Source: Lacibacter sediminis (GTDB lineage Bacteria; Bacteroidota; Bacteroidia; Chitinophagales; Chitinophagaceae). Taken from it: a stretch of DNA of 64,000 nt. The stretch lies in NCBI RefSeq assembly GCF_014168535.1, contig NZ_CP060007.1, positions 3,906,001 through 3,970,000 of the forward strand. The letters run 5' to 3'. Under the pieces are notes generated by a model. It was given only the letters and a program-made list of their open reading frames with translations, ran no database searches and was not told the origin of the DNA. Of the stretch, positions 1-64,000 are shown piece after piece. Position numbers and translations under genes: made by a program. The stretch's first letter is position 1; the number at the start of each line of letters is the position of its first letter.

Positions 1-1024
1 CAGTTGGCAAACCTTCATCTTCTTTCACTGCTGTTTCACTTTCTGCAACAAGGTGTACCTCGTCCTGCAGCAATGCATTTCCTTTTTTCTCTTTGTATGC
101 TTTCACAATACCTGCATGCAACATAGCAGCAGGTTGTGTTTTTTGGATTGCTTTACCAAGATCATGCGTAAATGTTTTCAATGCATCACTTTCAATGGCA
201 ACGATCAAACCTGGGTTGGTACAAAACTGTCCTACCCCTAATGTAATGGAACCTGCATAAGCTGTTGCGATACCTGCTGGATCACTTGCTAATTTCTCCG
301 GTAATAAAAACACCGGATTCACACTGCCCATTTCTGCAAATACAGGAATCGGCTCTTTACGTTGGTTGGCCCAATCGAATAGTTGTTTACCACCGCCATA
401 CGAACCGGTGAACCCAACGGCTTTTGTAAGCGGATGTGTCACCAATGCTTTGCCTGTTTCAAAACTTGCGCCATACACATGAGTAAACACACCCAATGGT
501 AAATTATTAAATGCTGCTGCTTTAAAGATCGCATCGGCAACGATGTGCGATGTTTCCGGATGCGCAGGATGTGCTTTTACAATCACCGGACAACCGGCTG
601 CCAATGCACACGCTGTATCACCACCAGCTGTTGAATACGCAAAAGGAAAGTTGCTTGAACCAAATACGACAACAGGTCCCATTGGTATCAGCATTTTTCT
701 GATATCGGGTTTTGCTGGCACTTTGTCGGGTATTGCTGTATCAATACTTGCTTCGAGCCATTCGCCACGTTCGCATGCATCGGCATAACTGTTCAATTGA
801 AAAATAGTACGTCCACGTTCACCTCTTAATCTTGCTTCGGGCAAATGCGTTTCACGCATGGCTGTTTGAATCAATGTATCGCCGCAGTTTTCTAATTCAA
901 TAGCAATAGAACGTATAAAGGCTGCTCGTTCTTTCAAACTTTTTTTGCGATAGATATGAAAAGCTTTCCATGCTTCCTGCATGTAAGCATCAATTTCATG
1001 TAACGGCGTATCTGCTAAATTCAT
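1..1024 (-). CDS. 2,5-dioxovalerate (alpha-ketoglutarate semialdehyde) dehydrogenase, partial
   Basis: NAD(P)-dependent aldehyde dehydrogenase whose first 341 residues are visible; the gene runs off the left edge. The reading frame from the ATG at 1024 is open to base 1. The typical NADP-ALDH stretch GPVVVFGSSNFPFA is present, with the general-base Glu at residue 231 (EMGSVNP) and the catalytic Cys at residue 268 in GQFCTNPG, a form characteristic of the ketoglutarate semialdehyde dehydrogenase subgroup. It lies 17 bases after a DHDPS-family gene on the same strand, with an AraC regulator beyond. In Bacteroidota this set degrades 4-hydroxyproline, and this enzyme would perform the last step, making 2-oxoglutarate. 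The alternative is the same step in a pentose or uronate pathway. Confidence 0.85.
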   Translation of the reverse strand, partial: MNLADTPLHEIDAYMQEAWKAFHIYRKKSLKERAAFIRSIAIELENCGDTLIQTAMRETHLPEARLRGERGRTIFQLNSYADACERGEWLEASIDTAIPDKVPAKPDIRKMLIPMGPVVVFGSSNFPFAYSTAGGDTACALAAGCPVIVKAHPAHPETSHIVADAIFKAAAFNNLPLGVFTHVYGASFETGKALVTHPLTKAVGFTGSYGGGKQLFDWANQRKEPIPVFAEMGSVNPVFLLPEKLASDPAGIATAYAGSITLGVGQFCTNPGLIVAIESDALKTFTHDLGKAIQKTQPAAMLHAGIVKAYKEKKGNALLQDEVHLVAESETAVKEDEGLPT

Positions 1025-1041
1025 GTTTGTTGTTTGATGGA

Positions 1042-1938
1042 TTATAAAACCGGTCGTGCAGCAAGTCCATCGTTAATGATTTTTAAAATACGAGTTCGTT
1101 CGCTGCCCTGTAAAGTTAATCGAGGAGCACGAACATATTCACTCCCAATTCCGGCTTGTGTAGCCGCCAGTTTAATATATTGTACTAGCTTAGGATGAAT
1201 ATCCAGTTCCAGCAACGGCATGAACCAGCGATAGATGGCTGCAGCCTCTGCAATCTTACCTGCTTTTACCAGGTTATAAATCGTTACTGTTTCTTTGGGG
1301 AATCCACAAACCAAACCTGCAACCCATCCATCAGCACCCAAACACAATTCTTCCATTGCCAATGTATCTACACCGCAAAGAATTTTCAATCTTGTTCCAA
1401 AACGATTGATCAAACGAGTTACGTTGGTTACATCTCTTGTACTTTCTTTCACCGCAGTGATGTTGCTGCATTCGATCAGTTCTTCAAACATATCGAGTGT
1501 AACATCAATTTTATAATCAACCGGGTTGTTATAGATCATGATCGGCAGATCGGTTGACTTGGCAATGGTTTTAAAATATTCCACTGTTTCCCTGTCATCA
1601 CTTTTGTAACGCATCGGTGGTAACAGCATTAATCCTGCTGCCCCCCATGCTTTGGCATTAGCTGCCTGTTGCACGGCATCTTTGGTTGTGCTCTCTGCAA
1701 TATTCATGATCACCGGAATTCTTCCGTTGAGAAATTTGATCGCATGTTTGATCAGTAATTCTTTTTCTTCAGCAGTAATGGTGCTGGCTTCGCCGAGTGA
1801 ACCACCAATGATCACACCATGCACACCTGCATCAAGTTGCGCCTGCAGGTTTGTTTCAAACATTGCGAGATCAACTTCATCGTTAGCGGTAAACGGTGTA
1901 AGCAAAGCGGGGAATACTCCTTTCCATTCGAATGACAT
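1042..1938 (-). CDS. DHDPS-family aldolase/deaminase, probable 1-pyrroline-4-hydroxy-2-carboxylate deaminase
   Basis: A 298-residue (beta/alpha)8 class I aldolase of the DapA superfamily. The glycine-rich GGSLGEASTIT loop is at residues 45-55, the family Tyr at 136 (YNNP) and the Schiff-base Lys at 164 (AVKEST). I use the ATG at 1938 because the reading continues as MSFEWKG, the usual N-terminus; the frame is open ten codons further upstream without a better start. True DapA is less likely because the gene sits next to an ALDH of the 2,5-dioxovalerate type and an AraC regulator, the arrangement of hydroxyproline catabolism. There the protein converts pyrroline-hydroxy-carboxylate to 2,5-dioxovalerate and ammonia. 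Subfamily assignment is inferred from context. Confidence 0.8.
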   Translation of the reverse strand: MSFEWKGVFPALLTPFTANDEVDLAMFETNLQAQLDAGVHGVIIGGSLGEASTITAEEKELLIKHAIKFLNGRIPVIMNIAESTTKDAVQQAANAKAWGAAGLMLLPPMRYKSDDRETVEYFKTIAKSTDLPIMIYNNPVDYKIDVTLDMFEELIECSNITAVKESTRDVTNVTRLINRFGTRLKILCGVDTLAMEELCLGADGWVAGLVCGFPKETVTIYNLVKAGKIAEAAAIYRWFMPLLELDIHPKLVQYIKLAATQAGIGSEYVRAPRLTLQGSERTRILKIINDGLAARPVL

Positions 1939-2063
1939 AGTATAAAATTTTAAACGAAAGTAACCCATACGTGAAAGAAAAGAGAGGCGGTTCTTAACGG
2001 ATTCTTTACCGATATTAACCCGATATACCTGTATTTTTACAAAACAGGCTAATATTTGCTAAA

Positions 2064-2942
2064 ATGAAGATTGTACAGTTTACCATACCGGTGGCGGGTG
2101 ACAGTTCCATTGTGGTGCAGCACGAAGTGTTACCACATTTTTATGTACACCTTCACAGGCACCAGGAAATTCAGATTACTTATATAAAAGAAGGAACAGG
2201 TACGCTCATTGCTGGCAATTACATGCAGCCGTTCATGCCGGGTGATATTTATATCCTCGGCGCCAATCAACCACACCTCTTTAAAAGTGATCCCATATAC
2301 TTTGATAAACGCAAGAAGAAAAAGGTGGAAGCACTATCACTTTTCTTTAAGCCTGCACAACTCTATGAAACTGTACTCGCATTGCCCGAAACAAAACCGA
2401 CCCGCCGTTTCATCGAACAAACCAACTCCGGGTTAAAAATTGCTTCAGCATCAACAAAAAAGATTTTTGATGAGATGCAGCAGGTGCAACAGGCCAAACA
2501 AGCTTATCGTCTTTCATCTTTTATTCAATTGTTGCAAACGCTCAGTAACAGCAAAGGCAATCGTGTTCTTTCATCGGCATCAACTATTTACAGTATTTCC
2601 GATACAGAAGGTTTACGGATGAATGATGTGTACCGTTACACGATGGAACATTACACCGAACACATCAGCCTTGAACAGATCGCTGCAGTTGCACATTTAA
2701 CGGTACAGGCTTTTTGTCGCTACTTTAAAAAACATACCCGCAAAACATATATCAGTTTTCTCAACGAAATACGCATCAACGAAGCCTGCAAAAAAATGAC
2801 CGGAAATGCTGCTGTTGCTATTTCAGCAGTGGCGTATGAATGTGGTTTCAGCAGTGCCGTGAGTTTTAACCGGGTGTTTAAGCAGGTAACCGGCGTCTCT
2901 CCCTCCCGTTATTTGGCCGATTACCGTCAGCAGGTAAACTGA
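2064..2942 (+). CDS. AraC-family transcriptional regulator
   Basis: A 292-residue regulator transcribed away from the DHDPS-like gene, with 125 bases between the two starts. The N-terminal third is a cupin-like sensor domain (HLHRHQEIQITYI, then a GDIYILGANQPH turn). The last 100 residues form the double helix-turn-helix of AraC proteins: the first HTH around ISLEQIAAVAHLTVQAFCR and the second around AISAVAYECGFSSAVSFNRV, followed by the family ending TGVSPSRYL. Divergent orientation suggests it controls the hydroxyproline genes, with a ligand such as hydroxyproline bound by the cupin domain. That target is inferred from position only. Confidence 0.88.
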   Translation: MKIVQFTIPVAGDSSIVVQHEVLPHFYVHLHRHQEIQITYIKEGTGTLIAGNYMQPFMPGDIYILGANQPHLFKSDPIYFDKRKKKKVEALSLFFKPAQLYETVLALPETKPTRRFIEQTNSGLKIASASTKKIFDEMQQVQQAKQAYRLSSFIQLLQTLSNSKGNRVLSSASTIYSISDTEGLRMNDVYRYTMEHYTEHISLEQIAAVAHLTVQAFCRYFKKHTRKTYISFLNEIRINEACKKMTGNAAVAISAVAYECGFSSAVSFNRVFKQVTGVSPSRYLADYRQQVN

Positions 2943-2979
2943 CGGCCTTTCCGTATTTTCGCAGTAAGATTGTTTGCAC

Positions 2980-4260
2980 ATGGAAACCTACGGTAAAATT
3001 TTACTCATTGCCATGCCGGCTTTTTTATTGCTGGTACTTGCTGAAGCATATTATGGAGTTTGGAAAGGAAAACAAACTGTCCGCAACCTGGATATGATCT
3101 CCAGTCTCAGCAGCGGTATTACCAACGTTACAAAAGATGTGTTGGGATTAAGCATTGCCATCATCGGTTATGGCTGGCTGGTTGATAAATTAGCGATCGT
3201 ACATATTGAAAACAATATCCTTACTTACATCATCGCTTTTGTCGCACTTGATTTTGCCGGTTACTGGGTACATCGCTTAGACCATGAATATAATTTTTTC
3301 TGGAACGCCCACATCATTCATCACAGCAGTGAAGATTTTAATTTAGCCTGTGCACTGCGACAAAGCATTTCTGTTGTGTTCCGTCTCTTCACCATCTTTT
3401 TATTACCGGCTGCGTTGCTGGGTGTGCCAACCATGGTTATTGCGGTTGTTGCACCGCTGCATTTGTTTGCACAGTTCTGGTATCATACACAGCACATCAA
3501 TAAGATGGGATTTCTGGAGAAGATCATTGTTACTCCTTCGCATCATCGGGTACATCATGCCATCAATCCCGAATATTTGGATAAGAACTACGGACAGATC
3601 TTTATCATTTGGGATAAACTGTTTGGAACCTACCAGGAAGAGTTAGCGGATAAACCACCCGTGTATGGTATTACACGTCCGGTACAAACATGGAATCCTA
3701 TCAAAATAAATTTCATGCATTTAGGTTTACTCATCAAAGATGCATGGTTGACAAAAAGCTGGAACGATAAATTCCGCATCTGGATGATGCCTACGGGTTG
3801 GCGACCTGCGGATGTGGCGGAAAAATATCCCGTGCACAAGATCAATGATGTGTACAACATGCAGAAGTTTGATACGAAAGCTTCACCTTCATTGCATATG
3901 TGGAGTTGGGTACAGATCACGATGACATTATTATTTATCAGTTATCTCTTTGGAAATATTGCTTCCATCAACGCATTGAACGCATACTATATTTATGTCT
4001 ATGGTGTGTTCATCTTCCTGAGTGTGTATGCTTACACCGATCTGATGGATCGTAATAAGTATGCTATTGTGTGGGAAGTAATCAAGAACAGCTTAGGCAT
4101 CGCTATCATTTTACAAACCGGCGATTGGTTTGGTGCAGCTGCACTTAGTCCCGTTCTTAAATATATCATTGGCGCATATTTCATCCTCTCTACAATGTTT
4201 ACGCTTTGGTTTGTGATGAAGCATGCGAAGGAAGATGAGCGAGTTGCAATACTTGCGTAG
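2980..4260 (+). CDS. Sterol desaturase / fatty acid hydroxylase superfamily membrane protein
   Basis: A 426-residue integral membrane protein. Di-iron histidine motifs are in order: HRLDH near residue 104, HIIHH near 117 and HHRVHH near 192, each embedded between hydrophobic helices, as in C-5 sterol desaturase and alkylglycerol monooxygenase relatives. The C-terminal third adds about four more membrane segments, a layout seen in bacterial members of the alkylglycerol monooxygenase-like branch. The ATG at 2980 is preferred over the in-frame TTG two codons earlier. The substrate is unknown; a lipid hydroxylation or ether-lipid cleavage role is known for relatives. It follows araC by 37 bases but is probably functionally separate. 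Confidence 0.85.
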   Translation: METYGKILLIAMPAFLLLVLAEAYYGVWKGKQTVRNLDMISSLSSGITNVTKDVLGLSIAIIGYGWLVDKLAIVHIENNILTYIIAFVALDFAGYWVHRLDHEYNFFWNAHIIHHSSEDFNLACALRQSISVVFRLFTIFLLPAALLGVPTMVIAVVAPLHLFAQFWYHTQHINKMGFLEKIIVTPSHHRVHHAINPEYLDKNYGQIFIIWDKLFGTYQEELADKPPVYGITRPVQTWNPIKINFMHLGLLIKDAWLTKSWNDKFRIWMMPTGWRPADVAEKYPVHKINDVYNMQKFDTKASPSLHMWSWVQITMTLLFISYLFGNIASINALNAYYIYVYGVFIFLSVYAYTDLMDRNKYAIVWEVIKNSLGIAIILQTGDWFGAAALSPVLKYIIGAYFILSTMFTLWFVMKHAKEDERVAILA

Positions 4261-4349
4261 TTATTGTTGATACCGGCAGTTGTTTTTTATGGCATCGCCT
4301 GTTGCGTCGCAATCCTTTTATCGTTCGGTAATTCTATTAATCTTACCAT

Positions 4350-4725
4350 GCGTTCCTACGGAACGCAAATACCAATTTAAATCTCTCTACTACCCACCAA
4401 ATGTTCCTACGGAACATAAAACCTGAAATAACAACCAGCGTCTTCTTGTCCCGTAGGGACATCTCATGGGTAGCTAAAATATTTGGAGTGCTATCCGTTC
4501 CGTAGGAACGGTTGGTGCCTCAATATAATTTTTTAAATCCGTTGCAATCCTACCAAGCGTTCCAACGGAACGCAAATCCAAATTCATATCTCTCTACCCG
4601 GCAAATGTTCCTACGGAACATAAACTTTGGAATTACAATCATCTTCCTCTTGTCCCGTAGGGACATCTCATGGGTAGAAAACATGTGCGGAAAGGGTTTC
4701 CGTTCCGTTGGAACGGTTGGTGCTC
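4350..4725. repeat. Two tandem copies of a 207-bp unit carrying four short palindromes each
   Basis: Eight perfect stem-loops occur in a fixed order, repeated with a period of 207 bases. Unit 1: 4350-4366 (gcgttcc/ggaacgc), 4401-4417 (atgttcc/ggaacat), 4447-4461 (tgtccc/gggaca), 4495-4511 (ccgttcc/ggaacgg). Unit 2: 4557-4573, 4605-4621, 4651-4665 and 4700-4716, with the same stems. Loops are three bases (tac, gta, aac or gtt). Between the stems, words such as ctctctac and atctcatgggtag are also conserved, and the last stem of each unit is followed by gttggtgc. The array ends 65 bases before a Y1 transposase gene on the same strand. REP-like palindromes beside a REP-associated transposase are the closest known parallel. 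Confidence 0.9.
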
Positions 4726-4789
4726 CAATCGTACCATACCAGCTATTGCAATTTCAACAAGCAATATCTAAATTCACAAAAACACGAAC

Positions 4790-5251
4790 ATGGCAAACAC
4801 CTACACCCAAATCCATTTGCAATTTGTATTTGCTGTAAAATACCGCAAAGCACTCATTCTCCCCGATTGGGAAGAACGACTTTACCAATACATGACAGGC
4901 ATCATTCAACACAACGAACACAAGATGTTACAGATAAATGGCATGCCTGATCATATTCATCTGTTTATCGGTATGCGACCAACTCAATCTATTTCATCAC
5001 TTATTCAAAATGTAAAAACTGAAAGCAGCAAATGGATCAATGATAATAAATTTACCACTTCACACTTCTCATGGCAGGAAGGTTACGGTGCTTTCTCGTA
5101 TTCCAAAAGCCATGTGCCCGATGTGATCCGCTATATTCAAAACCAAGAGATACATCACCAAAAAGAAAGCTTCCTGGATGAATATTTAAAATTGCTGAAA
5201 GCATTTGAAATTGAATACGACGAAAAGTATATATTTAAAGAACTAGAATAA
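4790..5251 (+). CDS. Y1 (HUH) transposase of the IS200/IS605 or REP-associated type
   Basis: A 153-residue single-domain protein. The HUH metal-binding pair is in DHIHLFI (His55 and His57), and the probable catalytic Tyr115 sits in VIRYIQNQEIHHQ, where the QNQ-x-HH segment is typical of REP-associated transposases. Enzymes of this fold cut and rejoin single-stranded DNA at hairpins. No accessory tnpB follows. The eight palindromes immediately upstream are the obvious candidate substrate. The gene looks intact. Whether it is a mobile IS200-like element or a resident RAYT-type gene that maintains the palindromes cannot be decided from one copy. Confidence 0.88.
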   Translation: MANTYTQIHLQFVFAVKYRKALILPDWEERLYQYMTGIIQHNEHKMLQINGMPDHIHLFIGMRPTQSISSLIQNVKTESSKWINDNKFTTSHFSWQEGYGAFSYSKSHVPDVIRYIQNQEIHHQKESFLDEYLKLLKAFEIEYDEKYIFKELE

Positions 5252-5275
5252 CATGTAGTTATTTATTTTATTTCT

Positions 5276-5899
5276 ATGAACCTAACATTGACGGTAGTTA
5301 CTGTATTTCTTTTTATCATCATAGTTCGTTTACTATTTAGAAAAATCTGGGATTTACCGAAATACAAGGGTCGATTGATAACCGATGGCTCAGGGATCTC
5401 TGATTTTATGACAGAGGAAGAGTTTTGGAAAATCATTCCCAGAACAAGAGATCAATCGAATAGACATTATCCTTCACATTGTGCACTGTTGACTGAGACG
5501 CTTTCTAAATTAACAAGCGACGAAATCATCCGTTTCAATAGAACTTTTTTATTGATTATGGCCCAATCCTATGACTACAGATTATGGGAAGCAGCCTACT
5601 CATTAAACGGAGGTTGCTCAGATGATGCTTTTGAATATTTCCGTTCATGGCTGATCAGTCAAGGAAAAAATAAATTTTATTGGACATTAAAGTTCCCGAG
5701 GCTACTATTCCTGATTGGGGTAAAAGAAATAGTTGAACACTATGAAGGTATAGCCTACTGTGCCTATGAAGCATATCAGCGAAAAAACAATACTGATATT
5801 CCCGAAGTTACCGATATAGCATACAAAGACGGCGGTGTCATGTTTAAGGAAAGTGAATCCTTTTTTAAATACCCCGAGCTTGCATTACTGGCTTGGTAA
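5276..5899 (+). CDS. DUF4240 domain protein with N-terminal membrane anchor
   Basis: A 207-residue protein of unknown function. Residues 3-23 form one hydrophobic helix, and the rest matches the DUF4240 pattern: MTEEEFWKII near residue 44, then the central RLWEAAYSLNGGCSDDAF and the FRSWLISQGK motif. DUF4240 proteins are widespread in bacteria and sometimes occur beside toxin or WGR-domain genes, but no activity is established. It begins 24 bases after the Y1 transposase stop and reads in the same direction, so it may be cargo or simply downstream. The membrane anchor is unusual, since DUF4240 is normally the whole soluble protein. Confidence 0.75.
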   Translation: MNLTLTVVTVFLFIIIVRLLFRKIWDLPKYKGRLITDGSGISDFMTEEEFWKIIPRTRDQSNRHYPSHCALLTETLSKLTSDEIIRFNRTFLLIMAQSYDYRLWEAAYSLNGGCSDDAFEYFRSWLISQGKNKFYWTLKFPRLLFLIGVKEIVEHYEGIAYCAYEAYQRKNNTDIPEVTDIAYKDGGVMFKESESFFKYPELALLAW

Positions 5900-6007
5900 T
5901 TCTATCCACTCATCCTCTTTTTCCTCCTTTCATCGCTTATCACAAAAATTCTTCTCCGGCTCATGCAACAAAATCGATGAACTTTATACTTTCTAATATA
6001 AAAACCA

Positions 6008-6568
6008 TTGAACCTGTCAACGATCATCCCATCAGCAGACGTATTGGTGCAGCAATGCCTCAACGGAGAAGCTTCGGCATACAGGGCCCTGTATGACCGT
6101 TATTCAAAAGCGATGTACAATACAGCGCTGCGGATATTGAACCGGACCGATGATGCGGAAGATATTCTGCAGGAAGCATTCACCGATGCATTTCAGCAAC
6201 TGAAGTCGTTTGAAGGCAGATCAACATTTGGTGCATGGTTACGGCAGATCGTGGTGTACAAAAGCATTGCACATCTCAAAAAACAAAAGCTGCATTTTAA
6301 TGGGTTGGAAACTGATGCAGAAAACATTGCCGATGAAACAGTACTTGAAGAAGATGAAGTGTGGTACACAGTCGACAGCATTAAACAAGCCATGCAAAAA
6401 TTGCCGGATGGCTACCGAACTGTATTAACACTTCACCTCATTGAAGGATTTGAACAGGAAGAAGTAGCAGAGATGATGAAGGTGGCACATTCAACGGTTC
6501 GCACACAATACATGCGGGCAAAACAAAAATTATTACAGGTCTTAAAACAAGAAGTATATGAGCAGTAA
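6008..6568 (+). CDS. ECF-type RNA polymerase sigma factor
   Basis: A 186-residue sigma-70 factor of the ECF class. Region 2 spans about residues 12-85 (YDRYSKAMYNTALRIL, then DAEDILQEAFTDAF) and region 4 about 120-180 (LPDGYRTVLTLHLIEGFEQEEVAEM). The start appears to be a TTG at 6008, as there is no in-frame ATG close upstream of region 2. It overlaps the next gene by 11 bases, the arrangement expected for a sigma factor and its membrane anti-sigma factor. Downstream is a DUF4097-like exported protein, a grouping common in Bacteroidota with unknown stimulus. Confidence 0.9.
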   Translation: MNLSTIIPSADVLVQQCLNGEASAYRALYDRYSKAMYNTALRILNRTDDAEDILQEAFTDAFQQLKSFEGRSTFGAWLRQIVVYKSIAHLKKQKLHFNGLETDAENIADETVLEEDEVWYTVDSIKQAMQKLPDGYRTVLTLHLIEGFEQEEVAEMMKVAHSTVRTQYMRAKQKLLQVLKQEVYEQ

Positions 6569-7139
6569 CCTGGAAAAATTCGTGAACAGAAACCGAAGTG
6601 AGTTTGATACAGAGCATCCGAATGCTGATGTATGGAGTAAAATTGAAAAAACACTCCCGATCAAAAAAGAAGCAAAGGTTTTTTCACTGAAAGACATCTA
6701 TAAATTCTCAGCCGCAGCCGCTGTGGTTTGTATTGTGTTGACGTCGGTGTACTTCCTGTATGTCCGTCAGCAGAAAAATGAACTGGCAGCAGTAACTGAA
6801 ACAAAAACCAATGCTTCTGAATTGAATGGGATTGCTCCGGAATATGCAGCAGAAGCTAAACAGGTATTCAACGCCATTGAAACACGGCAGGAAGAATTAA
6901 AAGAAGCTACTGCTGATAACCCTGAATTGTACAACCAGTTCTTAGATGATCTGAAATTACTCGACAGTACGTATAACATGCTGCAAAAACAGGCAGCTCA
7001 CACGCCCAATAAAGATGTGATCATGAAAGCCATGCTTCAGAATCTGCAACTGCAGGCAGAACTGTTGTATCGCCAGTTGATGATCACCAACGACATCAAG
7101 AAACAAACAAAACAAAACAATGGATTGCCGAATGGTTAA
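6558..7139 (+). CDS. Putative membrane anti-sigma factor
   Basis: A 193-residue protein with a cytoplasmic N-terminal segment of about 50 residues (FVNRNRSEFDTEHPNADVW), one membrane helix at about residues 50-70, and a periplasmic, Gln/Glu-rich coiled-coil-like tail. It overlaps the sigma gene by 11 bases, so translation is likely coupled. Topology and position match single-pass anti-sigma factors of Bacteroidota, but I see no zinc-binding HxxxCxxC motif, so the mode of sigma binding cannot be stated. The function rests on context. Confidence 0.65.
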   Translation: MSSNLEKFVNRNRSEFDTEHPNADVWSKIEKTLPIKKEAKVFSLKDIYKFSAAAAVVCIVLTSVYFLYVRQQKNELAAVTETKTNASELNGIAPEYAAEAKQVFNAIETRQEELKEATADNPELYNQFLDDLKLLDSTYNMLQKQAAHTPNKDVIMKAMLQNLQLQAELLYRQLMITNDIKKQTKQNNGLPNG

Positions 7140-7177
7140 TGCCATTCAACTGATTCACTTTACATCATTAAAAAAGT

Positions 7178-8188
7178 ATGAACATGAACCTATCATTCAA
7201 AACCATTCTTGGTATGGCCCTGCTGTTTATTACAGTACAGGCAACAGCTCAGCAGAAAGAAGAAAAAACAGAGAAAAAACGTTACGAGCATTTCAAGGAA
7301 CGTACGATTTCAAAAACCTATTCTGCCTCCGGCAACACGTTGAATATTGATAACAGCTTCGGAAACGTAACTGTTACTACCTGGGACCGTAACGAAATTA
7401 AAGTAGACATTCATATCGAAGCAAGTTCAACCGAAAAGGAATTAGCTGACAAAATGTTTGAGAACATCGATGTTACTGAAAGCAAAGATGGCAATGAAAT
7501 AAAATTCAAAACCACCACCAACAAAAACAAGAATAGTAATTACAATTGTAAGAATTGTAAAAGCAGTATGAGTATCAACTATACTGTCCAGATACCTTCA
7601 AACAACACATTGAAAATTGAAAATTCATTTGGCGCTATCAAATTACCCGACTACAACGGCAGTGTTTCACTCAGCAGTAAGTTTGGCTCATTAACAGCAG
7701 GTAACCTGCCTAAAACAGAAAAGTTGGTTGTTGAGTTTGGGAAAGCAACTTTGAAAAATGTAAACAACGCAACTTCCACGTTTAAATTTTCAACCGTAAC
7801 TATTGAAAATCTCACCGGCAGCAACAAGATCAATATGGAATTTTGCAACAGCAGCCGCATCAATATTGACAATGATCTTACGTCACTTACCTTGAATGAA
7901 TCATACAGCACAGTCAACCTACGTCCTGCTGCAAACTTTTCTGCTACTTATACCATCAAAACAAGTTTTGGTTCGGTAGTGGACCGCACCAATGCCAATA
8001 TCAAACGTACTGATACACCTGATAAATATGGTCCTGATTCAAACCGCAGCTACGAAGGGAAATCAGGTTCCGGTTCTTCAAAAATAGAAGTAAAATCAAG
8101 CTTTGGCCGCATCATCATTGGTGAAGCAACAGAAGCAGAAATGAAGGAGAAAGAAAAAAATAAAACAAAAAATAAGCAAGTGATCTAA
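7178..8188 (+). CDS. Exported DUF4097-like beta-helical protein
   Basis: A 336-residue protein with a signal peptide ending near residue 24 (LLFITVQATAQQ). The mature part consists of repeating short strands with the phrases FGNVTVTTWDRNEIKVDI, ENSFGAIKLPDYNG and KFGSLTAGNL. This is the pattern of the DUF4097 (putative adhesin) fold, a right-handed beta-solenoid. A CKNCK pair lies near residue 127. The tail is Lys/Glu-rich. It is the third gene of the sigma/anti-sigma operon (38-base gap), so it is either a target or a periplasmic sensor component. The exact role is unknown. Confidence 0.75.
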   Translation: MNMNLSFKTILGMALLFITVQATAQQKEEKTEKKRYEHFKERTISKTYSASGNTLNIDNSFGNVTVTTWDRNEIKVDIHIEASSTEKELADKMFENIDVTESKDGNEIKFKTTTNKNKNSNYNCKNCKSSMSINYTVQIPSNNTLKIENSFGAIKLPDYNGSVSLSSKFGSLTAGNLPKTEKLVVEFGKATLKNVNNATSTFKFSTVTIENLTGSNKINMEFCNSSRINIDNDLTSLTLNESYSTVNLRPAANFSATYTIKTSFGSVVDRTNANIKRTDTPDKYGPDSNRSYEGKSGSGSSKIEVKSSFGRIIIGEATEAEMKEKEKNKTKNKQVI

Positions 8189-8214
8189 AACCTTTTTCTC
8201 ATGTTGATTATTAC

Positions 8215-8301
8215 TCCCTTTTGATTCTTCAAAGGGGACAAGTTTGGAAAAAAGCTAACCTTATCATCGCTCCCCTTTTGCTTGCGCAAAAGGGGATTTT
8301 T
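8215..8301 (+). terminator. Two consecutive hairpins, the second a rho-independent terminator
   Basis: The hairpin at 8215-8238 (tcccttttga/tcaaagggga, one G-T pair) is followed by a stronger one at 8271-8296 (tccccttttgc/gcaaaagggga, loop ttgc) and the run atttttag. They end the sigma/anti-sigma/DUF4097 operon. The two stems share the cccctttt core and are probably copies of one repeat. Confidence 0.75.
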
Positions 8302-8343
8302 AGTTGCATTAACCGCAAACTCAAATACAACTGCCGCAAACTA

Positions 8344-8357
8344 ACCGGTATACCGGT
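8344..8357. promoter_or_regulatory. Perfect 14-bp palindrome upstream of the serine hydrolase, possible operator
   Basis: The sequence accggtataccggt is an exact palindrome 60 bases before the start codon at 8417. It is too short and loop-free to be a terminator, and its two accggt half-sites fit a dimeric repressor or activator. A weak promoter-like tactttag lies 19 bases downstream. No local regulator is clearly paired with it. Confidence 0.4.
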
Positions 8358-8416
8358 AATTGATTTTTGGCCATCTACTTTAGCAGTACCAAAAAAATAA
8401 ACCAAAAATCAAAGAC

Positions 8417-9541
8417 ATGAAACAAACACTTATTCTAACCAGTTTTATTCTGCTGGTGGTTGCTTGCCAAAAGAAAGAACAAGGCATTAACAGTAATCAG
8501 CCAAAATTCGATCTCGACAAATTTGAACAGAATATTAAAACCACTTATGGTCCGCAGGCTGTGGGTTATTCTTATACGATTGCAATTGGTGATAAGATCA
8601 TGCGGTTTGGTGCAGCTGGTAAAGCCACGAGATCGGATGGCGATGTGCCGTATACCATTGAAACAAGACAGGAAATTTTCAGCGTTACTAAATTCATGAC
8701 AGCAATTGCTGTATTTAAAATGCTGCAGATGAAAGGGATTTCGCCAGATGCATATATCCATAATTATCTGCCCAACTCGTGGACCATTCATCCATCGTTG
8801 ATGCAGATCAGCTTCCGCAGGTTATTATCACACAACAGTGGTTTTGCAAAAAACGATCGTGACTACGCTTCGTTAAAACAGATGATGAATATGGCGCAAG
8901 GCGATACAACACGCACTTACAACAATGCCAACTTTGCATTGTGTCGCATACTGCTGCCCTATATGAAATACGGAAAGGGTTATTTTGCAGCAGCTGAAAT
9001 GAATAATACACTTGAATCTGCAACAGCTTTGGAGTTCAGAGAAATTATACGTGATCTTGTATTGCAACCTTCGAACATTGCACATTGGGAAAAGATTGAT
9101 TTCAGAAACTGGAACCACCAGGGATTAAATAATTATGCTTACACATTGTTCTACCGTTGGAACAGCAATATGTCGCCTGTACCAAACAGCGACGATGTAT
9201 TGATCGCCGGTTCAAGAGGTTTGGTGATGAGCACCTATGAAATAGCACAGGTAATGATCGCCTTTGAAAACAATCAACTGGTGCCTGAACAAACAAAACA
9301 ATTAATGAAAATAGCCGGCTGTGGTTTTGACGGAGTGAATGGTTTTGGTGGCGCAAAAGGAAGATACTTCTGGAAAAACGGCGGTGGGCCTGGTGGACCT
9401 GGTCCAGGTGGCGAATGTATCATCATGAGTTTCCCTAACAGTGTATATGTAAGCATTAACTCAAACAGTAATGTGGATGATAATGCACAACATGTTGCCA
9501 GCCCCACGAAACTGGCACAGGCGTATGATAATGCATGGTAA
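8417..9541 (+). CDS. Serine hydrolase lipoprotein (class C beta-lactamase/DD-peptidase fold)
   Basis: A 374-residue protein with a lipoprotein signal (LLVVAC, lipidated Cys17). The SxxK motif is Ser89-Val-Thr-Lys92 (EIFSVTKFM), and the Tyr-x-Asn motif is Tyr168-Asn-Asn170 (TYNNANFAL). A Gly-rich stretch (KNGGGPGGPGPGG) near residue 320 replaces the usual KTG/HTG box, so the third active-site element is unclear. Family members hydrolyse beta-lactams, D-amino peptides or esters; a resistance role cannot be inferred. The gene stands alone between a terminator and the kinase gene that follows in the same direction. Confidence 0.8.
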   Translation: MKQTLILTSFILLVVACQKKEQGINSNQPKFDLDKFEQNIKTTYGPQAVGYSYTIAIGDKIMRFGAAGKATRSDGDVPYTIETRQEIFSVTKFMTAIAVFKMLQMKGISPDAYIHNYLPNSWTIHPSLMQISFRRLLSHNSGFAKNDRDYASLKQMMNMAQGDTTRTYNNANFALCRILLPYMKYGKGYFAAAEMNNTLESATALEFREIIRDLVLQPSNIAHWEKIDFRNWNHQGLNNYAYTLFYRWNSNMSPVPNSDDVLIAGSRGLVMSTYEIAQVMIAFENNQLVPEQTKQLMKIAGCGFDGVNGFGGAKGRYFWKNGGGPGGPGPGGECIIMSFPNSVYVSINSNSNVDDNAQHVASPTKLAQAYDNAW

Positions 9542-9653
9542 TAAGAAGTTAAGTTGCTGACCTTGTTTACACCTTGTTGTTTTTTGTTGTTGATCAGGCT
9601 CCGCTGCAAATGCGGAGTTTGGTTACAACGCTTTGAAAGAAAAAGAGTAATTT

Positions 9654-12600
9654 TTGACCCATGAAACAAATCGTTGTATTGGTTTGATCAGATTCATTCA
9701 TATTGTTCTTCTCCTCTTGATTGCATGTACTGCGCAAAAAGTAACGGCACAGGGCCCGGCATTTTATCACCTGAGCACAGCGGAGGGATTAAGTGATAAC
9801 GGCGTAAATGATGTGAAGCGTGACAGGAATGGCATTCTATGGATCGCTACATCTGAAGGGCTTAACAGTTTTGATGGTAACAGCATCAACACCTATTATA
9901 AGTATGAACATCCGAAACTGGCGGCCAACGATATTCAGCAGGTAATCTGTGATAATGAAAACCGCATCTGGTTGCGAACAGCAACAAATTTTGTAACAAT
10001 GCTCGATGCCAAGCGGAATTTTCATTCGTTTCCAATTGGAGATTCTACAGACAATAATTTTCCGGTTAATTTCTTACTCACGAAAACTAAAGGGCTTATT
10101 GTTCGCAATGCAAACACGCACTATGTGTTCAATTCATTAACTAATCGTTTTGAGAAATGGAACAATGCTATTGATTCACTATTGCCTTCAACCATTCGCT
10201 TTGTAGATCCTTTTGATGAAAATAGTTTTTTGTACTATGGAAACAACCGTTTAATGCTGATCGATTATGCCACACAGAAAAAACTAATGGAGATTGAACT
10301 GCCCGGTTTAATGGGGGCAGCACGTATCAATAATAACGAGATCATTACTTATACCATTAGTGGAAGTGCTGTCTACCGCATCAACAATAAAACCCAAACC
10401 ATAATACATACATATACAAACCTTAAAGATCAAAACGGAAACACATTGGCAAAAGACCTTAGAGATATCACCCGCATCAATGAATATCTGTTTGCCGTTG
10501 GCACACGTTTCTCCGGTATGTATTTGATTGATCTTGAAAAAGGAAGTCTTCAATTGCTGAATCACGATCCCTTGGATGAGCGAAGCATCGGCAGCAATAA
10601 TACCAATGTGATGCATTACGACAGCAGTGGTTATCTTTTTGTAACAACCCGCACTTCCGGTTTGCACTATCTGCATTTGAAGCAACCTCAAATTGCTTAT
10701 CGTCCTTATTTTAAAGATGAACAGGGAAATTTGTTTGATGGATTTATTCAAACCATTGCTGCAAAAGATAATTTGGTATGGCTGGGTACGCAGGATCGAT
10801 TGATCCGTTTAAACAGAACAACCAATCAAACAAGTTTCATAAACTATTATTTGCCCGATGGTACGAATCTCAACAAAGAGGAAACCGTAAGAGCTTTGCA
10901 TATCGATGAGCAGGATCGTTTATGGGTTGGCACTACACGTTATGGCATACTATTACTAAACAAAGATCTAAAAACGATTGCTCATTTTGGAAGTGAGAAC
11001 GGCACAACTGATTCACTGCCTTCCCTATGGACGAATGGATTTTGCCGTGATGCAGCAGGTAATCTTTGGGTGGCAACCTTTCGTGGCATTTGCTACATCA
11101 ACACACAACGTTTACAGGTAACTGATTTTACAACACATCCTTTATTGAAAGCATTAAATAGCGTTTATACAAACACTGTATGGATGGACAGTAAACAACA
11201 ACTGTGGATAGGCACCAATCGTGGTGCCTGGTGCTATAATGAAAAAAAACAGACACTAACACATTACACTGATAAAAACGGATTATCGCATAACCGTGTA
11301 TTTTCCTTTAATGAAGATGACAAAGGCAATATCTATATTGGTACTATCGCAGGCTTAACGGTACTTACTCCAAACGGAACAACAACTATTTACAACCGCA
11401 GCAAAGGTTTACGCAATGATAAATGCGAAGGCATTTTAAGAGATGAAAATGGTTTTCTGTGGATCGGTAATCTGAATTGTTTGATCCGGTTTGATCCCGC
11501 AACCAATAATTATTCGGTGTATGAAGAAGGATTAGGTTTCAGTCATGCAGGTTTTCGTATGCGTAGTTGCTTTAAAGCAGCTGATGGTGAAATGTTCTGG
11601 GGAAGTGATAAAGGTCTCAACTCTTTTTATCCGCAACAATTGAATACCATTTCAGTTGAACTGCAGCCATCGATCAATACATTATACACAACTGACAGCA
11701 ATTATCGTTTTACAACAACAGATACACTTCGCTTTCCGTATAACACCTCCTCTTTTCATTTCTATTTTTCATCAGGGGAATTAACCGGCGCTAAAAAAAT
11801 ACAGTTCCTGTATAAGCTTGATGGTCATGATAATGATTGGAAAAAACCGATTGCTTACGGGCAGGCAGTGTACAGCAAATTACCTCCCGGCAACTATCTC
11901 TTTCATGTAAAAGCTTCAAGAGATGGTATCAATTGGTACGAAGCCGCTCATCCTATTCAACTCAACATCAGTAAACCATGGTGGCAGCAAACATGGTTCA
12001 GGCTTACATACATCACTGCATTCTTTGCATTGATCTATGGCATTTTCAACTTCCTGCAACGGCGTAAAAAAGAAAAAGAAGTAAAACAAATGATCGATTA
12101 CTTCGCTCATTCAGGTTTTGAACATTCATCGGTGGATGATATTTTGTGGGATATAGCCCGCAACTGTATTTCCCGTTTAGGCTTTGAAGACTGTGTGATC
12201 TACACCGTTAATGAAGATGAAAAAGTGTTGGAACAAAAAGCAGCGTATGGACCAAAAAGTCCGAAAGCATACGAGATCAAAAATCCGATCACCATTCCAC
12301 TGGGTAAAGGAATTGTAGGCGATGTGGCAGCAACAGGCAGGGCTAACATCATTAACGACACATCAAAAGATAAACGATATATTGTTGATGATGAACAGCG
12401 CTTCTCTGAAATAACAGTTCCCATCATCCACGAAGGAAAAGTAATTGCAGTGATCGATTCAGAACACCAACGCAAAAACTTTTTTACCAAACAGCATCTT
12501 GAAGCATTGCAAACCATTGCTTCGCTCAGCTCCGCAAAAATTTCACGGGCAATGGCACTGGACGCCATGAAGAAAACAAAACTGGAAGTGATGGAGCTGA

Positions 12601-13271
12601 ATGTAAAAATGGCTGAATCAAAATTTATGAATCTGCGGTTACAGATGAATCCGCATTTTATGTTCAATGCATTAAGCTCCATTCAGCATTTAATTGTATC
12701 GCAGCAAACAACAAAAGCATATAAATATCTCACCATCTTCTCCAACTTCCTTCGTTCGCTACTCAACTATGCAGAAAAGAATTTTATTCCGCTGGACGAA
12801 GAGTTGAAAGTATTGCAGATGTATGTAGAGTTAGAGTCATTGCGTTTTGATCAATCGTTCAGTTATGAGATCAATGTGGATGAGAATTTGAGCAATGATG
12901 AAGTGCTGGTACCTTCGTTAATGGTACAGCCATTTGTAGAAAATGCTATCTGGCACGGCTTATTGCACAAAGAAGGAGAAAAGAAACTGAAGATCGAATT
13001 TGTGAACCACAGCGATGATCATTTAACCTGCACCATTGAAGATAATGGTGTTGGTCGCAGCAATGCAGCAGAAATTCAGCAACAAAAGATCAGCAGTAAA
13101 ATACATGAAAGCAAAGGCATTGGCATTATTGAAGAACGGTTAAACCTGTTACAACAAAAAACAGGCAAGCCGGCCCATGTGGAAATAAAAGACATGTTTG
13201 ATGCACAACAACATGCTGTGGGCACCAAAGTAATTATTACGATTCCTTATTATAACCCGGAAGAATTATGA
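9654..13271 (+). CDS. Propeller-sensing membrane histidine kinase with GAF domain (LytS-like)
   Basis: A 1205-residue sensor. After a signal peptide (residues 15-33), about 14 two-component-regulator propeller repeats (phrases like LWIATSEGLNSFDG and LWIGTNRGAW) form two periplasmic beta-propellers to about residue 690. A Y_Y_Y domain follows (696-780), then one membrane helix (781-801), a GAF domain (about 821-966) and a His_kinase/HATPase module with phospho-acceptor His1001 in NPHFMFNAL. The ATP-binding boxes are EDNGVGRS and KGIGIIEERL. The start is uncertain: TTG at 9654 or TTG at 9684, both giving a signal peptide. The gene overlaps its response regulator by 4 bases. GAF between membrane helix and kinase is not part of the usual hybrid propeller architecture. 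Confidence 0.9.
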   Translation: MTHETNRCIGLIRFIHIVLLLLIACTAQKVTAQGPAFYHLSTAEGLSDNGVNDVKRDRNGILWIATSEGLNSFDGNSINTYYKYEHPKLAANDIQQVICDNENRIWLRTATNFVTMLDAKRNFHSFPIGDSTDNNFPVNFLLTKTKGLIVRNANTHYVFNSLTNRFEKWNNAIDSLLPSTIRFVDPFDENSFLYYGNNRLMLIDYATQKKLMEIELPGLMGAARINNNEIITYTISGSAVYRINNKTQTIIHTYTNLKDQNGNTLAKDLRDITRINEYLFAVGTRFSGMYLIDLEKGSLQLLNHDPLDERSIGSNNTNVMHYDSSGYLFVTTRTSGLHYLHLKQPQIAYRPYFKDEQGNLFDGFIQTIAAKDNLVWLGTQDRLIRLNRTTNQTSFINYYLPDGTNLNKEETVRALHIDEQDRLWVGTTRYGILLLNKDLKTIAHFGSENGTTDSLPSLWTNGFCRDAAGNLWVATFRGICYINTQRLQVTDFTTHPLLKALNSVYTNTVWMDSKQQLWIGTNRGAWCYNEKKQTLTHYTDKNGLSHNRVFSFNEDDKGNIYIGTIAGLTVLTPNGTTTIYNRSKGLRNDKCEGILRDENGFLWIGNLNCLIRFDPATNNYSVYEEGLGFSHAGFRMRSCFKAADGEMFWGSDKGLNSFYPQQLNTISVELQPSINTLYTTDSNYRFTTTDTLRFPYNTSSFHFYFSSGELTGAKKIQFLYKLDGHDNDWKKPIAYGQAVYSKLPPGNYLFHVKASRDGINWYEAAHPIQLNISKPWWQQTWFRLTYITAFFALIYGIFNFLQRRKKEKEVKQMIDYFAHSGFEHSSVDDILWDIARNCISRLGFEDCVIYTVNEDEKVLEQKAAYGPKSPKAYEIKNPITIPLGKGIVGDVAATGRANIINDTSKDKRYIVDDEQRFSEITVPIIHEGKVIAVIDSEHQRKNFFTKQHLEALQTIASLSSAKISRAMALDAMKKTKLEVMELNVKMAESKFMNLRLQMNPHFMFNALSSIQHLIVSQQTTKAYKYLTIFSNFLRSLLNYAEKNFIPLDEELKVLQMYVELESLRFDQSFSYEINVDENLSNDEVLVPSLMVQPFVENAIWHGLLHKEGEKKLKIEFVNHSDDHLTCTIEDNGVGRSNAAEIQQQKISSKIHESKGIGIIEERLNLLQQKTGKPAHVEIKDMFDAQQHAVGTKVIITIPYYNPEEL

Positions 13272-14014
13272 TAAAAGCATTGATCGTTGATGATGAACAA
13301 TCGAGTATAGATCTGCTGCAATGGCTTATTGGACAATATTGCCCGGATATTTCTGTAGTGCAGTCGGCACGTAGTGTAAAAGATGCATTGCCCCTCATTC
13401 ATAATTTTCAGCCCGATATTGTTTTCCTGGATATACAAATGCCGCATCAAAGTGGTTTTGACTTACTCACCACCATTGATCAATGGAACTTTGAAGTGAT
13501 CTTCACCACTGCCTTCAACGAATTTGCCATTCAGGCCATCCGTTTCAGTGCATTGGATTATTTATTAAAACCGATTGATGAAACAGAATTAAAAAAAGCA
13601 GTGGAACGTTTTAAAGCCAAACGTATTTATGCACCGGCGGGTCAGCAATTGTTCCGCAACTTCATTCAGAATATTTCGCAAGGCAAAAAAGAAAAATTCA
13701 AACTCGCATTAGCCGATGCATCAGAAGTAAAATATGTTACACTCGATGAGATTATACGATTACAAGCCGACAGCAACTACACCAAAGTTCATCTCACACA
13801 AAACCGTGTATTTGTTTCAGCCAAAACATTAAAAGAGTATGATGAAATTTTGAAAGAACAACATTTTCTCCGCATTCATAAATCACATCTCATTAATCCC
13901 ACTCATATTGAAAGCTACGATAAGCAAGGCTGGTTAAAAATGAGCGATGGGTCGGAAGTGGAAGTAGCCCGTCGAAAAAAAGAATACGTACAGGAAGCAT
14001 TGAAAAATATCTAA
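13268..14014 (+). CDS. LytTR-family response regulator
   Basis: A 248-residue two-component regulator. The receiver domain spans residues 1-120 with acidic pocket DDE (9-11), phospho-acceptor Asp55 (FLDIQMP) and the Lys of LLKPID. The C-terminal LytTR DNA-binding domain covers about 145-248 (LADASEVKYVTLDEI, LQADSNYTKVHL, FLRIHKSHLINPTHI). It starts inside the kinase stop codon (atga overlap), so the pair is co-translated. Its targets are unknown; the serine hydrolase upstream of the kinase is one candidate. Confidence 0.93.
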   Translation: MIKALIVDDEQSSIDLLQWLIGQYCPDISVVQSARSVKDALPLIHNFQPDIVFLDIQMPHQSGFDLLTTIDQWNFEVIFTTAFNEFAIQAIRFSALDYLLKPIDETELKKAVERFKAKRIYAPAGQQLFRNFIQNISQGKKEKFKLALADASEVKYVTLDEIIRLQADSNYTKVHLTQNRVFVSAKTLKEYDEILKEQHFLRIHKSHLINPTHIESYDKQGWLKMSDGSEVEVARRKKEYVQEALKNI

Positions 14015-14090
14015 GCATATCAACCCGCAGGTCATATTTATTTAATCATTCACACATTCCTTCTTATCTTGACCGCCACATTAAACCTGC

Positions 14091-14645
14091 ATGCTCAGCT
14101 TTTCAGAAAACGAACAGGCGTTCAAAGACTTTATCACACAACACCAACCCCGGGTGTACAATACTGCATTGAACCTGTTGCAAAATGCTGAGGATGCTGA
14201 AGAAATTACACAGGACGTTTTTATTGAAGCCTGGAACAAGGCCCACACATTTAAAGGCGAAGCGCAGGTGAGCACCTGGCTATACCGCATCACCGTTAAT
14301 AAAAGCATTGACCACATCAGGAGCAAAAAGCGAAAAAAGCGGTTTGCCTTCATCACCAGCCTGTTTCATGACAGCGGCGAACCCATCAGCGATGCCGGTG
14401 ATTTTGTGCACCCCGGCGTGGTAACCGAAAACCGGGAAAAGGCAGCGATGCTTTACAAGGCCATCGACCAGCTACCTGAAACCCAGCGAATTGCCTTTTT
14501 GTTGAGCGAAACCGGGGGATTGAGCTATGCCGAAATAAGCGAAATTACCGGCAGTTCCGTATCTTCCATTGAATCATTACTGTTCCGGGCACGCAAAAAC
14601 CTGAGAGGATTGCTGGCCGGTTACTATAAAAATTTACCTGAATAG
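14091..14645 (+). CDS. ECF-type RNA polymerase sigma factor
   Basis: A 184-residue ECF sigma factor with region 2 (QPRVYNTALNLLQNAEDAEE, then FIEAWNKAHTFKG) and region 4 (LPETQRIAFLLSETGGLSYA and the HTH EISEITGSSVSSIESLLFRA). It is followed by a small membrane protein (38-base gap) and a Spy/CpxP-like periplasmic protein, all in one direction. That layout suggests an envelope-stress regulon with the second gene acting as anti-sigma factor. The codon use (GCC, ACC, CTG richer) is more GC-rich than its neighbours. Confidence 0.9.
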   Translation: MLSFSENEQAFKDFITQHQPRVYNTALNLLQNAEDAEEITQDVFIEAWNKAHTFKGEAQVSTWLYRITVNKSIDHIRSKKRKKRFAFITSLFHDSGEPISDAGDFVHPGVVTENREKAAMLYKAIDQLPETQRIAFLLSETGGLSYAEISEITGSSVSSIESLLFRARKNLRGLLAGYYKNLPE

Positions 14646-14683
14646 CAAGTTTTTTACATCATGAACGTCAAAATAGTACAGCA

Positions 14684-14983
14684 ATGAAGAAAAATCAGGA
14701 ACAATGGATCGATGAAGTAATGGGCAGCCTCCAGGGTATTCAACCTGCGGAAGGCAATCCTTACTTACATACCCGTATACTGGCCCGTTTACAACAAAAC
14801 CCTGCCCGTCAATCAGTGCAGGTGAAATGGGTGTACACTGTAGCTATTGCTTTTACTGTTATGCTTCTGTTGAATGTAATGGGTTGGAATATGTCGTTTA
14901 GCAATGATGAACAGGATTCTGTGGATATTGAAACCGTGATCAACGAATATGAATTGGAAAATAATTATACTTCTTTACCCTGA
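14684..14983 (+). CDS. Small single-pass membrane protein, putative anti-sigma factor
   Basis: A 99-residue protein with an N-terminal cytoplasmic segment (residues 1-48), one membrane helix at about 49-68 (VYTVAIAFTVMLLLNVMG) and a short acidic outer tail. It sits directly after an ECF sigma gene and 9 bases before a periplasmic protein. The size and topology fit a minimal anti-sigma factor, but no known domain is recognised. The assignment is contextual. Confidence 0.6.
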   Translation: MKKNQEQWIDEVMGSLQGIQPAEGNPYLHTRILARLQQNPARQSVQVKWVYTVAIAFTVMLLLNVMGWNMSFSNDEQDSVDIETVINEYELENNYTSLP

Positions 14984-14992
14984 TGTTAAGAT

Positions 14993-15493
14993 ATGAGTAA
15001 GACAAAATTTCTCACAATCCTCGTTGTGTTATTATTAGTGCTGAATGCAATTACCCTTTATTTTTTCCTGGGTAACAAACCGGCTCCAAGGAAAAAACCC
15101 GGTGGTAACAGGCCCTACTCTGAATACATCACCAAAAAATTAAATCTTGATACAGTTCAGCAACAGAAGCTGAAAGAACTGCGGGATAAGCACAAACAGG
15201 AACTCGATTCATTACGCAAAGAAGACAGGCAGATACAGGAAGCAAAAACACAATTACTCAAAGATGGAGTAACGGACAGTTTAAAACTTGATTCCATCTT
15301 TACAGTTTCCGCTGCCAATAAAAAGAAATTTGAAATGGCGTTTCATAATCACTTTATGCAGATAAGAGCTTTGTGCCGTCCTGATCAGCTTGAGCTGTTC
15401 AACCAAACATTAGATGAAATGAATAAACGCAGAATGCAGGGATGGGGTGATAAAAAAGGTCCGCAGCAATCAAACGAGAAAGAAAAGAAATAA
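14993..15493 (+). CDS. Spy/CpxP-like (heavy-metal-resistance domain) periplasmic protein
   Basis: A 166-residue protein with an N-terminal membrane anchor or uncleaved signal (residues 5-26), followed by an all-helical, highly charged region: KLNLDTVQQQKLKELRDKH, a second helix rich in Lys/Glu, then FHNHFMQIRALCRPDQLELF. The LNLDxxQxxKLxEL and LxPDQ phrases are the pattern of CpxP/Spy/ZraP-type proteins, which act as periplasmic chaperones or metal-responsive sensors. As last gene of the sigma operon it may report envelope stress to the regulator. No metal ligand cluster is evident. Confidence 0.7.
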   Translation: MSKTKFLTILVVLLLVLNAITLYFFLGNKPAPRKKPGGNRPYSEYITKKLNLDTVQQQKLKELRDKHKQELDSLRKEDRQIQEAKTQLLKDGVTDSLKLDSIFTVSAANKKKFEMAFHNHFMQIRALCRPDQLELFNQTLDEMNKRRMQGWGDKKGPQQSNEKEKK

Positions 15494-15515
15494 AAAAGCT
15501 CTTAGGTCTTTATAT

Positions 15516-15552
15516 AAATAATCCCGATCGAATGATCGGGATTATTTTTTTA
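15516..15552 (+). terminator. Rho-independent terminator of the ECF/Spy-like operon
   Basis: A hairpin with stem aataatcccgatc/gatcgggattatt, loop gaat, followed by a run of seven T. It lies 23 bases after the Spy-like gene stop and 63 bases from the end of the convergent rimO. Confidence 0.85.
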
Positions 15553-15614
15553 TTAGCATCACCTTTTTGTCTTTCCACTGCCAACTATCCACTCACCTCT
15601 ACCGGCTTTCTTCC

Positions 15615-16922
15615 TCACACAACTTCTCCTTCCAGATCATAATCAAATGCCTTGGTGATTTTTACATTTACAAACTCACCGATCTTTAATCGCTTGTCTG
15701 TTTGAATGATCACTTCATTATCTACTTCCACTGAATCGAATTCTGTACGGCCGAGATAACGACCTGCTTCTTTTTTATCAACAATCGTCTTGAATGTTTT
15801 TCCGATTTTCTCCTGGTTCAGTTCATAAGAAATTTCCTGTTGTACGCCCATGATCTCCTGTGCACGGCGTTCTTTTTCTTCTGCAGGCACATCATCAACT
15901 AAATCAAAACCACTGGTGCCTTCTTCATGACTGTAAGTGAAAATGCCCACACGGTCGAAACGTTGTTTTTGCAGGAAGAGTTTTGTTTCTTCAATATCAT
16001 CGAGTGTTTCACCGGGGAAACCAGCGATCAATGTAGTGCGCAAACAAAGTCCGGGAACTTTTTCACGAACAGCTGCAATCAATTCTTCTGTCTCGGTTCT
16101 GGTGATTTGCCTGCGCATTGCTTTCAGCATATTATCACTTGCATGTTGCAACGGCATGTCGAGATAGTTGCAGATGTTTGGTCGCTCACGCATCACATCC
16201 AATACATCCAATGGAAATTTATGCGGATAGGCGTAATGCAAACGGATCCACTCTAATCCTTTCACATCTGCCAAACGATGCATTAAATCGCCCAACATGC
16301 GTTTTTTGTAGAGGTCTAACCCGTAATATGTCAGTTCCTGTGCAATGAGCATAATTTCTTTTACACCTTTCTTTACCAGGCCTTCTGCTTCTTTCACCAG
16401 GTCGTCCATGCTCTTGCTCACGTGTTGGCCACGCATTAACGGAATAGCACAAAAGGCACAGGTGCGGTTACAACCCTCGCTGATCTTTAAATAAGCGTAG
16501 TGCGATGGCGTGCTCAATAAACGCTCACCCACCAGCTCCGTTTTATAATCAGCTTCAAATTGTTTTAAGATCATAGGGAGTTCCATGGTTCCGTAAAACG
16601 CATCCACTTCCGGTATCTCTGCTTCCAGGTTATTTTTGTAACGTTCGCTCAGGCAGCCGGTTACAATCACTTTATCCAGTTTACCACGACGTTTCAGTTC
16701 CACCTGGTCTAAAATGGTATTGATGCTTTCTTCCTTTGCCTTATCAATAAAGCCACAGGTATTTATAACAACAATGTTATGATCTTTCTTACTGCTCTCG
16801 TGCACCACATCAATGTCATTGGCCATTAACTGACCGCTCAGCACTTCACTATCCACCATATTCTTGCTGCAGCCGAGTGTAATGATGTTGATCTTGTCTT
16901 TTTTTAATGTCTTACTTTTCAT
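15615..16922 (-). CDS. rimO: Ribosomal protein S12 methylthiotransferase RimO
   Basis: A 435-residue radical-SAM enzyme that methylthiolates the conserved Asp of ribosomal protein S12. The N-terminal MTTase domain carries the three cluster cysteines at 18 (LGCSKN), 56 (INTCGFI) and 90 (VTGCLSERY). The radical SAM triad is Cys151, Cys155 and Cys158 in GCNRTCAFCAIP, and a TRAM domain closes the protein (about 370-435). The motifs LGCSKNMVDSEVL and LDMPLQHASDNML separate RimO from MiaB. A TACCTTTG element at 16967-16974 on the minus strand could be its -7 promoter box. Confidence 0.96.
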   Translation of the reverse strand: MKSKTLKKDKINIITLGCSKNMVDSEVLSGQLMANDIDVVHESSKKDHNIVVINTCGFIDKAKEESINTILDQVELKRRGKLDKVIVTGCLSERYKNNLEAEIPEVDAFYGTMELPMILKQFEADYKTELVGERLLSTPSHYAYLKISEGCNRTCAFCAIPLMRGQHVSKSMDDLVKEAEGLVKKGVKEIMLIAQELTYYGLDLYKKRMLGDLMHRLADVKGLEWIRLHYAYPHKFPLDVLDVMRERPNICNYLDMPLQHASDNMLKAMRRQITRTETEELIAAVREKVPGLCLRTTLIAGFPGETLDDIEETKLFLQKQRFDRVGIFTYSHEEGTSGFDLVDDVPAEEKERRAQEIMGVQQEISYELNQEKIGKTFKTIVDKKEAGRYLGRTEFDSVEVDNEVIIQTDKRLKIGEFVNVKITKAFDYDLEGEVV

Positions 16923-17068
16923 GTAACGTGTTACTGATCAAAATTCTGTTTGTATTTCTCAGCGTGCAAAGGTAACAGATTCAGGCAGAAAGGCGGCCAT
17001 TCAACACGGTCTGTTAAAGTTTGGCATCATTTTTTCAATGGGGGTAATACATCTAAAAATCACATTTT

Positions 17069-17557
17069 ATGAAGAGATTTATTCTGGCACTCATTGTGTT
17101 AGCAGCATTTGCACAAGGCGCCTCAGCACAGGCAAAAGGAAGCAGTTACAAGACAGCATTAGGTGTAAAATTTTACCCCGGTGCAGGTATTACGATCAAA
17201 CATTTTGTAAAGAGTAATGCCGCTCTTGAGGGTATTGCCTCTTTCTGGAGAGATGGCATGCGTATAACAGGTTTATACGAGTTCCATGGTAATATTAACG
17301 GAGCCCCGGGCTTAAAATGGTATGTTGGCCCTGGTGCACACGTTGGTTTCTGGAACGACCGTTACTGGCGCAACAGCAGATATCCTGATTACAATGGTGG
17401 CGCATTGATTGGTATTGATGGTGTATTAGGTTTGGATTACAAATTCAACGGAGCACCTATCAACATGTCGCTCGATTGGCAACCTTCGTACGAATTTGGT
17501 ACTTATGGCGGTTTTTACGGAAACTGGGGTGGTTTAGCCATCCGCTATACCTTCTAA
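17069..17557 (+). CDS. Small exported protein, probably an outer-membrane-type beta-barrel
   Basis: A 162-residue protein with a clear signal peptide (residues 1-20, ending ASAQA). The mature part is rich in Gly, Tyr and Trp with alternating strands (VKFYPGAGITIKHFV, YVGPGAHVGFW) and ends in IRYTF, a terminal aromatic typical of outer-membrane barrels. No specific family is recognised. It is single, divergent from rimO, and followed by a strong terminator. Confidence 0.7.
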   Translation: MKRFILALIVLAAFAQGASAQAKGSSYKTALGVKFYPGAGITIKHFVKSNAALEGIASFWRDGMRITGLYEFHGNINGAPGLKWYVGPGAHVGFWNDRYWRNSRYPDYNGGALIGIDGVLGLDYKFNGAPINMSLDWQPSYEFGTYGGFYGNWGGLAIRYTF

Positions 17558-17581
17558 AACAGGAAATCCTGTGAGGGGAAT

Positions 17582-17633
17582 AAAAGGATACTCTTAAACT
17601 TAAAAACTAAGTTTGAGTGTATCCTTTTTTGTT
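17582..17633 (+). terminator. Rho-independent terminator after the small exported protein
   Basis: Stem aaaaggatac/gtatcctttt with an inner stem aaactt/aagttt, followed by ttttttg. It starts 25 bases past the stop codon at 17557. Confidence 0.85.
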
Positions 17634-17694
17634 TTGCCCCCTTCCTATTTTTATATTGTCAGCCACAGCTGACTACCCTATAAGAGAACCATTT

Positions 17695-17884
17695 TTAATC
17701 CAATCCTGAACGAAAACTAATTGATCCCGTATCGTATGAAAAACAACGGATGAGAACATCCACCAATGTCCCTTGAGAAACTTCCACACGGAAGTTTTTC
17801 TTTTTTACAGCCGCTTCGTTTTTTATCCAATTCAACAACGCTTTCTGCAAAGTATTTTCTTTGTATAAAGAACTTCCTTTTCAT
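17695..17884 (-). pseudogene. Possible small gene broken near its start
   Basis: In the minus-strand frame ending at the TAA at 17695-17697, an open stretch of 61 codons reads like a real protein (LQKALLNWIKNEAA, then NFRVEVSQGTLVDVLIRC). It is preceded in frame by ATG-AAC-ACA-TGA, so an in-frame stop separates it from any ATG. The neighbouring frame starts with ATG at 17884 but looks random and stops at 17717. The region upstream of that ATG is shared with the upstream region of the 43207 gene. One base change or a small indel would restore a 65-codon gene. A TTG start at 17850 (51 residues) is the alternative. Confidence 0.35.
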
Positions 17885-17937
17885 GTGTTCATTTTTATTT
17901 TTTTGGCCACATAGGATAAACGATAAAAATTATCATC
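17878..17937 (-). repeat. 60-bp intergenic block, copy A (second copy at 43201-43262)
   Basis: Both copies contain, in order on the plus strand, ttttcatgtgttc, a T-rich segment, ttttggccacatag, then taaaaattatcatc. They differ by a one-base indel and a handful of substitutions. In copy B the block is the start region of a small minus-strand gene; in copy A it precedes the broken ORF at 17695-17884. A shared promoter plus leader is the simplest reading. Confidence 0.7.
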
Positions 17938-17979
17938 GCTATTGATATAAATTAGCTCAATAATTTTTATGTTTATTGC

Positions 17980-19626
17980 ATGCCTGATAATTACCAGATC
18001 GCCGAAATGTTTTCACTCCTGAGTAAACTCATGGATATACATGGCGAAGACAGTTTTAAAGCAAAGACCTATGCCGCTGCCGCTTTTAATATTGAAAAGC
18101 TGCCGGTGCAGTTAGCTGAAGTGGAACCTGCAAAAATTTCTACCTACAAAGGCATTGGTGCCAGCACATCGAAAAAAATACTGGAGATCTTACAAACAGG
18201 CGAACTGAAAGCACTAACCGATATTATTGCCAAAACTCCTCCCGGTGTTATTGAAATGCTTTCGATCAAAGGTATCGGACCAAAGAAAATTTCCACCATC
18301 TGGAAAGAAATGGAAATTGAAAGTATTGGTGAGTTATTGTATGCCTGCGAAGAAAACCGTTTGTTGCTCTTTAAAGGCTTTGGCGAAAAAACACAGGCCA
18401 ATGTAAAAGAGTCGATCGAGTTTTTCCTGAAACATAAAGACATTCATTTGTATGCCGATGTGGAAGCATACGCCATGGCAGTTGATAAAAATCTGCGTGA
18501 GCATTGTAAACAATATCGTTTTGAACTAACGGGTGAGTTCAGACGACAGATGGAAATCATTCATCAGCTTGAATGGGTAACCACTACTCCTTTTGCGACG
18601 TTGCTGCCCATCTTCACCAACAATAATTTCGAAGTAAAGGAACAGAACGATTCATTTGTTTCAGTAAAAGGGCCGGAGAATATTGTGTTGCAATTTCATT
18701 TTGCAACTGCTGAAAATTTCGGGACAGTCTTGTTTCAAACATCGGCGGCTGAAAACTTTTTACAGGCCTGGGGCCCTGTAACAACAGTTGCCGAAGAAAA
18801 AATCTTGTTTGAAGAAAAAGGCGTTGCATTTATTCCATCGTGCCTCCGTGAAGAATTGGTGACAGGTGCAGTTCCTGATTTGATTCAAGCTTCATCGATC
18901 AAAGGAATCATTCACAGTCATAGTAACTGGAGCGATGGTGGCGAAACCATTGAAACCATGGCCCGTCATGCACAGCAAATGGGGTTTGAATATTTAGTGA
19001 TCAGCGATCACAGCAAAAGCGCCGGTTATGCTAATGGTTTAAGCGTGGAGCGGATTGAAGCGCAGCACCAATACATTGATGAACTGAACAGCAAACTCAA
19101 CGGCTTCCGTATTTTTAAAAGTATTGAAGCTGATATTTTGGGTGATGGTTCGCTGGATTATGATGATGAAACACTGGCGAGTTTTGATTTAGTGATTGCA
19201 TCGGTACACAGCAATTTAAAGATGAACGAAGAGAAGGCGATGATGCGTGTGCTGAATGCAATTGAAAATCCATACACCACCATCCTCGGCCACATGACGG
19301 GACGCCTGTTGCTAAGCCGTGCCGGTTATCCACTCGATCATAAAAAAATCATTGATGCCTGTGTGGCCAACAGTGTGGTAATAGAGCTGAATGCACACCC
19401 ACGTCGATTAGATATTGACTGGCGCTGGATACCGTATGCATTAGACAAAGGTGCTTTGATTTCCATTGACCCTGATGCACACGAACTGAGTGGTTACAAC
19501 GATATTAAGTACGGTGTACTGGCTGCACAAAAAGGCCGCTTAACCAACAGCCGTAACCTCAGCAGTTTTTCGTTACGGCAGTTTGAAGAATATATTATGG
19601 ATGTGAGGATGGAGAAAGGGATATAG
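17980..19626 (+). CDS. PolX-family protein with degenerate polymerase site and intact PHP domain
   Basis: A 548-residue homologue of bacterial DNA polymerase X. The order is helix-hairpin-helix modules (residues 1-150, with KGIGAST, KGIGPKK and KGFGEKT), a palm/fingers region (150-300) and a PHP domain (307-548). In active PolX the palm carries G-S-x-R-R and two D-x-D aspartates plus a third Asp. Here these align to GEFRR (185-189), Gln196-Leu-Glu198 and Gln238, so all three catalytic aspartates are gone. PHP ligands remain: His312-Ser-His314, Asp319, Asp343-His344, then SVHSNL, GHMTGR, LNAHPRR and DPDAHE. I infer a structure-specific exonuclease or phosphoesterase role rather than polymerisation. 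Confidence 0.88.
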   Translation: MPDNYQIAEMFSLLSKLMDIHGEDSFKAKTYAAAAFNIEKLPVQLAEVEPAKISTYKGIGASTSKKILEILQTGELKALTDIIAKTPPGVIEMLSIKGIGPKKISTIWKEMEIESIGELLYACEENRLLLFKGFGEKTQANVKESIEFFLKHKDIHLYADVEAYAMAVDKNLREHCKQYRFELTGEFRRQMEIIHQLEWVTTTPFATLLPIFTNNNFEVKEQNDSFVSVKGPENIVLQFHFATAENFGTVLFQTSAAENFLQAWGPVTTVAEEKILFEEKGVAFIPSCLREELVTGAVPDLIQASSIKGIIHSHSNWSDGGETIETMARHAQQMGFEYLVISDHSKSAGYANGLSVERIEAQHQYIDELNSKLNGFRIFKSIEADILGDGSLDYDDETLASFDLVIASVHSNLKMNEEKAMMRVLNAIENPYTTILGHMTGRLLLSRAGYPLDHKKIIDACVANSVVIELNAHPRRLDIDWRWIPYALDKGALISIDPDAHELSGYNDIKYGVLAAQKGRLTNSRNLSSFSLRQFEEYIMDVRMEKGI

Positions 19627-19662
19627 TTGCGGCAATTGAGCAACACAAAAAGCCCTAGTAAT

Positions 19663-19753
19663 ACAAGTGTTCATCATGAATGGCTCACTTGATGCTGATT
19701 GATTCTGCTCCCATTATATAGGGGAGTTAGAAAAATAAATGCAGAGCAATTGC
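19663..19753. repeat. 90-bp inverted-repeat-bounded element, left copy
   Basis: It begins acaagtgttc and ends gagcaattgc, an imperfect version of the ends of the right copy at 22600-22688. The first 72 bases align without gaps to the right copy, sharing caagtgttc, tcacttgat, attgattctgc and ggggagtt in identical spacing. It lies between polX and the restriction-modification gene. A further acaagtgt (19783) and gattgtatcgg (19806) in the following 60 bases repeat words from the right copy. Confidence 0.75.
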
Positions 19754-19895
19754 AAAAAGCAAAATAAGAAAATCTAACAGCTACAAGTGTACATTTGAGG
19801 TTTCCGATTGTATCGGAACAGCTATATTTGGCAATAAGTGACTCAGCGAAGCACCTACAGAAATAAACAAAGCCTAAATCAAAAAAGTTAATTAG

Positions 19896-22568
19896 ATGGC
19901 AAAAGCTAAAGTTAAAAACAAGTATTGCAGCCAAAATGATTTTCACAATGAAGCTGACATTGAGCAAGTATTTGTTAGAAGGCTGCTAGAAGATTTTGGA
20001 TTTTCAGATTCGGATATTAGACCAAAAAATGCATTGTCACAATTAACTGTTGGAGGAATGCGTGGAAGTGGTTATGAAAGATATAGGCCAGATTTTGCAA
20101 TTAAGCTTGGTACAAAAATAGTAACAATCATTGAAGTCAAAGCCCCAACAGAAAACCTAAAAAATCACTTTTGGCAACCAGCTGCATATACTCGCTTGAT
20201 AAATGGAGAATATAGAGGTAGCAATCCTGTTAAGTTTTTTATTCTAACAAATGGCCTTGAGTTTTGGGTATATAATTGGGATGAGAATAATCCATTCTTA
20301 AAACTTGATTTCAGTGATTTCGAAGATTCGAACACAAATTTTAAAAAGTTATCTAAATTACTCGCTAAATCTAATTTAGGAAAGAATACGGAAGGCTATT
20401 CGGGTGACATCATAAAATTTACGAAGAATAATCTTTCCGAAGTTAATCAAGCCTTTAGTTGGTGTCATCAGCATATTTATCGAAAAGATAACATAAGTCA
20501 ATCTGAGGCCTTTTCAGAATTTGTTAAGCTAATTTCTTTAAAACTCCTTTCTGATAGAAAAATAAAAGAAGAGTTTCCCGGTGTTTTAGCTGAGGATTAC
20601 TTCGAAATTCCCGCCAAAAAAGTAAAATTTTCTACCCATTGGATACAATCTCAAAAAGGCAACACTGTAAATCCTATTGACAACATCCAATTTCAACAAT
20701 TTATAAATGAAATGGAACGAGAAATTGCCAAAGGAGAACGTAAAAGGATATTTGAAAAGGAAGACCATATAAGGTTGAAGGAAGAAACAATTTTAGGCGT
20801 TGTTAAGAAACTAGAATCGATTTACCTCTTCGGCATTGATGCTGACTTGAATGGAAGACTCTTTGAAACTTTCCTAAATGCAACAATGCGAGGGAAAGAC
20901 CTAGGTCAATACTTTACACCACGAAGTGTAGTTAAACTTGGAGTTAAATTGTGCCAAATAAAAGTTCTTTCCAATAAACATGGGATAGCACATACTGACA
21001 CAATAATGGACGCTTGTTGTGGAACAGGGGGCTTTTTAATTGATGTCTTAGCTGACATGTGGAAGAAGGTTGACGAAAAAACTAATCTTTCAAATTCCGA
21101 TAAAGATTTAGTTAAGAAATCTATTGCTAATAATAATCTAATTGGAATAGATATTAGCAGTGGACCTAATCTATCAAGAGTTGCGAGACTAAATATGTAC
21201 TTACATGGAGATGGTGGAACCAGAATCTTCCATACTGATGCACTCGATAAAGAATTACTTGAATTTGATACTGACAGTAATGAATTGGTGATGGAGAAAA
21301 GGCAATTAAGATCGATACTTCAAGACCAAAACCTTGTTGATATTGTATTAACAAATCCGCCTTTTGCAAAAGTTTATGAACGAGAAACCGAAAATGAAAA
21401 ACGAATACTTGGCTCCTATGAGATTGGCAAAGGAGAAGGAGGCGTTTTAAGAAATTCAATAAAATCAAGTCTACTCTTCATTGAGCGCTACTATGACATT
21501 CTAAAACCCGGAGGAAAATTAGTGACTATCATTGATGACGGGATTCTAAGTGGTAAAGACTACGGATGGTTTCGAAATTATATCAGGTCAAGATTTTTAA
21601 TTAAGGCAGTTATATCAATGCCCGGAGATGCATTTCAGCGTTCAAAAGCAAGAGTTAAAACCTCATATTTAATCGCAGAGAAGAGGACAACAGAGCAACA
21701 AGAACAACCTCCTGTATTCATGTATCCATGCAAGTTTGTTGGTGTAGATGATTCTGCGAGACAAAGAACTCTACCTATTGATGCTATGAACCGAGAAAAA
21801 GCACGAGAAGAGATTCAGGTACTCGTGGATGAGTACGAGAAGTTTCAAAATGGTAACGGTAACTCTAAATATATTGTTGACGCTTCGAGAATTGAAGACA
21901 GAATGGATGTCAAAAACTGCCTCATGAAAATAGGACGAAGCGTTAGTTTATGGAAACGAAAAGGCTATAATATTTTTCCTATACAAGAGGTGCTTGAAGA
22001 AAAGAAGTTTTCCGATGATGATATAATTTTCACAAAGGATTGCGATGATTTTGTCACACTGCTTTTGGTTCGTTATTCAGGTTTAGCAGAGGCTGGAGAA
22101 GAAATCGTTGCATCTGATACAACATATTCGAAATTATACCGTGTTCGTAGCGGAGATTTAGTGATTTCTAACATTGCTGCTAGTTATGGAAGTATGGCTG
22201 TTGTTCCATTGGAATTAGATGGCTGTGTTGTTTCAAATGAGTACACAATACTTAGAACAAAAAAGGGATTTCATCCAAACATTGTACAAATTATTCTAAG
22301 GTCCCCCGAAATACGTTCAGACATTTTATTAGGCTCTACTGGAGCTAATAGGACAAGAATGAAGTGGGACTTAATAAAAAACATATCAATTCCATATCCT
22401 GACGGACAACTAGAAAAGAAAATACTAGGACTTATTGACAAAGCAGAAGAAGCAAAAAAACTTGCTCAGAGGACGGCAGAAGAAAGCGTATTCACCCTGG
22501 AGAATTCATTTAATCTGAATAACACGCAAGCACTTGACGTCATTGCTGCATTTAAGCCTCCAAAATAA
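19896..22568 (+). CDS. Single-chain restriction-modification protein (nuclease + N6-adenine methylase + specificity region)
   Basis: An 890-residue fusion. The N-terminus (residues 15-140) resembles the HsdR N-terminal PD-(D/E)xK nuclease: Pro65-Asp66 then Glu80-Val-Lys82 in IIEVKAP. A helical linker leads to an N6-adenine methylase of HsdM type (GQYFTPRSVV 337-346, SAM motif DACCGTGGF 372-380, catalytic NPPF 487-490). The C-terminal 240 residues look like one type I S half: a target recognition segment (LWKRKGYNIFPIQEV, YRVRSGDLVISNIA, GANRTRMKWDLIKNISIP) and a coiled coil. There is no helicase, so cutting would be type IIG-like, at or near the recognised site. Base use is visibly more AT-rich than its neighbours, and repeats flank it, suggesting horizontal acquisition. 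Confidence 0.85.
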   Translation: MAKAKVKNKYCSQNDFHNEADIEQVFVRRLLEDFGFSDSDIRPKNALSQLTVGGMRGSGYERYRPDFAIKLGTKIVTIIEVKAPTENLKNHFWQPAAYTRLINGEYRGSNPVKFFILTNGLEFWVYNWDENNPFLKLDFSDFEDSNTNFKKLSKLLAKSNLGKNTEGYSGDIIKFTKNNLSEVNQAFSWCHQHIYRKDNISQSEAFSEFVKLISLKLLSDRKIKEEFPGVLAEDYFEIPAKKVKFSTHWIQSQKGNTVNPIDNIQFQQFINEMEREIAKGERKRIFEKEDHIRLKEETILGVVKKLESIYLFGIDADLNGRLFETFLNATMRGKDLGQYFTPRSVVKLGVKLCQIKVLSNKHGIAHTDTIMDACCGTGGFLIDVLADMWKKVDEKTNLSNSDKDLVKKSIANNNLIGIDISSGPNLSRVARLNMYLHGDGGTRIFHTDALDKELLEFDTDSNELVMEKRQLRSILQDQNLVDIVLTNPPFAKVYERETENEKRILGSYEIGKGEGGVLRNSIKSSLLFIERYYDILKPGGKLVTIIDDGILSGKDYGWFRNYIRSRFLIKAVISMPGDAFQRSKARVKTSYLIAEKRTTEQQEQPPVFMYPCKFVGVDDSARQRTLPIDAMNREKAREEIQVLVDEYEKFQNGNGNSKYIVDASRIEDRMDVKNCLMKIGRSVSLWKRKGYNIFPIQEVLEEKKFSDDDIIFTKDCDDFVTLLLVRYSGLAEAGEEIVASDTTYSKLYRVRSGDLVISNIAASYGSMAVVPLELDGCVVSNEYTILRTKKGFHPNIVQIILRSPEIRSDILLGSTGANRTRMKWDLIKNISIPYPDGQLEKKILGLIDKAEEAKKLAQRTAEESVFTLENSFNLNNTQALDVIAAFKPPK

Positions 22569-22599
22569 TGCAAACTGATTTTAAATCGACCTCACCAGC

Positions 22600-22688
22600 G
22601 CAAGTGTTCCGCCTCAGCCGATCACTTGATTCTTATTGATTCTGCCCAGATTGTATCGGGGAGTTTGAAAAACAAATTGAACACTTGC
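22600..22688. repeat. 89-bp inverted-repeat-bounded element, right copy
   Basis: Perfect 10-bp ends gcaagtgttc (22600-22609) and gaacacttgc (22679-22688) bound 69 bases that are largely shared with the left copy at 19663-19753. It begins 31 bases after the restriction-modification gene. No ORF is inside. It could be a small non-autonomous transposable element, a recombination site or a duplicated regulatory region. The rest of the gap to 22880 holds nothing that I recognise. Confidence 0.75.
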
Positions 22689-22880
22689 AATAAGACAAAC
22701 AACTAGAGATGCCGTCGTTCTTCGTATCTCCACGAATCACTCATCACTATAAAATTCACCTTCCATTTATTATCTTGTTCATTCATTGCATGGCTGATGA
22801 ACAACAGCCCGTATAACGAAAGTCATAGATGGAAGTGCGACACCGGGTAGGCAAAAAATGAATCACCAAAAACAATTGCT

Positions 22881-24251
22881 ATGGGAAATTTATCTGCTGA
22901 ACCTTTACCGTGGAATAGTTACAGAAAGACAGGCTTTCGTTTTGCCTTTATTTTTTTCATTCTGTTTATTGTTTTACTCGACTGGTCTGTAAATCCTGTT
23001 TTCTCCTATGTTTACTACGAGGCAGGTCTCGCTGAATTTTTAGACGCCATCATTAACCAAACAGGAAAGAATCTGTTCCATATTTCCTACACGATCATTT
23101 CTCCGTACGACGGACAACATAACGACAGAACCTATGCCTATCTGCTTTATTTCATCATGTTAATGGCAGCACTTTTTGGAACCATCATCTGGACGGCATT
23201 GGACCGGAAACGTACCAACTATGATACGCTTTATTATTGGCTCACCACCATCATACGTTATTACCTGGCATTCACGTTATTTCTTTTTGCATTGGAGAAA
23301 TTTTTTAAACTGCAATTTCCAGACCTCGGTCTTTATCTGTTGTCAGAGCCTGTTGGAAATCTGTCGCCCATGAATTTGGCCTGGGCATTTTTCGGGTATT
23401 CGTATGGCTACAATATTTTTATGGGTATTGCCGAAAGTGCTGCCTTGCTCCTGTTGTTCCGCCGAACAATGACCTTCGGATCCATCCTCACCCTATTTAC
23501 GCTTGCCAATGTAATGGCGGTCAATTACAATTATAATGTGCATGCAAAGATGTATCCAACAGCTTTGTTTGTAATGACCTTGTTTCTTTTGATTCCTCAG
23601 CTAAACAGTTTGTTCCGGTTTTTCTTTACGGGTGAAGCAACAGCTCTTGCTGTTATTAAAGCACCGGTGTTTAAAAAACGATGGATGACTATTTCAAAAG
23701 CAGCACTCAAACTGCTGTTGATCGGTTACTTTCTGCTTTTTTCGGTTAAGGATTACATCGGCTATCAACAAAGAAAAGTTGCCAGAGAAATAAACAAAAG
23801 CCAATCTGGTTTATCCGGTGTGTATGCCGTTGAAACATTTGTGATGAATAAGGACAGCTTATCAACTGAGAACCCATTACGGTGGAACCAGTTTATACTG
23901 GGAGGTGCACGGGAGCGCATTCGTCTGAAAGCTGACAGTATCGCTTACATCGATGTGTCTGTTGATAAAAAAGAAATGTTCGTGTATGGAGACAGAAACG
24001 AGTTAGCGAAAAAAGATCAGGAAATTTGCAATGAGCTGGGTTTCCGGGAAACGATGAATGTGGATATGGATTCCATTTTCGTAGCACGACAAATAAAAAG
24101 TCGTTTTCAATTCGGTTTTATTGATTCGACTACACTTTGGTTAAAAGGGAAAATTAAAAACGATTCTGTTTTCATGACCGCCAAAAAACAAACAATTAAA
24201 CCGGAAGATTTCAGATTAATGAAGAACGGTTTTCAATGGATAACAGAATGA
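22881..24251 (+). CDS. Multi-pass membrane protein of unknown function (DoxX-like layout)
   Basis: A 456-residue protein with about eight hydrophobic helices in the first 290 residues, including FAFIFFILFIVLLDW (residues 20-35) and YYLAFTLFLFALEKFF. The helix pattern and the RYYLAFxLFxFALEKFF stretch resemble DoxX-family proteins. The last 170 residues are soluble and beta-rich, with short repeats such as LKADSIAYIDVSVDKKEMFVY. No catalytic motif is visible. It lies outside the right-hand repeat and upstream of a sulfatase. The function is unknown. Confidence 0.65.
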   Translation: MGNLSAEPLPWNSYRKTGFRFAFIFFILFIVLLDWSVNPVFSYVYYEAGLAEFLDAIINQTGKNLFHISYTIISPYDGQHNDRTYAYLLYFIMLMAALFGTIIWTALDRKRTNYDTLYYWLTTIIRYYLAFTLFLFALEKFFKLQFPDLGLYLLSEPVGNLSPMNLAWAFFGYSYGYNIFMGIAESAALLLLFRRTMTFGSILTLFTLANVMAVNYNYNVHAKMYPTALFVMTLFLLIPQLNSLFRFFFTGEATALAVIKAPVFKKRWMTISKAALKLLLIGYFLLFSVKDYIGYQQRKVAREINKSQSGLSGVYAVETFVMNKDSLSTENPLRWNQFILGGARERIRLKADSIAYIDVSVDKKEMFVYGDRNELAKKDQEICNELGFRETMNVDMDSIFVARQIKSRFQFGFIDSTTLWLKGKIKNDSVFMTAKKQTIKPEDFRLMKNGFQWITE

Positions 24252-24418
24252 CGATAGCAGCACTGCCCCAACAAGTATTTGGCGGTTTTCCGTTGGCCCG
24301 GCGTTTGGTGTAACCTACCGCCGCAGTTAAAACGTATAAAAATATATAAATCCCGGTGGCCACTTTGTGAGACCCCGGGCTTACAAAAAGGATCAAGCAT
24401 TTACTAAACTAATTGCAA

Positions 24419-26080
24419 ATGAAAATAAAAGTTACACTCCTACTTTTTTTTATCCTTCTAATTGATCATTCAGTTCTTTTTGCACAAAAAATTGAAAGAC
24501 CAAATATCCTTTGGATATCGGTTGAAGATATTAGTCCATTGCTTGAAGCATACGGGGACAAAACAGTCAAAACCCCAACGATTGATTGGTTGGCCAAAGA
24601 GGGTATCACTTTTACAAATGCGTTTGCCACGGCAGGTGTGTGTGCACCAAGCAGGAGCTCTATTATAACAGGTATGTATCCCGTTAGTATTGGCACACAT
24701 AATATGCGTACAGGTCCGCATTATGCATACAGAGAACCTGAAGAAGAGACATACAAGACTTATAGATCTTTAAAAGACATTCGTGGAAGAAATGTACCTG
24801 AGTATGCAGCAGTACCCCCGCCCCACGTGAAAGTATTTACAGAATATTTGCGGCTTGCGGGTTATTTCACCAGCAATGCTATTAAAACTGATTATCAATT
24901 CAACCCACCATTTACTGCCTGGGATGAAATTGGGAAAAATGCTCACTATAAGAACAGGGACAAGGGACAACCTTTTTTTGCAGTTTTCAACTTTGAAATC
25001 ACCCACGAATCAAAGGTATTCATGAAGAAAAAAGATCCCATGCTGGCCGATCTTCAAAACCTAAAAATTCCGTCTTACTTTCCTGATATACCGGAAGTGC
25101 GACAGGACGTAGGTCGTGTATATTCAAATATTATAGAACTGGATCAGCAGATTGGGAAACTCCTGGATGAATTAAGAAATGAAAAACTGTTGGATAAAAC
25201 AATCATTTTTTTCTGGTCTGATCATGGAGGCCCGTTGTTACGGCAAAAACGGGCGGTAGGAAATTCAGGACTCAGAGTGCCATTAATTGTTCGGCTACCG
25301 AATGGAACCATGGCTGGTACTAAAGTCAGCGAAATTGTTTCTCTTATGGATTTGGGTCCAACAACTTTATCCCTGGCAGGAATTACTCCTCCCACATATA
25401 TGCACGGGAAAGCTTTTTTGGGTCCGTTCAAAAATAAAGATCCCCATCGGTATACCTTTGGCTCAGCAGATCGATTTGATGAAGCAGCAGATATGAGTCG
25501 CTCTGTAATCGATGGCAGATTTGTCTACATCAGAAATTTCCGCCCAGAGCTCCCATTGATCTATCGCAACACATACCGTGAACAGATCGACATGACTCGA
25601 AAATTAATAGAAATGAATCAACAGGGGCAATTAACAGGAGGCGCTTTGTATATTTTTATGCCAACAAAACCGGAAGAAGAACTGTACGATTTAGCAAGTG
25701 ATCCTTATGAGATTCATAATCTTGCATACCTGCCCAATCATCAATCAAAATTAAGTGAGATGCGTAGCGCTTTAAGTGCATGGCAAGGTGAGATTGGAGA
25801 TCTTGGTTTTATACCAGAATACGACCTGGTAAATATGATGTGGCCTGGTATGATACAACCTGAAACAAAAAAAGTAGATTTTGAAAAAACAGGAAATAAA
25901 TTATTGCTTACCTGTATTACCCAAGGCGCAACGATTGGATATCAGATAGACGATGAAATAGGTAGCAAACGATGGAGAATATACAATGGCCCATTACCAA
26001 TTACATCGTATAGAAAGATTGCTGCAAGAGCTGTCAGAATAGGCTACAAAACATCTGCTATTTCTTCCTTTGAGGGATAG
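24419..26080 (+). CDS. S1-family sulfatase, secreted (sulfamidase-like)
   Basis: A 553-residue type I sulfatase with signal peptide (residues 1-22, VLFAQ). It begins RPNILWISVEDISP and has the formylglycine motif Cys75-Ala-Pro-Ser-Arg79 (GVCAPSRSS), so it needs a cysteine-type anaerobic or FGE maturase. HEITHES-like (FNFEITHES) and SDHGGP carry further metal and substrate ligands. The opening and THNMRT resemble the N-sulfoglucosamine sulfohydrolase group. The last 80 residues look like an FN3-associated or chitobiase C-terminal domain. The ATG at 24419 is preferred over TTG at 24413. It converges with the PUL and may act on the same sulfated glycan. Confidence 0.85.
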   Translation: MKIKVTLLLFFILLIDHSVLFAQKIERPNILWISVEDISPLLEAYGDKTVKTPTIDWLAKEGITFTNAFATAGVCAPSRSSIITGMYPVSIGTHNMRTGPHYAYREPEEETYKTYRSLKDIRGRNVPEYAAVPPPHVKVFTEYLRLAGYFTSNAIKTDYQFNPPFTAWDEIGKNAHYKNRDKGQPFFAVFNFEITHESKVFMKKKDPMLADLQNLKIPSYFPDIPEVRQDVGRVYSNIIELDQQIGKLLDELRNEKLLDKTIIFFWSDHGGPLLRQKRAVGNSGLRVPLIVRLPNGTMAGTKVSEIVSLMDLGPTTLSLAGITPPTYMHGKAFLGPFKNKDPHRYTFGSADRFDEAADMSRSVIDGRFVYIRNFRPELPLIYRNTYREQIDMTRKLIEMNQQGQLTGGALYIFMPTKPEEELYDLASDPYEIHNLAYLPNHQSKLSEMRSALSAWQGEIGDLGFIPEYDLVNMMWPGMIQPETKKVDFEKTGNKLLLTCITQGATIGYQIDDEIGSKRWRIYNGPLPITSYRKIAARAVRIGYKTSAISSFEG

Positions 26081-26166
26081 ACTGATGCAATCAACAAGCC
26101 GCAAGATTAAAAATATAAAAGAACATACCGGAATTCTGTAAAACCACAGCGTACAAAAAAATACAT

Positions 26167-27009
26167 CTATTCAATTTTTAATTGTTCCTTTTGTTCTATA
26201 AATCCAAGTGATTGCAAAAATTCATCAAACTTCGAAACTGTTTTCTTGTAGTATTCAAAATTTTTATAATTGAAGAATCCATGCGGCTGTCCCTCGTATA
26301 AATGAAGCTCACAACGACTGTTTACCTTTTCCATTGCTCCCTGATAATTCTTTGCTGTTTGCACGGGTATTAAATTATCGTTTGTGCCTAAAAATAAAAT
26401 CGTTGGGGGTGCACCCTTTTTTATGTTGTGCATTGGTGAAAAGGCTTGGTAAGCTTTGCCTATTCGTTCATAACCATAACCTCCAGGTCCATTATCGATC
26501 ACAGGATTAAAAAGCGCTAAAGCATTTGGAACACAGCTTATGGATAAATTGTCGGTGCTTTCATTGTAATCAACTATCAGTGCTGTTGCCGCTGCTAAAT
26601 GGCCTCCTGCCGAACCTCCCGATGCAACAATTTTTGATGTATCAATATGAAACCTGTTTGCATACTCCCTGATAAATCTGATTGCTGACTTTGCATCTTT
26701 TAACGACTCGAAAGGTGAAGTTTGATGTTTATTTCTAATCCTGTAATCAACCAAAAAACAGATCATTCCCCGTTGTGAAAAATATTTAGCCTGCGGCTCA
26801 AACTGTTTCATTGAACCCTCAACCCATCCTCCCCCAAAAAAGAAAACAATGGCCGGATATTTTTTTGCCGGATCGATATTACCCGGCTGATATACTTCCA
26901 TAAATAATTTAGTGGTATCAACTTCTTTGTACAATATTCTATCCTGAGAATTGCCGTTTGTATAAGCAGCAATTGAAATCAACAGGAGTAAAATCAGATT
27001 TCGATACAT
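26167..27009 (-). CDS. Alpha/beta hydrolase, carbohydrate-esterase-like
   Basis: A 280-residue exported esterase. Signal peptide to about residue 22 (NGNSQ). The oxyanion loop is FGGGW (58-62), the nucleophile Ser133 in GGSAGG, the acid probably Asp in GTNDNLIP and the base His in GQPHGFF. The order and the HGGGW-like loop match the BD-FAE/acetyl esterase group of alpha/beta hydrolases often found in polysaccharide loci. It follows the second TIM-barrel-like gene by 138 bases on the same strand and may remove acetyl or other acyl groups from the imported sugar. Its inclusion in the PUL transcript is likely but unproved. Confidence 0.82.
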   Translation of the reverse strand: MYRNLILLLLISIAAYTNGNSQDRILYKEVDTTKLFMEVYQPGNIDPAKKYPAIVFFFGGGWVEGSMKQFEPQAKYFSQRGMICFLVDYRIRNKHQTSPFESLKDAKSAIRFIREYANRFHIDTSKIVASGGSAGGHLAAATALIVDYNESTDNLSISCVPNALALFNPVIDNGPGGYGYERIGKAYQAFSPMHNIKKGAPPTILFLGTNDNLIPVQTAKNYQGAMEKVNSRCELHLYEGQPHGFFNYKNFEYYKKTVSKFDEFLQSLGFIEQKEQLKIE

Positions 27010-27147
27010 GATGTACTTAGTTATTAATTGGTAACATTTCTACTTTGTAATACTTAGCCAACATTAATTCGTTTGCAGCAATTTACCGGCAGATGAACCA
27101 TCCTATCAGCACGCTGATGCAAAGAGAGATAAACATAGGCTGCTGCT

Positions 27148-28353
27148 TTACAGCCCATCCAACACTTCCAATGCTTTTTTGCGGAATACATCTGCAGAAA
27201 GTGCAGCGTTGTTGCTTGCTTTATAGTTGAGCAAAAAGCGATTCATCTGCCGGTAATATTTTTGATGCAGATGATACAACGGCATCCGTTCGCCCTGCTC
27301 GTTAATAAGCGACATTTGTTTTGATTCGCCGTTAGTTTCATACTCATTGTTATACATCTGCCAATGCAATGCAAACGGCAAATTCAACTCAAGTGAAATC
27401 TTCATGATCTCCTTTGTTTCATTGTACTGCTTCGTGAATGATTCCGGATTCTTACTATTCGCATGGTAGCCGTATTCACCAATATACACCCTGCGTGAAA
27501 ACGGCAGTCCTTCTTTCGGCTGCAGTTGTTTTTCCAGGTAGTTGAAGATGCTGTTCAACTGTTCTTTCTTTTCACTGTACGTTCTGTTCTTGATTGCTTC
27601 ATAACTGCTGTACGAAACCAAATCCACATTCACATGCGGCAAAATGCTGCTGGCAATACAAGGCTCACCCTTCATGCCTTTCAATACGAGATTTACTTCG
27701 ATGTAATGATAGAGCTGTACATTTTTTGATGCAGTTGCTTTCTTTGCATCATCAATTGCTTTTTGTCTTATCTGAAACCACTTCGTCATGTTCTGAATAT
27801 GTTCCGCAGGCGGAGCAGCTGTTCTGTTGTAATCAGGCAATAAGAGCCAATCGCCTTCCCAGTTGCCAATTAAAAATGTTTTACCGGAGTTGTTGTAAGT
27901 CTTCAACAGGTAAGTAACAAAATCAAACATCTCATCGTACAAACGTTTCTCCTGTTCGGGGTTAATGCCTTTCTTCCAATTGATACCGGTGATGGTGTGC
28001 ACCCAGATAAAAACGTATTTGAAATCCATGTCAACTACTTTCTTGTATTCGGGTGAAGCGTTGAATAACTCCAAGGTAGTTGATGGTTTTTGATGGATGG
28101 TTAATGCATAACTTTTCGGTGAATTGGCACCCAACGAAATTTTCAAAATGTTCGATCCCATACCCCGTACATGCTTTGCCTGTTCCAGCAATCTTGATTC
28201 GTTTGTAAACTGGTACTGTCCGCCAATCGTGTTGGTGCCCAAGATAAAATTGTAAGGCTCCATTGGTAGGATGCTATCATAGGGAACAAGCTTTTGCCCA
28301 TGTACAACAGTGAACAGTAACACGCAAACAAATAGTATAACAGACTTCTTCAT
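27148..28353 (-). CDS. Exported TIM-barrel-like putative glycoside hydrolase, PUL paralogue 2
   Basis: A 401-residue protein with signal peptide (residues 1-19, VVHG). It is closely related throughout to the 39985-41217 product, sharing IGNWEGDWLL, WFQIRQKAIDDAK, YHYIE, SYSSYEAIK, SRRVYIGEYGY and FALHWQMYNNEYE. Strand-like segments each end in polar residues, as in a (beta/alpha)8 barrel. Glu166 (NWEGD) and Glu293 (GEYG) are placed like the acid/base and nucleophile of clan GH-A, and Trp331 like the conserved Trp of strand 8. I do not recognise a named family. The ATG at 28353 gives the signal peptide and lies 4 bases after the GH2 stop, so it is translated from the PUL mRNA. Confidence 0.7.
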   Translation of the reverse strand: MKKSVILFVCVLLFTVVHGQKLVPYDSILPMEPYNFILGTNTIGGQYQFTNESRLLEQAKHVRGMGSNILKISLGANSPKSYALTIHQKPSTTLELFNASPEYKKVVDMDFKYVFIWVHTITGINWKKGINPEQEKRLYDEMFDFVTYLLKTYNNSGKTFLIGNWEGDWLLLPDYNRTAAPPAEHIQNMTKWFQIRQKAIDDAKKATASKNVQLYHYIEVNLVLKGMKGEPCIASSILPHVNVDLVSYSSYEAIKNRTYSEKKEQLNSIFNYLEKQLQPKEGLPFSRRVYIGEYGYHANSKNPESFTKQYNETKEIMKISLELNLPFALHWQMYNNEYETNGESKQMSLINEQGERMPLYHLHQKYYRQMNRFLLNYKASNNAALSADVFRKKALEVLDGL

Positions 28354-28357
28354 GTAA

Positions 28358-31222
28358 TTACTTTTTAATGGATACAACGCCCGTTACATTATAACCGGCG
28401 ATCTTCATTTTTTCGATTGATTTATCAGCTGCCATTTCAAGCAGGATTATTTTTTTTTCACCCGGGAGCAATGTAAAATATCCGTCGCTGAAATAAGCCG
28501 GCAGTATTATCTGCTCTGCTTTATCCAGTGCATCTAGTTTGATACCAACAGCAGGATGTTTGCTTTTATTTTCCAGTTCAATTTTGATCTGTCCGTTTGC
28601 AAGACGCACTGCTTTACCTGAAATCGTTACAACAGGCAACTCATTGAACGCTTTAAAATGACCGGTAGTTGTATTGGCTTTCCAATATTCATTTGCAGCC
28701 AACACATTTCCTTTTTTATCTTTTATTGCCAGACGTACCAAATAATTAACAGGCAGGTTTACTTCATCCAATGTTGCAGTAAACAGATCAGCTTTTGCAT
28801 TTGCTGCAACATCAACAGGAGCATTTTTGCTTTGTACTAATTTTCCATCAATCGTGTATACCTGCATCACTGCAATCGCATCCTGTACATTTTGCAAAGA
28901 AGTATTCACTGCAATCACCTGACTGTTGTGCAGATTCATTTGAATATGCAAGGGCTCGCATCCTTTTTTAGAACCGTAAAATGAACCATGCGTTTGGAAA
29001 TCCCATGAATAGGTTTGCCAGATCATGCTGGGCCATGCAGGATGACTCATCCACAGCAACACACCACTGCTGTTGTTCCAGAGTTTATTGTTCCATGCTT
29101 CAAAGATGGCTCGGTGACTATCGTAGTTGATGAGTTGAATCTTACGGTTAAAATCATCCAGACTGGTCGAAGCTCCGTACAAACTATCTGCGGTACGCAG
29201 GTAACCTTCGAGGTTTTGATTATTGGTATGCAGATCGTGGTAATGCCATACATCATTGATCGGCCATTGATCTTCCGGTGCAATAAACTTGCGGATAGAG
29301 CTTGCTTCAGGAACAGAGAAAGTACCGATCTCTGTAGTGAAACCATCGCCTTGTTTCGTGAAGTAATCTTTATTGTTCACAAAGAAATGCCATGGACCAC
29401 TGGGCCGCAGATTTATTTCTCTTGAATTGCCAATGTAATGACGAGTACCATCTTCTTTTGCTACTTGTGTTGCCAGATCGTTTTCAATACCCACCGGTGC
29501 ATAGCCTTCATTTCTCGGGCACCAGATAGCAATTGATGCATGATTGCGGTAACGCCTGATCATGTCTAAACTGTTTTCCAAAAACAATTGATCATCGCTT
29601 GGGTTAAGATTAAAGCCTTCGGTGCTGAGCCAGAAATCATTCCACACCAGCATGCCGTATTCATCTGCCAATTCAAAGAACACAGGCTCTGTACTCTCAC
29701 CTGTCCAGTTACGGATCATATTGAAATGCGCTTCACGATGCAAACGAAATGCAGGCTCCAGGCTTTCTCTACTCACTTTCTTCATCGCATCATCAATACC
29801 CCAGTTACCACCTTTGCAATACACTGCAACAGCATTTACTTTGATCACCAAAAACGGATTATCGCTGTTCGGTATTACGTCCATCTTTTCCAATGGAAAT
29901 TCTTTCCGTAGTGTAGGTATAAAAATTTTGTCTTTAAATGCACGGCGATTTACATAATCAATAATGGGCTTATCAGCTTTGACATCTGTTGGACTGTATG
30001 TAAAGCGGATCGCTTTTTTCTCTTCTGTATCGGCCATCATTTCATAGGAATATTCTCTGATACCAAAACGAAATTGTTTGATCTCTTCCACCCCTTTTGC
30101 ATCTGTTACTTTAATGGTAGCATTGTATAAATTGGGTAAGCCATAACCATTGGGCCACCACAGGCGTGGATTTTTCACATTGAGTGATGCATCATCTGCA
30201 GGCGTAAACGTAACAGGCAATGTTTGTCCAGGTGCCAGTTTTACTTTCTTCTGCACCGCTACTCCTTCAAATGAAAAATGAATCGTTGCTTCCTGTGCCT
30301 GTGCACTGTGATTGGTGAGTGTTGTACGCAATGTAACATTAGCACTTGTTGTATCAGGCAACGGCAGATCAGTAATTACCTGTGGATCGGATGAAGTAAC
30401 ACTACCGGTGAAAGAAAGTTGTACATCCTGCCAGATGCCCATGTTACGGTCTCTGATGCCCGGTATCCAATCCCATCCTTCTGTTGAAAAGAATGTGGGG
30501 CCATCCAATGTATGTACACCACCATTCTTTCCCATACCGGATAATGCTGATTGCTCATCAGGAATTCCAGGATTCGGTGGAGGTATCATTTGCACAAGTA
30601 GCACATTGCGTCCGCTTGTTTTTAAATGATCTGTTACATTAAACTTACCACGTACGAATGCGCCTTTGATATCACCAAGATATTTACCATTCAACCAAAC
30701 ACGTGCTTTGTAGTTGATGCCGTTGAACCAAAGCCATGCTATTTTTCCATTTTCATTTTTTGGTGTTTCAAATGTTGTACGGTACCACCAGTCTTTGCGG
30801 CACAAAGAATCGGTGATGGCCATATTATTCAAACCAAAATAAGGATCGGGAAATTTTCCTGCTGCTACTAACGATGTTAATACTGTGCCCGGCACTACTG
30901 CATCATACCAGCCTTTGCTGTTAATAGCATCAGTAAACACAGACGCATTGCCCAACAGATTTGTTAGTTCATCTGTGAGTTCCCATCCGCTGGCAATACG
31001 ATAGTTTGCATTACCTATCGCTGTTGCCTCTCCTGCTTTTCCCGATCTTGGTTTTTCAATTGCAGTTTGAAAAGGTGCTTTACCTTTTGGTAATGTTTCT
31101 ACCGGCTGTTTTTTTGTTAATCCAAAATTGGGTTGCTTTTGAGCAAACAAATCGCTCTGGCAAAACATCAATAAAACAACAAAGACAGCAGCTCTACTAT
31201 TTTTATGTGCAGAATGTTTCAT
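28358..31222 (-). CDS. Glycoside hydrolase family 2 enzyme (beta-mannosidase/exo-beta-glucosaminidase-like)
   Basis: A 954-residue exported GH2 enzyme. The signal peptide ends near residue 28 (DLFAQ). It shows the jelly-roll sugar-binding domain (DWWYRTTFE, AWLWFNGINYKARVWLNG), an Ig-like domain (about 290-390), the barrel from about 400 with acid/base Glu572 in CPRNEGYAP and probable nucleophile Glu631 in TTEIGTFSVPE, and beta-rich C-terminal domains. GWDWIPGIRDRNMGIW is typical of the subgroup holding exo-beta-D-glucosaminidases and endo-beta-mannosidases rather than beta-galactosidases. The start is ATG 31222, after which the signal peptide follows. Within the PUL it would trim desulfated oligosaccharides in the periplasm; the true sugar is unknown. 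Confidence 0.85.
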   Translation of the reverse strand: MKHSAHKNSRAAVFVVLLMFCQSDLFAQKQPNFGLTKKQPVETLPKGKAPFQTAIEKPRSGKAGEATAIGNANYRIASGWELTDELTNLLGNASVFTDAINSKGWYDAVVPGTVLTSLVAAGKFPDPYFGLNNMAITDSLCRKDWWYRTTFETPKNENGKIAWLWFNGINYKARVWLNGKYLGDIKGAFVRGKFNVTDHLKTSGRNVLLVQMIPPPNPGIPDEQSALSGMGKNGGVHTLDGPTFFSTEGWDWIPGIRDRNMGIWQDVQLSFTGSVTSSDPQVITDLPLPDTTSANVTLRTTLTNHSAQAQEATIHFSFEGVAVQKKVKLAPGQTLPVTFTPADDASLNVKNPRLWWPNGYGLPNLYNATIKVTDAKGVEEIKQFRFGIREYSYEMMADTEEKKAIRFTYSPTDVKADKPIIDYVNRRAFKDKIFIPTLRKEFPLEKMDVIPNSDNPFLVIKVNAVAVYCKGGNWGIDDAMKKVSRESLEPAFRLHREAHFNMIRNWTGESTEPVFFELADEYGMLVWNDFWLSTEGFNLNPSDDQLFLENSLDMIRRYRNHASIAIWCPRNEGYAPVGIENDLATQVAKEDGTRHYIGNSREINLRPSGPWHFFVNNKDYFTKQGDGFTTEIGTFSVPEASSIRKFIAPEDQWPINDVWHYHDLHTNNQNLEGYLRTADSLYGASTSLDDFNRKIQLINYDSHRAIFEAWNNKLWNNSSGVLLWMSHPAWPSMIWQTYSWDFQTHGSFYGSKKGCEPLHIQMNLHNSQVIAVNTSLQNVQDAIAVMQVYTIDGKLVQSKNAPVDVAANAKADLFTATLDEVNLPVNYLVRLAIKDKKGNVLAANEYWKANTTTGHFKAFNELPVVTISGKAVRLANGQIKIELENKSKHPAVGIKLDALDKAEQIILPAYFSDGYFTLLPGEKKIILLEMAADKSIEKMKIAGYNVTGVVSIKK

Positions 31223-31442
31223 GAAAAAATGGATGGTTCGATTTGTTACAGAATAATCAACTGATGGCAATGCTGATACCTACGGTACATCTAAAGGATG
31301 AATAAATCTTTTGCATCATCTAATTGCAAAAAAGTGTACTTCTGATAAACAGCGAATGCGATTGACAAAGCATCAACGATTGTGTGTTTAATAACAAAGG
31401 ATGTGAGAGCCCATTTAAAATACTGTTCTTAATTTCTTTCTT

Positions 31443-31487
31443 GGCGGTCTGTGGCCGGTGTCTCCACCGACCACTGCGGACCGTCGC
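31443..31487. repeat. REP-like imperfect palindrome in the gap between sulfatase and GH2 genes
   Basis: Nested stem: inner tggccggtg/ccaccgacca around tct, outer ggcggtctg against cggaccgtcgcc with a bulge. It is GC-rich inside an AT-rich gap and has no T-run on either side, so it is unlikely to be a plain terminator. The rest of the 330-base gap 31223-31552 holds no gene that I can support. Confidence 0.55.
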
Positions 31488-31552
31488 CGTTGCTATCAAA
31501 CGCTACCTACTGCTTGCCAAAAGAATCGATGTTTTATTTTTTAAACAGGCTT

Positions 31553-33115
31553 TTAATACAATCCCTTCGTGCCATAATCTCCTCTCTTTTCAGTGATGGG
31601 CTTTAACGGAATTTGTAATCCACCGGTTTCCTGTAGCCACTTCCATAGTTCGTTGCGCATGCGTGCAATTTCAGGTTGCCATGCCGGATGACGATACAGA
31701 TTTTTCTTTTCTTCGGGATCGGTACTCAAATCATAAAACTCGGATACATCCCAAAGACCGGGATAGAATATAAATTTATGTGCACCTTCTCTTACACCTA
31801 ACGTTGTTGGAGTTTGCGGATACGAGAACTCCCAGTAGTATTCATAAAATGCTTTGTTGCGCCAGTTTACTTGTTTATCCTGCAGCAATGGCAAGAACGA
31901 TTGTCCCTGAATATTTGCAGGTTTGGTAATGCCTGCCACTTCAAGTACAGTTGGTGCAATATCAATTCCCTGGATGATCTGTTCAAGTGGCTTACCATTG
32001 TGCGACATGCCGGGTGCATACACCAGCAACGGAACTTTCTGGCTTTCTTCGTACATATTGCGTTTGTCGATGAGGCCATGTTCACCCATTAAGAAACCAT
32101 TGTCGCCCATGTAAATGATCATCGTATTCTCAGCAATACCTAACTCTTCCACTGATTTTCTAATGCTGGCAATACTTTCATCAATCGCCAATAATGTTTC
32201 GCAATAGCGGTAATAAAAATCATCGAACTGCACACGGCCATCGTACATAAAATCTACACCATGCCAGCTGTTACGCTGTGCCCACACCCATTGCGGAATA
32301 TCTTTTACGTTGTAATTCGTATCGTTTTTTACCATCGCAGCAATCGGACTTTTGCAAACATCACCATGCAGCTTACTCTTTTCTGTTGCTGTTAAGTTGA
32401 TGGTAGAAGGATAATTGATGGGCTTCCCATGGTACTTATTACGATGACGTGGTGCAGGCATAAATTCATCATGCACTCCTTTATGCGATACATACATGAA
32501 GAATGGTTTATTCTTCGGTTGCTGACTCATCCATGTAGTTGCATGTTCGGTTAACAGATCAGTAATGTATGTACTGTCTTTGTATTGTACCCGCTGACCA
32601 TTGATGTTGAGCAACGGATTGTAATACACACCCTGCCCTCTGAAACTTTCCCAATGATTGAATCCTTTTTGCGGATCATCACCAGCATGCCCCATATGCC
32701 ATTTGCCGAAGAATGCAGTGCGGTATCCTGCCTTCTGTAAATACTCCGGAAAGAAATTTAAATTATCAGGCAGTGGCGAAAAATTATCAACCACTTTATG
32801 CGTGTGTGCATACTGCCCTGTAAGAATGGATGCACGTGATGGAGAACAAAGTGCAGTAGTTACTGTTGCGTTACGTACCCACACGCCCTGCTTTGCTAAC
32901 TGATCCATCGCCGGTGTTTCGAGCCAGGGAACTTTTCCGGTGAAACCCATAAAATCGAACCGATGATCATCGGTTAAAATGAAAATAACATTCATGGGCT
33001 TTGGCGGCTTCGTGTCCTGCTCACGATCAAACCCGAACGCAAGTGTAACTGCAATGGAAAACACAGCAATTAATATTGCTTTGCGGCTACTGTTTTTCTT
33101 CTTCTGATTTTGCAT
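31553..33115 (-). CDS. S1-family sulfatase of the PUL
   Basis: A 520-residue type I sulfatase. An N-terminal signal or anchor (residues 12-30) is followed by MNVIFILTDDHRFDFMG, which supplies the metal-binding aspartates. The formylglycine motif is Cys90-Ser-Pro-Ser-Arg94 (LCSPSRAS), with KWHMGH near residue 135, HKGVHDEF, and the late MGEHGLIDKRNMYEES. The MGEHG-x-xDKR-x-YEES phrase is typical of N-acetylglucosamine-6-O-sulfatase and related S1 subfamilies. It lies 200 bases downstream of susD across a strong hairpin, and 330 bases before the GH2 gene, so it may have its own expression level within the locus. Confidence 0.88.
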   Translation of the reverse strand: MQNQKKKNSSRKAILIAVFSIAVTLAFGFDREQDTKPPKPMNVIFILTDDHRFDFMGFTGKVPWLETPAMDQLAKQGVWVRNATVTTALCSPSRASILTGQYAHTHKVVDNFSPLPDNLNFFPEYLQKAGYRTAFFGKWHMGHAGDDPQKGFNHWESFRGQGVYYNPLLNINGQRVQYKDSTYITDLLTEHATTWMSQQPKNKPFFMYVSHKGVHDEFMPAPRHRNKYHGKPINYPSTINLTATEKSKLHGDVCKSPIAAMVKNDTNYNVKDIPQWVWAQRNSWHGVDFMYDGRVQFDDFYYRYCETLLAIDESIASIRKSVEELGIAENTMIIYMGDNGFLMGEHGLIDKRNMYEESQKVPLLVYAPGMSHNGKPLEQIIQGIDIAPTVLEVAGITKPANIQGQSFLPLLQDKQVNWRNKAFYEYYWEFSYPQTPTTLGVREGAHKFIFYPGLWDVSEFYDLSTDPEEKKNLYRHPAWQPEIARMRNELWKWLQETGGLQIPLKPITEKRGDYGTKGLY

Positions 33116-33190
33116 ACAATAATTTTTTCAAGGCCTTTATACCTGAATGATTTTTTCAGATTAAAAGCTGTAAACTATTTTCAAGTAGTA

Positions 33191-33226
33191 ATAAAGGTGC
33201 TTAAATAAACATTTAAGCACCTTTAT
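33191..33226 (-). promoter_or_regulatory. 16-bp perfect stem-loop between susD and the sulfatase gene
   Basis: Stem ataaaggtgcttaaat/atttaagcacctttat, loop aaac. No T-run follows on either strand, so it does not look like an intrinsic terminator. The position just after susD suggests an mRNA-end-protecting or processing structure that would leave more susCD message than enzyme message. Confidence 0.6.
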
Positions 33227-33314
33227 ATAAATCATCAGCTACAATATTTCCAACCATTAATTCTTACTGCGAGGACGAACCTGTTAATCGATGATTCAAC
33301 TTTAGGAATAAGCA

Positions 33315-35096
33315 TTAATTGTATAACGGATTTTCAACCAAACTTGGATTGTCGGCAATTCTGTCGATACCCAATGGTAAGTAGTAATGACGTGGTTGAA
33401 ATACCCTTGCAGTACCTTCTGCATTTTTTAACGTGATGATATATTTTTTTGCATCAAAATCATACACATAGTTCAAGCCTTGTAAACGCTTTCCGTTCAA
33501 CTCCTGTTCTGCAATGCGCCATCTGCGTAAATCCCAATATCTATGCTCTTCAAAAGCCAGTTCCACTTGTCTTTCCTGACGGATGTTGGCTTCGGTTAAG
33601 GCTGTGCGAAGTGGCATGGCAGCTCTTGTTCTGATCCGGTTTATAGCAGTAAGCGCTTCGGTATTTTTATTCAGATAAAAAGCTGCTTCTGCATAGTTGA
33701 GCAAAATTTCACCCAATCTGAATACAATAAAATCGGTGCTTGATTGTCCGCTTGCTGCAGGCGTAAGTGCTTCATCGCAACGCTTACGTACATGCACACC
33801 TGTTTTTTGCGTATTGCGGTTGGGTGCTTTCGCATAAAAACCATCGGGGAATTGTGCTGATACAGAATTCGGAATAAGGAATGTTTCACTGGTATTTGTA
33901 ACCACCTGGCCACTTGCATTTCTGTATCGGGTAGCAGAATGGAAAAACACTTTCTTGCCTTGCCAGATACATTCAGGATAAAAAGTTGATGCCCTGAAAC
34001 GGGGATCACGCTTTCCAAACAATGAATCGATATCATGCAACCTTGTATTTGTAAGCAATGTGCGGTTCATCACGCCAGATCTTCCGTCCTGGTAATCGAA
34101 CAGATCCATAAATTCAAGGAACACATTAAAGTTCGAGTTCCAACCCGATGTAAAACCAGCGGGTGTACACAATGCATCCCAGGAATGTCCTTTGTTGAGT
34201 GTTGCATCCCATTTAACGCCAAAGATCACTTCCGGATTATTGTTTTCATCTGTAAACAACTGCGTGAAATTTTTAACCGGATCAGTAGACACCTTGTTAT
34301 ACAAACTAAATGCAGGATTATCCATAATTGCTTTTGACGCATCCATCGCAGCAGTAAAATATTTATCTGCTTCGCTGGCGGGAATACCTACTACTCCATC
34401 CAGTGCTACTGTACCAAATCTTGCAATACTGCCTGCATAAAGCATCGCCCTGCTCTTTAATGCAAGTGCAGCAAATTTTGTGGGTCTGCCATAATCGTTA
34501 CCCGGATACGAAGCCGGTAACAATGCCGCTATCTCGTCCATTTCTTTACCAATGAAATCATACACCTCTGCTTCTTTGTTTCGAACGGGATATAATTCTG
34601 ATTGGGGGTCAGATAAACTTTGAACTTTTGTAATAATGGGCACACCACCAAAACGTTTCACCATTTGATGATAGATAAACCCACGCAGAAAGCGGGCTTC
34701 ACTTATTTTCTGATCTTTATACGATTGCTCAAATGATGAGCCATTCACACCGTTGATAAATTCATTGATTTGCCTGATGGCGGTGTAAGCCCAGTAATCG
34801 AGTAAACCTGAACCTGTGTTATCGTAAATTTTAATCGAAGCAATGTAAGGATCCTGCCAATCGCCGAAAGCCCTGCATTCGCCACCCGGTCCTGCTAATA
34901 AACCCATTCTGAAATTTTCCTGGTTACCCAGTTCCTGGAATTTAGTACGGTCGTATAAACTAAGCAGGTTTGCTTCTATCAGATTTTTATCTTTAAAAAC
35001 CGCTGTTTCAGCAATCATGTCGAGCGGTTGTATATCTAATACTTTGGTACAACCTACCAGTCCTGTTATAATGAAAGCAATGATTATATTTCTCAT
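33315..35096 (-). CDS. SusD/RagB-family glycan-binding outer-membrane lipoprotein
   Basis: A 593-residue lipoprotein with a signal ending LVGC (lipidated Cys16). It has the SusD helical TPR scaffold in the first half (AIRQINEFINGV, ISEARFLRGFIYHQMVKRFGG, FAALALKSRAMLYAGSIARFG) and the C-terminal motif LAFEEHRYWDLRRWRIAEQ with the closing YYLPLGIDRIADNPSLVENPLY. SusD lids the SusC pore and delivers oligosaccharides. It begins 10 bases after the susC stop, which confirms co-translation. The ligand cannot be read from the sequence; sulfatases in the locus suggest a sulfated glycan. Confidence 0.95.
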   Translation of the reverse strand: MRNIIIAFIITGLVGCTKVLDIQPLDMIAETAVFKDKNLIEANLLSLYDRTKFQELGNQENFRMGLLAGPGGECRAFGDWQDPYIASIKIYDNTGSGLLDYWAYTAIRQINEFINGVNGSSFEQSYKDQKISEARFLRGFIYHQMVKRFGGVPIITKVQSLSDPQSELYPVRNKEAEVYDFIGKEMDEIAALLPASYPGNDYGRPTKFAALALKSRAMLYAGSIARFGTVALDGVVGIPASEADKYFTAAMDASKAIMDNPAFSLYNKVSTDPVKNFTQLFTDENNNPEVIFGVKWDATLNKGHSWDALCTPAGFTSGWNSNFNVFLEFMDLFDYQDGRSGVMNRTLLTNTRLHDIDSLFGKRDPRFRASTFYPECIWQGKKVFFHSATRYRNASGQVVTNTSETFLIPNSVSAQFPDGFYAKAPNRNTQKTGVHVRKRCDEALTPAASGQSSTDFIVFRLGEILLNYAEAAFYLNKNTEALTAINRIRTRAAMPLRTALTEANIRQERQVELAFEEHRYWDLRRWRIAEQELNGKRLQGLNYVYDFDAKKYIITLKNAEGTARVFQPRHYYLPLGIDRIADNPSLVENPLYN

Positions 35097-35106
35097 AAAC
35101 TTTTAT

Positions 35107-38100
35107 TTAAAATGTTAATCGCAATCCTCCTGCAATATTTTTATGAATCGGATAGTTACGTCCTTCACCACTTAAGTTCGCATCAGGATCAAATGTGTTC
35201 TTGTAAAATCCAAGCTTGCTGAACGTAAGGAGGTTTGTAGCAGATGTAAATACCTGCAGATTTTTTATCCCTACCTTTTTTACCCAATTTCCACTGAAGC
35301 TGTACGATAAATTGACATTCCGCAAACGAATGAATGTTGCATCTTTCATCCAGAAATCCGAACGCTTAATGTTATTGGGGTTTAAGCCCAATGAAGCTGC
35401 AGGCAATTGTGCCTTTGGATTGATGTTCTGCGTTGGATTTGCAGGATCGGGCTGCCAACGATATGTATAATGATAATCGTAAGGAATTGATTCGTTTGAA
35501 AACATGGATGCCGATGCACCGGTTACATAAAAATTAAAACCTGTTGACCCTTGCCATAACATTTCCAGCGACAGGCCTTTGTAAGTAGCGCCCACCACTA
35601 AACTGTATACTACTTCCGGAAAGGTTCCTTTACCAATCACATCCTGATCACGCCAATCGAGAATACCATCACTATTCAAATCAACATAACGGATATCGCC
35701 GGGACGCAATGTTGTATTACCTACTCCATCCTGGTTAAATGCAAGTTTATCAATTTCTCCTTGCGACATAAAAATACCATCCGACTTATAGCCCCATGAA
35801 AGGTTAGCTGATTTACCTGTCAGTTGATAAATTCTGATTTGATCAGGGTCGGTATAAGCTGTTTCATCTCTGTACTCCCACTTGTTTTGTGTGAGTGTAA
35901 ACGTAGGCATGATTGAAAGTTGTACACCGCTGATCTTTGGGCGGTAATCAATCATCAGTTCAAAGCCTCTGTTACTTTGTTTGTTCAGATTTACCGGAGG
36001 TAAGGTTGCGCCAAATGTTGAAGGCACTGCCCTTTGTTGCGAAGCAAGGATTCCATCTCTTAATCTGTAAAACACGTTTCCTTCAAATACCAACTTGCCT
36101 TTCCACAGTGTTAAATCAATACCGGCGTTATAGTTAGTTATACTTTCCCATGTAATATCGGGATTTGGAAGACCTGTGGTACTGATGGTTTTGTAAAACG
36201 TATTTCCCATGATGTAACCACCTGCATCAATATCATACCCGGTAAGATAACTGAACTGGCTTGTACCATCGTTACCCGACTGTCCATAGGAAAGTCTGAG
36301 TTTACCATTCGAAAGCCATGATGATGCATTATCCATGAAATTTTCCTTCGAGAATACCCAGCCAACTGATACGCCCGGGAAATAACCCCATCTTGAGTTC
36401 TTAGGAAAATTTGCACTGGCATCAGCTCTTAAAATAAATTCTGCCAGGTACTTGCCTTCGTAATCGTAATTTAATTTACCGATGTATGCTACTCTTGACA
36501 TTTGACTTTGTGTTCCGGTATTATCCTGGAAGTCCTGGCCACCGGAAAACAGTTGCTGTATGGATGGTGACAGCAAATCACGACGAAAAGCCATTAATGA
36601 ATTACCTCCGTTTTTAAGTTGTTCGGCAATACCCATTGCGCTGATGCGATGGTTACCAAATTCACGATCGTAATTCACTTTCAGCATTGGATAAATCTGG
36701 AAATAACGGGCATTGGTTTCTCTGAGTGAAATGAAATTGCCCATGTTGGCCATGTAGGTATACACCTGTGTTTCATAATCATAATCGTATACTTCTGCAG
36801 GTACGTTAAATACTTTGGTATAATCTGCAGATTGACTTACCAATAAATCGGCACCAACACTTAAGCCGGGTACAAAAGGTAATTTATAATTAAGCCCTAC
36901 CTGGCCATTAAAGAAATTAGAACTGGTTCGGTTGTATCCTCTACGTTCTGCATCTATACGCAGTAACGGGTTGCGGCCTTGAAAACCTGTATATGCATTT
37001 CTGGTCAGGTCAGGCAGGTAGGGATTGTAACGTGGTTGTGCTGTGCTAAAATCTACCATTACATCTTCAATTGAACCTACCTGCTGATCCTGACCAAAAC
37101 GATATTGCATATCAAAACGCAAACTCAAATTCTTTGCAATCGTTGCATCTACGTTTAATCTTGTATTGTAGCGTTTATAAAAATAATCTCCTGAGGTGAA
37201 AACACTTTGCTGATCGGTCATACCCAGCGAACCAAAGTATTTTAAAGCAGGAGTTCCACCGCTTACAGTAATACTCTGTTGCAACATGGGTGCACCGGTA
37301 CGAAATATTGCATCACGCCAGTTATATGATTTGAAGTTTGCTTCAGTACCTGCTTTGTACTTCTGTACAACTTCCTCGGTAAATTCGCCGGGACTCAAAC
37401 CATAGTTGAGTGCAGCTTCTCTGCGTAACTCAGCCCAGTCGCCTGCGTTTACTGTATTCTGAAAAGCAGAGGGCATTTGATACGTGTAAGTACCCGTGTA
37501 CGTAATTTGTGGAGCACCTGTTTTACCACGTTTGGTTGTAACAAGTATTACACCGTTACCTGCTCTTGCACCATAAATGGCGGCAGATGCATCTTTCAAT
37601 ATTGAAACAGATTCAATATCATTCGGATCGATACGGTTAAAAGGAGTTGGCAAACCATCCACAATTACCAGTGCATTTCCATAACCTCTGATCTGCAGAC
37701 TGGCATTATCTTCACCAGGTAAACCACTTGCTGTTTTGGAAAGAAGCCCCGGCATTCTGCCTACGAGTAACTGAGAAGTATTAGGAACAGGTGCCGACTG
37801 TAATACTTTTGCACCTACCTGTGCAATGGCTCCGGTAACAGTTGCTTTCTTTTGCGTACCGTAACCTACAACTACAATTTCCTGCTGCTGAATTTCCTGT
37901 TTGCTTAAGGTAACCTGCACGCTTGTCATTCCTTTTACACTAACTTCTTTTGCTTCCATGCCCACAAAAGAAATGACCAGTATCATTGATGAGTTATCCG
38001 GTACACTGATTGTAAACTCTCCGTTGGCATCGGTATTAACTCCTTTGCCGGTTCCTTTGATATTTACAGATGCACCCGGCAGTGGTGTTCCGCTTTCATC

Positions 38101-38583
38101 TGTTACTTTTCCTTTTACAGTAATGTCAGCTGGTGGCGATTCCTTTGTAACATTTGCAGTTGGTGCTGCTGTCACCTTACGTTTGATTACTATTGTATTT
38201 TCTACAATGGTATACGTAAGCGGCGATTTCTGCAAGCATTCGTCAATGGCTTCCTGCAGCGGAACATTTTTAGCTTCAACGCTTACATTGCCCACCAACT
38301 TCATCATTTCAACAGTGCATATGTAATTATAGCCTGTTTGCTTTCTGATTTCTTTCAATACTTTCTGGAAGGGCGCATTCTTTACTGAAAGCGTTACAGT
38401 TTGTGAGTGGGCTTCTGCAAACACCTGCATACTGGCCACGAAGAGAAAAACAGCAATAAGTTTCATAATCAATAGTGCCTTCCTGACAGGAGGGCATGTT
38501 TTGGATAGTTTTCGGCTTTGCCGAAAACTAAAAGCAGTAAATGGCATAACTTCGTTTTTGGGTTTAACGATAAACAGTCTCAT
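35107..38583 (-). CDS. SusC/RagA TonB-dependent transporter with N-terminal STN signalling domain
   Basis: A 1158-residue outer-membrane transporter. An N-terminal extension leads to a signal sequence (MKLIAVFLFVASMQVFAEA), then an STN domain (FQKVLKEIRKQTGYNYICTV, PLQEAIDECLQKSPLTYTI) that contacts the FecR anti-sigma factor. A carboxypeptidase-like beta-sandwich follows (VKGKVTDESGTPLPGASVNI), then the plug (VIVDGLPTPFNRIDPNDIES, SILKDASAAIYGARAGNG) and a beta-barrel ending GGLRLTF. ATG at 38583 is used; the frame is open to a TTG at 38634, and ATG 38466 is the latest start that keeps the signal. STN-bearing SusC next to FecI/FecR means transport is coupled to transcription. Confidence 0.95.
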   Translation of the reverse strand: MRLFIVKPKNEVMPFTAFSFRQSRKLSKTCPPVRKALLIMKLIAVFLFVASMQVFAEAHSQTVTLSVKNAPFQKVLKEIRKQTGYNYICTVEMMKLVGNVSVEAKNVPLQEAIDECLQKSPLTYTIVENTIVIKRKVTAAPTANVTKESPPADITVKGKVTDESGTPLPGASVNIKGTGKGVNTDANGEFTISVPDNSSMILVISFVGMEAKEVSVKGMTSVQVTLSKQEIQQQEIVVVGYGTQKKATVTGAIAQVGAKVLQSAPVPNTSQLLVGRMPGLLSKTASGLPGEDNASLQIRGYGNALVIVDGLPTPFNRIDPNDIESVSILKDASAAIYGARAGNGVILVTTKRGKTGAPQITYTGTYTYQMPSAFQNTVNAGDWAELRREAALNYGLSPGEFTEEVVQKYKAGTEANFKSYNWRDAIFRTGAPMLQQSITVSGGTPALKYFGSLGMTDQQSVFTSGDYFYKRYNTRLNVDATIAKNLSLRFDMQYRFGQDQQVGSIEDVMVDFSTAQPRYNPYLPDLTRNAYTGFQGRNPLLRIDAERRGYNRTSSNFFNGQVGLNYKLPFVPGLSVGADLLVSQSADYTKVFNVPAEVYDYDYETQVYTYMANMGNFISLRETNARYFQIYPMLKVNYDREFGNHRISAMGIAEQLKNGGNSLMAFRRDLLSPSIQQLFSGGQDFQDNTGTQSQMSRVAYIGKLNYDYEGKYLAEFILRADASANFPKNSRWGYFPGVSVGWVFSKENFMDNASSWLSNGKLRLSYGQSGNDGTSQFSYLTGYDIDAGGYIMGNTFYKTISTTGLPNPDITWESITNYNAGIDLTLWKGKLVFEGNVFYRLRDGILASQQRAVPSTFGATLPPVNLNKQSNRGFELMIDYRPKISGVQLSIMPTFTLTQNKWEYRDETAYTDPDQIRIYQLTGKSANLSWGYKSDGIFMSQGEIDKLAFNQDGVGNTTLRPGDIRYVDLNSDGILDWRDQDVIGKGTFPEVVYSLVVGATYKGLSLEMLWQGSTGFNFYVTGASASMFSNESIPYDYHYTYRWQPDPANPTQNINPKAQLPAASLGLNPNNIKRSDFWMKDATFIRLRNVNLSYSFSGNWVKKVGIKNLQVFTSATNLLTFSKLGFYKNTFDPDANLSGEGRNYPIHKNIAGGLRLTF

Positions 38584-38693
38584 TGGTTTGATTGCTTGTT
38601 GAAGAGCCCGAATCTTTCGCCGGGAGTGTTGCAACCACTTCCGGTTTTTTTTATGGCTCTTGCTACGATATTCGTTTTACATTGTTCTGTTTT

Positions 38694-39893
38694 TTATGGC
38701 ATAACAATTATTTTTTTGCCTTCAATGATAAATCGCACTTCGCCTGTTTGCTGCAGCATTGAAAGCACCTGCGACAGCTTTACATTACGGGAAATGCCAC
38801 CAATAAAATGCGTGCTGATGTTGCCTTGGTAACTTATCTCCACATCGTACCAACGGGACAGTTGTCTCATCACCGATTTAATATCACTGTTCTCAAACTG
38901 AAAATTTCCATCCTTCCAAGCTACCGTTTCTTCCAGATTTGCATCATTAACGATCTTCATGTTACCCGATGGTTTCAGTTGTGCCTGTTGGCCGGGTTGT
39001 AAAAATTTGCTTTCACTTGCTGCAGTTACTTTTACTCTTCCTTCCAGCAAGGTGGTGCGTACAGTTTCTTCATCGGTATAACTGTTGATGTTGAAATGTG
39101 TACCGAGCACTTCTACTTCCATTTGATTCAATTGTACTTTGAATGGCCGTAATGCGTCTTTGGCAATTTCAAAATAAGCTTCACCGGTTATTTCCACACG
39201 GCGTTCTTTACCGCTGAACACAACAGGATACTTTAAGGATGAAGCTGCATTGAGCCATACTTTGCTTCCATCGGGTAAAGTAATTTTATACTGTCCTCCA
39301 CGGGGTGTTTGTAATAAATTATATGCAATTTCTTCGGTTGCATTATCCTGGCTGTTGTACAACAGTTGTCCATCTTCTTTCTTGATGATCTCTGTTGTTC
39401 CCTGCTGTGCAAGCATACCATTGCCGGCACTATCGAGAACAATAGAACTTCCATCGGCCAGGGTTAATACAGCCCTGTCGCCACCGGGTAAATGATCTTG
39501 ATGAAGTTGTGGTTGTGTATTTTTTGCAACGGTTGTATTCTTCTCTTTTTGATTCGTTAAAAGAAACACAGAAGAAAGAATCAGTAAAAGAATTGCTGCG
39601 GCAGCTACCCAACGGAAACGTGCAAAACGACCGATGACAGGTTGTTCGTCTGTTTCAAAAGTTGCTGAAAGTTTTTGTTTCGCTTCCTGTATTTTCTGAT
39701 CCCAGTCGGCAGCAGCAATCAATGGTGCATCTGTTTTTACAGACAGCCAAAGCTGCTTCAGTTCTTCATTCAATTGTGTTTCATCAGGTTGTTCGTTCAA
39801 TAACCGCCACAGCTCTGCATACTCAGCAGAGGTTAACCGGTTATCCAGGTATTTATGTATAAGATCGGAGAGATTCTCCTTGTTATCAGTCAT
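38694..39893 (-). CDS. FecR-family anti-sigma factor (DUF4974)
   Basis: A 399-residue membrane anti-sigma factor. The cytoplasmic N-terminus (residues 1-88) contains the sigma-binding helices (LIHKYLDNRLTSAEYAELWR). One membrane helix lies at about 91-110 (WVAAAAILLLILSSVFLL). The FecR domain (about 200-300) has PRGGQYKITLPDGSKVWLNA and GEAYFEIAKDALRPFKV, and a C-terminal DUF4974 (VKLSQVLSMLQQTGEVRFII) meets the STN domain of SusC. It precedes susC by 110 bases. Unusually, a TIM-barrel lipoprotein gene separates it from its sigma factor. Confidence 0.95.
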   Translation of the reverse strand: MTDNKENLSDLIHKYLDNRLTSAEYAELWRLLNEQPDETQLNEELKQLWLSVKTDAPLIAAADWDQKIQEAKQKLSATFETDEQPVIGRFARFRWVAAAAILLLILSSVFLLTNQKEKNTTVAKNTQPQLHQDHLPGGDRAVLTLADGSSIVLDSAGNGMLAQQGTTEIIKKEDGQLLYNSQDNATEEIAYNLLQTPRGGQYKITLPDGSKVWLNAASSLKYPVVFSGKERRVEITGEAYFEIAKDALRPFKVQLNQMEVEVLGTHFNINSYTDEETVRTTLLEGRVKVTAASESKFLQPGQQAQLKPSGNMKIVNDANLEETVAWKDGNFQFENSDIKSVMRQLSRWYDVEISYQGNISTHFIGGISRNVKLSQVLSMLQQTGEVRFIIEGKKIIVMP

Positions 39894-39984
39894 ATTGTAA
39901 AATAAAATGTGCTAAATAAATGACGACCGGAAAGATGACATGTACCAATGCGCTCTCAATTTTTTTGAAAATAAACAACAGTTA

Positions 39985-41217
39985 CTAAAGCGATGACAAC
40001 ACCTGCAGTGCTTTTGTTCTGTATTCATCTGTTGTTGGATACCTGTTATTTTTCTGCTTTTCGTCTTTCAGGTAAGTATTCATGGCCTTATAAAAGTTGT
40101 TGTGCAGCACATACTGGCGTGTTTTGGCACCGGATTCGTTAATCAACGACATTTGTTTCGATACCCCATTCTCGTATTCATTGTTATACATCTGCCAGTG
40201 TAAGGCAAACGGAAGATTCAGTTCAAATGCAATCTTCATAATTTCCTTTGTTTCATCGTACTGCTTTTGAAACGTTTCGGGCTTTGAAGCATTGGCCTGA
40301 TAGCCGTATTCGCCAATAAATACTCTTCTGCTGAAAGGCAATCCGCTTTTTGGTTTCAGTTTCGATTCGAGGTAGGTGAAAATCGCTTGCAAATCTGTTT
40401 TTTTCTGTACAGCAGTTTTATCCTTGATCGCTTCATAACTGGAGTAAGAAATAAGATCGATATCAACATTCGGTATCACACTTTCAGCCACACAAGGTTC
40501 ACCATTCATTCCTTTCAACACCAGGTTTGCTTCGATGTAATGATACAGCGACACATTTTTTGCTGTTGACGCCAGCTTTGCATCATCAATTGCTTTTTGT
40601 CTTATCTGAAACCACTTGCTCATGTTTGCAAGCAATTCCGGCGCAGGGGTAACGGTTCTGTCGTAACTGGGAATTAACAGCCAATCGCCTTCCCAGTTGC
40701 CAATTAAAAATGTTTTACCTGAGTTATCGTATGTTGTAAGCAAATGAGAAACGAAATTGTACATTTCATCATACAATACTTTTTCTTCGGCAGCGGTGAG
40801 GGCCTTCTTCCAATCCACATTGGTTAAGGTATGCACCCATAAAAAGATGTATTTAAAATCCATATTGCACACCGTTTTATAGGGCAGGTTATTTGTAAAC
40901 AGTGCTAACGTGGTGGTACTCTTTGTAACCTCATTGATCCCATAAATATCCGGGGAATTTTTACCCAAGGTAATTTTCAGGATATTCGACCCCATCTCCC
41001 GCACTTTCTTTGCCTGCTCCACCAGTTTGTTTTCTGAAGTAAACTGGTAACTGCCCGATATGGCGTGTGTACCCAGCACAAAATTGTACGGCTCCAGTTG
41101 CTGAAGCGTATTGGTTGGTACTTCGGTGGGGGTATCGTTCACAACGCCTTTTTTGCCACAGGAAAATAAAAAGACGATCAGAACCGATAACAGCAGGAGT
41201 GGTATTCTTTTCTTCAT
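39985..41217 (-). CDS. TIM-barrel-like putative glycoside hydrolase lipoprotein, PUL paralogue 1
   Basis: A 410-residue lipoprotein with signal LLLLSVLIVFLFSC and lipidated Cys20, so it is likely surface- or membrane-attached, unlike its paralogue at 27148-28353. Candidate catalytic residues are Glu176 (IGNWEGDW) and Glu303 (FIGEYGY), followed by ALHWQMYNNEYE. By eye well over half the residues match the paralogue without large gaps. The ATG at 41217 is chosen because the upstream extension has no signal character. It sits between the ECF sigma gene and fecR. A glycan-hydrolase or glycan-binding role is inferred from fold pattern and locus; the family is not one I can name. Confidence 0.7.
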   Translation of the reverse strand: MKKRIPLLLLSVLIVFLFSCGKKGVVNDTPTEVPTNTLQQLEPYNFVLGTHAISGSYQFTSENKLVEQAKKVREMGSNILKITLGKNSPDIYGINEVTKSTTTLALFTNNLPYKTVCNMDFKYIFLWVHTLTNVDWKKALTAAEEKVLYDEMYNFVSHLLTTYDNSGKTFLIGNWEGDWLLIPSYDRTVTPAPELLANMSKWFQIRQKAIDDAKLASTAKNVSLYHYIEANLVLKGMNGEPCVAESVIPNVDIDLISYSSYEAIKDKTAVQKKTDLQAIFTYLESKLKPKSGLPFSRRVFIGEYGYQANASKPETFQKQYDETKEIMKIAFELNLPFALHWQMYNNEYENGVSKQMSLINESGAKTRQYVLHNNFYKAMNTYLKDEKQKNNRYPTTDEYRTKALQVLSSL

Positions 41218-41278
41218 GTTAATTTGGTATGTGCCAGATAACTGACGAAGGAAAAGAAAGCATGTACCAATGCTGCCC

Positions 41279-41884
41279 CTACTTTTTTTCAAAATAAATG
41301 GCAAGCAGCAGAACCAGTGCGTTGTTTTTTTCCAGGTATTCCCGGATAAACTGCAGGGATGCAGCCAAGTGATTGCGCACCGTATTGGACGATAAATTGA
41401 GAGTTGCGGCTATTTCAGCATAGCTCAGATCTTCGTAATGTCGGAGCTCAAACACTTTTTTCCGTTGGGGAGATAATTGATTGATTGCTTCCTTTATTAA
41501 GGCATCTGTGTTTTTCAACAGTAACCGGCTATCGGCATTATCGTCGGCGGGAGCTTCAGCCATTGCTTCCCATAAGGCCTGCTGCAGGGCCAGGCTGCGT
41601 TTGGCCGCCCGGAAAAAATCAATGGCTTTATTATGAGCTACCTTGTATAAAAAAGCTTCGAAGTTTTGTATTCCGGTGATCGCTTCCCTTCCATGCCAGA
41701 GTTTTAAAAAAACATCGAGTACTATTTCCTCTGCTACTTCTTTTGATTTGGTTACTCTGTATAAATATGCAAATAACTGATTCCGGTACTTCCCGAAAAG
41801 CAGGTTAAAAAAATGCTCATCACCCTCCCTGATTTTTAAAAGGCAGTATTCGTCTTCATATAATGGCTTGGCTTTATCGTTCAT
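41279..41884 (-). CDS. FecI-like ECF sigma factor of the PUL
   Basis: A 201-residue ECF sigma factor of the Bacteroidota FecI-like group. Region 2 includes FNLLFGKYRNQLFAYLYRVT and AEEIVLDVFLKLW; region 4 includes LSPQRKKVFELRHYEDLSYA and the HTH AATLNLSSNTVRNHLAASLQ. The C-terminal tail has a hydrophobic ending (ALVLLLAIYF), common in this group. ATG at 41884 is used rather than TTG at 41890. It is the first gene of the locus and would drive expression of the SusC/SusD genes when FecR is signalled by the STN domain. Confidence 0.93.
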   Translation of the reverse strand: MNDKAKPLYEDEYCLLKIREGDEHFFNLLFGKYRNQLFAYLYRVTKSKEVAEEIVLDVFLKLWHGREAITGIQNFEAFLYKVAHNKAIDFFRAAKRSLALQQALWEAMAEAPADDNADSRLLLKNTDALIKEAINQLSPQRKKVFELRHYEDLSYAEIAATLNLSSNTVRNHLAASLQFIREYLEKNNALVLLLAIYFEKK

Positions 41885-42475
41885 GAGCAATCATCGGAGT
41901 TCCCTTAAAATCAAAAATAAAAGGAAAATAGTGAAATAAACTAAAGACTATAATGACATAAATTTCTACCCGAATTAATTTTCATTATGTAACAACGATA
42001 ACACAGTTCTAGTTCAAAATTTGTTCAAAAGATGGGCGCTGGTATTCGTCAGGTTCTATGCGGATAAAAAATTTTGAAAAGTTGCCTTTTTTGTTCAGGA
42101 ATAATTTATCAATTCATATGAAATAAGAAACTACTATTAATAAGTTTTCCGAACGGTTACTTAGAATATCCTGTTTTGTCCGTAATCAGTACTAATTCAT
42201 TTATTATAGCTGTATTTTCATTACCCAATCTGCATATCAGGCTATATTAATTTTAAGCATTATGTAAGTTTGTTTTTACAAGAGAGTTCCAACTTTGTAA
42301 ACCATGTACACTCAACTTGCCCTGGGTATTGCCTGCTTAAATTTTCTAACAGTTCGTCAACTCACTTTTTATCAAAGTGTTTCAGCAAATTTCCTGCATG
42401 ATGCCCAATGGCATAAACAGGCGAAAAATTGTAATTTTCTTATTTATAACCAAGACCATTTATATTGTTGAATAT
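41885..42475. other. Intergenic region upstream of the PUL sigma factor, no gene seen
   Basis: About 590 bases between divergent genes, AT-rich throughout. A minus-strand TATTTTTG box (41912-41919) matches the Bacteroidota -7 consensus 28 bases before the sigma start, but no -33 TTTG stands at the right distance. I see no ORF, RNA or strong hairpin. Confidence 0.5.
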
Positions 42476-42919
42476 ATGGAAACAGAAATCAATCTTCAAA
42501 TCGTTCTTACACAACCGCCACCGAATGTATTGTTTGGATTGCAGAAAGGATCGGGTAATATTTATGAAACGGTGCAAAAGCAGAAGTCAGCTTCGCAAGA
42601 CCTGTTATTTACATTTTCTATAAAGATCAAAGGCGATAAAGGAGAAGATGTGTCTCCAAAATTTTCCGGTCCGTTTGTGCAGGGCCCTGCAGGTGGAAAA
42701 TTCGTTTATATTGATATTGGAACCTACGCAGGGCAAACGGATACGCATTGGTCAAGAAGGCTAAAAGTTCCATTAACAGGCATTACGTGGGAACTGATCG
42801 ACCAATTAATTGCCGACCCAGCACTGATGCTACAAGCAAAGGTTCCCGGAACGGGCAAAGATGGCGGGCCTAATTGTGCAACCGTAAAACCATTTGAAGG
42901 CTGGCAGATCAAAAGGTGA
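42476..42919 (+). CDS. DUF5990 family protein
   Basis: A 147-residue soluble protein of unknown function. It opens INLQIVLTQPPPNVLFGLQKG and contains GPFVQGPAGGKFVYIDIGTYAGQ, then WSRRLKVPLTGITWELI and the closing NCATVKPFEGWQIK, the pattern of DUF5990 proteins. The ATG at 42476 is preferred, since the 33 residues upstream in the frame (CMMPNGINRRKIVIF) have no family match. Single gene, with no operon partners. No catalytic residues are obvious. Confidence 0.75.
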   Translation: METEINLQIVLTQPPPNVLFGLQKGSGNIYETVQKQKSASQDLLFTFSIKIKGDKGEDVSPKFSGPFVQGPAGGKFVYIDIGTYAGQTDTHWSRRLKVPLTGITWELIDQLIADPALMLQAKVPGTGKDGGPNCATVKPFEGWQIKR

Positions 42920-42944
42920 ATGGTCAATGGTGAATAGTGAATGG
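42916..42944 (+). repeat. GTGAATGG-type short degenerate repeat, copy 1
   Basis: A run of heptamer-like words (gtgaatggtcaatggtgaat and following) right after the DUF5990 stop codon. The same words recur at 62043-62071 between ftsZ and ftsA. Confidence 0.6.
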
Positions 42945-42991
42945 CCCTCTGAATCAGCAACGCCCTACTTCTTCATACAATTGCGCAGGTT

Positions 42992-43207
42992 TCAACTCGC
43001 TTTTTTCTTATCCAAAGCCACTAAGGCAACCCCGGCAACAAGTGCAATAATGCCTGCATAGGTTGGCCAGGCAATTGTTTTCTTTTCTTTTGCATTGATT
43101 TCGATTGGGCCGATGTCGACTACCTTTTTCTCCTGCGTAAAACTGAACCCTTTCAGTACCAGCATTAAAATGCCGGCTGCGATCAGAATAATTCCAAAAA
43201 TTTTCAT
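42992..43207 (-). CDS. Small two-helix membrane protein
   Basis: A 71-residue protein: membrane helix at residues 2-18 (IFGIILIAAGILMLVLKG), a polar loop with VVDIGPIEINAKEKKT, and a second helix at about 50-66 (YAGIIALVAGVALVALD), ending KKKAS. The pattern is that of small DUF3185-like membrane proteins. The ATG at 43207 is chosen because it begins the first helix; the frame is open to 43261, and that stretch coincides with the 60-bp repeat block copy B. The function is unknown. Confidence 0.7.
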   Translation of the reverse strand: MKIFGIILIAAGILMLVLKGFSFTQEKKVVDIGPIEINAKEKKTIAWPTYAGIIALVAGVALVALDKKKAS

Positions 43208-43262
43208 GTGTTCTTTTTTATTTGATTTTGGCCACATAGTATACTCACTAAAAATTATCATC
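43201..43262 (-). repeat. 60-bp intergenic block, copy B
   Basis: Shares ttttcatgtgttc, ttttggccacatag and taaaaattatcatc in order with copy A at 17878-17937. Here it covers the start codon (43205-43207) and upstream region of the small membrane protein gene. In this copy the frame is open through the block into the gene, with MIIF and MWPK as readable segments that also appear in copy A. Confidence 0.7.
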
Positions 43263-43430
43263 CCGGTCGGTTTAAAATTGGGACGCTAATTTTTAATGAC
43301 TATTTCATTACAGCTATTTTACTTATTAAGCCAATTATGATGCCACAAAGAGAAATTCAAGTTGCCGGCATAGATAAATGCCAAAGAAATTGTTGATACC
43401 ATTAGTTTTGTTTTAGCTAAACTAAAACGC

Positions 43431-43994
43431 ATGATCAGTTATTCCACTTCAACTACAAAACAAGAACTTGAAGGAATATTAAAACTTCAGCAATTAAACT
43501 TAGCACAAGGATTAATGCCAGATGAAATACAAAGCCAGGGTTTTGTAACGGTGAAACATACGTATGATGTGCTGAAGAAAATGAATGACCTGGAGAAACA
43601 TGTCATTGCAAAAGATGATGAAAAGGTTATTGGCTATGTATTGGCTATGACCAAAGAATCAAGATTTGATATTTCTGTTTTGATCCCGATGTTTGATGTG
43701 TTTGATCAGATCATTTACAAAGAGAAGATCATTTCTGATCTTAAGTATATTATTGTTGGCCAGGTTTGCGTTGATAAAGCCTATCGTGGGCAAGGAATTT
43801 TCGATAACTGCTATGCTGCTTACAAAGAATTTTACAGCAGCAAGTATGATCTTGTGCTCACTGAAATCGCAAGCAGTAATACACGTTCGCTACAAGCACA
43901 TAAGAGAATCGGTTTCCGGGAAATACATTCATACATAGATCCTGCTCACACCGAATGGATCGTTGTAGTTTGGGACTGGAGAAATGATCAATAA
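43431..43994 (+). CDS. GNAT-family N-acetyltransferase
   Basis: A 187-residue acetyltransferase. The acetyl-CoA loop is in VGQVCVDKAYRGQGIFDNCY (residues 108-127, Q/RxxGxG/A as RGQGIF), preceded by VIGYVLAMTK and followed by LVLTEIASSNTRSLQAHKRI and GFREIHSYI, the beta-5 and beta-6 strands of the GNAT fold. The substrate cannot be predicted. It is followed closely by a RibD-type reductase (33-base gap) in the same direction. Confidence 0.88.
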   Translation: MISYSTSTTKQELEGILKLQQLNLAQGLMPDEIQSQGFVTVKHTYDVLKKMNDLEKHVIAKDDEKVIGYVLAMTKESRFDISVLIPMFDVFDQIIYKEKIISDLKYIIVGQVCVDKAYRGQGIFDNCYAAYKEFYSSKYDLVLTEIASSNTRSLQAHKRIGFREIHSYIDPAHTEWIVVVWDWRNDQ

Positions 43995-44027
43995 CAATAG
44001 CACCTATACGTTTAAAAAGAAATAATC

Positions 44028-44588
44028 ATGCGGAAAATAATTGTAAACGTTGCTGTAACACTTGATGGTTTTATTGAAGGACCAAACGGAGAAATTGACT
44101 GGATCAACAATGATGCCGCTGCTGAAATGGGAGAAGGCACTCCTTTCGATCAATTTCTTGCGGGTGTTGATGCTGTTTTTTATGGCAGGATAAGTTATGA
44201 TCTGTGGGGACAGTTTCAACCGGGCAATAATGCATCTGCAGCAGAAAAAAGTCTTTGGCAAAGTGTACACAGCAAAACGAAATATGTTTTTTCAAACAAC
44301 AAGAAAGAAGATGGAAAAGCAATATTCATCAACTCACCAATAACTGAGCGTGTAAAAGAAATTAAACAGGAGCCGGGGAAGAATATCTGGCTGTATGGCG
44401 GCGGCAGTCTGATTACCAGTTTTATGAATGAAGATCTTGTTGATGCTTACCAGCTTGCAGTTTATCCTGTTATTTTAGGTGAAGGAAAGCCTCTTTTTTC
44501 GAATATCAACAAGCACAGCAACCTTATCCTAAAAGAAATCAACAGTTCAAAATCGGGCGTGGTTTTTATGAACTATGAACGGGTTTAA
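44028..44588 (+). CDS. Dihydrofolate reductase family protein (RibD C-terminal domain)
   Basis: A 186-residue reductase of the DHFR/RibD-C superfamily. The N-terminal VNVAVTLDGFIEGPNGEIDW and GVDAVFYGRISYDLWGQF segments give the NADPH and substrate sites, and IWLYGGGSLITSFMNEDLVD is the signature middle part, with VYPVILGEGKPLF near the end. YyaP/YwjB-like stand-alone members are widespread and mostly uncharacterised. No riboflavin or folate gene is adjacent. Confidence 0.9.
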   Translation: MRKIIVNVAVTLDGFIEGPNGEIDWINNDAAAEMGEGTPFDQFLAGVDAVFYGRISYDLWGQFQPGNNASAAEKSLWQSVHSKTKYVFSNNKKEDGKAIFINSPITERVKEIKQEPGKNIWLYGGGSLITSFMNEDLVDAYQLAVYPVILGEGKPLFSNINKHSNLILKEINSSKSGVVFMNYERV

Positions 44589-44698
44589 TTTTCCCTAACC
44601 ACAATCATCTGCTCCGTCATTGTTTTTAAGTTGAACAGGAGTTAGCTTGCTGACTCTCATCAGTAAAATCAGTTGCTGTCTGTTGTAAAATAGGAACA

Positions 44699-45466
44699 AT
44701 GAAAAAGTTAACAGGCAAAACAGCACTGATCACCGGGGCAGGTTCAGGAATGGGCAAAGCCATTGCCCTTTTATTTGCATTTGAAGATTGCAAAGTAGTA
44801 GCGACAGACATTAACTCCGAACGTTTACAATTACTTCACCAGGAAATTACCGGCCAAGGTGGCGATGTTACAACGCTGCTATGCAATATGGCGTTGGAAG
44901 AAGATATCGAACGCATGGTCAATACTGCTGTTACAACTTATGGAACGTTAGACATCTTAGTGAATAATGCCGGCATCATGGATCATTTTGCACCTGTTGC
45001 TGAACTTGAAAACAGCATGTGGGAGAAAGTGATGAACATCAATGTTACCGGCCCAATGAAAGCCATGCGTAGTGCAGTAAAAATTTTTCTTGCAAAAGGC
45101 AGTGGCTGTATCATCAATATTGCATCTATTGGCGGGTTACAAGGTGCAAGAGCGGGAGCTGCTTACACAGCCAGCAAACATGCATTGATCGGCCTTACAA
45201 AAAACACAGGTTACCTGTATGCAAAAGCAGGGATTCGATGCAATGCCATTGCTCCGGGCGCCATCAATACAAATATTGGCGATACAATTGACATGCGTAA
45301 GATCACGCCCCTGATCAATGACCGTATCATGAGTGGCATGGTCCTGAATGCCAAAACCGGCGAACCAATTGATATTGCAAACGCCGCCTTATTCCTGGCA
45401 ACTGACGATGCCGGTTTTATTAACGGTGCTGTGATTACCGTTGATGGCGGATGGACCGCTTATTAG
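44699..45466 (+). CDS. Short-chain dehydrogenase/reductase (SDR)
   Basis: A 255-residue classical SDR. Cofactor motif TGxxxGxG is GAGSGMG (residues 13-19) followed by DINSE, with Asp at the end of strand 2, which favours NAD(H). NNAG is at LVNNAGIMDHF, the catalytic Ser in NIASIGG, and Tyr-x-x-x-Lys in YTASK. The family ending FINGAVITVDGGW closes it. The substrate is unknown. It stands between a DHFR-family gene and thioredoxin, with no obvious pathway link. Confidence 0.92.
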   Translation: MKKLTGKTALITGAGSGMGKAIALLFAFEDCKVVATDINSERLQLLHQEITGQGGDVTTLLCNMALEEDIERMVNTAVTTYGTLDILVNNAGIMDHFAPVAELENSMWEKVMNINVTGPMKAMRSAVKIFLAKGSGCIINIASIGGLQGARAGAAYTASKHALIGLTKNTGYLYAKAGIRCNAIAPGAINTNIGDTIDMRKITPLINDRIMSGMVLNAKTGEPIDIANAALFLATDDAGFINGAVITVDGGWTAY

Positions 45467-45544
45467 ACTATGACGTCGTTTAAAGCGTAACTTTTGTCAC
45501 GCATGAAGCAGTTATGATCAATAACTTTGTATTCAAATTATACT

Positions 45545-45919
45545 ATGGCAACGATCAAACTCACCGCACAGGATTTTAAAGAAAAGGTCTTTAACTACGA
45601 AACTGAAAAAGAATGGAAATACAGCGGTACTGTTCCTGCCATCATTGATTTTTATGCCGATTGGTGTGGTCCTTGTAAAATGGTGGCACCTGTGTTGGAA
45701 GAATTAGCTATGGAATACGAAGGAAAGATCGTCATCTATAAAGTTGATACAGAAGCAGAGATGGAACTTGCAGCAGTATTCGGTATACAGAGTATCCCAA
45801 CATTTTTATTTATTCCTGTTGATGCAGATCCCATGATGCAACCGGGTGCATTTCCAAAGAAAGTATTCAAAGAAATTATTGAAGATCATTTGTTGAAACA
45901 GAAAGAGCCTGAGGCTTAA
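45545..45919 (+). CDS. trxA: Thioredoxin
   Basis: A 124-residue thioredoxin with the redox motif Trp40-Cys41-Gly-Pro-Cys44 (DWCGPCKM), the IIDFYADW strand before it and the cis-Pro loop GIQSIPTFLF. It is longer at the N-terminus than E. coli thioredoxin by about 10 residues. The ATG at 45545 is preferred over the in-frame TTG at 45527. A TAACTTTG box (45522-45529) fits the -7 consensus but would leave a very short leader. Confidence 0.92.
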   Translation: MATIKLTAQDFKEKVFNYETEKEWKYSGTVPAIIDFYADWCGPCKMVAPVLEELAMEYEGKIVIYKVDTEAEMELAAVFGIQSIPTFLFIPVDADPMMQPGAFPKKVFKEIIEDHLLKQKEPEA

Positions 45920-45974
45920 CAGCGAATGGGCAACAGGCAATCAGCAATTGACAAATTCAATTTTTAAATTGTGC

Positions 45975-48900
45975 TTATTGAATAAGTGGCAGCTCTACAA
46001 AAAAAGTGCTGCCTTTTTGTTGCTCAGTAACAAACCATATTTCACCTTTCATCTGTTCTACAATACTCTTACACATCGCAAGTCCTAATCCTGTGCCGGA
46101 TGTTTTGGTGGTGAAGTTGGGATAGAATATTTTATCCTGTAAGTCAGGTCGTATACCTTGGCCATTATCAGTAACAGCAACCAATACTTTTTCTTCTTTC
46201 ACTTCTACCTGCAACTTTACAAGTGCCGTTTCATCGGCAGGTGCGGCTTCAATTGCATTACGTGTGAGATTGGTGAATAAACGGTTGAGCTGTGTTTTAT
46301 CGGCCATTACAAAAGCTGCTTCAGCCGTTGTGCTGAAAGCAATGTGTGCATCTTCGTGCATGTTGAACAGATCAACCACCGACTGTACCGATTCAACAAG
46401 ATTTACTTTTTCCAAACGTGGATTGCCAATGTTTGCAAAGTTTGAAAAGTCGGATGCGATGTTTGATAAATAATCGATCTGCTCCACCAAAGTTTTTGCA
46501 ACACTTTGCGAAATATTTTTTGCATCAGCGGAGTTTGAATCAACTGCTTTCTGCAAATACTGGATACTTAATTTCATTGGCGTAAGCGGATTCTTGATCT
46601 CATGCGCCACCTGTCTAGCCATTTCACGCCACGCACCTTCACGTTCGCTACGTGCAAGTAAGTTGGCACTCTCTTCCAACTGTTTCACCATCCCGTTATA
46701 CTCCTGCACGAGTTCACCAATTTCATCATTACGATTCCACACAATGGCTTCGTTTGTTTTACCAAGTTTTATCTCCTTCATCTTTTCACTGATAATGGCG
46801 AACGAATTAGTGATACGGCTTGTTACAAAAAATGCAACCAACCCTGCAATAAGGAAAATAAATGCATTAAGGTTGATGAGTGTTACGAGGAAGTTTGATA
46901 TCTCCTGCTTCAATTCATTCTGTGATGTGAAGTATGGAATGTTGAGATAAGCATAGGTTTGTCCATCTGAATCACGAACAGGCACATAAATACTCATGTA
47001 TGAACGGCTGCCTACTTTTTCGTCTTCAATTGTTTGCACAAGATATTCCTGCGATAATTTGTAATAAGCCAACGGATCTGTTTTACGGCTTAACAATCCT
47101 TTATTGTAATAATAAGGTTGTGATGATAAACGCAGGTTGCCTGCAGGATCATAAATATTTACATCCACCCCATGTATCTCTGAAATGCGGTTGATTTTTC
47201 CCTGCAGCTCAGCCGAGGCAGCATCGTCATAAGCTTTCAACACATCATCAAATACAGCATGATTGTTCAAGGCAACTTCCACTTCGGTGCGCATGATCCC
47301 GATCGTTCTCGACAATCGTTCTTTATTTATCCGGCTATGCCTGTTAATAAAGAAGAAGATGGTTGATGCACCAATAACGAGGAATGAAAAAATACTGATA
47401 CCAATGATGGTTGTGTGAACCTGTGTGCGGAACGTAAGCTGCAGATGTTCTTTCCACTTTTCAGGTTTAATACCCAACTGCAATATATATTGCACAAGCC
47501 TGAAGATCGCAAGCATGATCAGGAACACACAGAACAGGTAAGCAAACAAGGTAATTCCTTCGAGCAATCTGTTTTGTGGTCTCACCACAATTACTGTCAG
47601 GTCTTTTGAAATAGTGTACCACAATTCCGAATAACCATTTCTTTTTTTCTGTTCAATCAATAAACGGGCCTTCTTTGTGTCGTTCAGATGTATAGGAAAA
47701 GGATAATCATTTACACTGCTGATGAGTTCCTTATTCTTGTAGATCGCATACGCATGGGATGGCATGTCATCCGGAAGAAGATTGAATGTTCTTGAAAAAA
47801 GTTCAGGATAAAATTTTTCATCAGCATAACGCTTCGGACGTGAAATAATGAATACATAACCGATCACCTGGTTCGTTTCCCTGTCAGTTACTTCCCTTCG
47901 GGCGATATAATAGAACTTATCAAACGACTCCTCGTAATACTGCCAGTCACGCACACTCGTTGGTTTACTTTGAAGTTTATAAACAGTGTTGAGTGTATTG
48001 AATGAAATTGAATCGATATTAAATAATGGTTGGGGTTCTTCTGCTCCTGTAAACGTATAGATCTCGGTTTCAAATTTATTAAGATAACCGCTGAAATTTT
48101 CGCTGATAAGACTGTCTTTTAAAAACTGGTTGCCGCTTGAAGTTGTAAAACGATGAAATTCATTGTCAAGAAATTCAGGTCTGAAATTACGCAGTGCAAT
48201 GTTTAACAGGTTTTCTGCAGAAGGATCAGTTTGAAGGCTTAGTTTCTCAGCCATACTTGTAGCTTTCTGCAATTCTTTACGATCGTTTTCTGCAATGAGT
48301 AATGTTGTTAATGATACAGAAAAGAAAAACAGCCAGAAGATCACCCGGCCATTTGAAGGCAGGAATCTCAATTGCAAACCCTCCCTGTTCAGCAGGGTCA
48401 TTAACAACAACAACCATCCAAGCAAAATAAGATGATAGACAACTGCAGCAGAACTTACAGTAAGTGTCAGATAAACAAGACCTGTAATGGTTAAGGCCAG
48501 CATCTGGATCTGGAGCCTGCCTTCGCTGTAACGTTTGAGAAATCCAAACAACCAATCGGCTAATAAAAAATAGTTCAATGCAAGCGAGCCAAGTAAGATA
48601 AACCCGGCGAAACTGAAAACTGTAAGTTCAAAGAAATTAGTAACGTCGAACGATATCTGTGAATCAGCAACCATACTCCGGATAATATTTCCAAACAGAA
48701 TGGTTAATGCGAAGAGCAATACCGCTGTAACAGCCAGTCCTGCTTTGTTATTGATCTTTAACGGCAGCAACATTGCTGATCGTCCATACCTACGTATGAA
48801 CAACAGTACCCACAACAATAAAAATGAATTGATAAAGAGATCACCTAATGACCGGAGAATATTATTGGAGCCATACACTGCAGGATCGAACAGACTGAAC

Positions 48901-49730
48901 TGCCGCAGATTCAACGGCACCGGAAAATAATAACTCAACGTTCGAATGATGATAATTGCGCCAATAAGAAAAGATAATCCAACAAGAAATGAATATTTAT
49001 TTGCAAGAGCCGCAGCAGTTTTGTGCAGAAACATTAAGAAACAAAAAACAGAAAGCAATCTTAAAATAACTGTTGTTTTGTTTAGCGGTTGCGGAAAGTT
49101 AGTCTGCTCTTTTAACCAGAACAAACCTGTGCCATCGGTACTTTTTACCTGCAATTCTGTTTGCTGCACATCACTGAGCGAATAGTATTTTTCAATCCCT
49201 TCGAGATAAGTAAAACTGTTGCTGAGATAGCTGGCAGGAACAAAATAATTCCACTTTACGGGAATGAGTGCCATGGCATAACAAAGCGAACCATCACTGA
49301 GTTTCACCGTTTCTTTATAAACAGTATAATAGCCATTGATCAGTTGCTCAAACCAGATACCGTTTGCACGTTGCCACAACTCAATGTTTGGCAAAATAGT
49401 TTGCGTATTCCAGAAACGTGTTTGAAATCCATCAGCACCATCAGAAGCAATAAAGATGAAGTAATCCTTAGCAATCAAGTTCGTTACTTCTTTCTTTTCA
49501 GCACGACCTTTTTTCAGATCAAGTAATAAAGCTGTATCGGCAAGAATTTTTGTAAAATCGTCTTCCCTTTTATTAATAGCTTTCTGTAATGTTTTTTTCA
49601 CCTGCACAGGTGCAGAGGTGTAAGACCAGTAATATTGAAAAAGATAAGAGAACGTAAGTAACCAACCGCCTAAAATAAGCAGGTAGCCATTTTTGAAAAC
49701 GAAGTTGCGGATGGTTGAAATGTGGCTCAA
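45975..49730 (-). CDS. Large multi-pass sensor histidine kinase (NtrY-like)
   Basis: A 1251-residue kinase. An N-terminal helix (residues 13-34) and an extracytoplasmic domain are followed by a cluster of about ten membrane helices (about 225-490), a second extracytoplasmic region (to about 730), one helix, a further sensor-like region (about 790-920) and a helix leading to HAMP (about 950-1000). HisKA contains His1043 in QVAHEIKNPLTPMKLS, and the ATPase boxes are NLTRNAIEAA, VTDNGQGI and GTGLGLAMCKSIVEQ. HisKA of this QVAHEIKNPLTPMKLS type is that of NtrY-like kinases. No response regulator is adjacent. It ends 4 bases before mazG, so the two are likely co-transcribed. Confidence 0.9.
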   Translation of the reverse strand: MSHISTIRNFVFKNGYLLILGGWLLTFSYLFQYYWSYTSAPVQVKKTLQKAINKREDDFTKILADTALLLDLKKGRAEKKEVTNLIAKDYFIFIASDGADGFQTRFWNTQTILPNIELWQRANGIWFEQLINGYYTVYKETVKLSDGSLCYAMALIPVKWNYFVPASYLSNSFTYLEGIEKYYSLSDVQQTELQVKSTDGTGLFWLKEQTNFPQPLNKTTVILRLLSVFCFLMFLHKTAAALANKYSFLVGLSFLIGAIIIIRTLSYYFPVPLNLRQFSLFDPAVYGSNNILRSLGDLFINSFLLLWVLLFIRRYGRSAMLLPLKINNKAGLAVTAVLLFALTILFGNIIRSMVADSQISFDVTNFFELTVFSFAGFILLGSLALNYFLLADWLFGFLKRYSEGRLQIQMLALTITGLVYLTLTVSSAAVVYHLILLGWLLLLMTLLNREGLQLRFLPSNGRVIFWLFFFSVSLTTLLIAENDRKELQKATSMAEKLSLQTDPSAENLLNIALRNFRPEFLDNEFHRFTTSSGNQFLKDSLISENFSGYLNKFETEIYTFTGAEEPQPLFNIDSISFNTLNTVYKLQSKPTSVRDWQYYEESFDKFYYIARREVTDRETNQVIGYVFIISRPKRYADEKFYPELFSRTFNLLPDDMPSHAYAIYKNKELISSVNDYPFPIHLNDTKKARLLIEQKKRNGYSELWYTISKDLTVIVVRPQNRLLEGITLFAYLFCVFLIMLAIFRLVQYILQLGIKPEKWKEHLQLTFRTQVHTTIIGISIFSFLVIGASTIFFFINRHSRINKERLSRTIGIMRTEVEVALNNHAVFDDVLKAYDDAASAELQGKINRISEIHGVDVNIYDPAGNLRLSSQPYYYNKGLLSRKTDPLAYYKLSQEYLVQTIEDEKVGSRSYMSIYVPVRDSDGQTYAYLNIPYFTSQNELKQEISNFLVTLINLNAFIFLIAGLVAFFVTSRITNSFAIISEKMKEIKLGKTNEAIVWNRNDEIGELVQEYNGMVKQLEESANLLARSEREGAWREMARQVAHEIKNPLTPMKLSIQYLQKAVDSNSADAKNISQSVAKTLVEQIDYLSNIASDFSNFANIGNPRLEKVNLVESVQSVVDLFNMHEDAHIAFSTTAEAAFVMADKTQLNRLFTNLTRNAIEAAPADETALVKLQVEVKEEKVLVAVTDNGQGIRPDLQDKIFYPNFTTKTSGTGLGLAMCKSIVEQMKGEIWFVTEQQKGSTFFVELPLIQ

Positions 49731-49734
49731 GATA

Positions 49735-50517
49735 TTATTGTTCTTCCCTGTTTTTCTGTTTGATGCGGTTCCAGATGCCGTCCATCTCTTCCAAACTCAA
49801 ATGTGTCAACTGTTTTCCTTCACTGATCGCTTCCTGCTCCATCTGGGTAAACCGCTGTATGAACTTCTGATTTGTACGTTCCAGCGCATGGTCAGCATCA
49901 ATCTGCAAAAACCGTGCATAATTCACCAATGAAAAAAATACATCGCCCAGCTCCTCTTCAATTTTATCCTGCTCGGCTGTTTGCACCACTTCTTTTAATT
50001 CATTGATCTCCTCTTCAATTTTTTCAAACACCTGTTCTTTGTTTTCCCATTCAAAGCCAACCTGCTTAGCTTTTTCCTGAATACGGATAGCTTTTACCAT
50101 CGAAGGCAATCCTTTGGGCACGCCACTCAACACAGACGTTTTTCCTTCTTTCATCTTCAGTTTTTCCCAGTTGCGTTTCACATCTTTTTCATCATCCACT
50201 TTTACATCGCCGTAAATATGCGGATGCCGTGCAATCAGTTTTTCACAAACTCCATTGATCATGTCCGGTATGGTGAATTGATTTTGCTCAGCTCCAATTT
50301 TAGAGTAAAAGACAATGTGCAACATCAGATCGCCTAACTCCTCTTTGATATCTTTCCAGTTCTCTTCTGAAATTGCATCGGTGAGTTCATAGGTCTCTTC
50401 AATAGTAAGTTGCCGAAGCGTATGTATGGTTTGCTTCCTGTCCCACGGGCATTGTTCCCGCAATTCATCCATGATCTTTACCAAACGCAGGAAACTATCG
50501 GCTGTTGCTGTTTGCAT
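49735..50517 (-). CDS. mazG: Nucleoside triphosphate pyrophosphohydrolase MazG
   Basis: A 260-residue MazG with two all-alpha NTP-PPase domains. The first domain begins CPWDRKQTIHTLRQLTIEE and carries the metal-binding EELGDLMLHIVFYSKI; the second has IEEELGDVFFSLVNYARF. DVKRNWEKLKMKEGK links them. MazG hydrolyses NTPs to NMP and pyrophosphate and lowers aberrant nucleotides. It is 4 bases from a DUF3667 protein upstream and 5 from the kinase downstream, forming a tight three-gene minus-strand unit. Confidence 0.95.
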   Translation of the reverse strand: MQTATADSFLRLVKIMDELREQCPWDRKQTIHTLRQLTIEETYELTDAISEENWKDIKEELGDLMLHIVFYSKIGAEQNQFTIPDMINGVCEKLIARHPHIYGDVKVDDEKDVKRNWEKLKMKEGKTSVLSGVPKGLPSMVKAIRIQEKAKQVGFEWENKEQVFEKIEEEINELKEVVQTAEQDKIEEELGDVFFSLVNYARFLQIDADHALERTNQKFIQRFTQMEQEAISEGKQLTHLSLEEMDGIWNRIKQKNREEQ

Positions 50518-50520
50518 AGT

Positions 50521-51645
50521 TTAAATATTAAACGCTGAGAAAATTAAAAATCCAACAAAAAGAAAAGTAACAACAATGAAAAAGATGAAGTTAAGCAGAA
50601 AGTATTTGATGATAGTTTTAGCCCTGCGTTGCAGGTAGTAATTACGCATGGCTTTATACAGGTAAATAAACAAATAAAAAGCCAATGCTATCTGTATCCA
50701 AATGAAAATACTCCAGCCAGACATGTCACCCAATTTGTTTGCAGCAAAATAGATCAGCATCAACAGGAAACAGAAGATGTAATAATAAATACTGAAGATG
50801 GCATGGTTCACAAAATTAAATTGTTTGCGTTGCCGGATATATAACAACGAAAGAATGAGTGCAAACAGGGGAAGTGATACAAAGAAGATGGTGGGCAACT
50901 TATGCAGAAATACATCAGTAAGCCGTGCAAAAGCGAGCCCGGGAGTTTTGCCATATTTCTCATTAATGTGTGCTACTTTCCTGCTGACTAATGATGAAAA
51001 CCAACCATCCCGTTCATTTTCCGGTAAACTTTTCTGAATGGAGTCATATGTTTCAACCGACTTAAACTTGTCGCCAAAATCAAACAAGGATAATGGCTTT
51101 TTCTTTTTCACCGAATCACCCACATTTAATGAATCTTTCTTTTGTGCTGATGCTCTGATGAGTGAATCGATCAGCTTGTCGTTGAGCTTATCCATCCTGT
51201 TGATGTTACCAACTTCATTTTTCCCCACGCTTATTTTACCTGAAACAAAGTTCACATCAAAGTCTACATCACTATCTCTGAAACGATCTTCCAGTTTGGC
51301 ATAACTGAGAGCAACTGCACTATCATCGATCTTAAACAAGGAAAAGAAAATGATAAAAAAGAAAGCCGATGTAAACACATACATCCTCACCGGGTTCATG
51401 TAACTCATACGGCGGCCACGTGCATACTCGGCCGGTAAAAAACCCGGTCTGAATAAAAGATAGCGGATTGCTTTGTTGAATTTTCCTTCAAAATGGGTGA
51501 TATCGTTAAAAAAATGAACAACCAGGTGCCAGGCTGTTTCCCTTGGCTCAACATTCTCCTGTCCGCACACATGGCAATACCGGCCAAAGACCCTTGCATT
51601 ACAGTTTAAGCAGTTTTTTTCCTTCCGTTCATCGCTGTGCGACAT
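50521..51645 (-). CDS. DUF3667 membrane protein with N-terminal zinc ribbon
   Basis: A 374-residue protein. Its N-terminus CLNCNARVFGRYCHVCGQEN carries two CxxC pairs that fit a small zinc ribbon, followed by ITHFEGKFNKAIRYLLFRPG and RRMSYMNPVRMYVF, the core of DUF3667. One membrane helix follows, then a long charged loop (about 120-260), and three more helices at the end. ATG at 51645 is preferred, as upstream codons in the frame read into the region in front of the divergent exported gene. The function is unknown. Confidence 0.82.
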   Translation of the reverse strand: MSHSDERKEKNCLNCNARVFGRYCHVCGQENVEPRETAWHLVVHFFNDITHFEGKFNKAIRYLLFRPGFLPAEYARGRRMSYMNPVRMYVFTSAFFFIIFFSLFKIDDSAVALSYAKLEDRFRDSDVDFDVNFVSGKISVGKNEVGNINRMDKLNDKLIDSLIRASAQKKDSLNVGDSVKKKKPLSLFDFGDKFKSVETYDSIQKSLPENERDGWFSSLVSRKVAHINEKYGKTPGLAFARLTDVFLHKLPTIFFVSLPLFALILSLLYIRQRKQFNFVNHAIFSIYYYIFCFLLMLIYFAANKLGDMSGWSIFIWIQIALAFYLFIYLYKAMRNYYLQRRAKTIIKYFLLNFIFFIVVTFLFVGFLIFSAFNI

Positions 51646-51715
51646 AGCCTTAGTTTTGGCTAAAATAAAAAGATTCACCCATACGTTTCTTATTTCAGGA
51701 ATATCTTTGCCACAC

Positions 51716-52555
51716 ATGATGCACAAACTAATATCCGCCTTCGTTTTACTTGCCCTGTTACCTTTTGCCGGCCAAAGCCAGTACTACCAGAAAGACATCC
51801 TCAGTACACGCCAAACCATGGAGCAGATCAAACAATACAAAGCCAACAAAGTGCGTAAAGTGGTGTTGCAGTCGTTTGAAGGAACCGGCGAACCTGTTGA
51901 ACAGTTTATCTGCTTTCAGGAAATAAGTCCATCGTTCAATATCATGAAGACATTCAGTCAAACGATGGCGACCATGCAATCGGTATTGGTAACACAGTTT
52001 AATGCAAAGGGACAATTGATTCGCAGTGCCGATAGTTCCAATACAACATTGAATGTATCAAGTTATACTTATGATGCGGAAGGACGATTAGCAGTTGTTG
52101 AAAATTTATCGCAGGCATACGCCTACAAAACAAAAGAAATAGTTCGTCATCAATACACATACGATTCAACAGGATTACCTGTTTCGATGTTGCGCATTAA
52201 AAACGGAACAGATACTGCGTTTATTCAATTTAAAGCTGATGAAAAAGGTAATGTGGGTGAAGAGATCATCACAGCAAAAGGAAAACCAACGCAAACCTGG
52301 TATTACTATTATGATGTGCAAAACCGCTTAACAGATATTGTACGCTTTAATGATCGTGCACGCCGTTTGTTACCTGACTATGTGTATGAATACAATGAAC
52401 AGTCTTTGCTTTCGCAAATGATCTCCGTACAAAGTGGAGGCAGCGATTATGTTACCTGGCGCTACCAATATAATCCCCAAGGATTAAAGACAAAAGAAAG
52501 TTGTTTCAGTAAGCAGAAGCAGTTGATGGGATATGTGACGTATAGGTATGAGTGA
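51716..52555 (+). CDS. Exported YD-repeat-like protein
   Basis: A 279-residue protein with signal peptide (residues 1-22, LLPFAGQSQ). The second half has YD-type repeats: YTYDAEGRLAVVEN, YTYDSTGLPVSM, YYYDVQNRLTDIVRF, YVYEYNEQSLLSQM and YQYNPQGLKTKE, each about 40 residues apart. YD repeats form beta-solenoid barrels and occur in surface proteins; here there are only about five. ATG at 51716 (or 51719) starts the signal. It is divergent from the DUF3667 gene, with overlapping upstream regions. Confidence 0.72.
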   Translation: MMHKLISAFVLLALLPFAGQSQYYQKDILSTRQTMEQIKQYKANKVRKVVLQSFEGTGEPVEQFICFQEISPSFNIMKTFSQTMATMQSVLVTQFNAKGQLIRSADSSNTTLNVSSYTYDAEGRLAVVENLSQAYAYKTKEIVRHQYTYDSTGLPVSMLRIKNGTDTAFIQFKADEKGNVGEEIITAKGKPTQTWYYYYDVQNRLTDIVRFNDRARRLLPDYVYEYNEQSLLSQMISVQSGGSDYVTWRYQYNPQGLKTKESCFSKQKQLMGYVTYRYE

Positions 52556-52585
52556 TGAATAAACAGTGATGAGTATAATACAAAT

Positions 52586-52616
52586 AAAAAAAGCGACGAA
52601 GAACGTCGCTTTTTTT
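52586..52616. terminator. Bidirectional terminator between the YD-repeat gene and the tRNA pair
   Basis: Stem gcgacg/cgtcgc, loop aagaa, flanked by seven A on the left and seven T on the right, so it can terminate both the YD-repeat gene (plus) and the tRNA transcript (minus). Confidence 0.85.
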
Positions 52617-52617
52617 G

Positions 52618-52703
52618 TGCCCCGGAACGGAGTTGAACCGTTACGACCGTTGCGGGTCACAGGATTTTAAGTCCTGCGTGTCTACCAATTCCACCACCGG
52701 GGC
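52618..52703 (-). tRNA. tRNA-Leu(TAA)
   Basis: An 86-nt tRNA: acceptor stem gccccgg/ccggggc, anticodon loop cttaaaa giving anticodon TAA, a long variable arm as expected for leucine, and T-loop gttcaactc. CCA is not encoded. It is 43 bases downstream of tRNA-Gly and shares its promoter. Confidence 0.9.
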
Positions 52704-52746
52704 TCCAATAGGGTGAAAAAAAATCCCGCATGAGAGCGGGACTGTG

Positions 52747-52819
<73 letters not shown>

Positions 52820-52840
52820 TTGTAAAAGAACGATTGGGTG

Positions 52841-52872
52841 CAAATGTAAGGGACGTTCAATTAATTGACAAA
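52841..52872 (-). promoter_or_regulatory. Promoter of the tRNA-Gly/tRNA-Leu transcript
   Basis: On the minus strand TTTG (52872-52869), 20 bases, then TACATTTG (52848-52841), an exact match to the Bacteroidota consensus, 21 bases before tRNA-Gly. Confidence 0.8.
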
Positions 52873-52963
52873 AAACTCAGCAAAAATTTTCAGCTTTCGC
52901 CTGAAGAAAAACGATCTCACGACCCGGATATGAACTGAAATCCAATGTAAAGAGCAATCTTTA

Positions 52964-54490
52964 TCAATTTTCACTCTTACCGGCGGGTTTCACCGCTGCA
53001 TTAAAAATTGTCTGCATATCTATAATGAGAACTTTTGCAGTAGTATCAGTTGATGAAAATACAGGTGATTCAGTTGATGAAGAAACGTCAAACAGCACTT
53101 GCTTGGCCTTCTCCCTGCTTTTTGTTTTTTCAAGCACAAGTTGTTTCAGCAATGGTTTGGGAGTCCAGTCTTTTTCGGTTGAAGGGTATCCAAATTCATC
53201 GGTATAATAATTTACGCCGAATGCCGGCTTAAATAAATTCACCGGTGGTCGCACAAAAAATATCGCCTCTGTTCCTTCCTCATAATTATTCATGAAATAA
53301 GAACGCAAAGCGGCATATTCTTTTTCCAATGGTTTCGAAAAATTGATGTGGTAATTATAGACTGCAACAGCACAAAAAACAAGACCAGCTAGTCCTGCTA
53401 CAGCATTTCTCATCCTGCTGGATGTCAAAAACATAAGTACAAAATCACAAACCATTACGAATACCAGGAAATTGAGTGCAAACATTGTTCTGTACGAAGC
53501 AAAGCTTTCAACTGATATCATCAACGGCAGGTAAGCAAGGATAAGCAATGCAAAACAAATAAGTATATGACCGGTGATCTTCCCCACATTTTTTTTCCCG
53601 ATCTGCACAAACAAACTGATCACCCAAAAAAGTATAACCAATGGATAAAATATCTGCGACAAAACACTTCTTGCATTGTACAGAAAATTAAAACTAAATG
53701 CCTGCGCCAACGGATAGGAGAAAAAGAAACTCAGTTTCCCTAAAGGATCAATATTAATTGTTGCCCTTGTACTTGGCGGAACATTGTACACTTTAAGTGA
53801 ATACTTGAACAGGAAATAATACACAACATAACATGTAAGATAGAAGCCCACACCGATGACGATCGTTCTGTCAATTTTAGCAGTTTTGTTTTTTATAAAA
53901 TACAGGAAGAAGGGCAAAAGGAAAAAACCAAAGGCTGTTTGGTAAGTAAACAACGAACACATGGCGAAGAACAGGCTTACAACCAGTGTAAGTGTAGAAA
54001 CTTTTAAATAAGTCTCGTTGCTGTGTACTTTTTTAAACAGGAAATAGCCCGATAAAAAAGCAGCCAGTGTGGCCAAAAATATTTCGGCACAGGATGCCCA
54101 TCCAACATAAATGGCAGCAGATAAACTGCAAGGAATAAACACGACGGACAGTGCCCATACTTTGCCATCGATTTTAAGATCATCAAACAGCTTTCTGGAT
54201 AACACTCCATACAACAGGATAAACATGATCATGGTAGCAAATGAAAATATCCGCAACCATTTTATATCGCCAATCGAATCCATATTGCCAAAGGCACCAT
54301 CAATTAACCAACCGGTAATGAGTCGGCCCTGGTTCAGAAACATGATAAAATTCGAACCGTCATTATTGTACCAAAGCTGATGTGCTTCATCAGTAAATGC
54401 GTACTCAGCAAAAAATACCGGGTAATAGATCAGGAAGCTGGCGAGGATGGCGATACCAATTATTGTAGACAGGTGTTTTGAAGTCTGCAT
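52964..54490 (-). CDS. Multi-pass membrane protein, GT39/GtrII-like
   Basis: A 508-residue protein with about eleven membrane helices. An acidic N-terminal loop after the first helix (FAEYAFTDEAHQLWY) and the QGRLITGW turn resemble the lipid-linked-sugar glucosyltransferase GtrII/GT-C fold, where such an Asp/Glu loop is catalytic. The last 90 residues are soluble. Its partner downstream is a small membrane protein and a GT2 enzyme on the same strand, which supports a cell-surface glycan role. The specific reaction is unknown. Confidence 0.65.
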   Translation of the reverse strand: MQTSKHLSTIIGIAILASFLIYYPVFFAEYAFTDEAHQLWYNNDGSNFIMFLNQGRLITGWLIDGAFGNMDSIGDIKWLRIFSFATMIMFILLYGVLSRKLFDDLKIDGKVWALSVVFIPCSLSAAIYVGWASCAEIFLATLAAFLSGYFLFKKVHSNETYLKVSTLTLVVSLFFAMCSLFTYQTAFGFFLLPFFLYFIKNKTAKIDRTIVIGVGFYLTCYVVYYFLFKYSLKVYNVPPSTRATINIDPLGKLSFFFSYPLAQAFSFNFLYNARSVLSQIFYPLVILFWVISLFVQIGKKNVGKITGHILICFALLILAYLPLMISVESFASYRTMFALNFLVFVMVCDFVLMFLTSSRMRNAVAGLAGLVFCAVAVYNYHINFSKPLEKEYAALRSYFMNNYEEGTEAIFFVRPPVNLFKPAFGVNYYTDEFGYPSTEKDWTPKPLLKQLVLEKTKSREKAKQVLFDVSSSTESPVFSSTDTTAKVLIIDMQTIFNAAVKPAGKSEN

Positions 54491-54527
54491 GCAATTAAAT
54501 CAGGGTTTCAGGTTAATTTCTCGGAAC

Positions 54528-54556
54528 AAAAAAGCCCTCCTTTCTGCAAAGAGGGC
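54528..54556 (-). terminator. Rho-independent terminator after the 67-residue membrane protein gene
   Basis: Stem gccctc/gagggc with a run of T on the minus strand (ttttttgtt), 22 bases past the end of the gene at 54578. Confidence 0.8.
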
Positions 54557-54577
54557 CGAGTATTATTATAAAAACAC

Positions 54578-54781
54578 TTATTTATACTTAGGATTGTAAA
54601 GCGTGCTTTCTGGCATTTGCACTTCCGGCTTTCCTTTATAACGGTAGCTGTACAATTTGTAACATCCACCCAGCAAAAATGCTGCAATACAAAACACCTG
54701 TACATAAAACAGGAAGCGGGATGAAGTTACCCAGTTACTCGTGATATCTTTTTGCTTTTCGTCGATGATCTCTTGAGCCAT
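54578..54781 (-). CDS. Small single-pass membrane protein
   Basis: A 67-residue protein with one membrane helix at about residues 24-42 (FYVQVFCIAAFLLGGCYKLY), a short charged N-terminus and a polar C-terminus ending PESTLYNPKYK. It has its own terminator and a TACATTTG box (54803-54810, minus strand) 22 bases upstream. The conserved-looking layout and own signals support a real gene. The function is unknown. Confidence 0.65.
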   Translation of the reverse strand: MAQEIIDEKQKDITSNWVTSSRFLFYVQVFCIAAFLLGGCYKLYSYRYKGKPEVQMPESTLYNPKYK

Positions 54782-54832
54782 ATTAGTCGGTTTTTACAGT
54801 TGCAAATGTAAGGGATGATGTGTTACAACCCT

Positions 54833-55873
54833 TCAGACAGCCTTTACAATTTCAGAAAAAATCTTCTTTTTTTGGATGAAATACTGCCATACAACTGATC
54901 CTTTGTATACGGTTTTTAAGCGGGGGTATGTGCCCGTAGCAGTCTGTTTTGGGCCAAATACCCAACCTGTAAAGGCAAAATGGGCTTTAATCACAGCGAA
55001 AAAATAAATTGATTTTCCACTGAGTAATTCTTTCCAGGCCGATACTGCATCTAACCCAACCCGCAGCGGAAGCTTCCACCACAGTTGAGACCAAGGCAGG
55101 TTTTTGCAGATCATCACCAGGTTATTACGGAAGTTGAGAAATACTTTTTGGCTGCTGCCGGTTGGCAAGGTGCCGCCACCAACATGATGCACGACCGATT
55201 GCGGGCAAACAAATACTTTGTATCCGCTCCGCTGCAAACGCCAGCACAGATCGATCTCTTCCTGGTGCGCAAAAAAGAATTCATCGAAACCTTTCATTGC
55301 ATGAAATTGCTCAGCCCTGATGAACAGTGCTGCGCCACTTGCCCAGAATATTTCTACAGCATCGTTGTACTGTCCGGTATCTTTTTCCAACACATCAAAC
55401 ACACGGCCACGTGAAAACGGATAACCCAATGCATCAATCCATCCTCCACTTGCACCTGCATATTCAAATGTATCTTTCTGATGAAAAGAAAGAATTTTTG
55501 GCTGACAGGCAGCAATGCTTTTATCTGCTTCCATCAACTCAATAATTGGTTCGATCCATTTAGTAGTTACTTCCACATCACTGTTCAGCAACACATAATA
55601 ATCGGCCTTTACCTGTTGCAGAAAAAAATTATAGCCTTTTGCAAATCCATAATTCTCGTTGCTTGTCAATATTTCAACCGAAGGAAATGTTTGTTGTACA
55701 AACTGTACCGAATCATCTGTTGATGCATTATCAGCAACAATCACCCGCAGATTTGTGTACGTTGATGCTAATACAGAAGGCAGAAACTGTTGCAGGAAAT
55801 TTCTTCCATTCCAGTTAAGAATAACAACAGCAACAGACGGGAGGGTTTGCAAGTGTGGTAAATATTTTTTCAA
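54833..55873 (-). CDS. Glycosyltransferase family 2
   Basis: A 346-residue GT2 enzyme. It opens VAVVILNWNGRNFLQQFLPS with the nucleotide-binding ADNASTDDSV, then the DxD-like LLNSDVEV (about residue 97) and a GASGGWIDALGY segment, with the acidic EEIDLCWRLQRSGYKV motif near 210. This is the rhamnosyl/dTDP-sugar transferase (WsaF/RfbN-like) subgroup layout. A hydrophobic segment near the C-terminus could touch the membrane. It probably adds a sugar to a surface polysaccharide; substrates cannot be stated. Confidence 0.9.
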   Translation of the reverse strand: MKKYLPHLQTLPSVAVVILNWNGRNFLQQFLPSVLASTYTNLRVIVADNASTDDSVQFVQQTFPSVEILTSNENYGFAKGYNFFLQQVKADYYVLLNSDVEVTTKWIEPIIELMEADKSIAACQPKILSFHQKDTFEYAGASGGWIDALGYPFSRGRVFDVLEKDTGQYNDAVEIFWASGAALFIRAEQFHAMKGFDEFFFAHQEEIDLCWRLQRSGYKVFVCPQSVVHHVGGGTLPTGSSQKVFLNFRNNLVMICKNLPWSQLWWKLPLRVGLDAVSAWKELLSGKSIYFFAVIKAHFAFTGWVFGPKQTATGTYPRLKTVYKGSVVWQYFIQKKKIFSEIVKAV

Positions 55874-55912
55874 AAATAGCGGTTGAGAGTGAAACCTTGT
55901 CTAAATTAGGGC

Positions 55913-57061
55913 ATGCTTGGTCAATATTTTAACTGGCGAACATTACTGGCAATTATTGCCATTGGCATTGTAACCGGTACTATTTTTTATTCGAACTATC
56001 TGGCCGATAAAATTGCAGTTGATGAACGACTGAAAGTGGAGCAATGGGTGGAAGCCGGTAGGTTCCTGATCATGGCACCCATTGATGCTGATACAAAACT
56101 TCCTTCACTCATTCGTAACGAACAGAAATCGATCCCCATTATTGAAACAGATGAGAAGGACAGTATTGTGAGTTATATCAATATCGACAGTTCAAAAATT
56201 GCAAACGATCCCGGTTATCTCGCTTCAAAACTAAAAGAATTCAAAGGTCAGAATCAACCAATCATTCTTGAAATAAGTAAAGATCCGTTGCTCATCAATA
56301 AATATTATTTCGGTCATTCTGCATTGCTGCAACAGGTGCGTTACTATCCCATGGTGCAGTTGTTTATTGTAGCACTGTTCATCATCATTACTATTTTCTC
56401 TTTACAGATCAGAAACAAATCAACCCAAAACCAGGTGTGGGCAGGTATGGCCAAAGAAACGGCGCATCAACTTGGTACGCCTGTTTCATCGTTACAGGGT
56501 TGGGTGGAAATGTTGAAAGAAGAAAATGCACAATCGCAAATTGCAACTGAGATCGAAAAGGATGTACAGCGGTTACGACTCGTGAGTGATCGTTTTGGAA
56601 AGATCGGCAGTACGCCTCAATTAGAACCGAATAATGTGGTGCGGCAGGTAGAAGAAATGGTAGAATATATCCGCAAACGAGCAACGGGTAAAGTGCATCT
56701 TGAAGTGAAGAAGAATAAAGCGGATATGATTGCAGCTGTTTCTCCCCCACTCTTCGATTGGGTGATTGAAAACCTGTTGAAGAATGCATTGGATGCGATG
56801 GATGGCAAAGGAAATATTACGGTTGATATGCACGAAGAAGAGCGAACCATCATCATTGATGTAACAGATACGGGCAAAGGCATTGTATCGCAAAACATCA
56901 ACCGTGTGTTTAAACCTGGCTTTACTACGAAGAAACGTGGCTGGGGTTTAGGTTTATCGCTCAGCAAACGTATTATTGAACAATACCACAAAGGACAACT
57001 GTACGTAAAACACTCAGAGCCGGGAAAAGGCACTACGTTCAGGATTGTGTTGAAGAAGTAA
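55913..57061 (+). CDS. Membrane sensor histidine kinase
   Basis: A 382-residue kinase with two membrane helices (residues 9-30 and about 150-168) framing a periplasmic sensor of about 115 residues. HisKA has phospho-acceptor His185 in KETAHQLGTPVSSLQGW, and the ATPase boxes are ENLLKNALDAMDG, VTDTGKGI and KRGWGLGLSLSKRII. It is divergent from the GT2 gene by 39 bases. No response regulator lies nearby. The KETAHQLGTPVSS variant of the H-box is common in Bacteroidota kinases. Confidence 0.9.
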   Translation: MLGQYFNWRTLLAIIAIGIVTGTIFYSNYLADKIAVDERLKVEQWVEAGRFLIMAPIDADTKLPSLIRNEQKSIPIIETDEKDSIVSYINIDSSKIANDPGYLASKLKEFKGQNQPIILEISKDPLLINKYYFGHSALLQQVRYYPMVQLFIVALFIIITIFSLQIRNKSTQNQVWAGMAKETAHQLGTPVSSLQGWVEMLKEENAQSQIATEIEKDVQRLRLVSDRFGKIGSTPQLEPNNVVRQVEEMVEYIRKRATGKVHLEVKKNKADMIAAVSPPLFDWVIENLLKNALDAMDGKGNITVDMHEEERTIIIDVTDTGKGIVSQNINRVFKPGFTTKKRGWGLGLSLSKRIIEQYHKGQLYVKHSEPGKGTTFRIVLKK

Positions 57062-57129
57062 AAGAAAGCCGGTAGCCTGAACTCTGTACTCAATATTCAC
57101 TCTTTACAACAAGCAGCCCTGCAAATAAA

Positions 57130-57161
57130 TTTGATTGAATGGGAGCAGCATTTTACATTTG
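57130..57161 (+). promoter_or_regulatory. Promoter of tRNA-Leu(GAG)
   Basis: TTTG (57130-57133), 20 bases, then TACATTTG (57154-57161), 9 bases before the tRNA. The -7 box is identical to that of the other tRNA transcript. Confidence 0.8.
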
Positions 57162-57170
57162 CACCCCCGA

Positions 57171-57254
57171 GCCCGGGTGTTGAAATTGGTAGACAAGCCA
57201 CTTTGAGGTGGTGGTGTTCGAAAGGACGTGCTGGTTCGAATCCAGTCCCGGGCA
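57171..57254 (+). tRNA. tRNA-Leu(GAG)
   Basis: An 84-nt tRNA: acceptor gcccggg/cccgggc, D-arm ttggtagac, anticodon stem ccact/ggtgg with loop ttgaggt giving GAG, long variable arm, T-loop gttcgaatc, discriminator A. CCA not encoded. Confidence 0.92.
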
Positions 57255-57260
57255 CAGGCA

Positions 57261-57290
57261 AAGCCCCGATCAAATGATCGGGGCTTTTGT
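57261..57290 (+). terminator. Terminator of tRNA-Leu(GAG)
   Basis: Stem aagccccgatc/gatcggggctt followed by ttttg, 6 bases after the tRNA. Confidence 0.85.
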
Positions 57291-57317
57291 ATATGTAGAG
57301 TTTTATTTGTCAGTTGA

Positions 57318-58166
57318 TCATAACCGAATACCCACGCTTGCTGTTACATAAAAACGATTGCGTCCATATTCACCGTTTGATGTAATGAGGTTTTGCGGCA
57401 TTACATAAGATGGACTTAATACTGCATTGAACTTACCCCACACCAACACAAGCGGCATCGTGTATTCATAAGCAAGAATAGAAAACGTATTTACATTCCT
57501 TGTTTCTGTTACAGTTTGTGGCGGACCAACCGGCAAACCTCCCACCGTACTGTTTTGTTTTTTCTGATAGGTTTCGCTAAAACGTTGCGTACCACCATAA
57601 GCTGTTACGGTTGGGTTAATGGCAAAGGCTTTTGGCTCACCCTCCTTAAGTGGAATGATGAATAAATGATCAAGCCCTGCTGTTGCACCGATATCAGTGT
57701 TGTTACTGAATTTCAAATCGGCACCAAGATTTATATTGACAATTTTATTTTGAAGGGACGTATTAATTCCTGTCTGGTATTTTAATGCTGATTGCACAAG
57801 TACTGATTCTTCCTTATAAAGAAAACGTGACACAAACACATTACCTGAAAATTTTTCACTCTCCGGAAAACGATAACCAAGTTCTACACTGCCACCGGTA
57901 TACTGAAATGGCAAAGCACTGTTTGCAATAAAAATAGCGGCGCCCTGTGCATACAACCCATTTTTCAATTGATAACTGATTATGGGTAACGTAGCACTGC
58001 TGCTCAAACTATCAGTACGTCCAAGAAAATGCACAAGCGATTGATGAGCGATGTTGGCTGTAAAAACAGGCTTTCTTGTATCAGCTTTTGTACTATCGCT
58101 CTGTGCAGAAAGAATCAACGGACTACACAGCACAAAAAACAAAAACAGTTGTTTATACTTTTTCAT
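57318..58166 (-). CDS. Exported beta-rich protein, probable outer-membrane barrel
   Basis: A 282-residue protein with a signal peptide (residues 1-22, LILSAQ). The mature part alternates hydrophobic and polar residues in strands such as GNVFVSRFLYKEESVLVQ and TQRFSETYQKKQNS, and ends VTASVGIRL, a common outer-membrane barrel terminus. No named family is recognised. It follows the Ala/Lys-rich gene on the same strand (86-base gap holding a hairpin). Confidence 0.68.
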   Translation of the reverse strand: MKKYKQLFLFFVLCSPLILSAQSDSTKADTRKPVFTANIAHQSLVHFLGRTDSLSSSATLPIISYQLKNGLYAQGAAIFIANSALPFQYTGGSVELGYRFPESEKFSGNVFVSRFLYKEESVLVQSALKYQTGINTSLQNKIVNINLGADLKFSNNTDIGATAGLDHLFIIPLKEGEPKAFAINPTVTAYGGTQRFSETYQKKQNSTVGGLPVGPPQTVTETRNVNTFSILAYEYTMPLVLVWGKFNAVLSPSYVMPQNLITSNGEYGRNRFYVTASVGIRL

Positions 58167-58194
58167 GGTTTTACGGTTTGATAAAGGTTTGAAG

Positions 58195-58224
58195 AAGAAA
58201 GTCCCGCCGTGGCGGGACTTTCTT
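58195..58224 (-). terminator. GC-rich hairpin after the Ala/Lys-rich gene
   Basis: Near-perfect inverted repeat aagaaagtcccgcc/ggcgggactttctt with two bases between, followed on the minus strand by ttcttc. It separates the 58253-58981 gene from the next one. Confidence 0.65.
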
Positions 58225-58252
58225 TCCCAATCGTCAATACAAAATATTCACC

Positions 58253-58981
58253 TTACTGACGACCTGTTGAAACTGCTGAGTTACTGTTTACAGATACTTC
58301 AGCATTAGCATTTACTTTTGTTTTCTTTGCTTTCTTAACTGTTGCTTTTGCATTCGTCTTTGCATCGGCTGCTTTTGCTTCTGCTTTTTCTTTCATAGCA
58401 TCAGCTTTTGCTTTAGCATCAGTTTTAACTTCTGCATTACCGTTGATCTCGCCATTGGCAGATGCGTTGTTTGAATTTACTTCACCGTTTGCGTTCGCAT
58501 TTGTACTGCTGCTGATGTTTAAGCCGGGCTTCACATCATTCCGTAATTCTTTTTCTGTTGTACGGATACCTTGTGCTTCAGTAACTACCATTTCTTTTAC
58601 TTCAGCAGAAATACCTTTGCCTTGCTCCGGCACATTTGTTTCTGATTTCAAACGTGCATCAACAGCTGTTTCATTTGTTACTTTGGCATTGCTGCTTTTT
58701 AATGTTGCATTTGCAGCAGCATTTGTTTTTGCTGATACATTTGCTGTTGTACGTGTAGCAACATTTGCTGTTGTTTGCACCACTTTACCTGTAGCATTTA
58801 CCACTCTTGTTGTAGCCTGTGTTGTTTTACCAACTACATCTGCTACTTTACTTGTGCTTACGGTTGCTTTTGTAACTGCGCTTGTTGTGCTGTTTAAATT
58901 AAGGTTTACCTGTGCAAGGGCAGCATTTGCGAAAAGCATTACAACTGCTGCGGCTGATAACTGTTTCATCTTGTTCTTCAT
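58253..58981 (-). CDS. Exported Ala/Thr/Lys-rich low-complexity protein
   Basis: A 242-residue protein with a signal peptide (residues 1-23, ANAALAQ). The mature part is low complexity: Thr/Val/Ala-rich repeats in the first half (VVGKTTQATTRVVNATGKV), then a Lys/Ala/Asn-rich half (NGEINGNAEVKTDAKAKADA) with runs of alternating KA. No cysteine or catalytic motif is present. It is likely an extended periplasmic or envelope-associated protein. The function is unknown. Confidence 0.65.
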   Translation of the reverse strand: MKNKMKQLSAAAVVMLFANAALAQVNLNLNSTTSAVTKATVSTSKVADVVGKTTQATTRVVNATGKVVQTTANVATRTTANVSAKTNAAANATLKSSNAKVTNETAVDARLKSETNVPEQGKGISAEVKEMVVTEAQGIRTTEKELRNDVKPGLNISSSTNANANGEVNSNNASANGEINGNAEVKTDAKAKADAMKEKAEAKAADAKTNAKATVKKAKKTKVNANAEVSVNSNSAVSTGRQ

Positions 58982-59554
58982 ACTGTTTTGTTTTGATGAT
59001 TGAATAAGTATAAAAGCTTTTTGAGCTTTTCAACGGATATACAGACAGAGGATATTTTCAGAGGTTTAAAACTGTTGATAAAGTTTTTTTCACATCAACA
59101 CACACCTAAAATCATAAACTGTGCCAAGAGAAATTTTCTTTTACTTATCACAAACAATAACATGTAATTCGTATTCAAAATCAATACTTAAGGAATATCT
59201 GAAGAGGTTTAAAAAAGATAGATGCCGATACAAACTATCCGCTTACAAAAATATTTTCAGCGAAATAAAATCCATTAAAAAATCAATTGCGTACATAAAA
59301 GGTTTTTTTCGTTTATACACGCTTGCGAAGCTTTTATTATGCACATCAAAATGCATCACTTTTTTGTTGATCAACAAATGCAGAGGGAGTTTTTTTGTAT
59401 TGAGGTTAACCTGTGCTCCTGCTTATGATCCCTGATTGCAGGTAAGGCCAACAATTTAAACTGATCAGACTATGATCAGGATCATCTTTTTCACCTATCC
59501 CTGTCAGTTACCCGAAAGCTCCGCCCGTTTATTTTCGTATATAAATAATTTCAA
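58982..59554. other. 573-base gap without a supported gene
   Basis: AT-rich sequence between the divergent Ala/Lys-rich and 135-residue membrane protein genes. A 104-codon ORF at 59121-59435 has no recognisable motif or start signal and a composition typical of random AT-rich DNA. No strong hairpin or RNA is visible. Confidence 0.5.
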
Positions 59555-59962
59555 ATGAAAAAAATCATCAGTTCCGGTTTTATTGCAAGCATTGTTTTGC
59601 TGGTGTTTGCCTACCTGTGTTTATTGGTGATGCCGATCCTTTTACCAAAGGTGGCAGAAGAATATTATAACCCCGCTTTTGTAAATGATGAATCACGCAA
59701 CTTGCTTTATTATGTTCATCCCGTTGTGCTGGCCTTTGGGCTTGCCTGGTTCTGGAACAGGTTTAAATCATTATTAAAAGGTAATGCACTGATGCAGGGT
59801 ATTGAAATGGCATTGATCTATGTTGTAATTGCTACCATTCCTTCATTATTGATCACATATAGTGCCATTAATGTTTCGTTACTCACTACGGGCACATGGC
59901 TATTGTATGGTTTTTTCCAAGCCTTGATCGCAGGAATTATTTTTTCAAGAATGCATGTTTAG
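59555..59962 (+). CDS. Four-helix membrane protein of unknown function
   Basis: A 135-residue protein with four membrane helices (about residues 6-28, 52-70, 84-105 and 110-130) and short loops; PxxxxFNDESRNL-like loop between the first two. No family is recognised. It is flanked by a terminator at 60022-60050 and reads toward ftsZ, which is on the other strand. Confidence 0.65.
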   Translation: MKKIISSGFIASIVLLVFAYLCLLVMPILLPKVAEEYYNPAFVNDESRNLLYYVHPVVLAFGLAWFWNRFKSLLKGNALMQGIEMALIYVVIATIPSLLITYSAINVSLLTTGTWLLYGFFQALIAGIIFSRMHV

Positions 59963-60021
59963 ATCGTTTAAGTATAGTTATTGACTTTCGTTTTCTCATG
60001 TTTAAGGTTTGACAAAAAAAG

Positions 60022-60050
60022 AAACCCCTCTGCAAGCAGAGGGGTTTTAC
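60022..60050. terminator. Terminator between the membrane protein and ftsZ
   Basis: Stem aaacccctctgc/gcagaggggttt, flanked by an A run on the left and tttt on the right, so usable in both directions. It ends the plus-strand gene and could also end ftsZ. Confidence 0.8.
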
Positions 60051-60136
60051 ACAACTAATAAAAATCAACGATTCTAAAAATTCACCTTACAACTATAAAA
60101 CAAAGATGTCTCCATGCTAAAGCATAGAGCAAGTTA

Positions 60137-62005
60137 TTAGTCTGGTTTTTTACCATCCAGAAATGTATTGATGGTATTGATCTGCGCCTGGTTATTTTCA
60201 TCACTCTGTACTGTGTAATTGCTGTAGAAATTTTCTGCAGGCGAAATTGTATTGTACAGTTCTAAATTACGGCGGAGATATGCCGGCACAGTGTCAAACT
60301 CATTATTCGGATCGCTGCCATGGATGTTAAACGAGAGGTTTCTCAACTTCTGTAAACGATCGGCTGCTTTTTTCCGTTGCTCTTCTGCCTCATCCGTTAC
60401 CGGAGGCTCTTCCGAAGAAGCAAGATGAACATTTTGATCGGCCCTAGACTCTTTCTCCGCCGTTGGTTGTTCTTTTTTCTCCACCAACTGCATGTCGAAC
60501 GATTCTTCTTCGTCTTTGACAATGTGCAATTGTTGAACTGGAGCTTCAACCGGTTTTTCTTCGGCTTTTATTTCCGGAATGGATTCTTCTTCGTCTGTCT
60601 CTACATAAATCATCGTTGGCTTCTTCAGGAAAGCACTTGTAGGTTTTACTTCCTGAACTGGCTGTTTCATTACCACTTCTTCTTTCACTTCTGCAAGCGG
60701 AGCTGTTATTTCAGGTTGCATAGTTTGCACAGGAGCAATTGGCTCTAATACAAATTCGATCTTTTCTGTTTCAACAACAGGCGCAGCTGCTACTTCCACT
60801 TTTGCAACAGGCACTTCAGTTGATAAAACAGGTTGCAGGTTTACCTCATTCGTAACGGCAGGGGCAACATTTTCAACAGGAGCCGGAGCCGGAGCAGGTG
60901 CCGGAGTTGGCTTCGGCTCCTCCGCAAAAAGAGCGGGCTGACTGTATGCTTTTTTCTCTGGCTCGGCCAAAGTCATAACGATCTTTTCTGTTTTCGGTTT
61001 TACTTCTTCCACAACAGCAGGCTTTTTATCGAACGGATCTTTTGCTTCAAAACCTGTTGCAATTAATGTAATACCGATCTTATCGCCTAATGTACTATCA
61101 TAACCCAAACCGAGGATCACATCGGTGTTTTCACCAGCCTGTGATAATAAATGGTTCTGGATAATTTCAACTTCATCCATGGTGAACTCGTGATCACCTT
61201 CGGCACTGTTGATATTAATCAATATCCATTTTGCACCTTTAATATCATTATCATTCAACAATGGCGAATTCAATGCTTCTTCAATAGCACGCTGCGCACG
61301 GTTATCACCATTTGCACTTGCATTACCAAGAATTGCTACACCACCATTTTTCATAACGGTACATACATCGGCAAAATCGACGTTGATCTGACCGGTACTG
61401 TTAATGACATCTGTGATACATTTTGCAGCAGTGGCCAATACATTATCTGCTTTTGAAAATGCTTCTTTCATTTTTAAATTACCAAACTGGTGACGCAACT
61501 TATCATTGCTGATCACAAGTAAGGTGTCAACATATTCTTTCAAACGGCCGATACCATCTTCCGCCTGTTGAATACGTTTCTTTCCCTCGTAACCAAATGG
61601 TGTAGTAACAATACCAACAGTAAGTATGCCGAGATCCTTACAAATTTTTGCAATGATGGGTGCACCACCTGTACCTGTTCCACCACCCATACCTGCAGTA
61701 ATAAAAGCCATCTTGGTGTTTACTTCCAACATGGTTTTTAATTCTTCTAAACTTTCTTCAGTTGCCTGGCGTCCAATTTCAGGATTAGCACCGGCACCAA
61801 GGCCCTGCGTTAAATGCGGACCTAACTGCACTTTGTTCGGCACCATGCTTTGTGCAATAGCCTGTGCATCTGTATTACAAATAATAAAATTTACTCCTTC
61901 AATAACTTGAGCATGCATGTGATTTACTGCATTGCTACCACCGCCACCAACACCAATTACTTTGATGATGGATGACTTTTCCTTTGGCAGATCAAAATGT
62001 ATCAT
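60137..62005 (-). CDS. ftsZ: Cell division protein FtsZ with long C-terminal extension
   Basis: A 622-residue tubulin-like GTPase that forms the division ring. The nucleotide loop GGGTGTG is at residues 107-113, the N-terminal sequence IIKVIGVGGGGSNAVNHM at 13-30, and the T7-loop region NVDFADVCTVM near 210. The globular core ends near 320; the next 300 residues are a Pro/Ala/Glu/Lys/Val-rich linker (PKPTPAPAPAPA near 405) ending in NTFLDGKKPD, twice the linker of E. coli. ATG at 62005 is preferred over the open frame to 62089. It follows ftsA with a 91-base gap that carries short repeats. Confidence 0.95.
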   Translation of the reverse strand: MIHFDLPKEKSSIIKVIGVGGGGSNAVNHMHAQVIEGVNFIICNTDAQAIAQSMVPNKVQLGPHLTQGLGAGANPEIGRQATEESLEELKTMLEVNTKMAFITAGMGGGTGTGGAPIIAKICKDLGILTVGIVTTPFGYEGKKRIQQAEDGIGRLKEYVDTLLVISNDKLRHQFGNLKMKEAFSKADNVLATAAKCITDVINSTGQINVDFADVCTVMKNGGVAILGNASANGDNRAQRAIEEALNSPLLNDNDIKGAKWILININSAEGDHEFTMDEVEIIQNHLLSQAGENTDVILGLGYDSTLGDKIGITLIATGFEAKDPFDKKPAVVEEVKPKTEKIVMTLAEPEKKAYSQPALFAEEPKPTPAPAPAPAPVENVAPAVTNEVNLQPVLSTEVPVAKVEVAAAPVVETEKIEFVLEPIAPVQTMQPEITAPLAEVKEEVVMKQPVQEVKPTSAFLKKPTMIYVETDEEESIPEIKAEEKPVEAPVQQLHIVKDEEESFDMQLVEKKEQPTAEKESRADQNVHLASSEEPPVTDEAEEQRKKAADRLQKLRNLSFNIHGSDPNNEFDTVPAYLRRNLELYNTISPAENFYSNYTVQSDENNQAQINTINTFLDGKKPD

Positions 62006-62042
62006 AACTTTCCGGGTTTGCTGGGTTAGTAAGTTTTTTGTT

Positions 62043-62071
62043 GTGAATGGTGAATGGTCAATAGTGAATGA
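62043..62071 (-). repeat. GTGAATGG-type short degenerate repeat, copy 2
   Basis: gtgaatggtgaatggtcaat and further GTGAAT words between ftsA and ftsZ, matching copy 1 at 42916-42944. Further down actattcact and catcactcat are the complements of the same words. Confidence 0.6.
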
Positions 62072-62096
62072 ATACTCATTACTATTCACTCATCAC

Positions 62097-63497
62097 TCAT
62101 AGCTTCCTGTCTTCTTCTTCGTTAAACAAATCAATCAATCCATCTTTAATGCTGTCCATAAATCCTTTCAGGCTCTTGCGTTTTTTTACACGCACTACAT
62201 GTGTTTCAGATTGTTCATCGTACACATTCACCACTTCTGCTACAGGTTCTTCTTTTACTTCTATTCCTTTCAGCTTGTTCTGTGTGTTCTCGAATACGTT
62301 GTAACCTTTCATGATCAAACCAATACAGGTTGAATACATTGGCTTGGCTAATTCATCAATATGACCGGGAGCTAAATGTTCGTTGGGGAAACCAATACGT
62401 GCATTCAATCCTGTTACATATTCTGTTAACTGAATGAGATGTTTCAATTGTGAACCACCACCAGTTAATACAATACCACCATTGAGCATGCGGTTATCTA
62501 AACCAACCTGCTTTAAATGATAGGTTACAAAATCCATGATCTCACTCATACGTGCCTGGATGATGTGTGCAAGATTTTTTACACTGATCTCCTTGGGCGC
62601 CATTCCACGAATACCCGGAATAGTGATGAACGCATTTGATTTTGCTTCATCAGCCAATGCGCTGCCAAACTGCACTTTCATTTGCTCTGCCTGTGTACGC
62701 AATACACCTAATCCCATTTTAATGTCGTTGGTAATGTTCTCACCGCCGAATGGAATAACTGCAGTATGTTTTAAAATACCTTCATAAAAAACTGCAAGAT
62801 CAGTTGTACCACCACCAATATCAACAATGGCAACACCTGCTTCAAGATCATGCTCGCACATAACAGCAGCAGCAGATGCTAATGGTTGTAACACAAGATC
62901 TCTCACTTTCAAATTGCTCTTTTCAACACTTCGATTGATATTGCGTATTGCATTTTTATCGCCGGTGATGATGTGGAAGTTTGCTCCAACTTTCACGCCA
63001 CTATAGCCGATCGGGTTCGGAATATTCTGAAAGTTATCCACGGTAAACTCCTGTGGTATCACATCAATGATCTGATCACCAGCTGGAATATAGGTTTTGT
63101 ATTGATCGCCGATCAGCTGATCAATTTCACGTTGCGAAATTTCTTCTTCGTTTTGCTGACGAACAATATCGCCACGTGTTTGCAATGATTTAATGTGATG
63201 GCCTGCAATACCAACGTATACTTCGTTGATCTCCAGATTTGGGTTGCTTGCATAGCAATTTTGTAAAGCCTGTTCAATGGCTTTAATGGTTTGATCAATG
63301 TTTAACACCATGCCGTGTTGTACACCGCTGGAGTTTGCACGACCAAAGCCGAGAATTTCAAGTTTGCCGAATTCATTCTTACGTCCGGCAATAGCAGCGA
63401 TCTTGGTTGTACCAATATCCAATCCCACGATGATGGGGTTGTTATTGACAGCCTGTGCGCTCATTGCTGTTCCGTTTGTGGGTGATTCCGTTGTCAT
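62097..63497 (-). CDS. ftsA: Cell division protein FtsA
   Basis: A 466-residue actin-like protein that ties FtsZ to the membrane. Phosphate 1 motif VGLDIGTTKIAAIAG, 1C domain YVGIAGHHIKSLQ and GGTTDLAVFYEG (phosphate 2), adenosine loop GGIVLTGGGSQLKHL. The C-terminal amphipathic helix is MDSIKDGLIDLFNEEEDRKL. ATG at 63497 is used; ATG at 63464 is also possible. It stands between ftsZ and the probable ftsQ, the usual order in the dcw cluster. Confidence 0.95.
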   Translation of the reverse strand: MTTESPTNGTAMSAQAVNNNPIIVGLDIGTTKIAAIAGRKNEFGKLEILGFGRANSSGVQHGMVLNIDQTIKAIEQALQNCYASNPNLEINEVYVGIAGHHIKSLQTRGDIVRQQNEEEISQREIDQLIGDQYKTYIPAGDQIIDVIPQEFTVDNFQNIPNPIGYSGVKVGANFHIITGDKNAIRNINRSVEKSNLKVRDLVLQPLASAAAVMCEHDLEAGVAIVDIGGGTTDLAVFYEGILKHTAVIPFGGENITNDIKMGLGVLRTQAEQMKVQFGSALADEAKSNAFITIPGIRGMAPKEISVKNLAHIIQARMSEIMDFVTYHLKQVGLDNRMLNGGIVLTGGGSQLKHLIQLTEYVTGLNARIGFPNEHLAPGHIDELAKPMYSTCIGLIMKGYNVFENTQNKLKGIEVKEEPVAEVVNVYDEQSETHVVRVKKRKSLKGFMDSIKDGLIDLFNEEEDRKL

Positions 63498-63692
63498 AGT
63501 TGTATGTTGTTTTTTAGTTGTGTGAACTTTTTTGTTTTTATGGTTATCAACTGTTGTGCATGTTTGTTCATCGTTGCGTCGCACTCTTGTACGCTTTTCC
63601 TACATTCATCTTCAACCCACCCCTTTCATCATTTTCCTTAGTGCCATACTCTATAGCCCCTCCAAGGAGGGGATGAACACTCTCATTATTCA

Positions 63693-64000
63693 TCACTCAT
63701 TCTCTTTCTTCTTCATCACTGCTTTAGGTTGTTTTTTCACAGGTTGGCTCTTCGCTTCATTCAGTACACTTTCTTCTTCTGTCTTCGGCTTAGGTTTTTG
63801 CTCAGTTGGTTTTGGATTTTGCACTGTCTTCGTTACTTGCGATTTGTCTCCTTGTACCTTGTTGCCTGTTGCAGGGGTAGGGAGTTGGTTTTTCATCGCA
63901 TTGCGATTTTGAGTTGTCTCTGGTTTCACAGTAGCGGACTTTAAAACGGGCTCTGTAGGTGTTGGTGCACTCTTATAGGCCCCGGAGGTAAGCAAACTGT
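63693..64000 (-). CDS. C-terminal tail of a probable FtsQ
   Basis: The last 103 codons of a gene running off the right edge, open to base 64000. The visible protein is low complexity: AYKSAPTPTEPVLKSATVKP, then Pro/Lys/Glu/Thr-rich to KQPKAVMKKKENE. It has no fold of its own. Its position just upstream of ftsA is where ftsQ lies in Bacteroidota, but identification is from synteny only. A hairpin (cccctcc/ggagggg, 63658-63673) lies between it and ftsA. Confidence 0.5.
   Translation of the reverse strand, partial: SLLTSGAYKSAPTPTEPVLKSATVKPETTQNRNAMKNQLPTPATGNKVQGDKSQVTKTVQNPKPTEQKPKPKTEEESVLNEAKSQPVKKQPKAVMKKKENE

Follow-up and report, generated by a model that had tools for sequence, protein, structure and literature searches.

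Two paralogous proteins encoded in one PUL of Lacibacter sediminis, the exported TIM_A and the lipoprotein TIM_B, form a family of clan GH-A that may be new, as judged by sequence comparison against Pfam, NCBIfam, PHROGs and PDB rather than CAZy/dbCAN. Both are very probably GH-A-type hydrolases, and with modest confidence we favour the fuller reading that they are retaining beta-glycosidases of a sulfated, probably beta-mannose-containing glycan. This is a candidate family within a known clan and not a new kind of system. The window, i.e. the whole stretch of DNA that was analysed, comprises 64,000 nucleotides (contig NZ_CP060007.1, positions 3,906,001 to 3,970,000), and its relevant features are collected in Table 1.

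Table 1 Coordinates of the paralogues, their predicted functional residues and the surrounding PUL genes within the window.
Feature	Coordinates	Strand	Remarks
ECF sigma factor	41279..41890	minus	
TIM_B	39985..41217	minus	lipoprotein paralogue, predicted GH-A-type barrel, 410 aa
TIM_B Cys20 codon	41158..41160	minus	lipidation site of lipobox LFSC
TIM_B Glu176 codon	40690..40692	minus	predicted acid/base, motif NWEGD, after strand 4
TIM_B Glu303 codon	40309..40311	minus	predicted nucleophile, motif GEYG, strand 7
FecR-type anti-sigma factor	38694..39893	minus	
SusC	35107..38634	minus	with STN domain
SusD	33315..35096	minus	
Sulfatase	31553..33115	minus	S1-type, CSPSR motif
GH2	28358..31270	minus	beta-mannosidase/exo-glucosaminidase-like; catalytic E588 and E647 present; start codon uncertain
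TIM_A	27148..28353	minus	exported paralogue, predicted GH-A-type barrel, 401 aa
TIM_A Glu166 codon	27856..27858	minus	predicted acid/base
TIM_A Glu293 codon	27475..27477	minus	predicted nucleophile
Esterase	26167..27009	minus	BD-FAE/acetyl-esterase-like alpha/beta hydrolase
Second sulfatase	24413..26080	plus	S1-type, CAPSR motif, PUL edge, opposite strand

The initial annotation had described the two proteins as members of one PUL that are closely alike throughout, and this was borne out; both genes lie on the minus strand at the positions given. In a BLASTP comparison 244 of 397 residues were identical (61%, with 76% similar, 516 bits and one gap), a likeness that, judged by this alignment, is far beyond chance, and the motifs IGNWEGDWLL, GEYGY and ALHWQMYNNEYE are common to both. 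The numbering given for the proposed catalytic glutamates (E166/E293 in TIM_A, E176/E303 in TIM_B) was correct, with GAA as the codon of all four, and the N-termini agree with the view that one protein is lipid-anchored and the other free: TIM_B has the lipobox LFS-C20 and TIM_A a plain signal peptide (...VVHG-Q). The lipobox cysteine is followed by GKKGVVND in TIM_B, with the first acidic residue at +9, and by TKVLD in SusD of the same PUL. A putative split of labour between the outer surface (TIM_B) and the periplasm (TIM_A) is plausible.

Comparison with the Lacibacter cauensis orthologues gave dN/dS values of 0.03/0.67 (~0.05) and 0.06/0.72 (~0.09) for the two genes. These low ratios indicate purifying selection, and both genes are therefore selected as proteins. 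They are the sole family members in the complete 5.1-Mb Lacibacter genome (further rows of the same-genome profile search matched only the T9SS-tail end of the profile and were not accepted as members). In the tree, TIM_A and TIM_B fall into separate supported clades. Both clades contain Lacibacter and two further Chitinophagaceae, and the Pedobacter members belong to that of TIM_B. The duplication is older than these lineages, and retention of both copies argues against their redundancy. Another Chitinophagaceae genome contains a TIM_B gene fragment of 89 aa (L023:1501-1767, minus), apparently a decayed remnant.

The surrounding genes form a co-oriented run on one strand in the order ECF sigma factor, TIM_B, FecR, SusC, SusD, sulfatase, GH2, TIM_A and esterase, with intergenic gaps of 4-282 bp (4 bp between GH2 and TIM_A). 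The SusC/SusD pair, the ECF/FecR regulator, the sulfatases, GH2 and the esterase together define a PUL, in agreement with the earlier assignment. The C-x-P-S-R motif is retained in both sulfatases, and a copy of the esterase with 67-68% identity occurs in an Aestuariivivens PUL (L013/L041). The location of TIM_B between the ECF sigma and anti-sigma genes (38694-41890) is an unusual spot for an enzyme; the same order was observed in L. cauensis and UBA10646 (L001, L002) and is absent from L008. Near the PUL edge (19896-24251) lies an Eco57I-like N6 adenine methylase/restriction gene, followed by a gene whose 456-aa product has no Pfam match.

A single scan across 84,980 species genomes yielded 15 related loci, and more distant members were recovered through whole-genome searches and from neighbouring genes. 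A profile that included T9SS tails gave spurious matches and was therefore trimmed to the barrel; the barrel-only alignment comprises 32 members with 22-95% identity to TIM_B. Members were present in 8 of 197 genomes of Lacibacter's family and 3 of 199 of Hyunsoonleella's family, and a sample of 395 Bacteroidota genomes contained none except in the window's own genome, so the family is rare. The features kept across the alignment are N-W-E-G-D after strand 4, E-x-N after strand 5, S-[YWF]-S in strand 6, G-E in strand 7 and W in strand 8.

The glutamates of N-W-E-G-D and G-E are retained in 31 of the 32 diverse members, even at 22% identity. Only L030 departs from this; it is one sequence on a long branch, with M-Q-Y-G-D and G-D in place of the two motifs, and has thereby lost both proposed catalytic glutamates. 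Such joint loss is expected if they act as a pair. This protein (L030:3477-4697, minus; MQYGD/GDIG) is possibly a natural pseudoenzyme. Several members are large multidomain proteins with type IX secretion tails (L036:6226-10017, L037:9613-11529 and L028:4451-7342, all minus), one with a G8-like domain; found in Pedobacter and in one Chitinophagaceae genome, they make up a divergent branch. The Thalassotalea copy (L015:9890-12024) is split across two reading frames of a draft assembly, through either a frameshift or an assembly error.

A first AlphaFold2 model, built from 16 sequences, reached a pLDDT of 81 with a disordered N-terminus. The second (35 sequences, N-terminus removed) had a pLDDT of 93.5 and a pTM of 0.92, and is a complete (beta/alpha)8 barrel with all eight strands. 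The initial annotation had named a different fold beforehand as grounds for giving up the proposal; the predicted barrel is instead nearest to clan GH-A enzymes, to which all its top solved matches belong. The best of these are GH1, GH2, GH5, GH39, GH157 and GH164 structures (Z about 19-20.6 over 270-300 residues); Foldseek concurs, with PslG, GH5, GH10 and GH164. GH2 beta-glucuronidases and galacturonidases are also among the fold matches, and the viral structures matched were GH5-like glycosidases and unrelated barrels.

In the model, strand 4 spans residues 169-173, with E176 three residues further, and strand 7 spans 299-304 and contains E303. This placement would follow the clan GH-A rule that the catalytic glutamates lie at the C-terminal ends of strands 4 and 7, and together with the conservation described above it upholds the assignment of acid/base and nucleophile made earlier. 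An asparagine before the acid/base is usual in clan GH-A, albeit not universal (GH26 differs), and it normally contacts the sugar 2-hydroxyl. Here Trp175 precedes E176 and Asn174 stands one position further back (in 31 of the 32 members), an arrangement that, as read from the alignment, is a departure from the habit of the clan. In the beta-mannosidase Bs164 (GH164), Asn159 before the acid/base Glu160 binds O2 of mannose (PMC7105311).

The proposal that the pair falls outside known families also held in Pfam, NCBIfam, PHROGs and the PDB sequences. No family member matched a Pfam glycosidase model (including GH5, for which 35 members were searched), TIM_A and TIM_B found no family in NCBIfam or PHROGs, and PDB sequences gave no match even with family profiles. 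A Pfam TatD_DNase match (E 0.01-0.02) was discarded, being below the cut-off, partial and not common to the family. In the open-access literature no described enzyme of this family was found.

Among the families tested, GH5 alone gave a significant profile-profile match (E of 4.7e-5 with GH5 proteins from related genomes, versus 0.13-0.94 for five control families), in which VFIGEYG was aligned onto the GH5 nucleophile motif. GH5 shares with the paralogues the barrel fold and GE-[FY]-G at strand 7, but they lack a Pfam GH5 match at every level reported, have N-W-E-G-D in place of the GH5 N-E-P and carry an additional invariant E229. By our own ungapped count from the strand start, E176 would fall on the E of N-E-P and W175 at its Asn, where the program placed a gap. 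The neighbouring GH2 gave no signal in the profile comparison (E 0.18-0.25), and we do not claim that it is related in sequence. GH164 is similar in its GH-A barrel (Z 19.2), in the glutamates on strands 4 and 7 and in a Trp located 38-39 residues beyond the nucleophile (W341 in TIM_B, Trp336 in Bs164), whereas Bs164 has trimerisation and beta-sandwich domains, Asn159 before Glu160 and no sequence match (PMC7105311). The GH39/PslG, GH157, GH1 and GH2 barrels have the GH-A fold (Z 19-20.6), but are about 8-14% identical when aligned by structure and show no sequence-level match.

The gene context of the relatives bears on the substrate. In most of them sulfatases and SusC/D adjoin the family genes; the Chitinophagaceae and Pedobacter copies have a nearby GH2 (50-88% identical to that of the window) and sulfatase (45-95%), and Sphingomonas has only a GH2 (40%). 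Five flavobacterial PULs (L009-L013) contain three family members in tandem (about 430, 410 and 820 residues; the longest has a type IX secretion tail), together with an SSF transporter, sulfatases and a GH130 (87-91% identical among them), for which beta-1,2-mannan phosphorylases are the closest solved relatives. GH130 is absent from the PUL of the window, and the Chitinophagaceae, Pedobacter and Sphingomonas loci have a GH2 in its stead. The fully read Hyunsoonleella PUL encodes a phosphohexomutase, a sulfatase-maturing FGE, five sulfatases and a mannose-6-phosphate isomerase (ManA) that scores above the curated cut-off. A conserved PUL with three tandem members, GH130, an SSF transporter, HTCS and many sulfatases was observed in L039 and L040 (Hyunsoonleella), L009 and L011-L013, and among the genes scanned in it no other recognised backbone-cleaving glycosidase was found.

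GH130, the phosphohexomutase and ManA plausibly provide a complete route from beta-mannosides to fructose-6-phosphate. This route is the main reason for proposing a mannose-containing substrate, which we infer to be somewhat probable. The proteins would then act by retaining double displacement, with E303 of strand 7 (E293 in TIM_A) as the nucleophile at the anomeric carbon and E176 (E166), which closely follows strand 4, as the acid/base; W341 of strand 8 probably forms a sugar-stacking floor. The substrate would most likely be a polysaccharide that bears sulfate and ester groups and is rich in beta-linked mannose. TIM_A and TIM_B would cut it into oligosaccharides for uptake by SusC/SusD; the sulfatases, the esterase and GH2 would then trim these, and in flavobacteria GH130 phosphorolysis, the phosphohexomutase and ManA would take the last steps.

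The same type of enzyme acting on a sulfated amino-glycan (a glucosamine- or GlcNAc-containing polymer) instead of a mannan is rather unlikely. In Pfam, the Ig_GlcNase domain of GH2 outscores its Ig_mannosidase domain, and the exo-glucosaminidase CsxA is among the solved relatives of this protein, yet beta-mannosidases are its best solved relatives and score above CsxA. Among solved structures, the window sulfatase is closest to a GlcNAc-6-sulfatase and a mucin-desulfating sulfatase, and the Pedobacter PULs carry GH116 (ROK kinases occur in both Pedobacter and Sphingomonas), whereas GH130 in the flavobacterial PULs and the mannose-6-phosphate isomerase of Hyunsoonleella speak for mannose. It is the Ig_GlcNase domain, the GlcNAc-6-sulfatase-like sulfatase and GH116 that keep an aminoglycan alive as a rival. 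Quite unlikely is another sulfated glycan of algal or bacterial origin, containing uronic acid or galactose, with the GH130 and mannose genes serving a side chain or a second substrate. Some distant members do occur in other settings, beside KduI/KduD-like genes (G067, by our own reading of the sequences) or SASA-type esterases (G177), and the beta-glucuronidases and galacturonidases among the fold matches point the same way; however, these distant members form a separate, deep branch of the tree, and close relatives have no uronate genes in the stretches read.

It is very improbable that TIM_B is a non-enzymatic lipoprotein in which the GH-A fold serves to bind or sense glycans. Its place between sigma and anti-sigma genes in Lacibacter and UBA10646 would suit a sensor, and in L030 the family includes a protein devoid of both glutamates, but neither paralogue nor any close relative has lost the glutamates, the motifs of strands 6 and 8 or E229, and in L008 TIM_B adjoins TIM_A, away from the sigma/anti-sigma position. 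A GH99/GH195-like alpha-mannanase was also considered, GH99 motifs likewise joining W and E, and set aside: the listed fold matches are beta-acting GH-A enzymes with no GH99 among them, although this absence is no proof. In a Polaribacter PUL for diatom sulfated alpha-mannan, sulfatases and the unusual glycosidase GH195 act on the sulfated mannan; GH195 is described as GH99-related and alpha-mannan-cleaving, and GH130 is unmentioned in the text of that paper (PMC13063451). The Lacibacter PUL is similar in belonging to Bacteroidota and in combining sulfatases with an unusual glycosidase, but its barrels resemble beta-acting GH-A enzymes whereas GH195 is alpha-acting.

Returning to retaining beta-glycosidases, we tentatively consider it possible, somewhat short of probable, that they constitute an uncatalogued GH family in which N-W-E-G-D replaces the usual N-E and which supplies backbone cleavage of a sulfated beta-mannan-type glycan, with three tandem paralogues in marine flavobacteria and two in freshwater/soil Bacteroidota. 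Little is known about enzymes that open the backbone of sulfated mannans and glycans like them. Should the family be confirmed, it would be a sequence marker for such cleavage, its enzymes could be used as tools for the structural analysis of sulfated mannan-like glycans, and it would make it possible to test how an enzyme of clan GH-A copes without Asn next to the acid/base. Finally, secreted proteins without a confident Pfam family adjoin family members at L003:8616-9908 and L028:3135-4352; both sit in sulfatase- or esterase-bearing clusters, and the one in L003 is conserved in Pedobacter loci.
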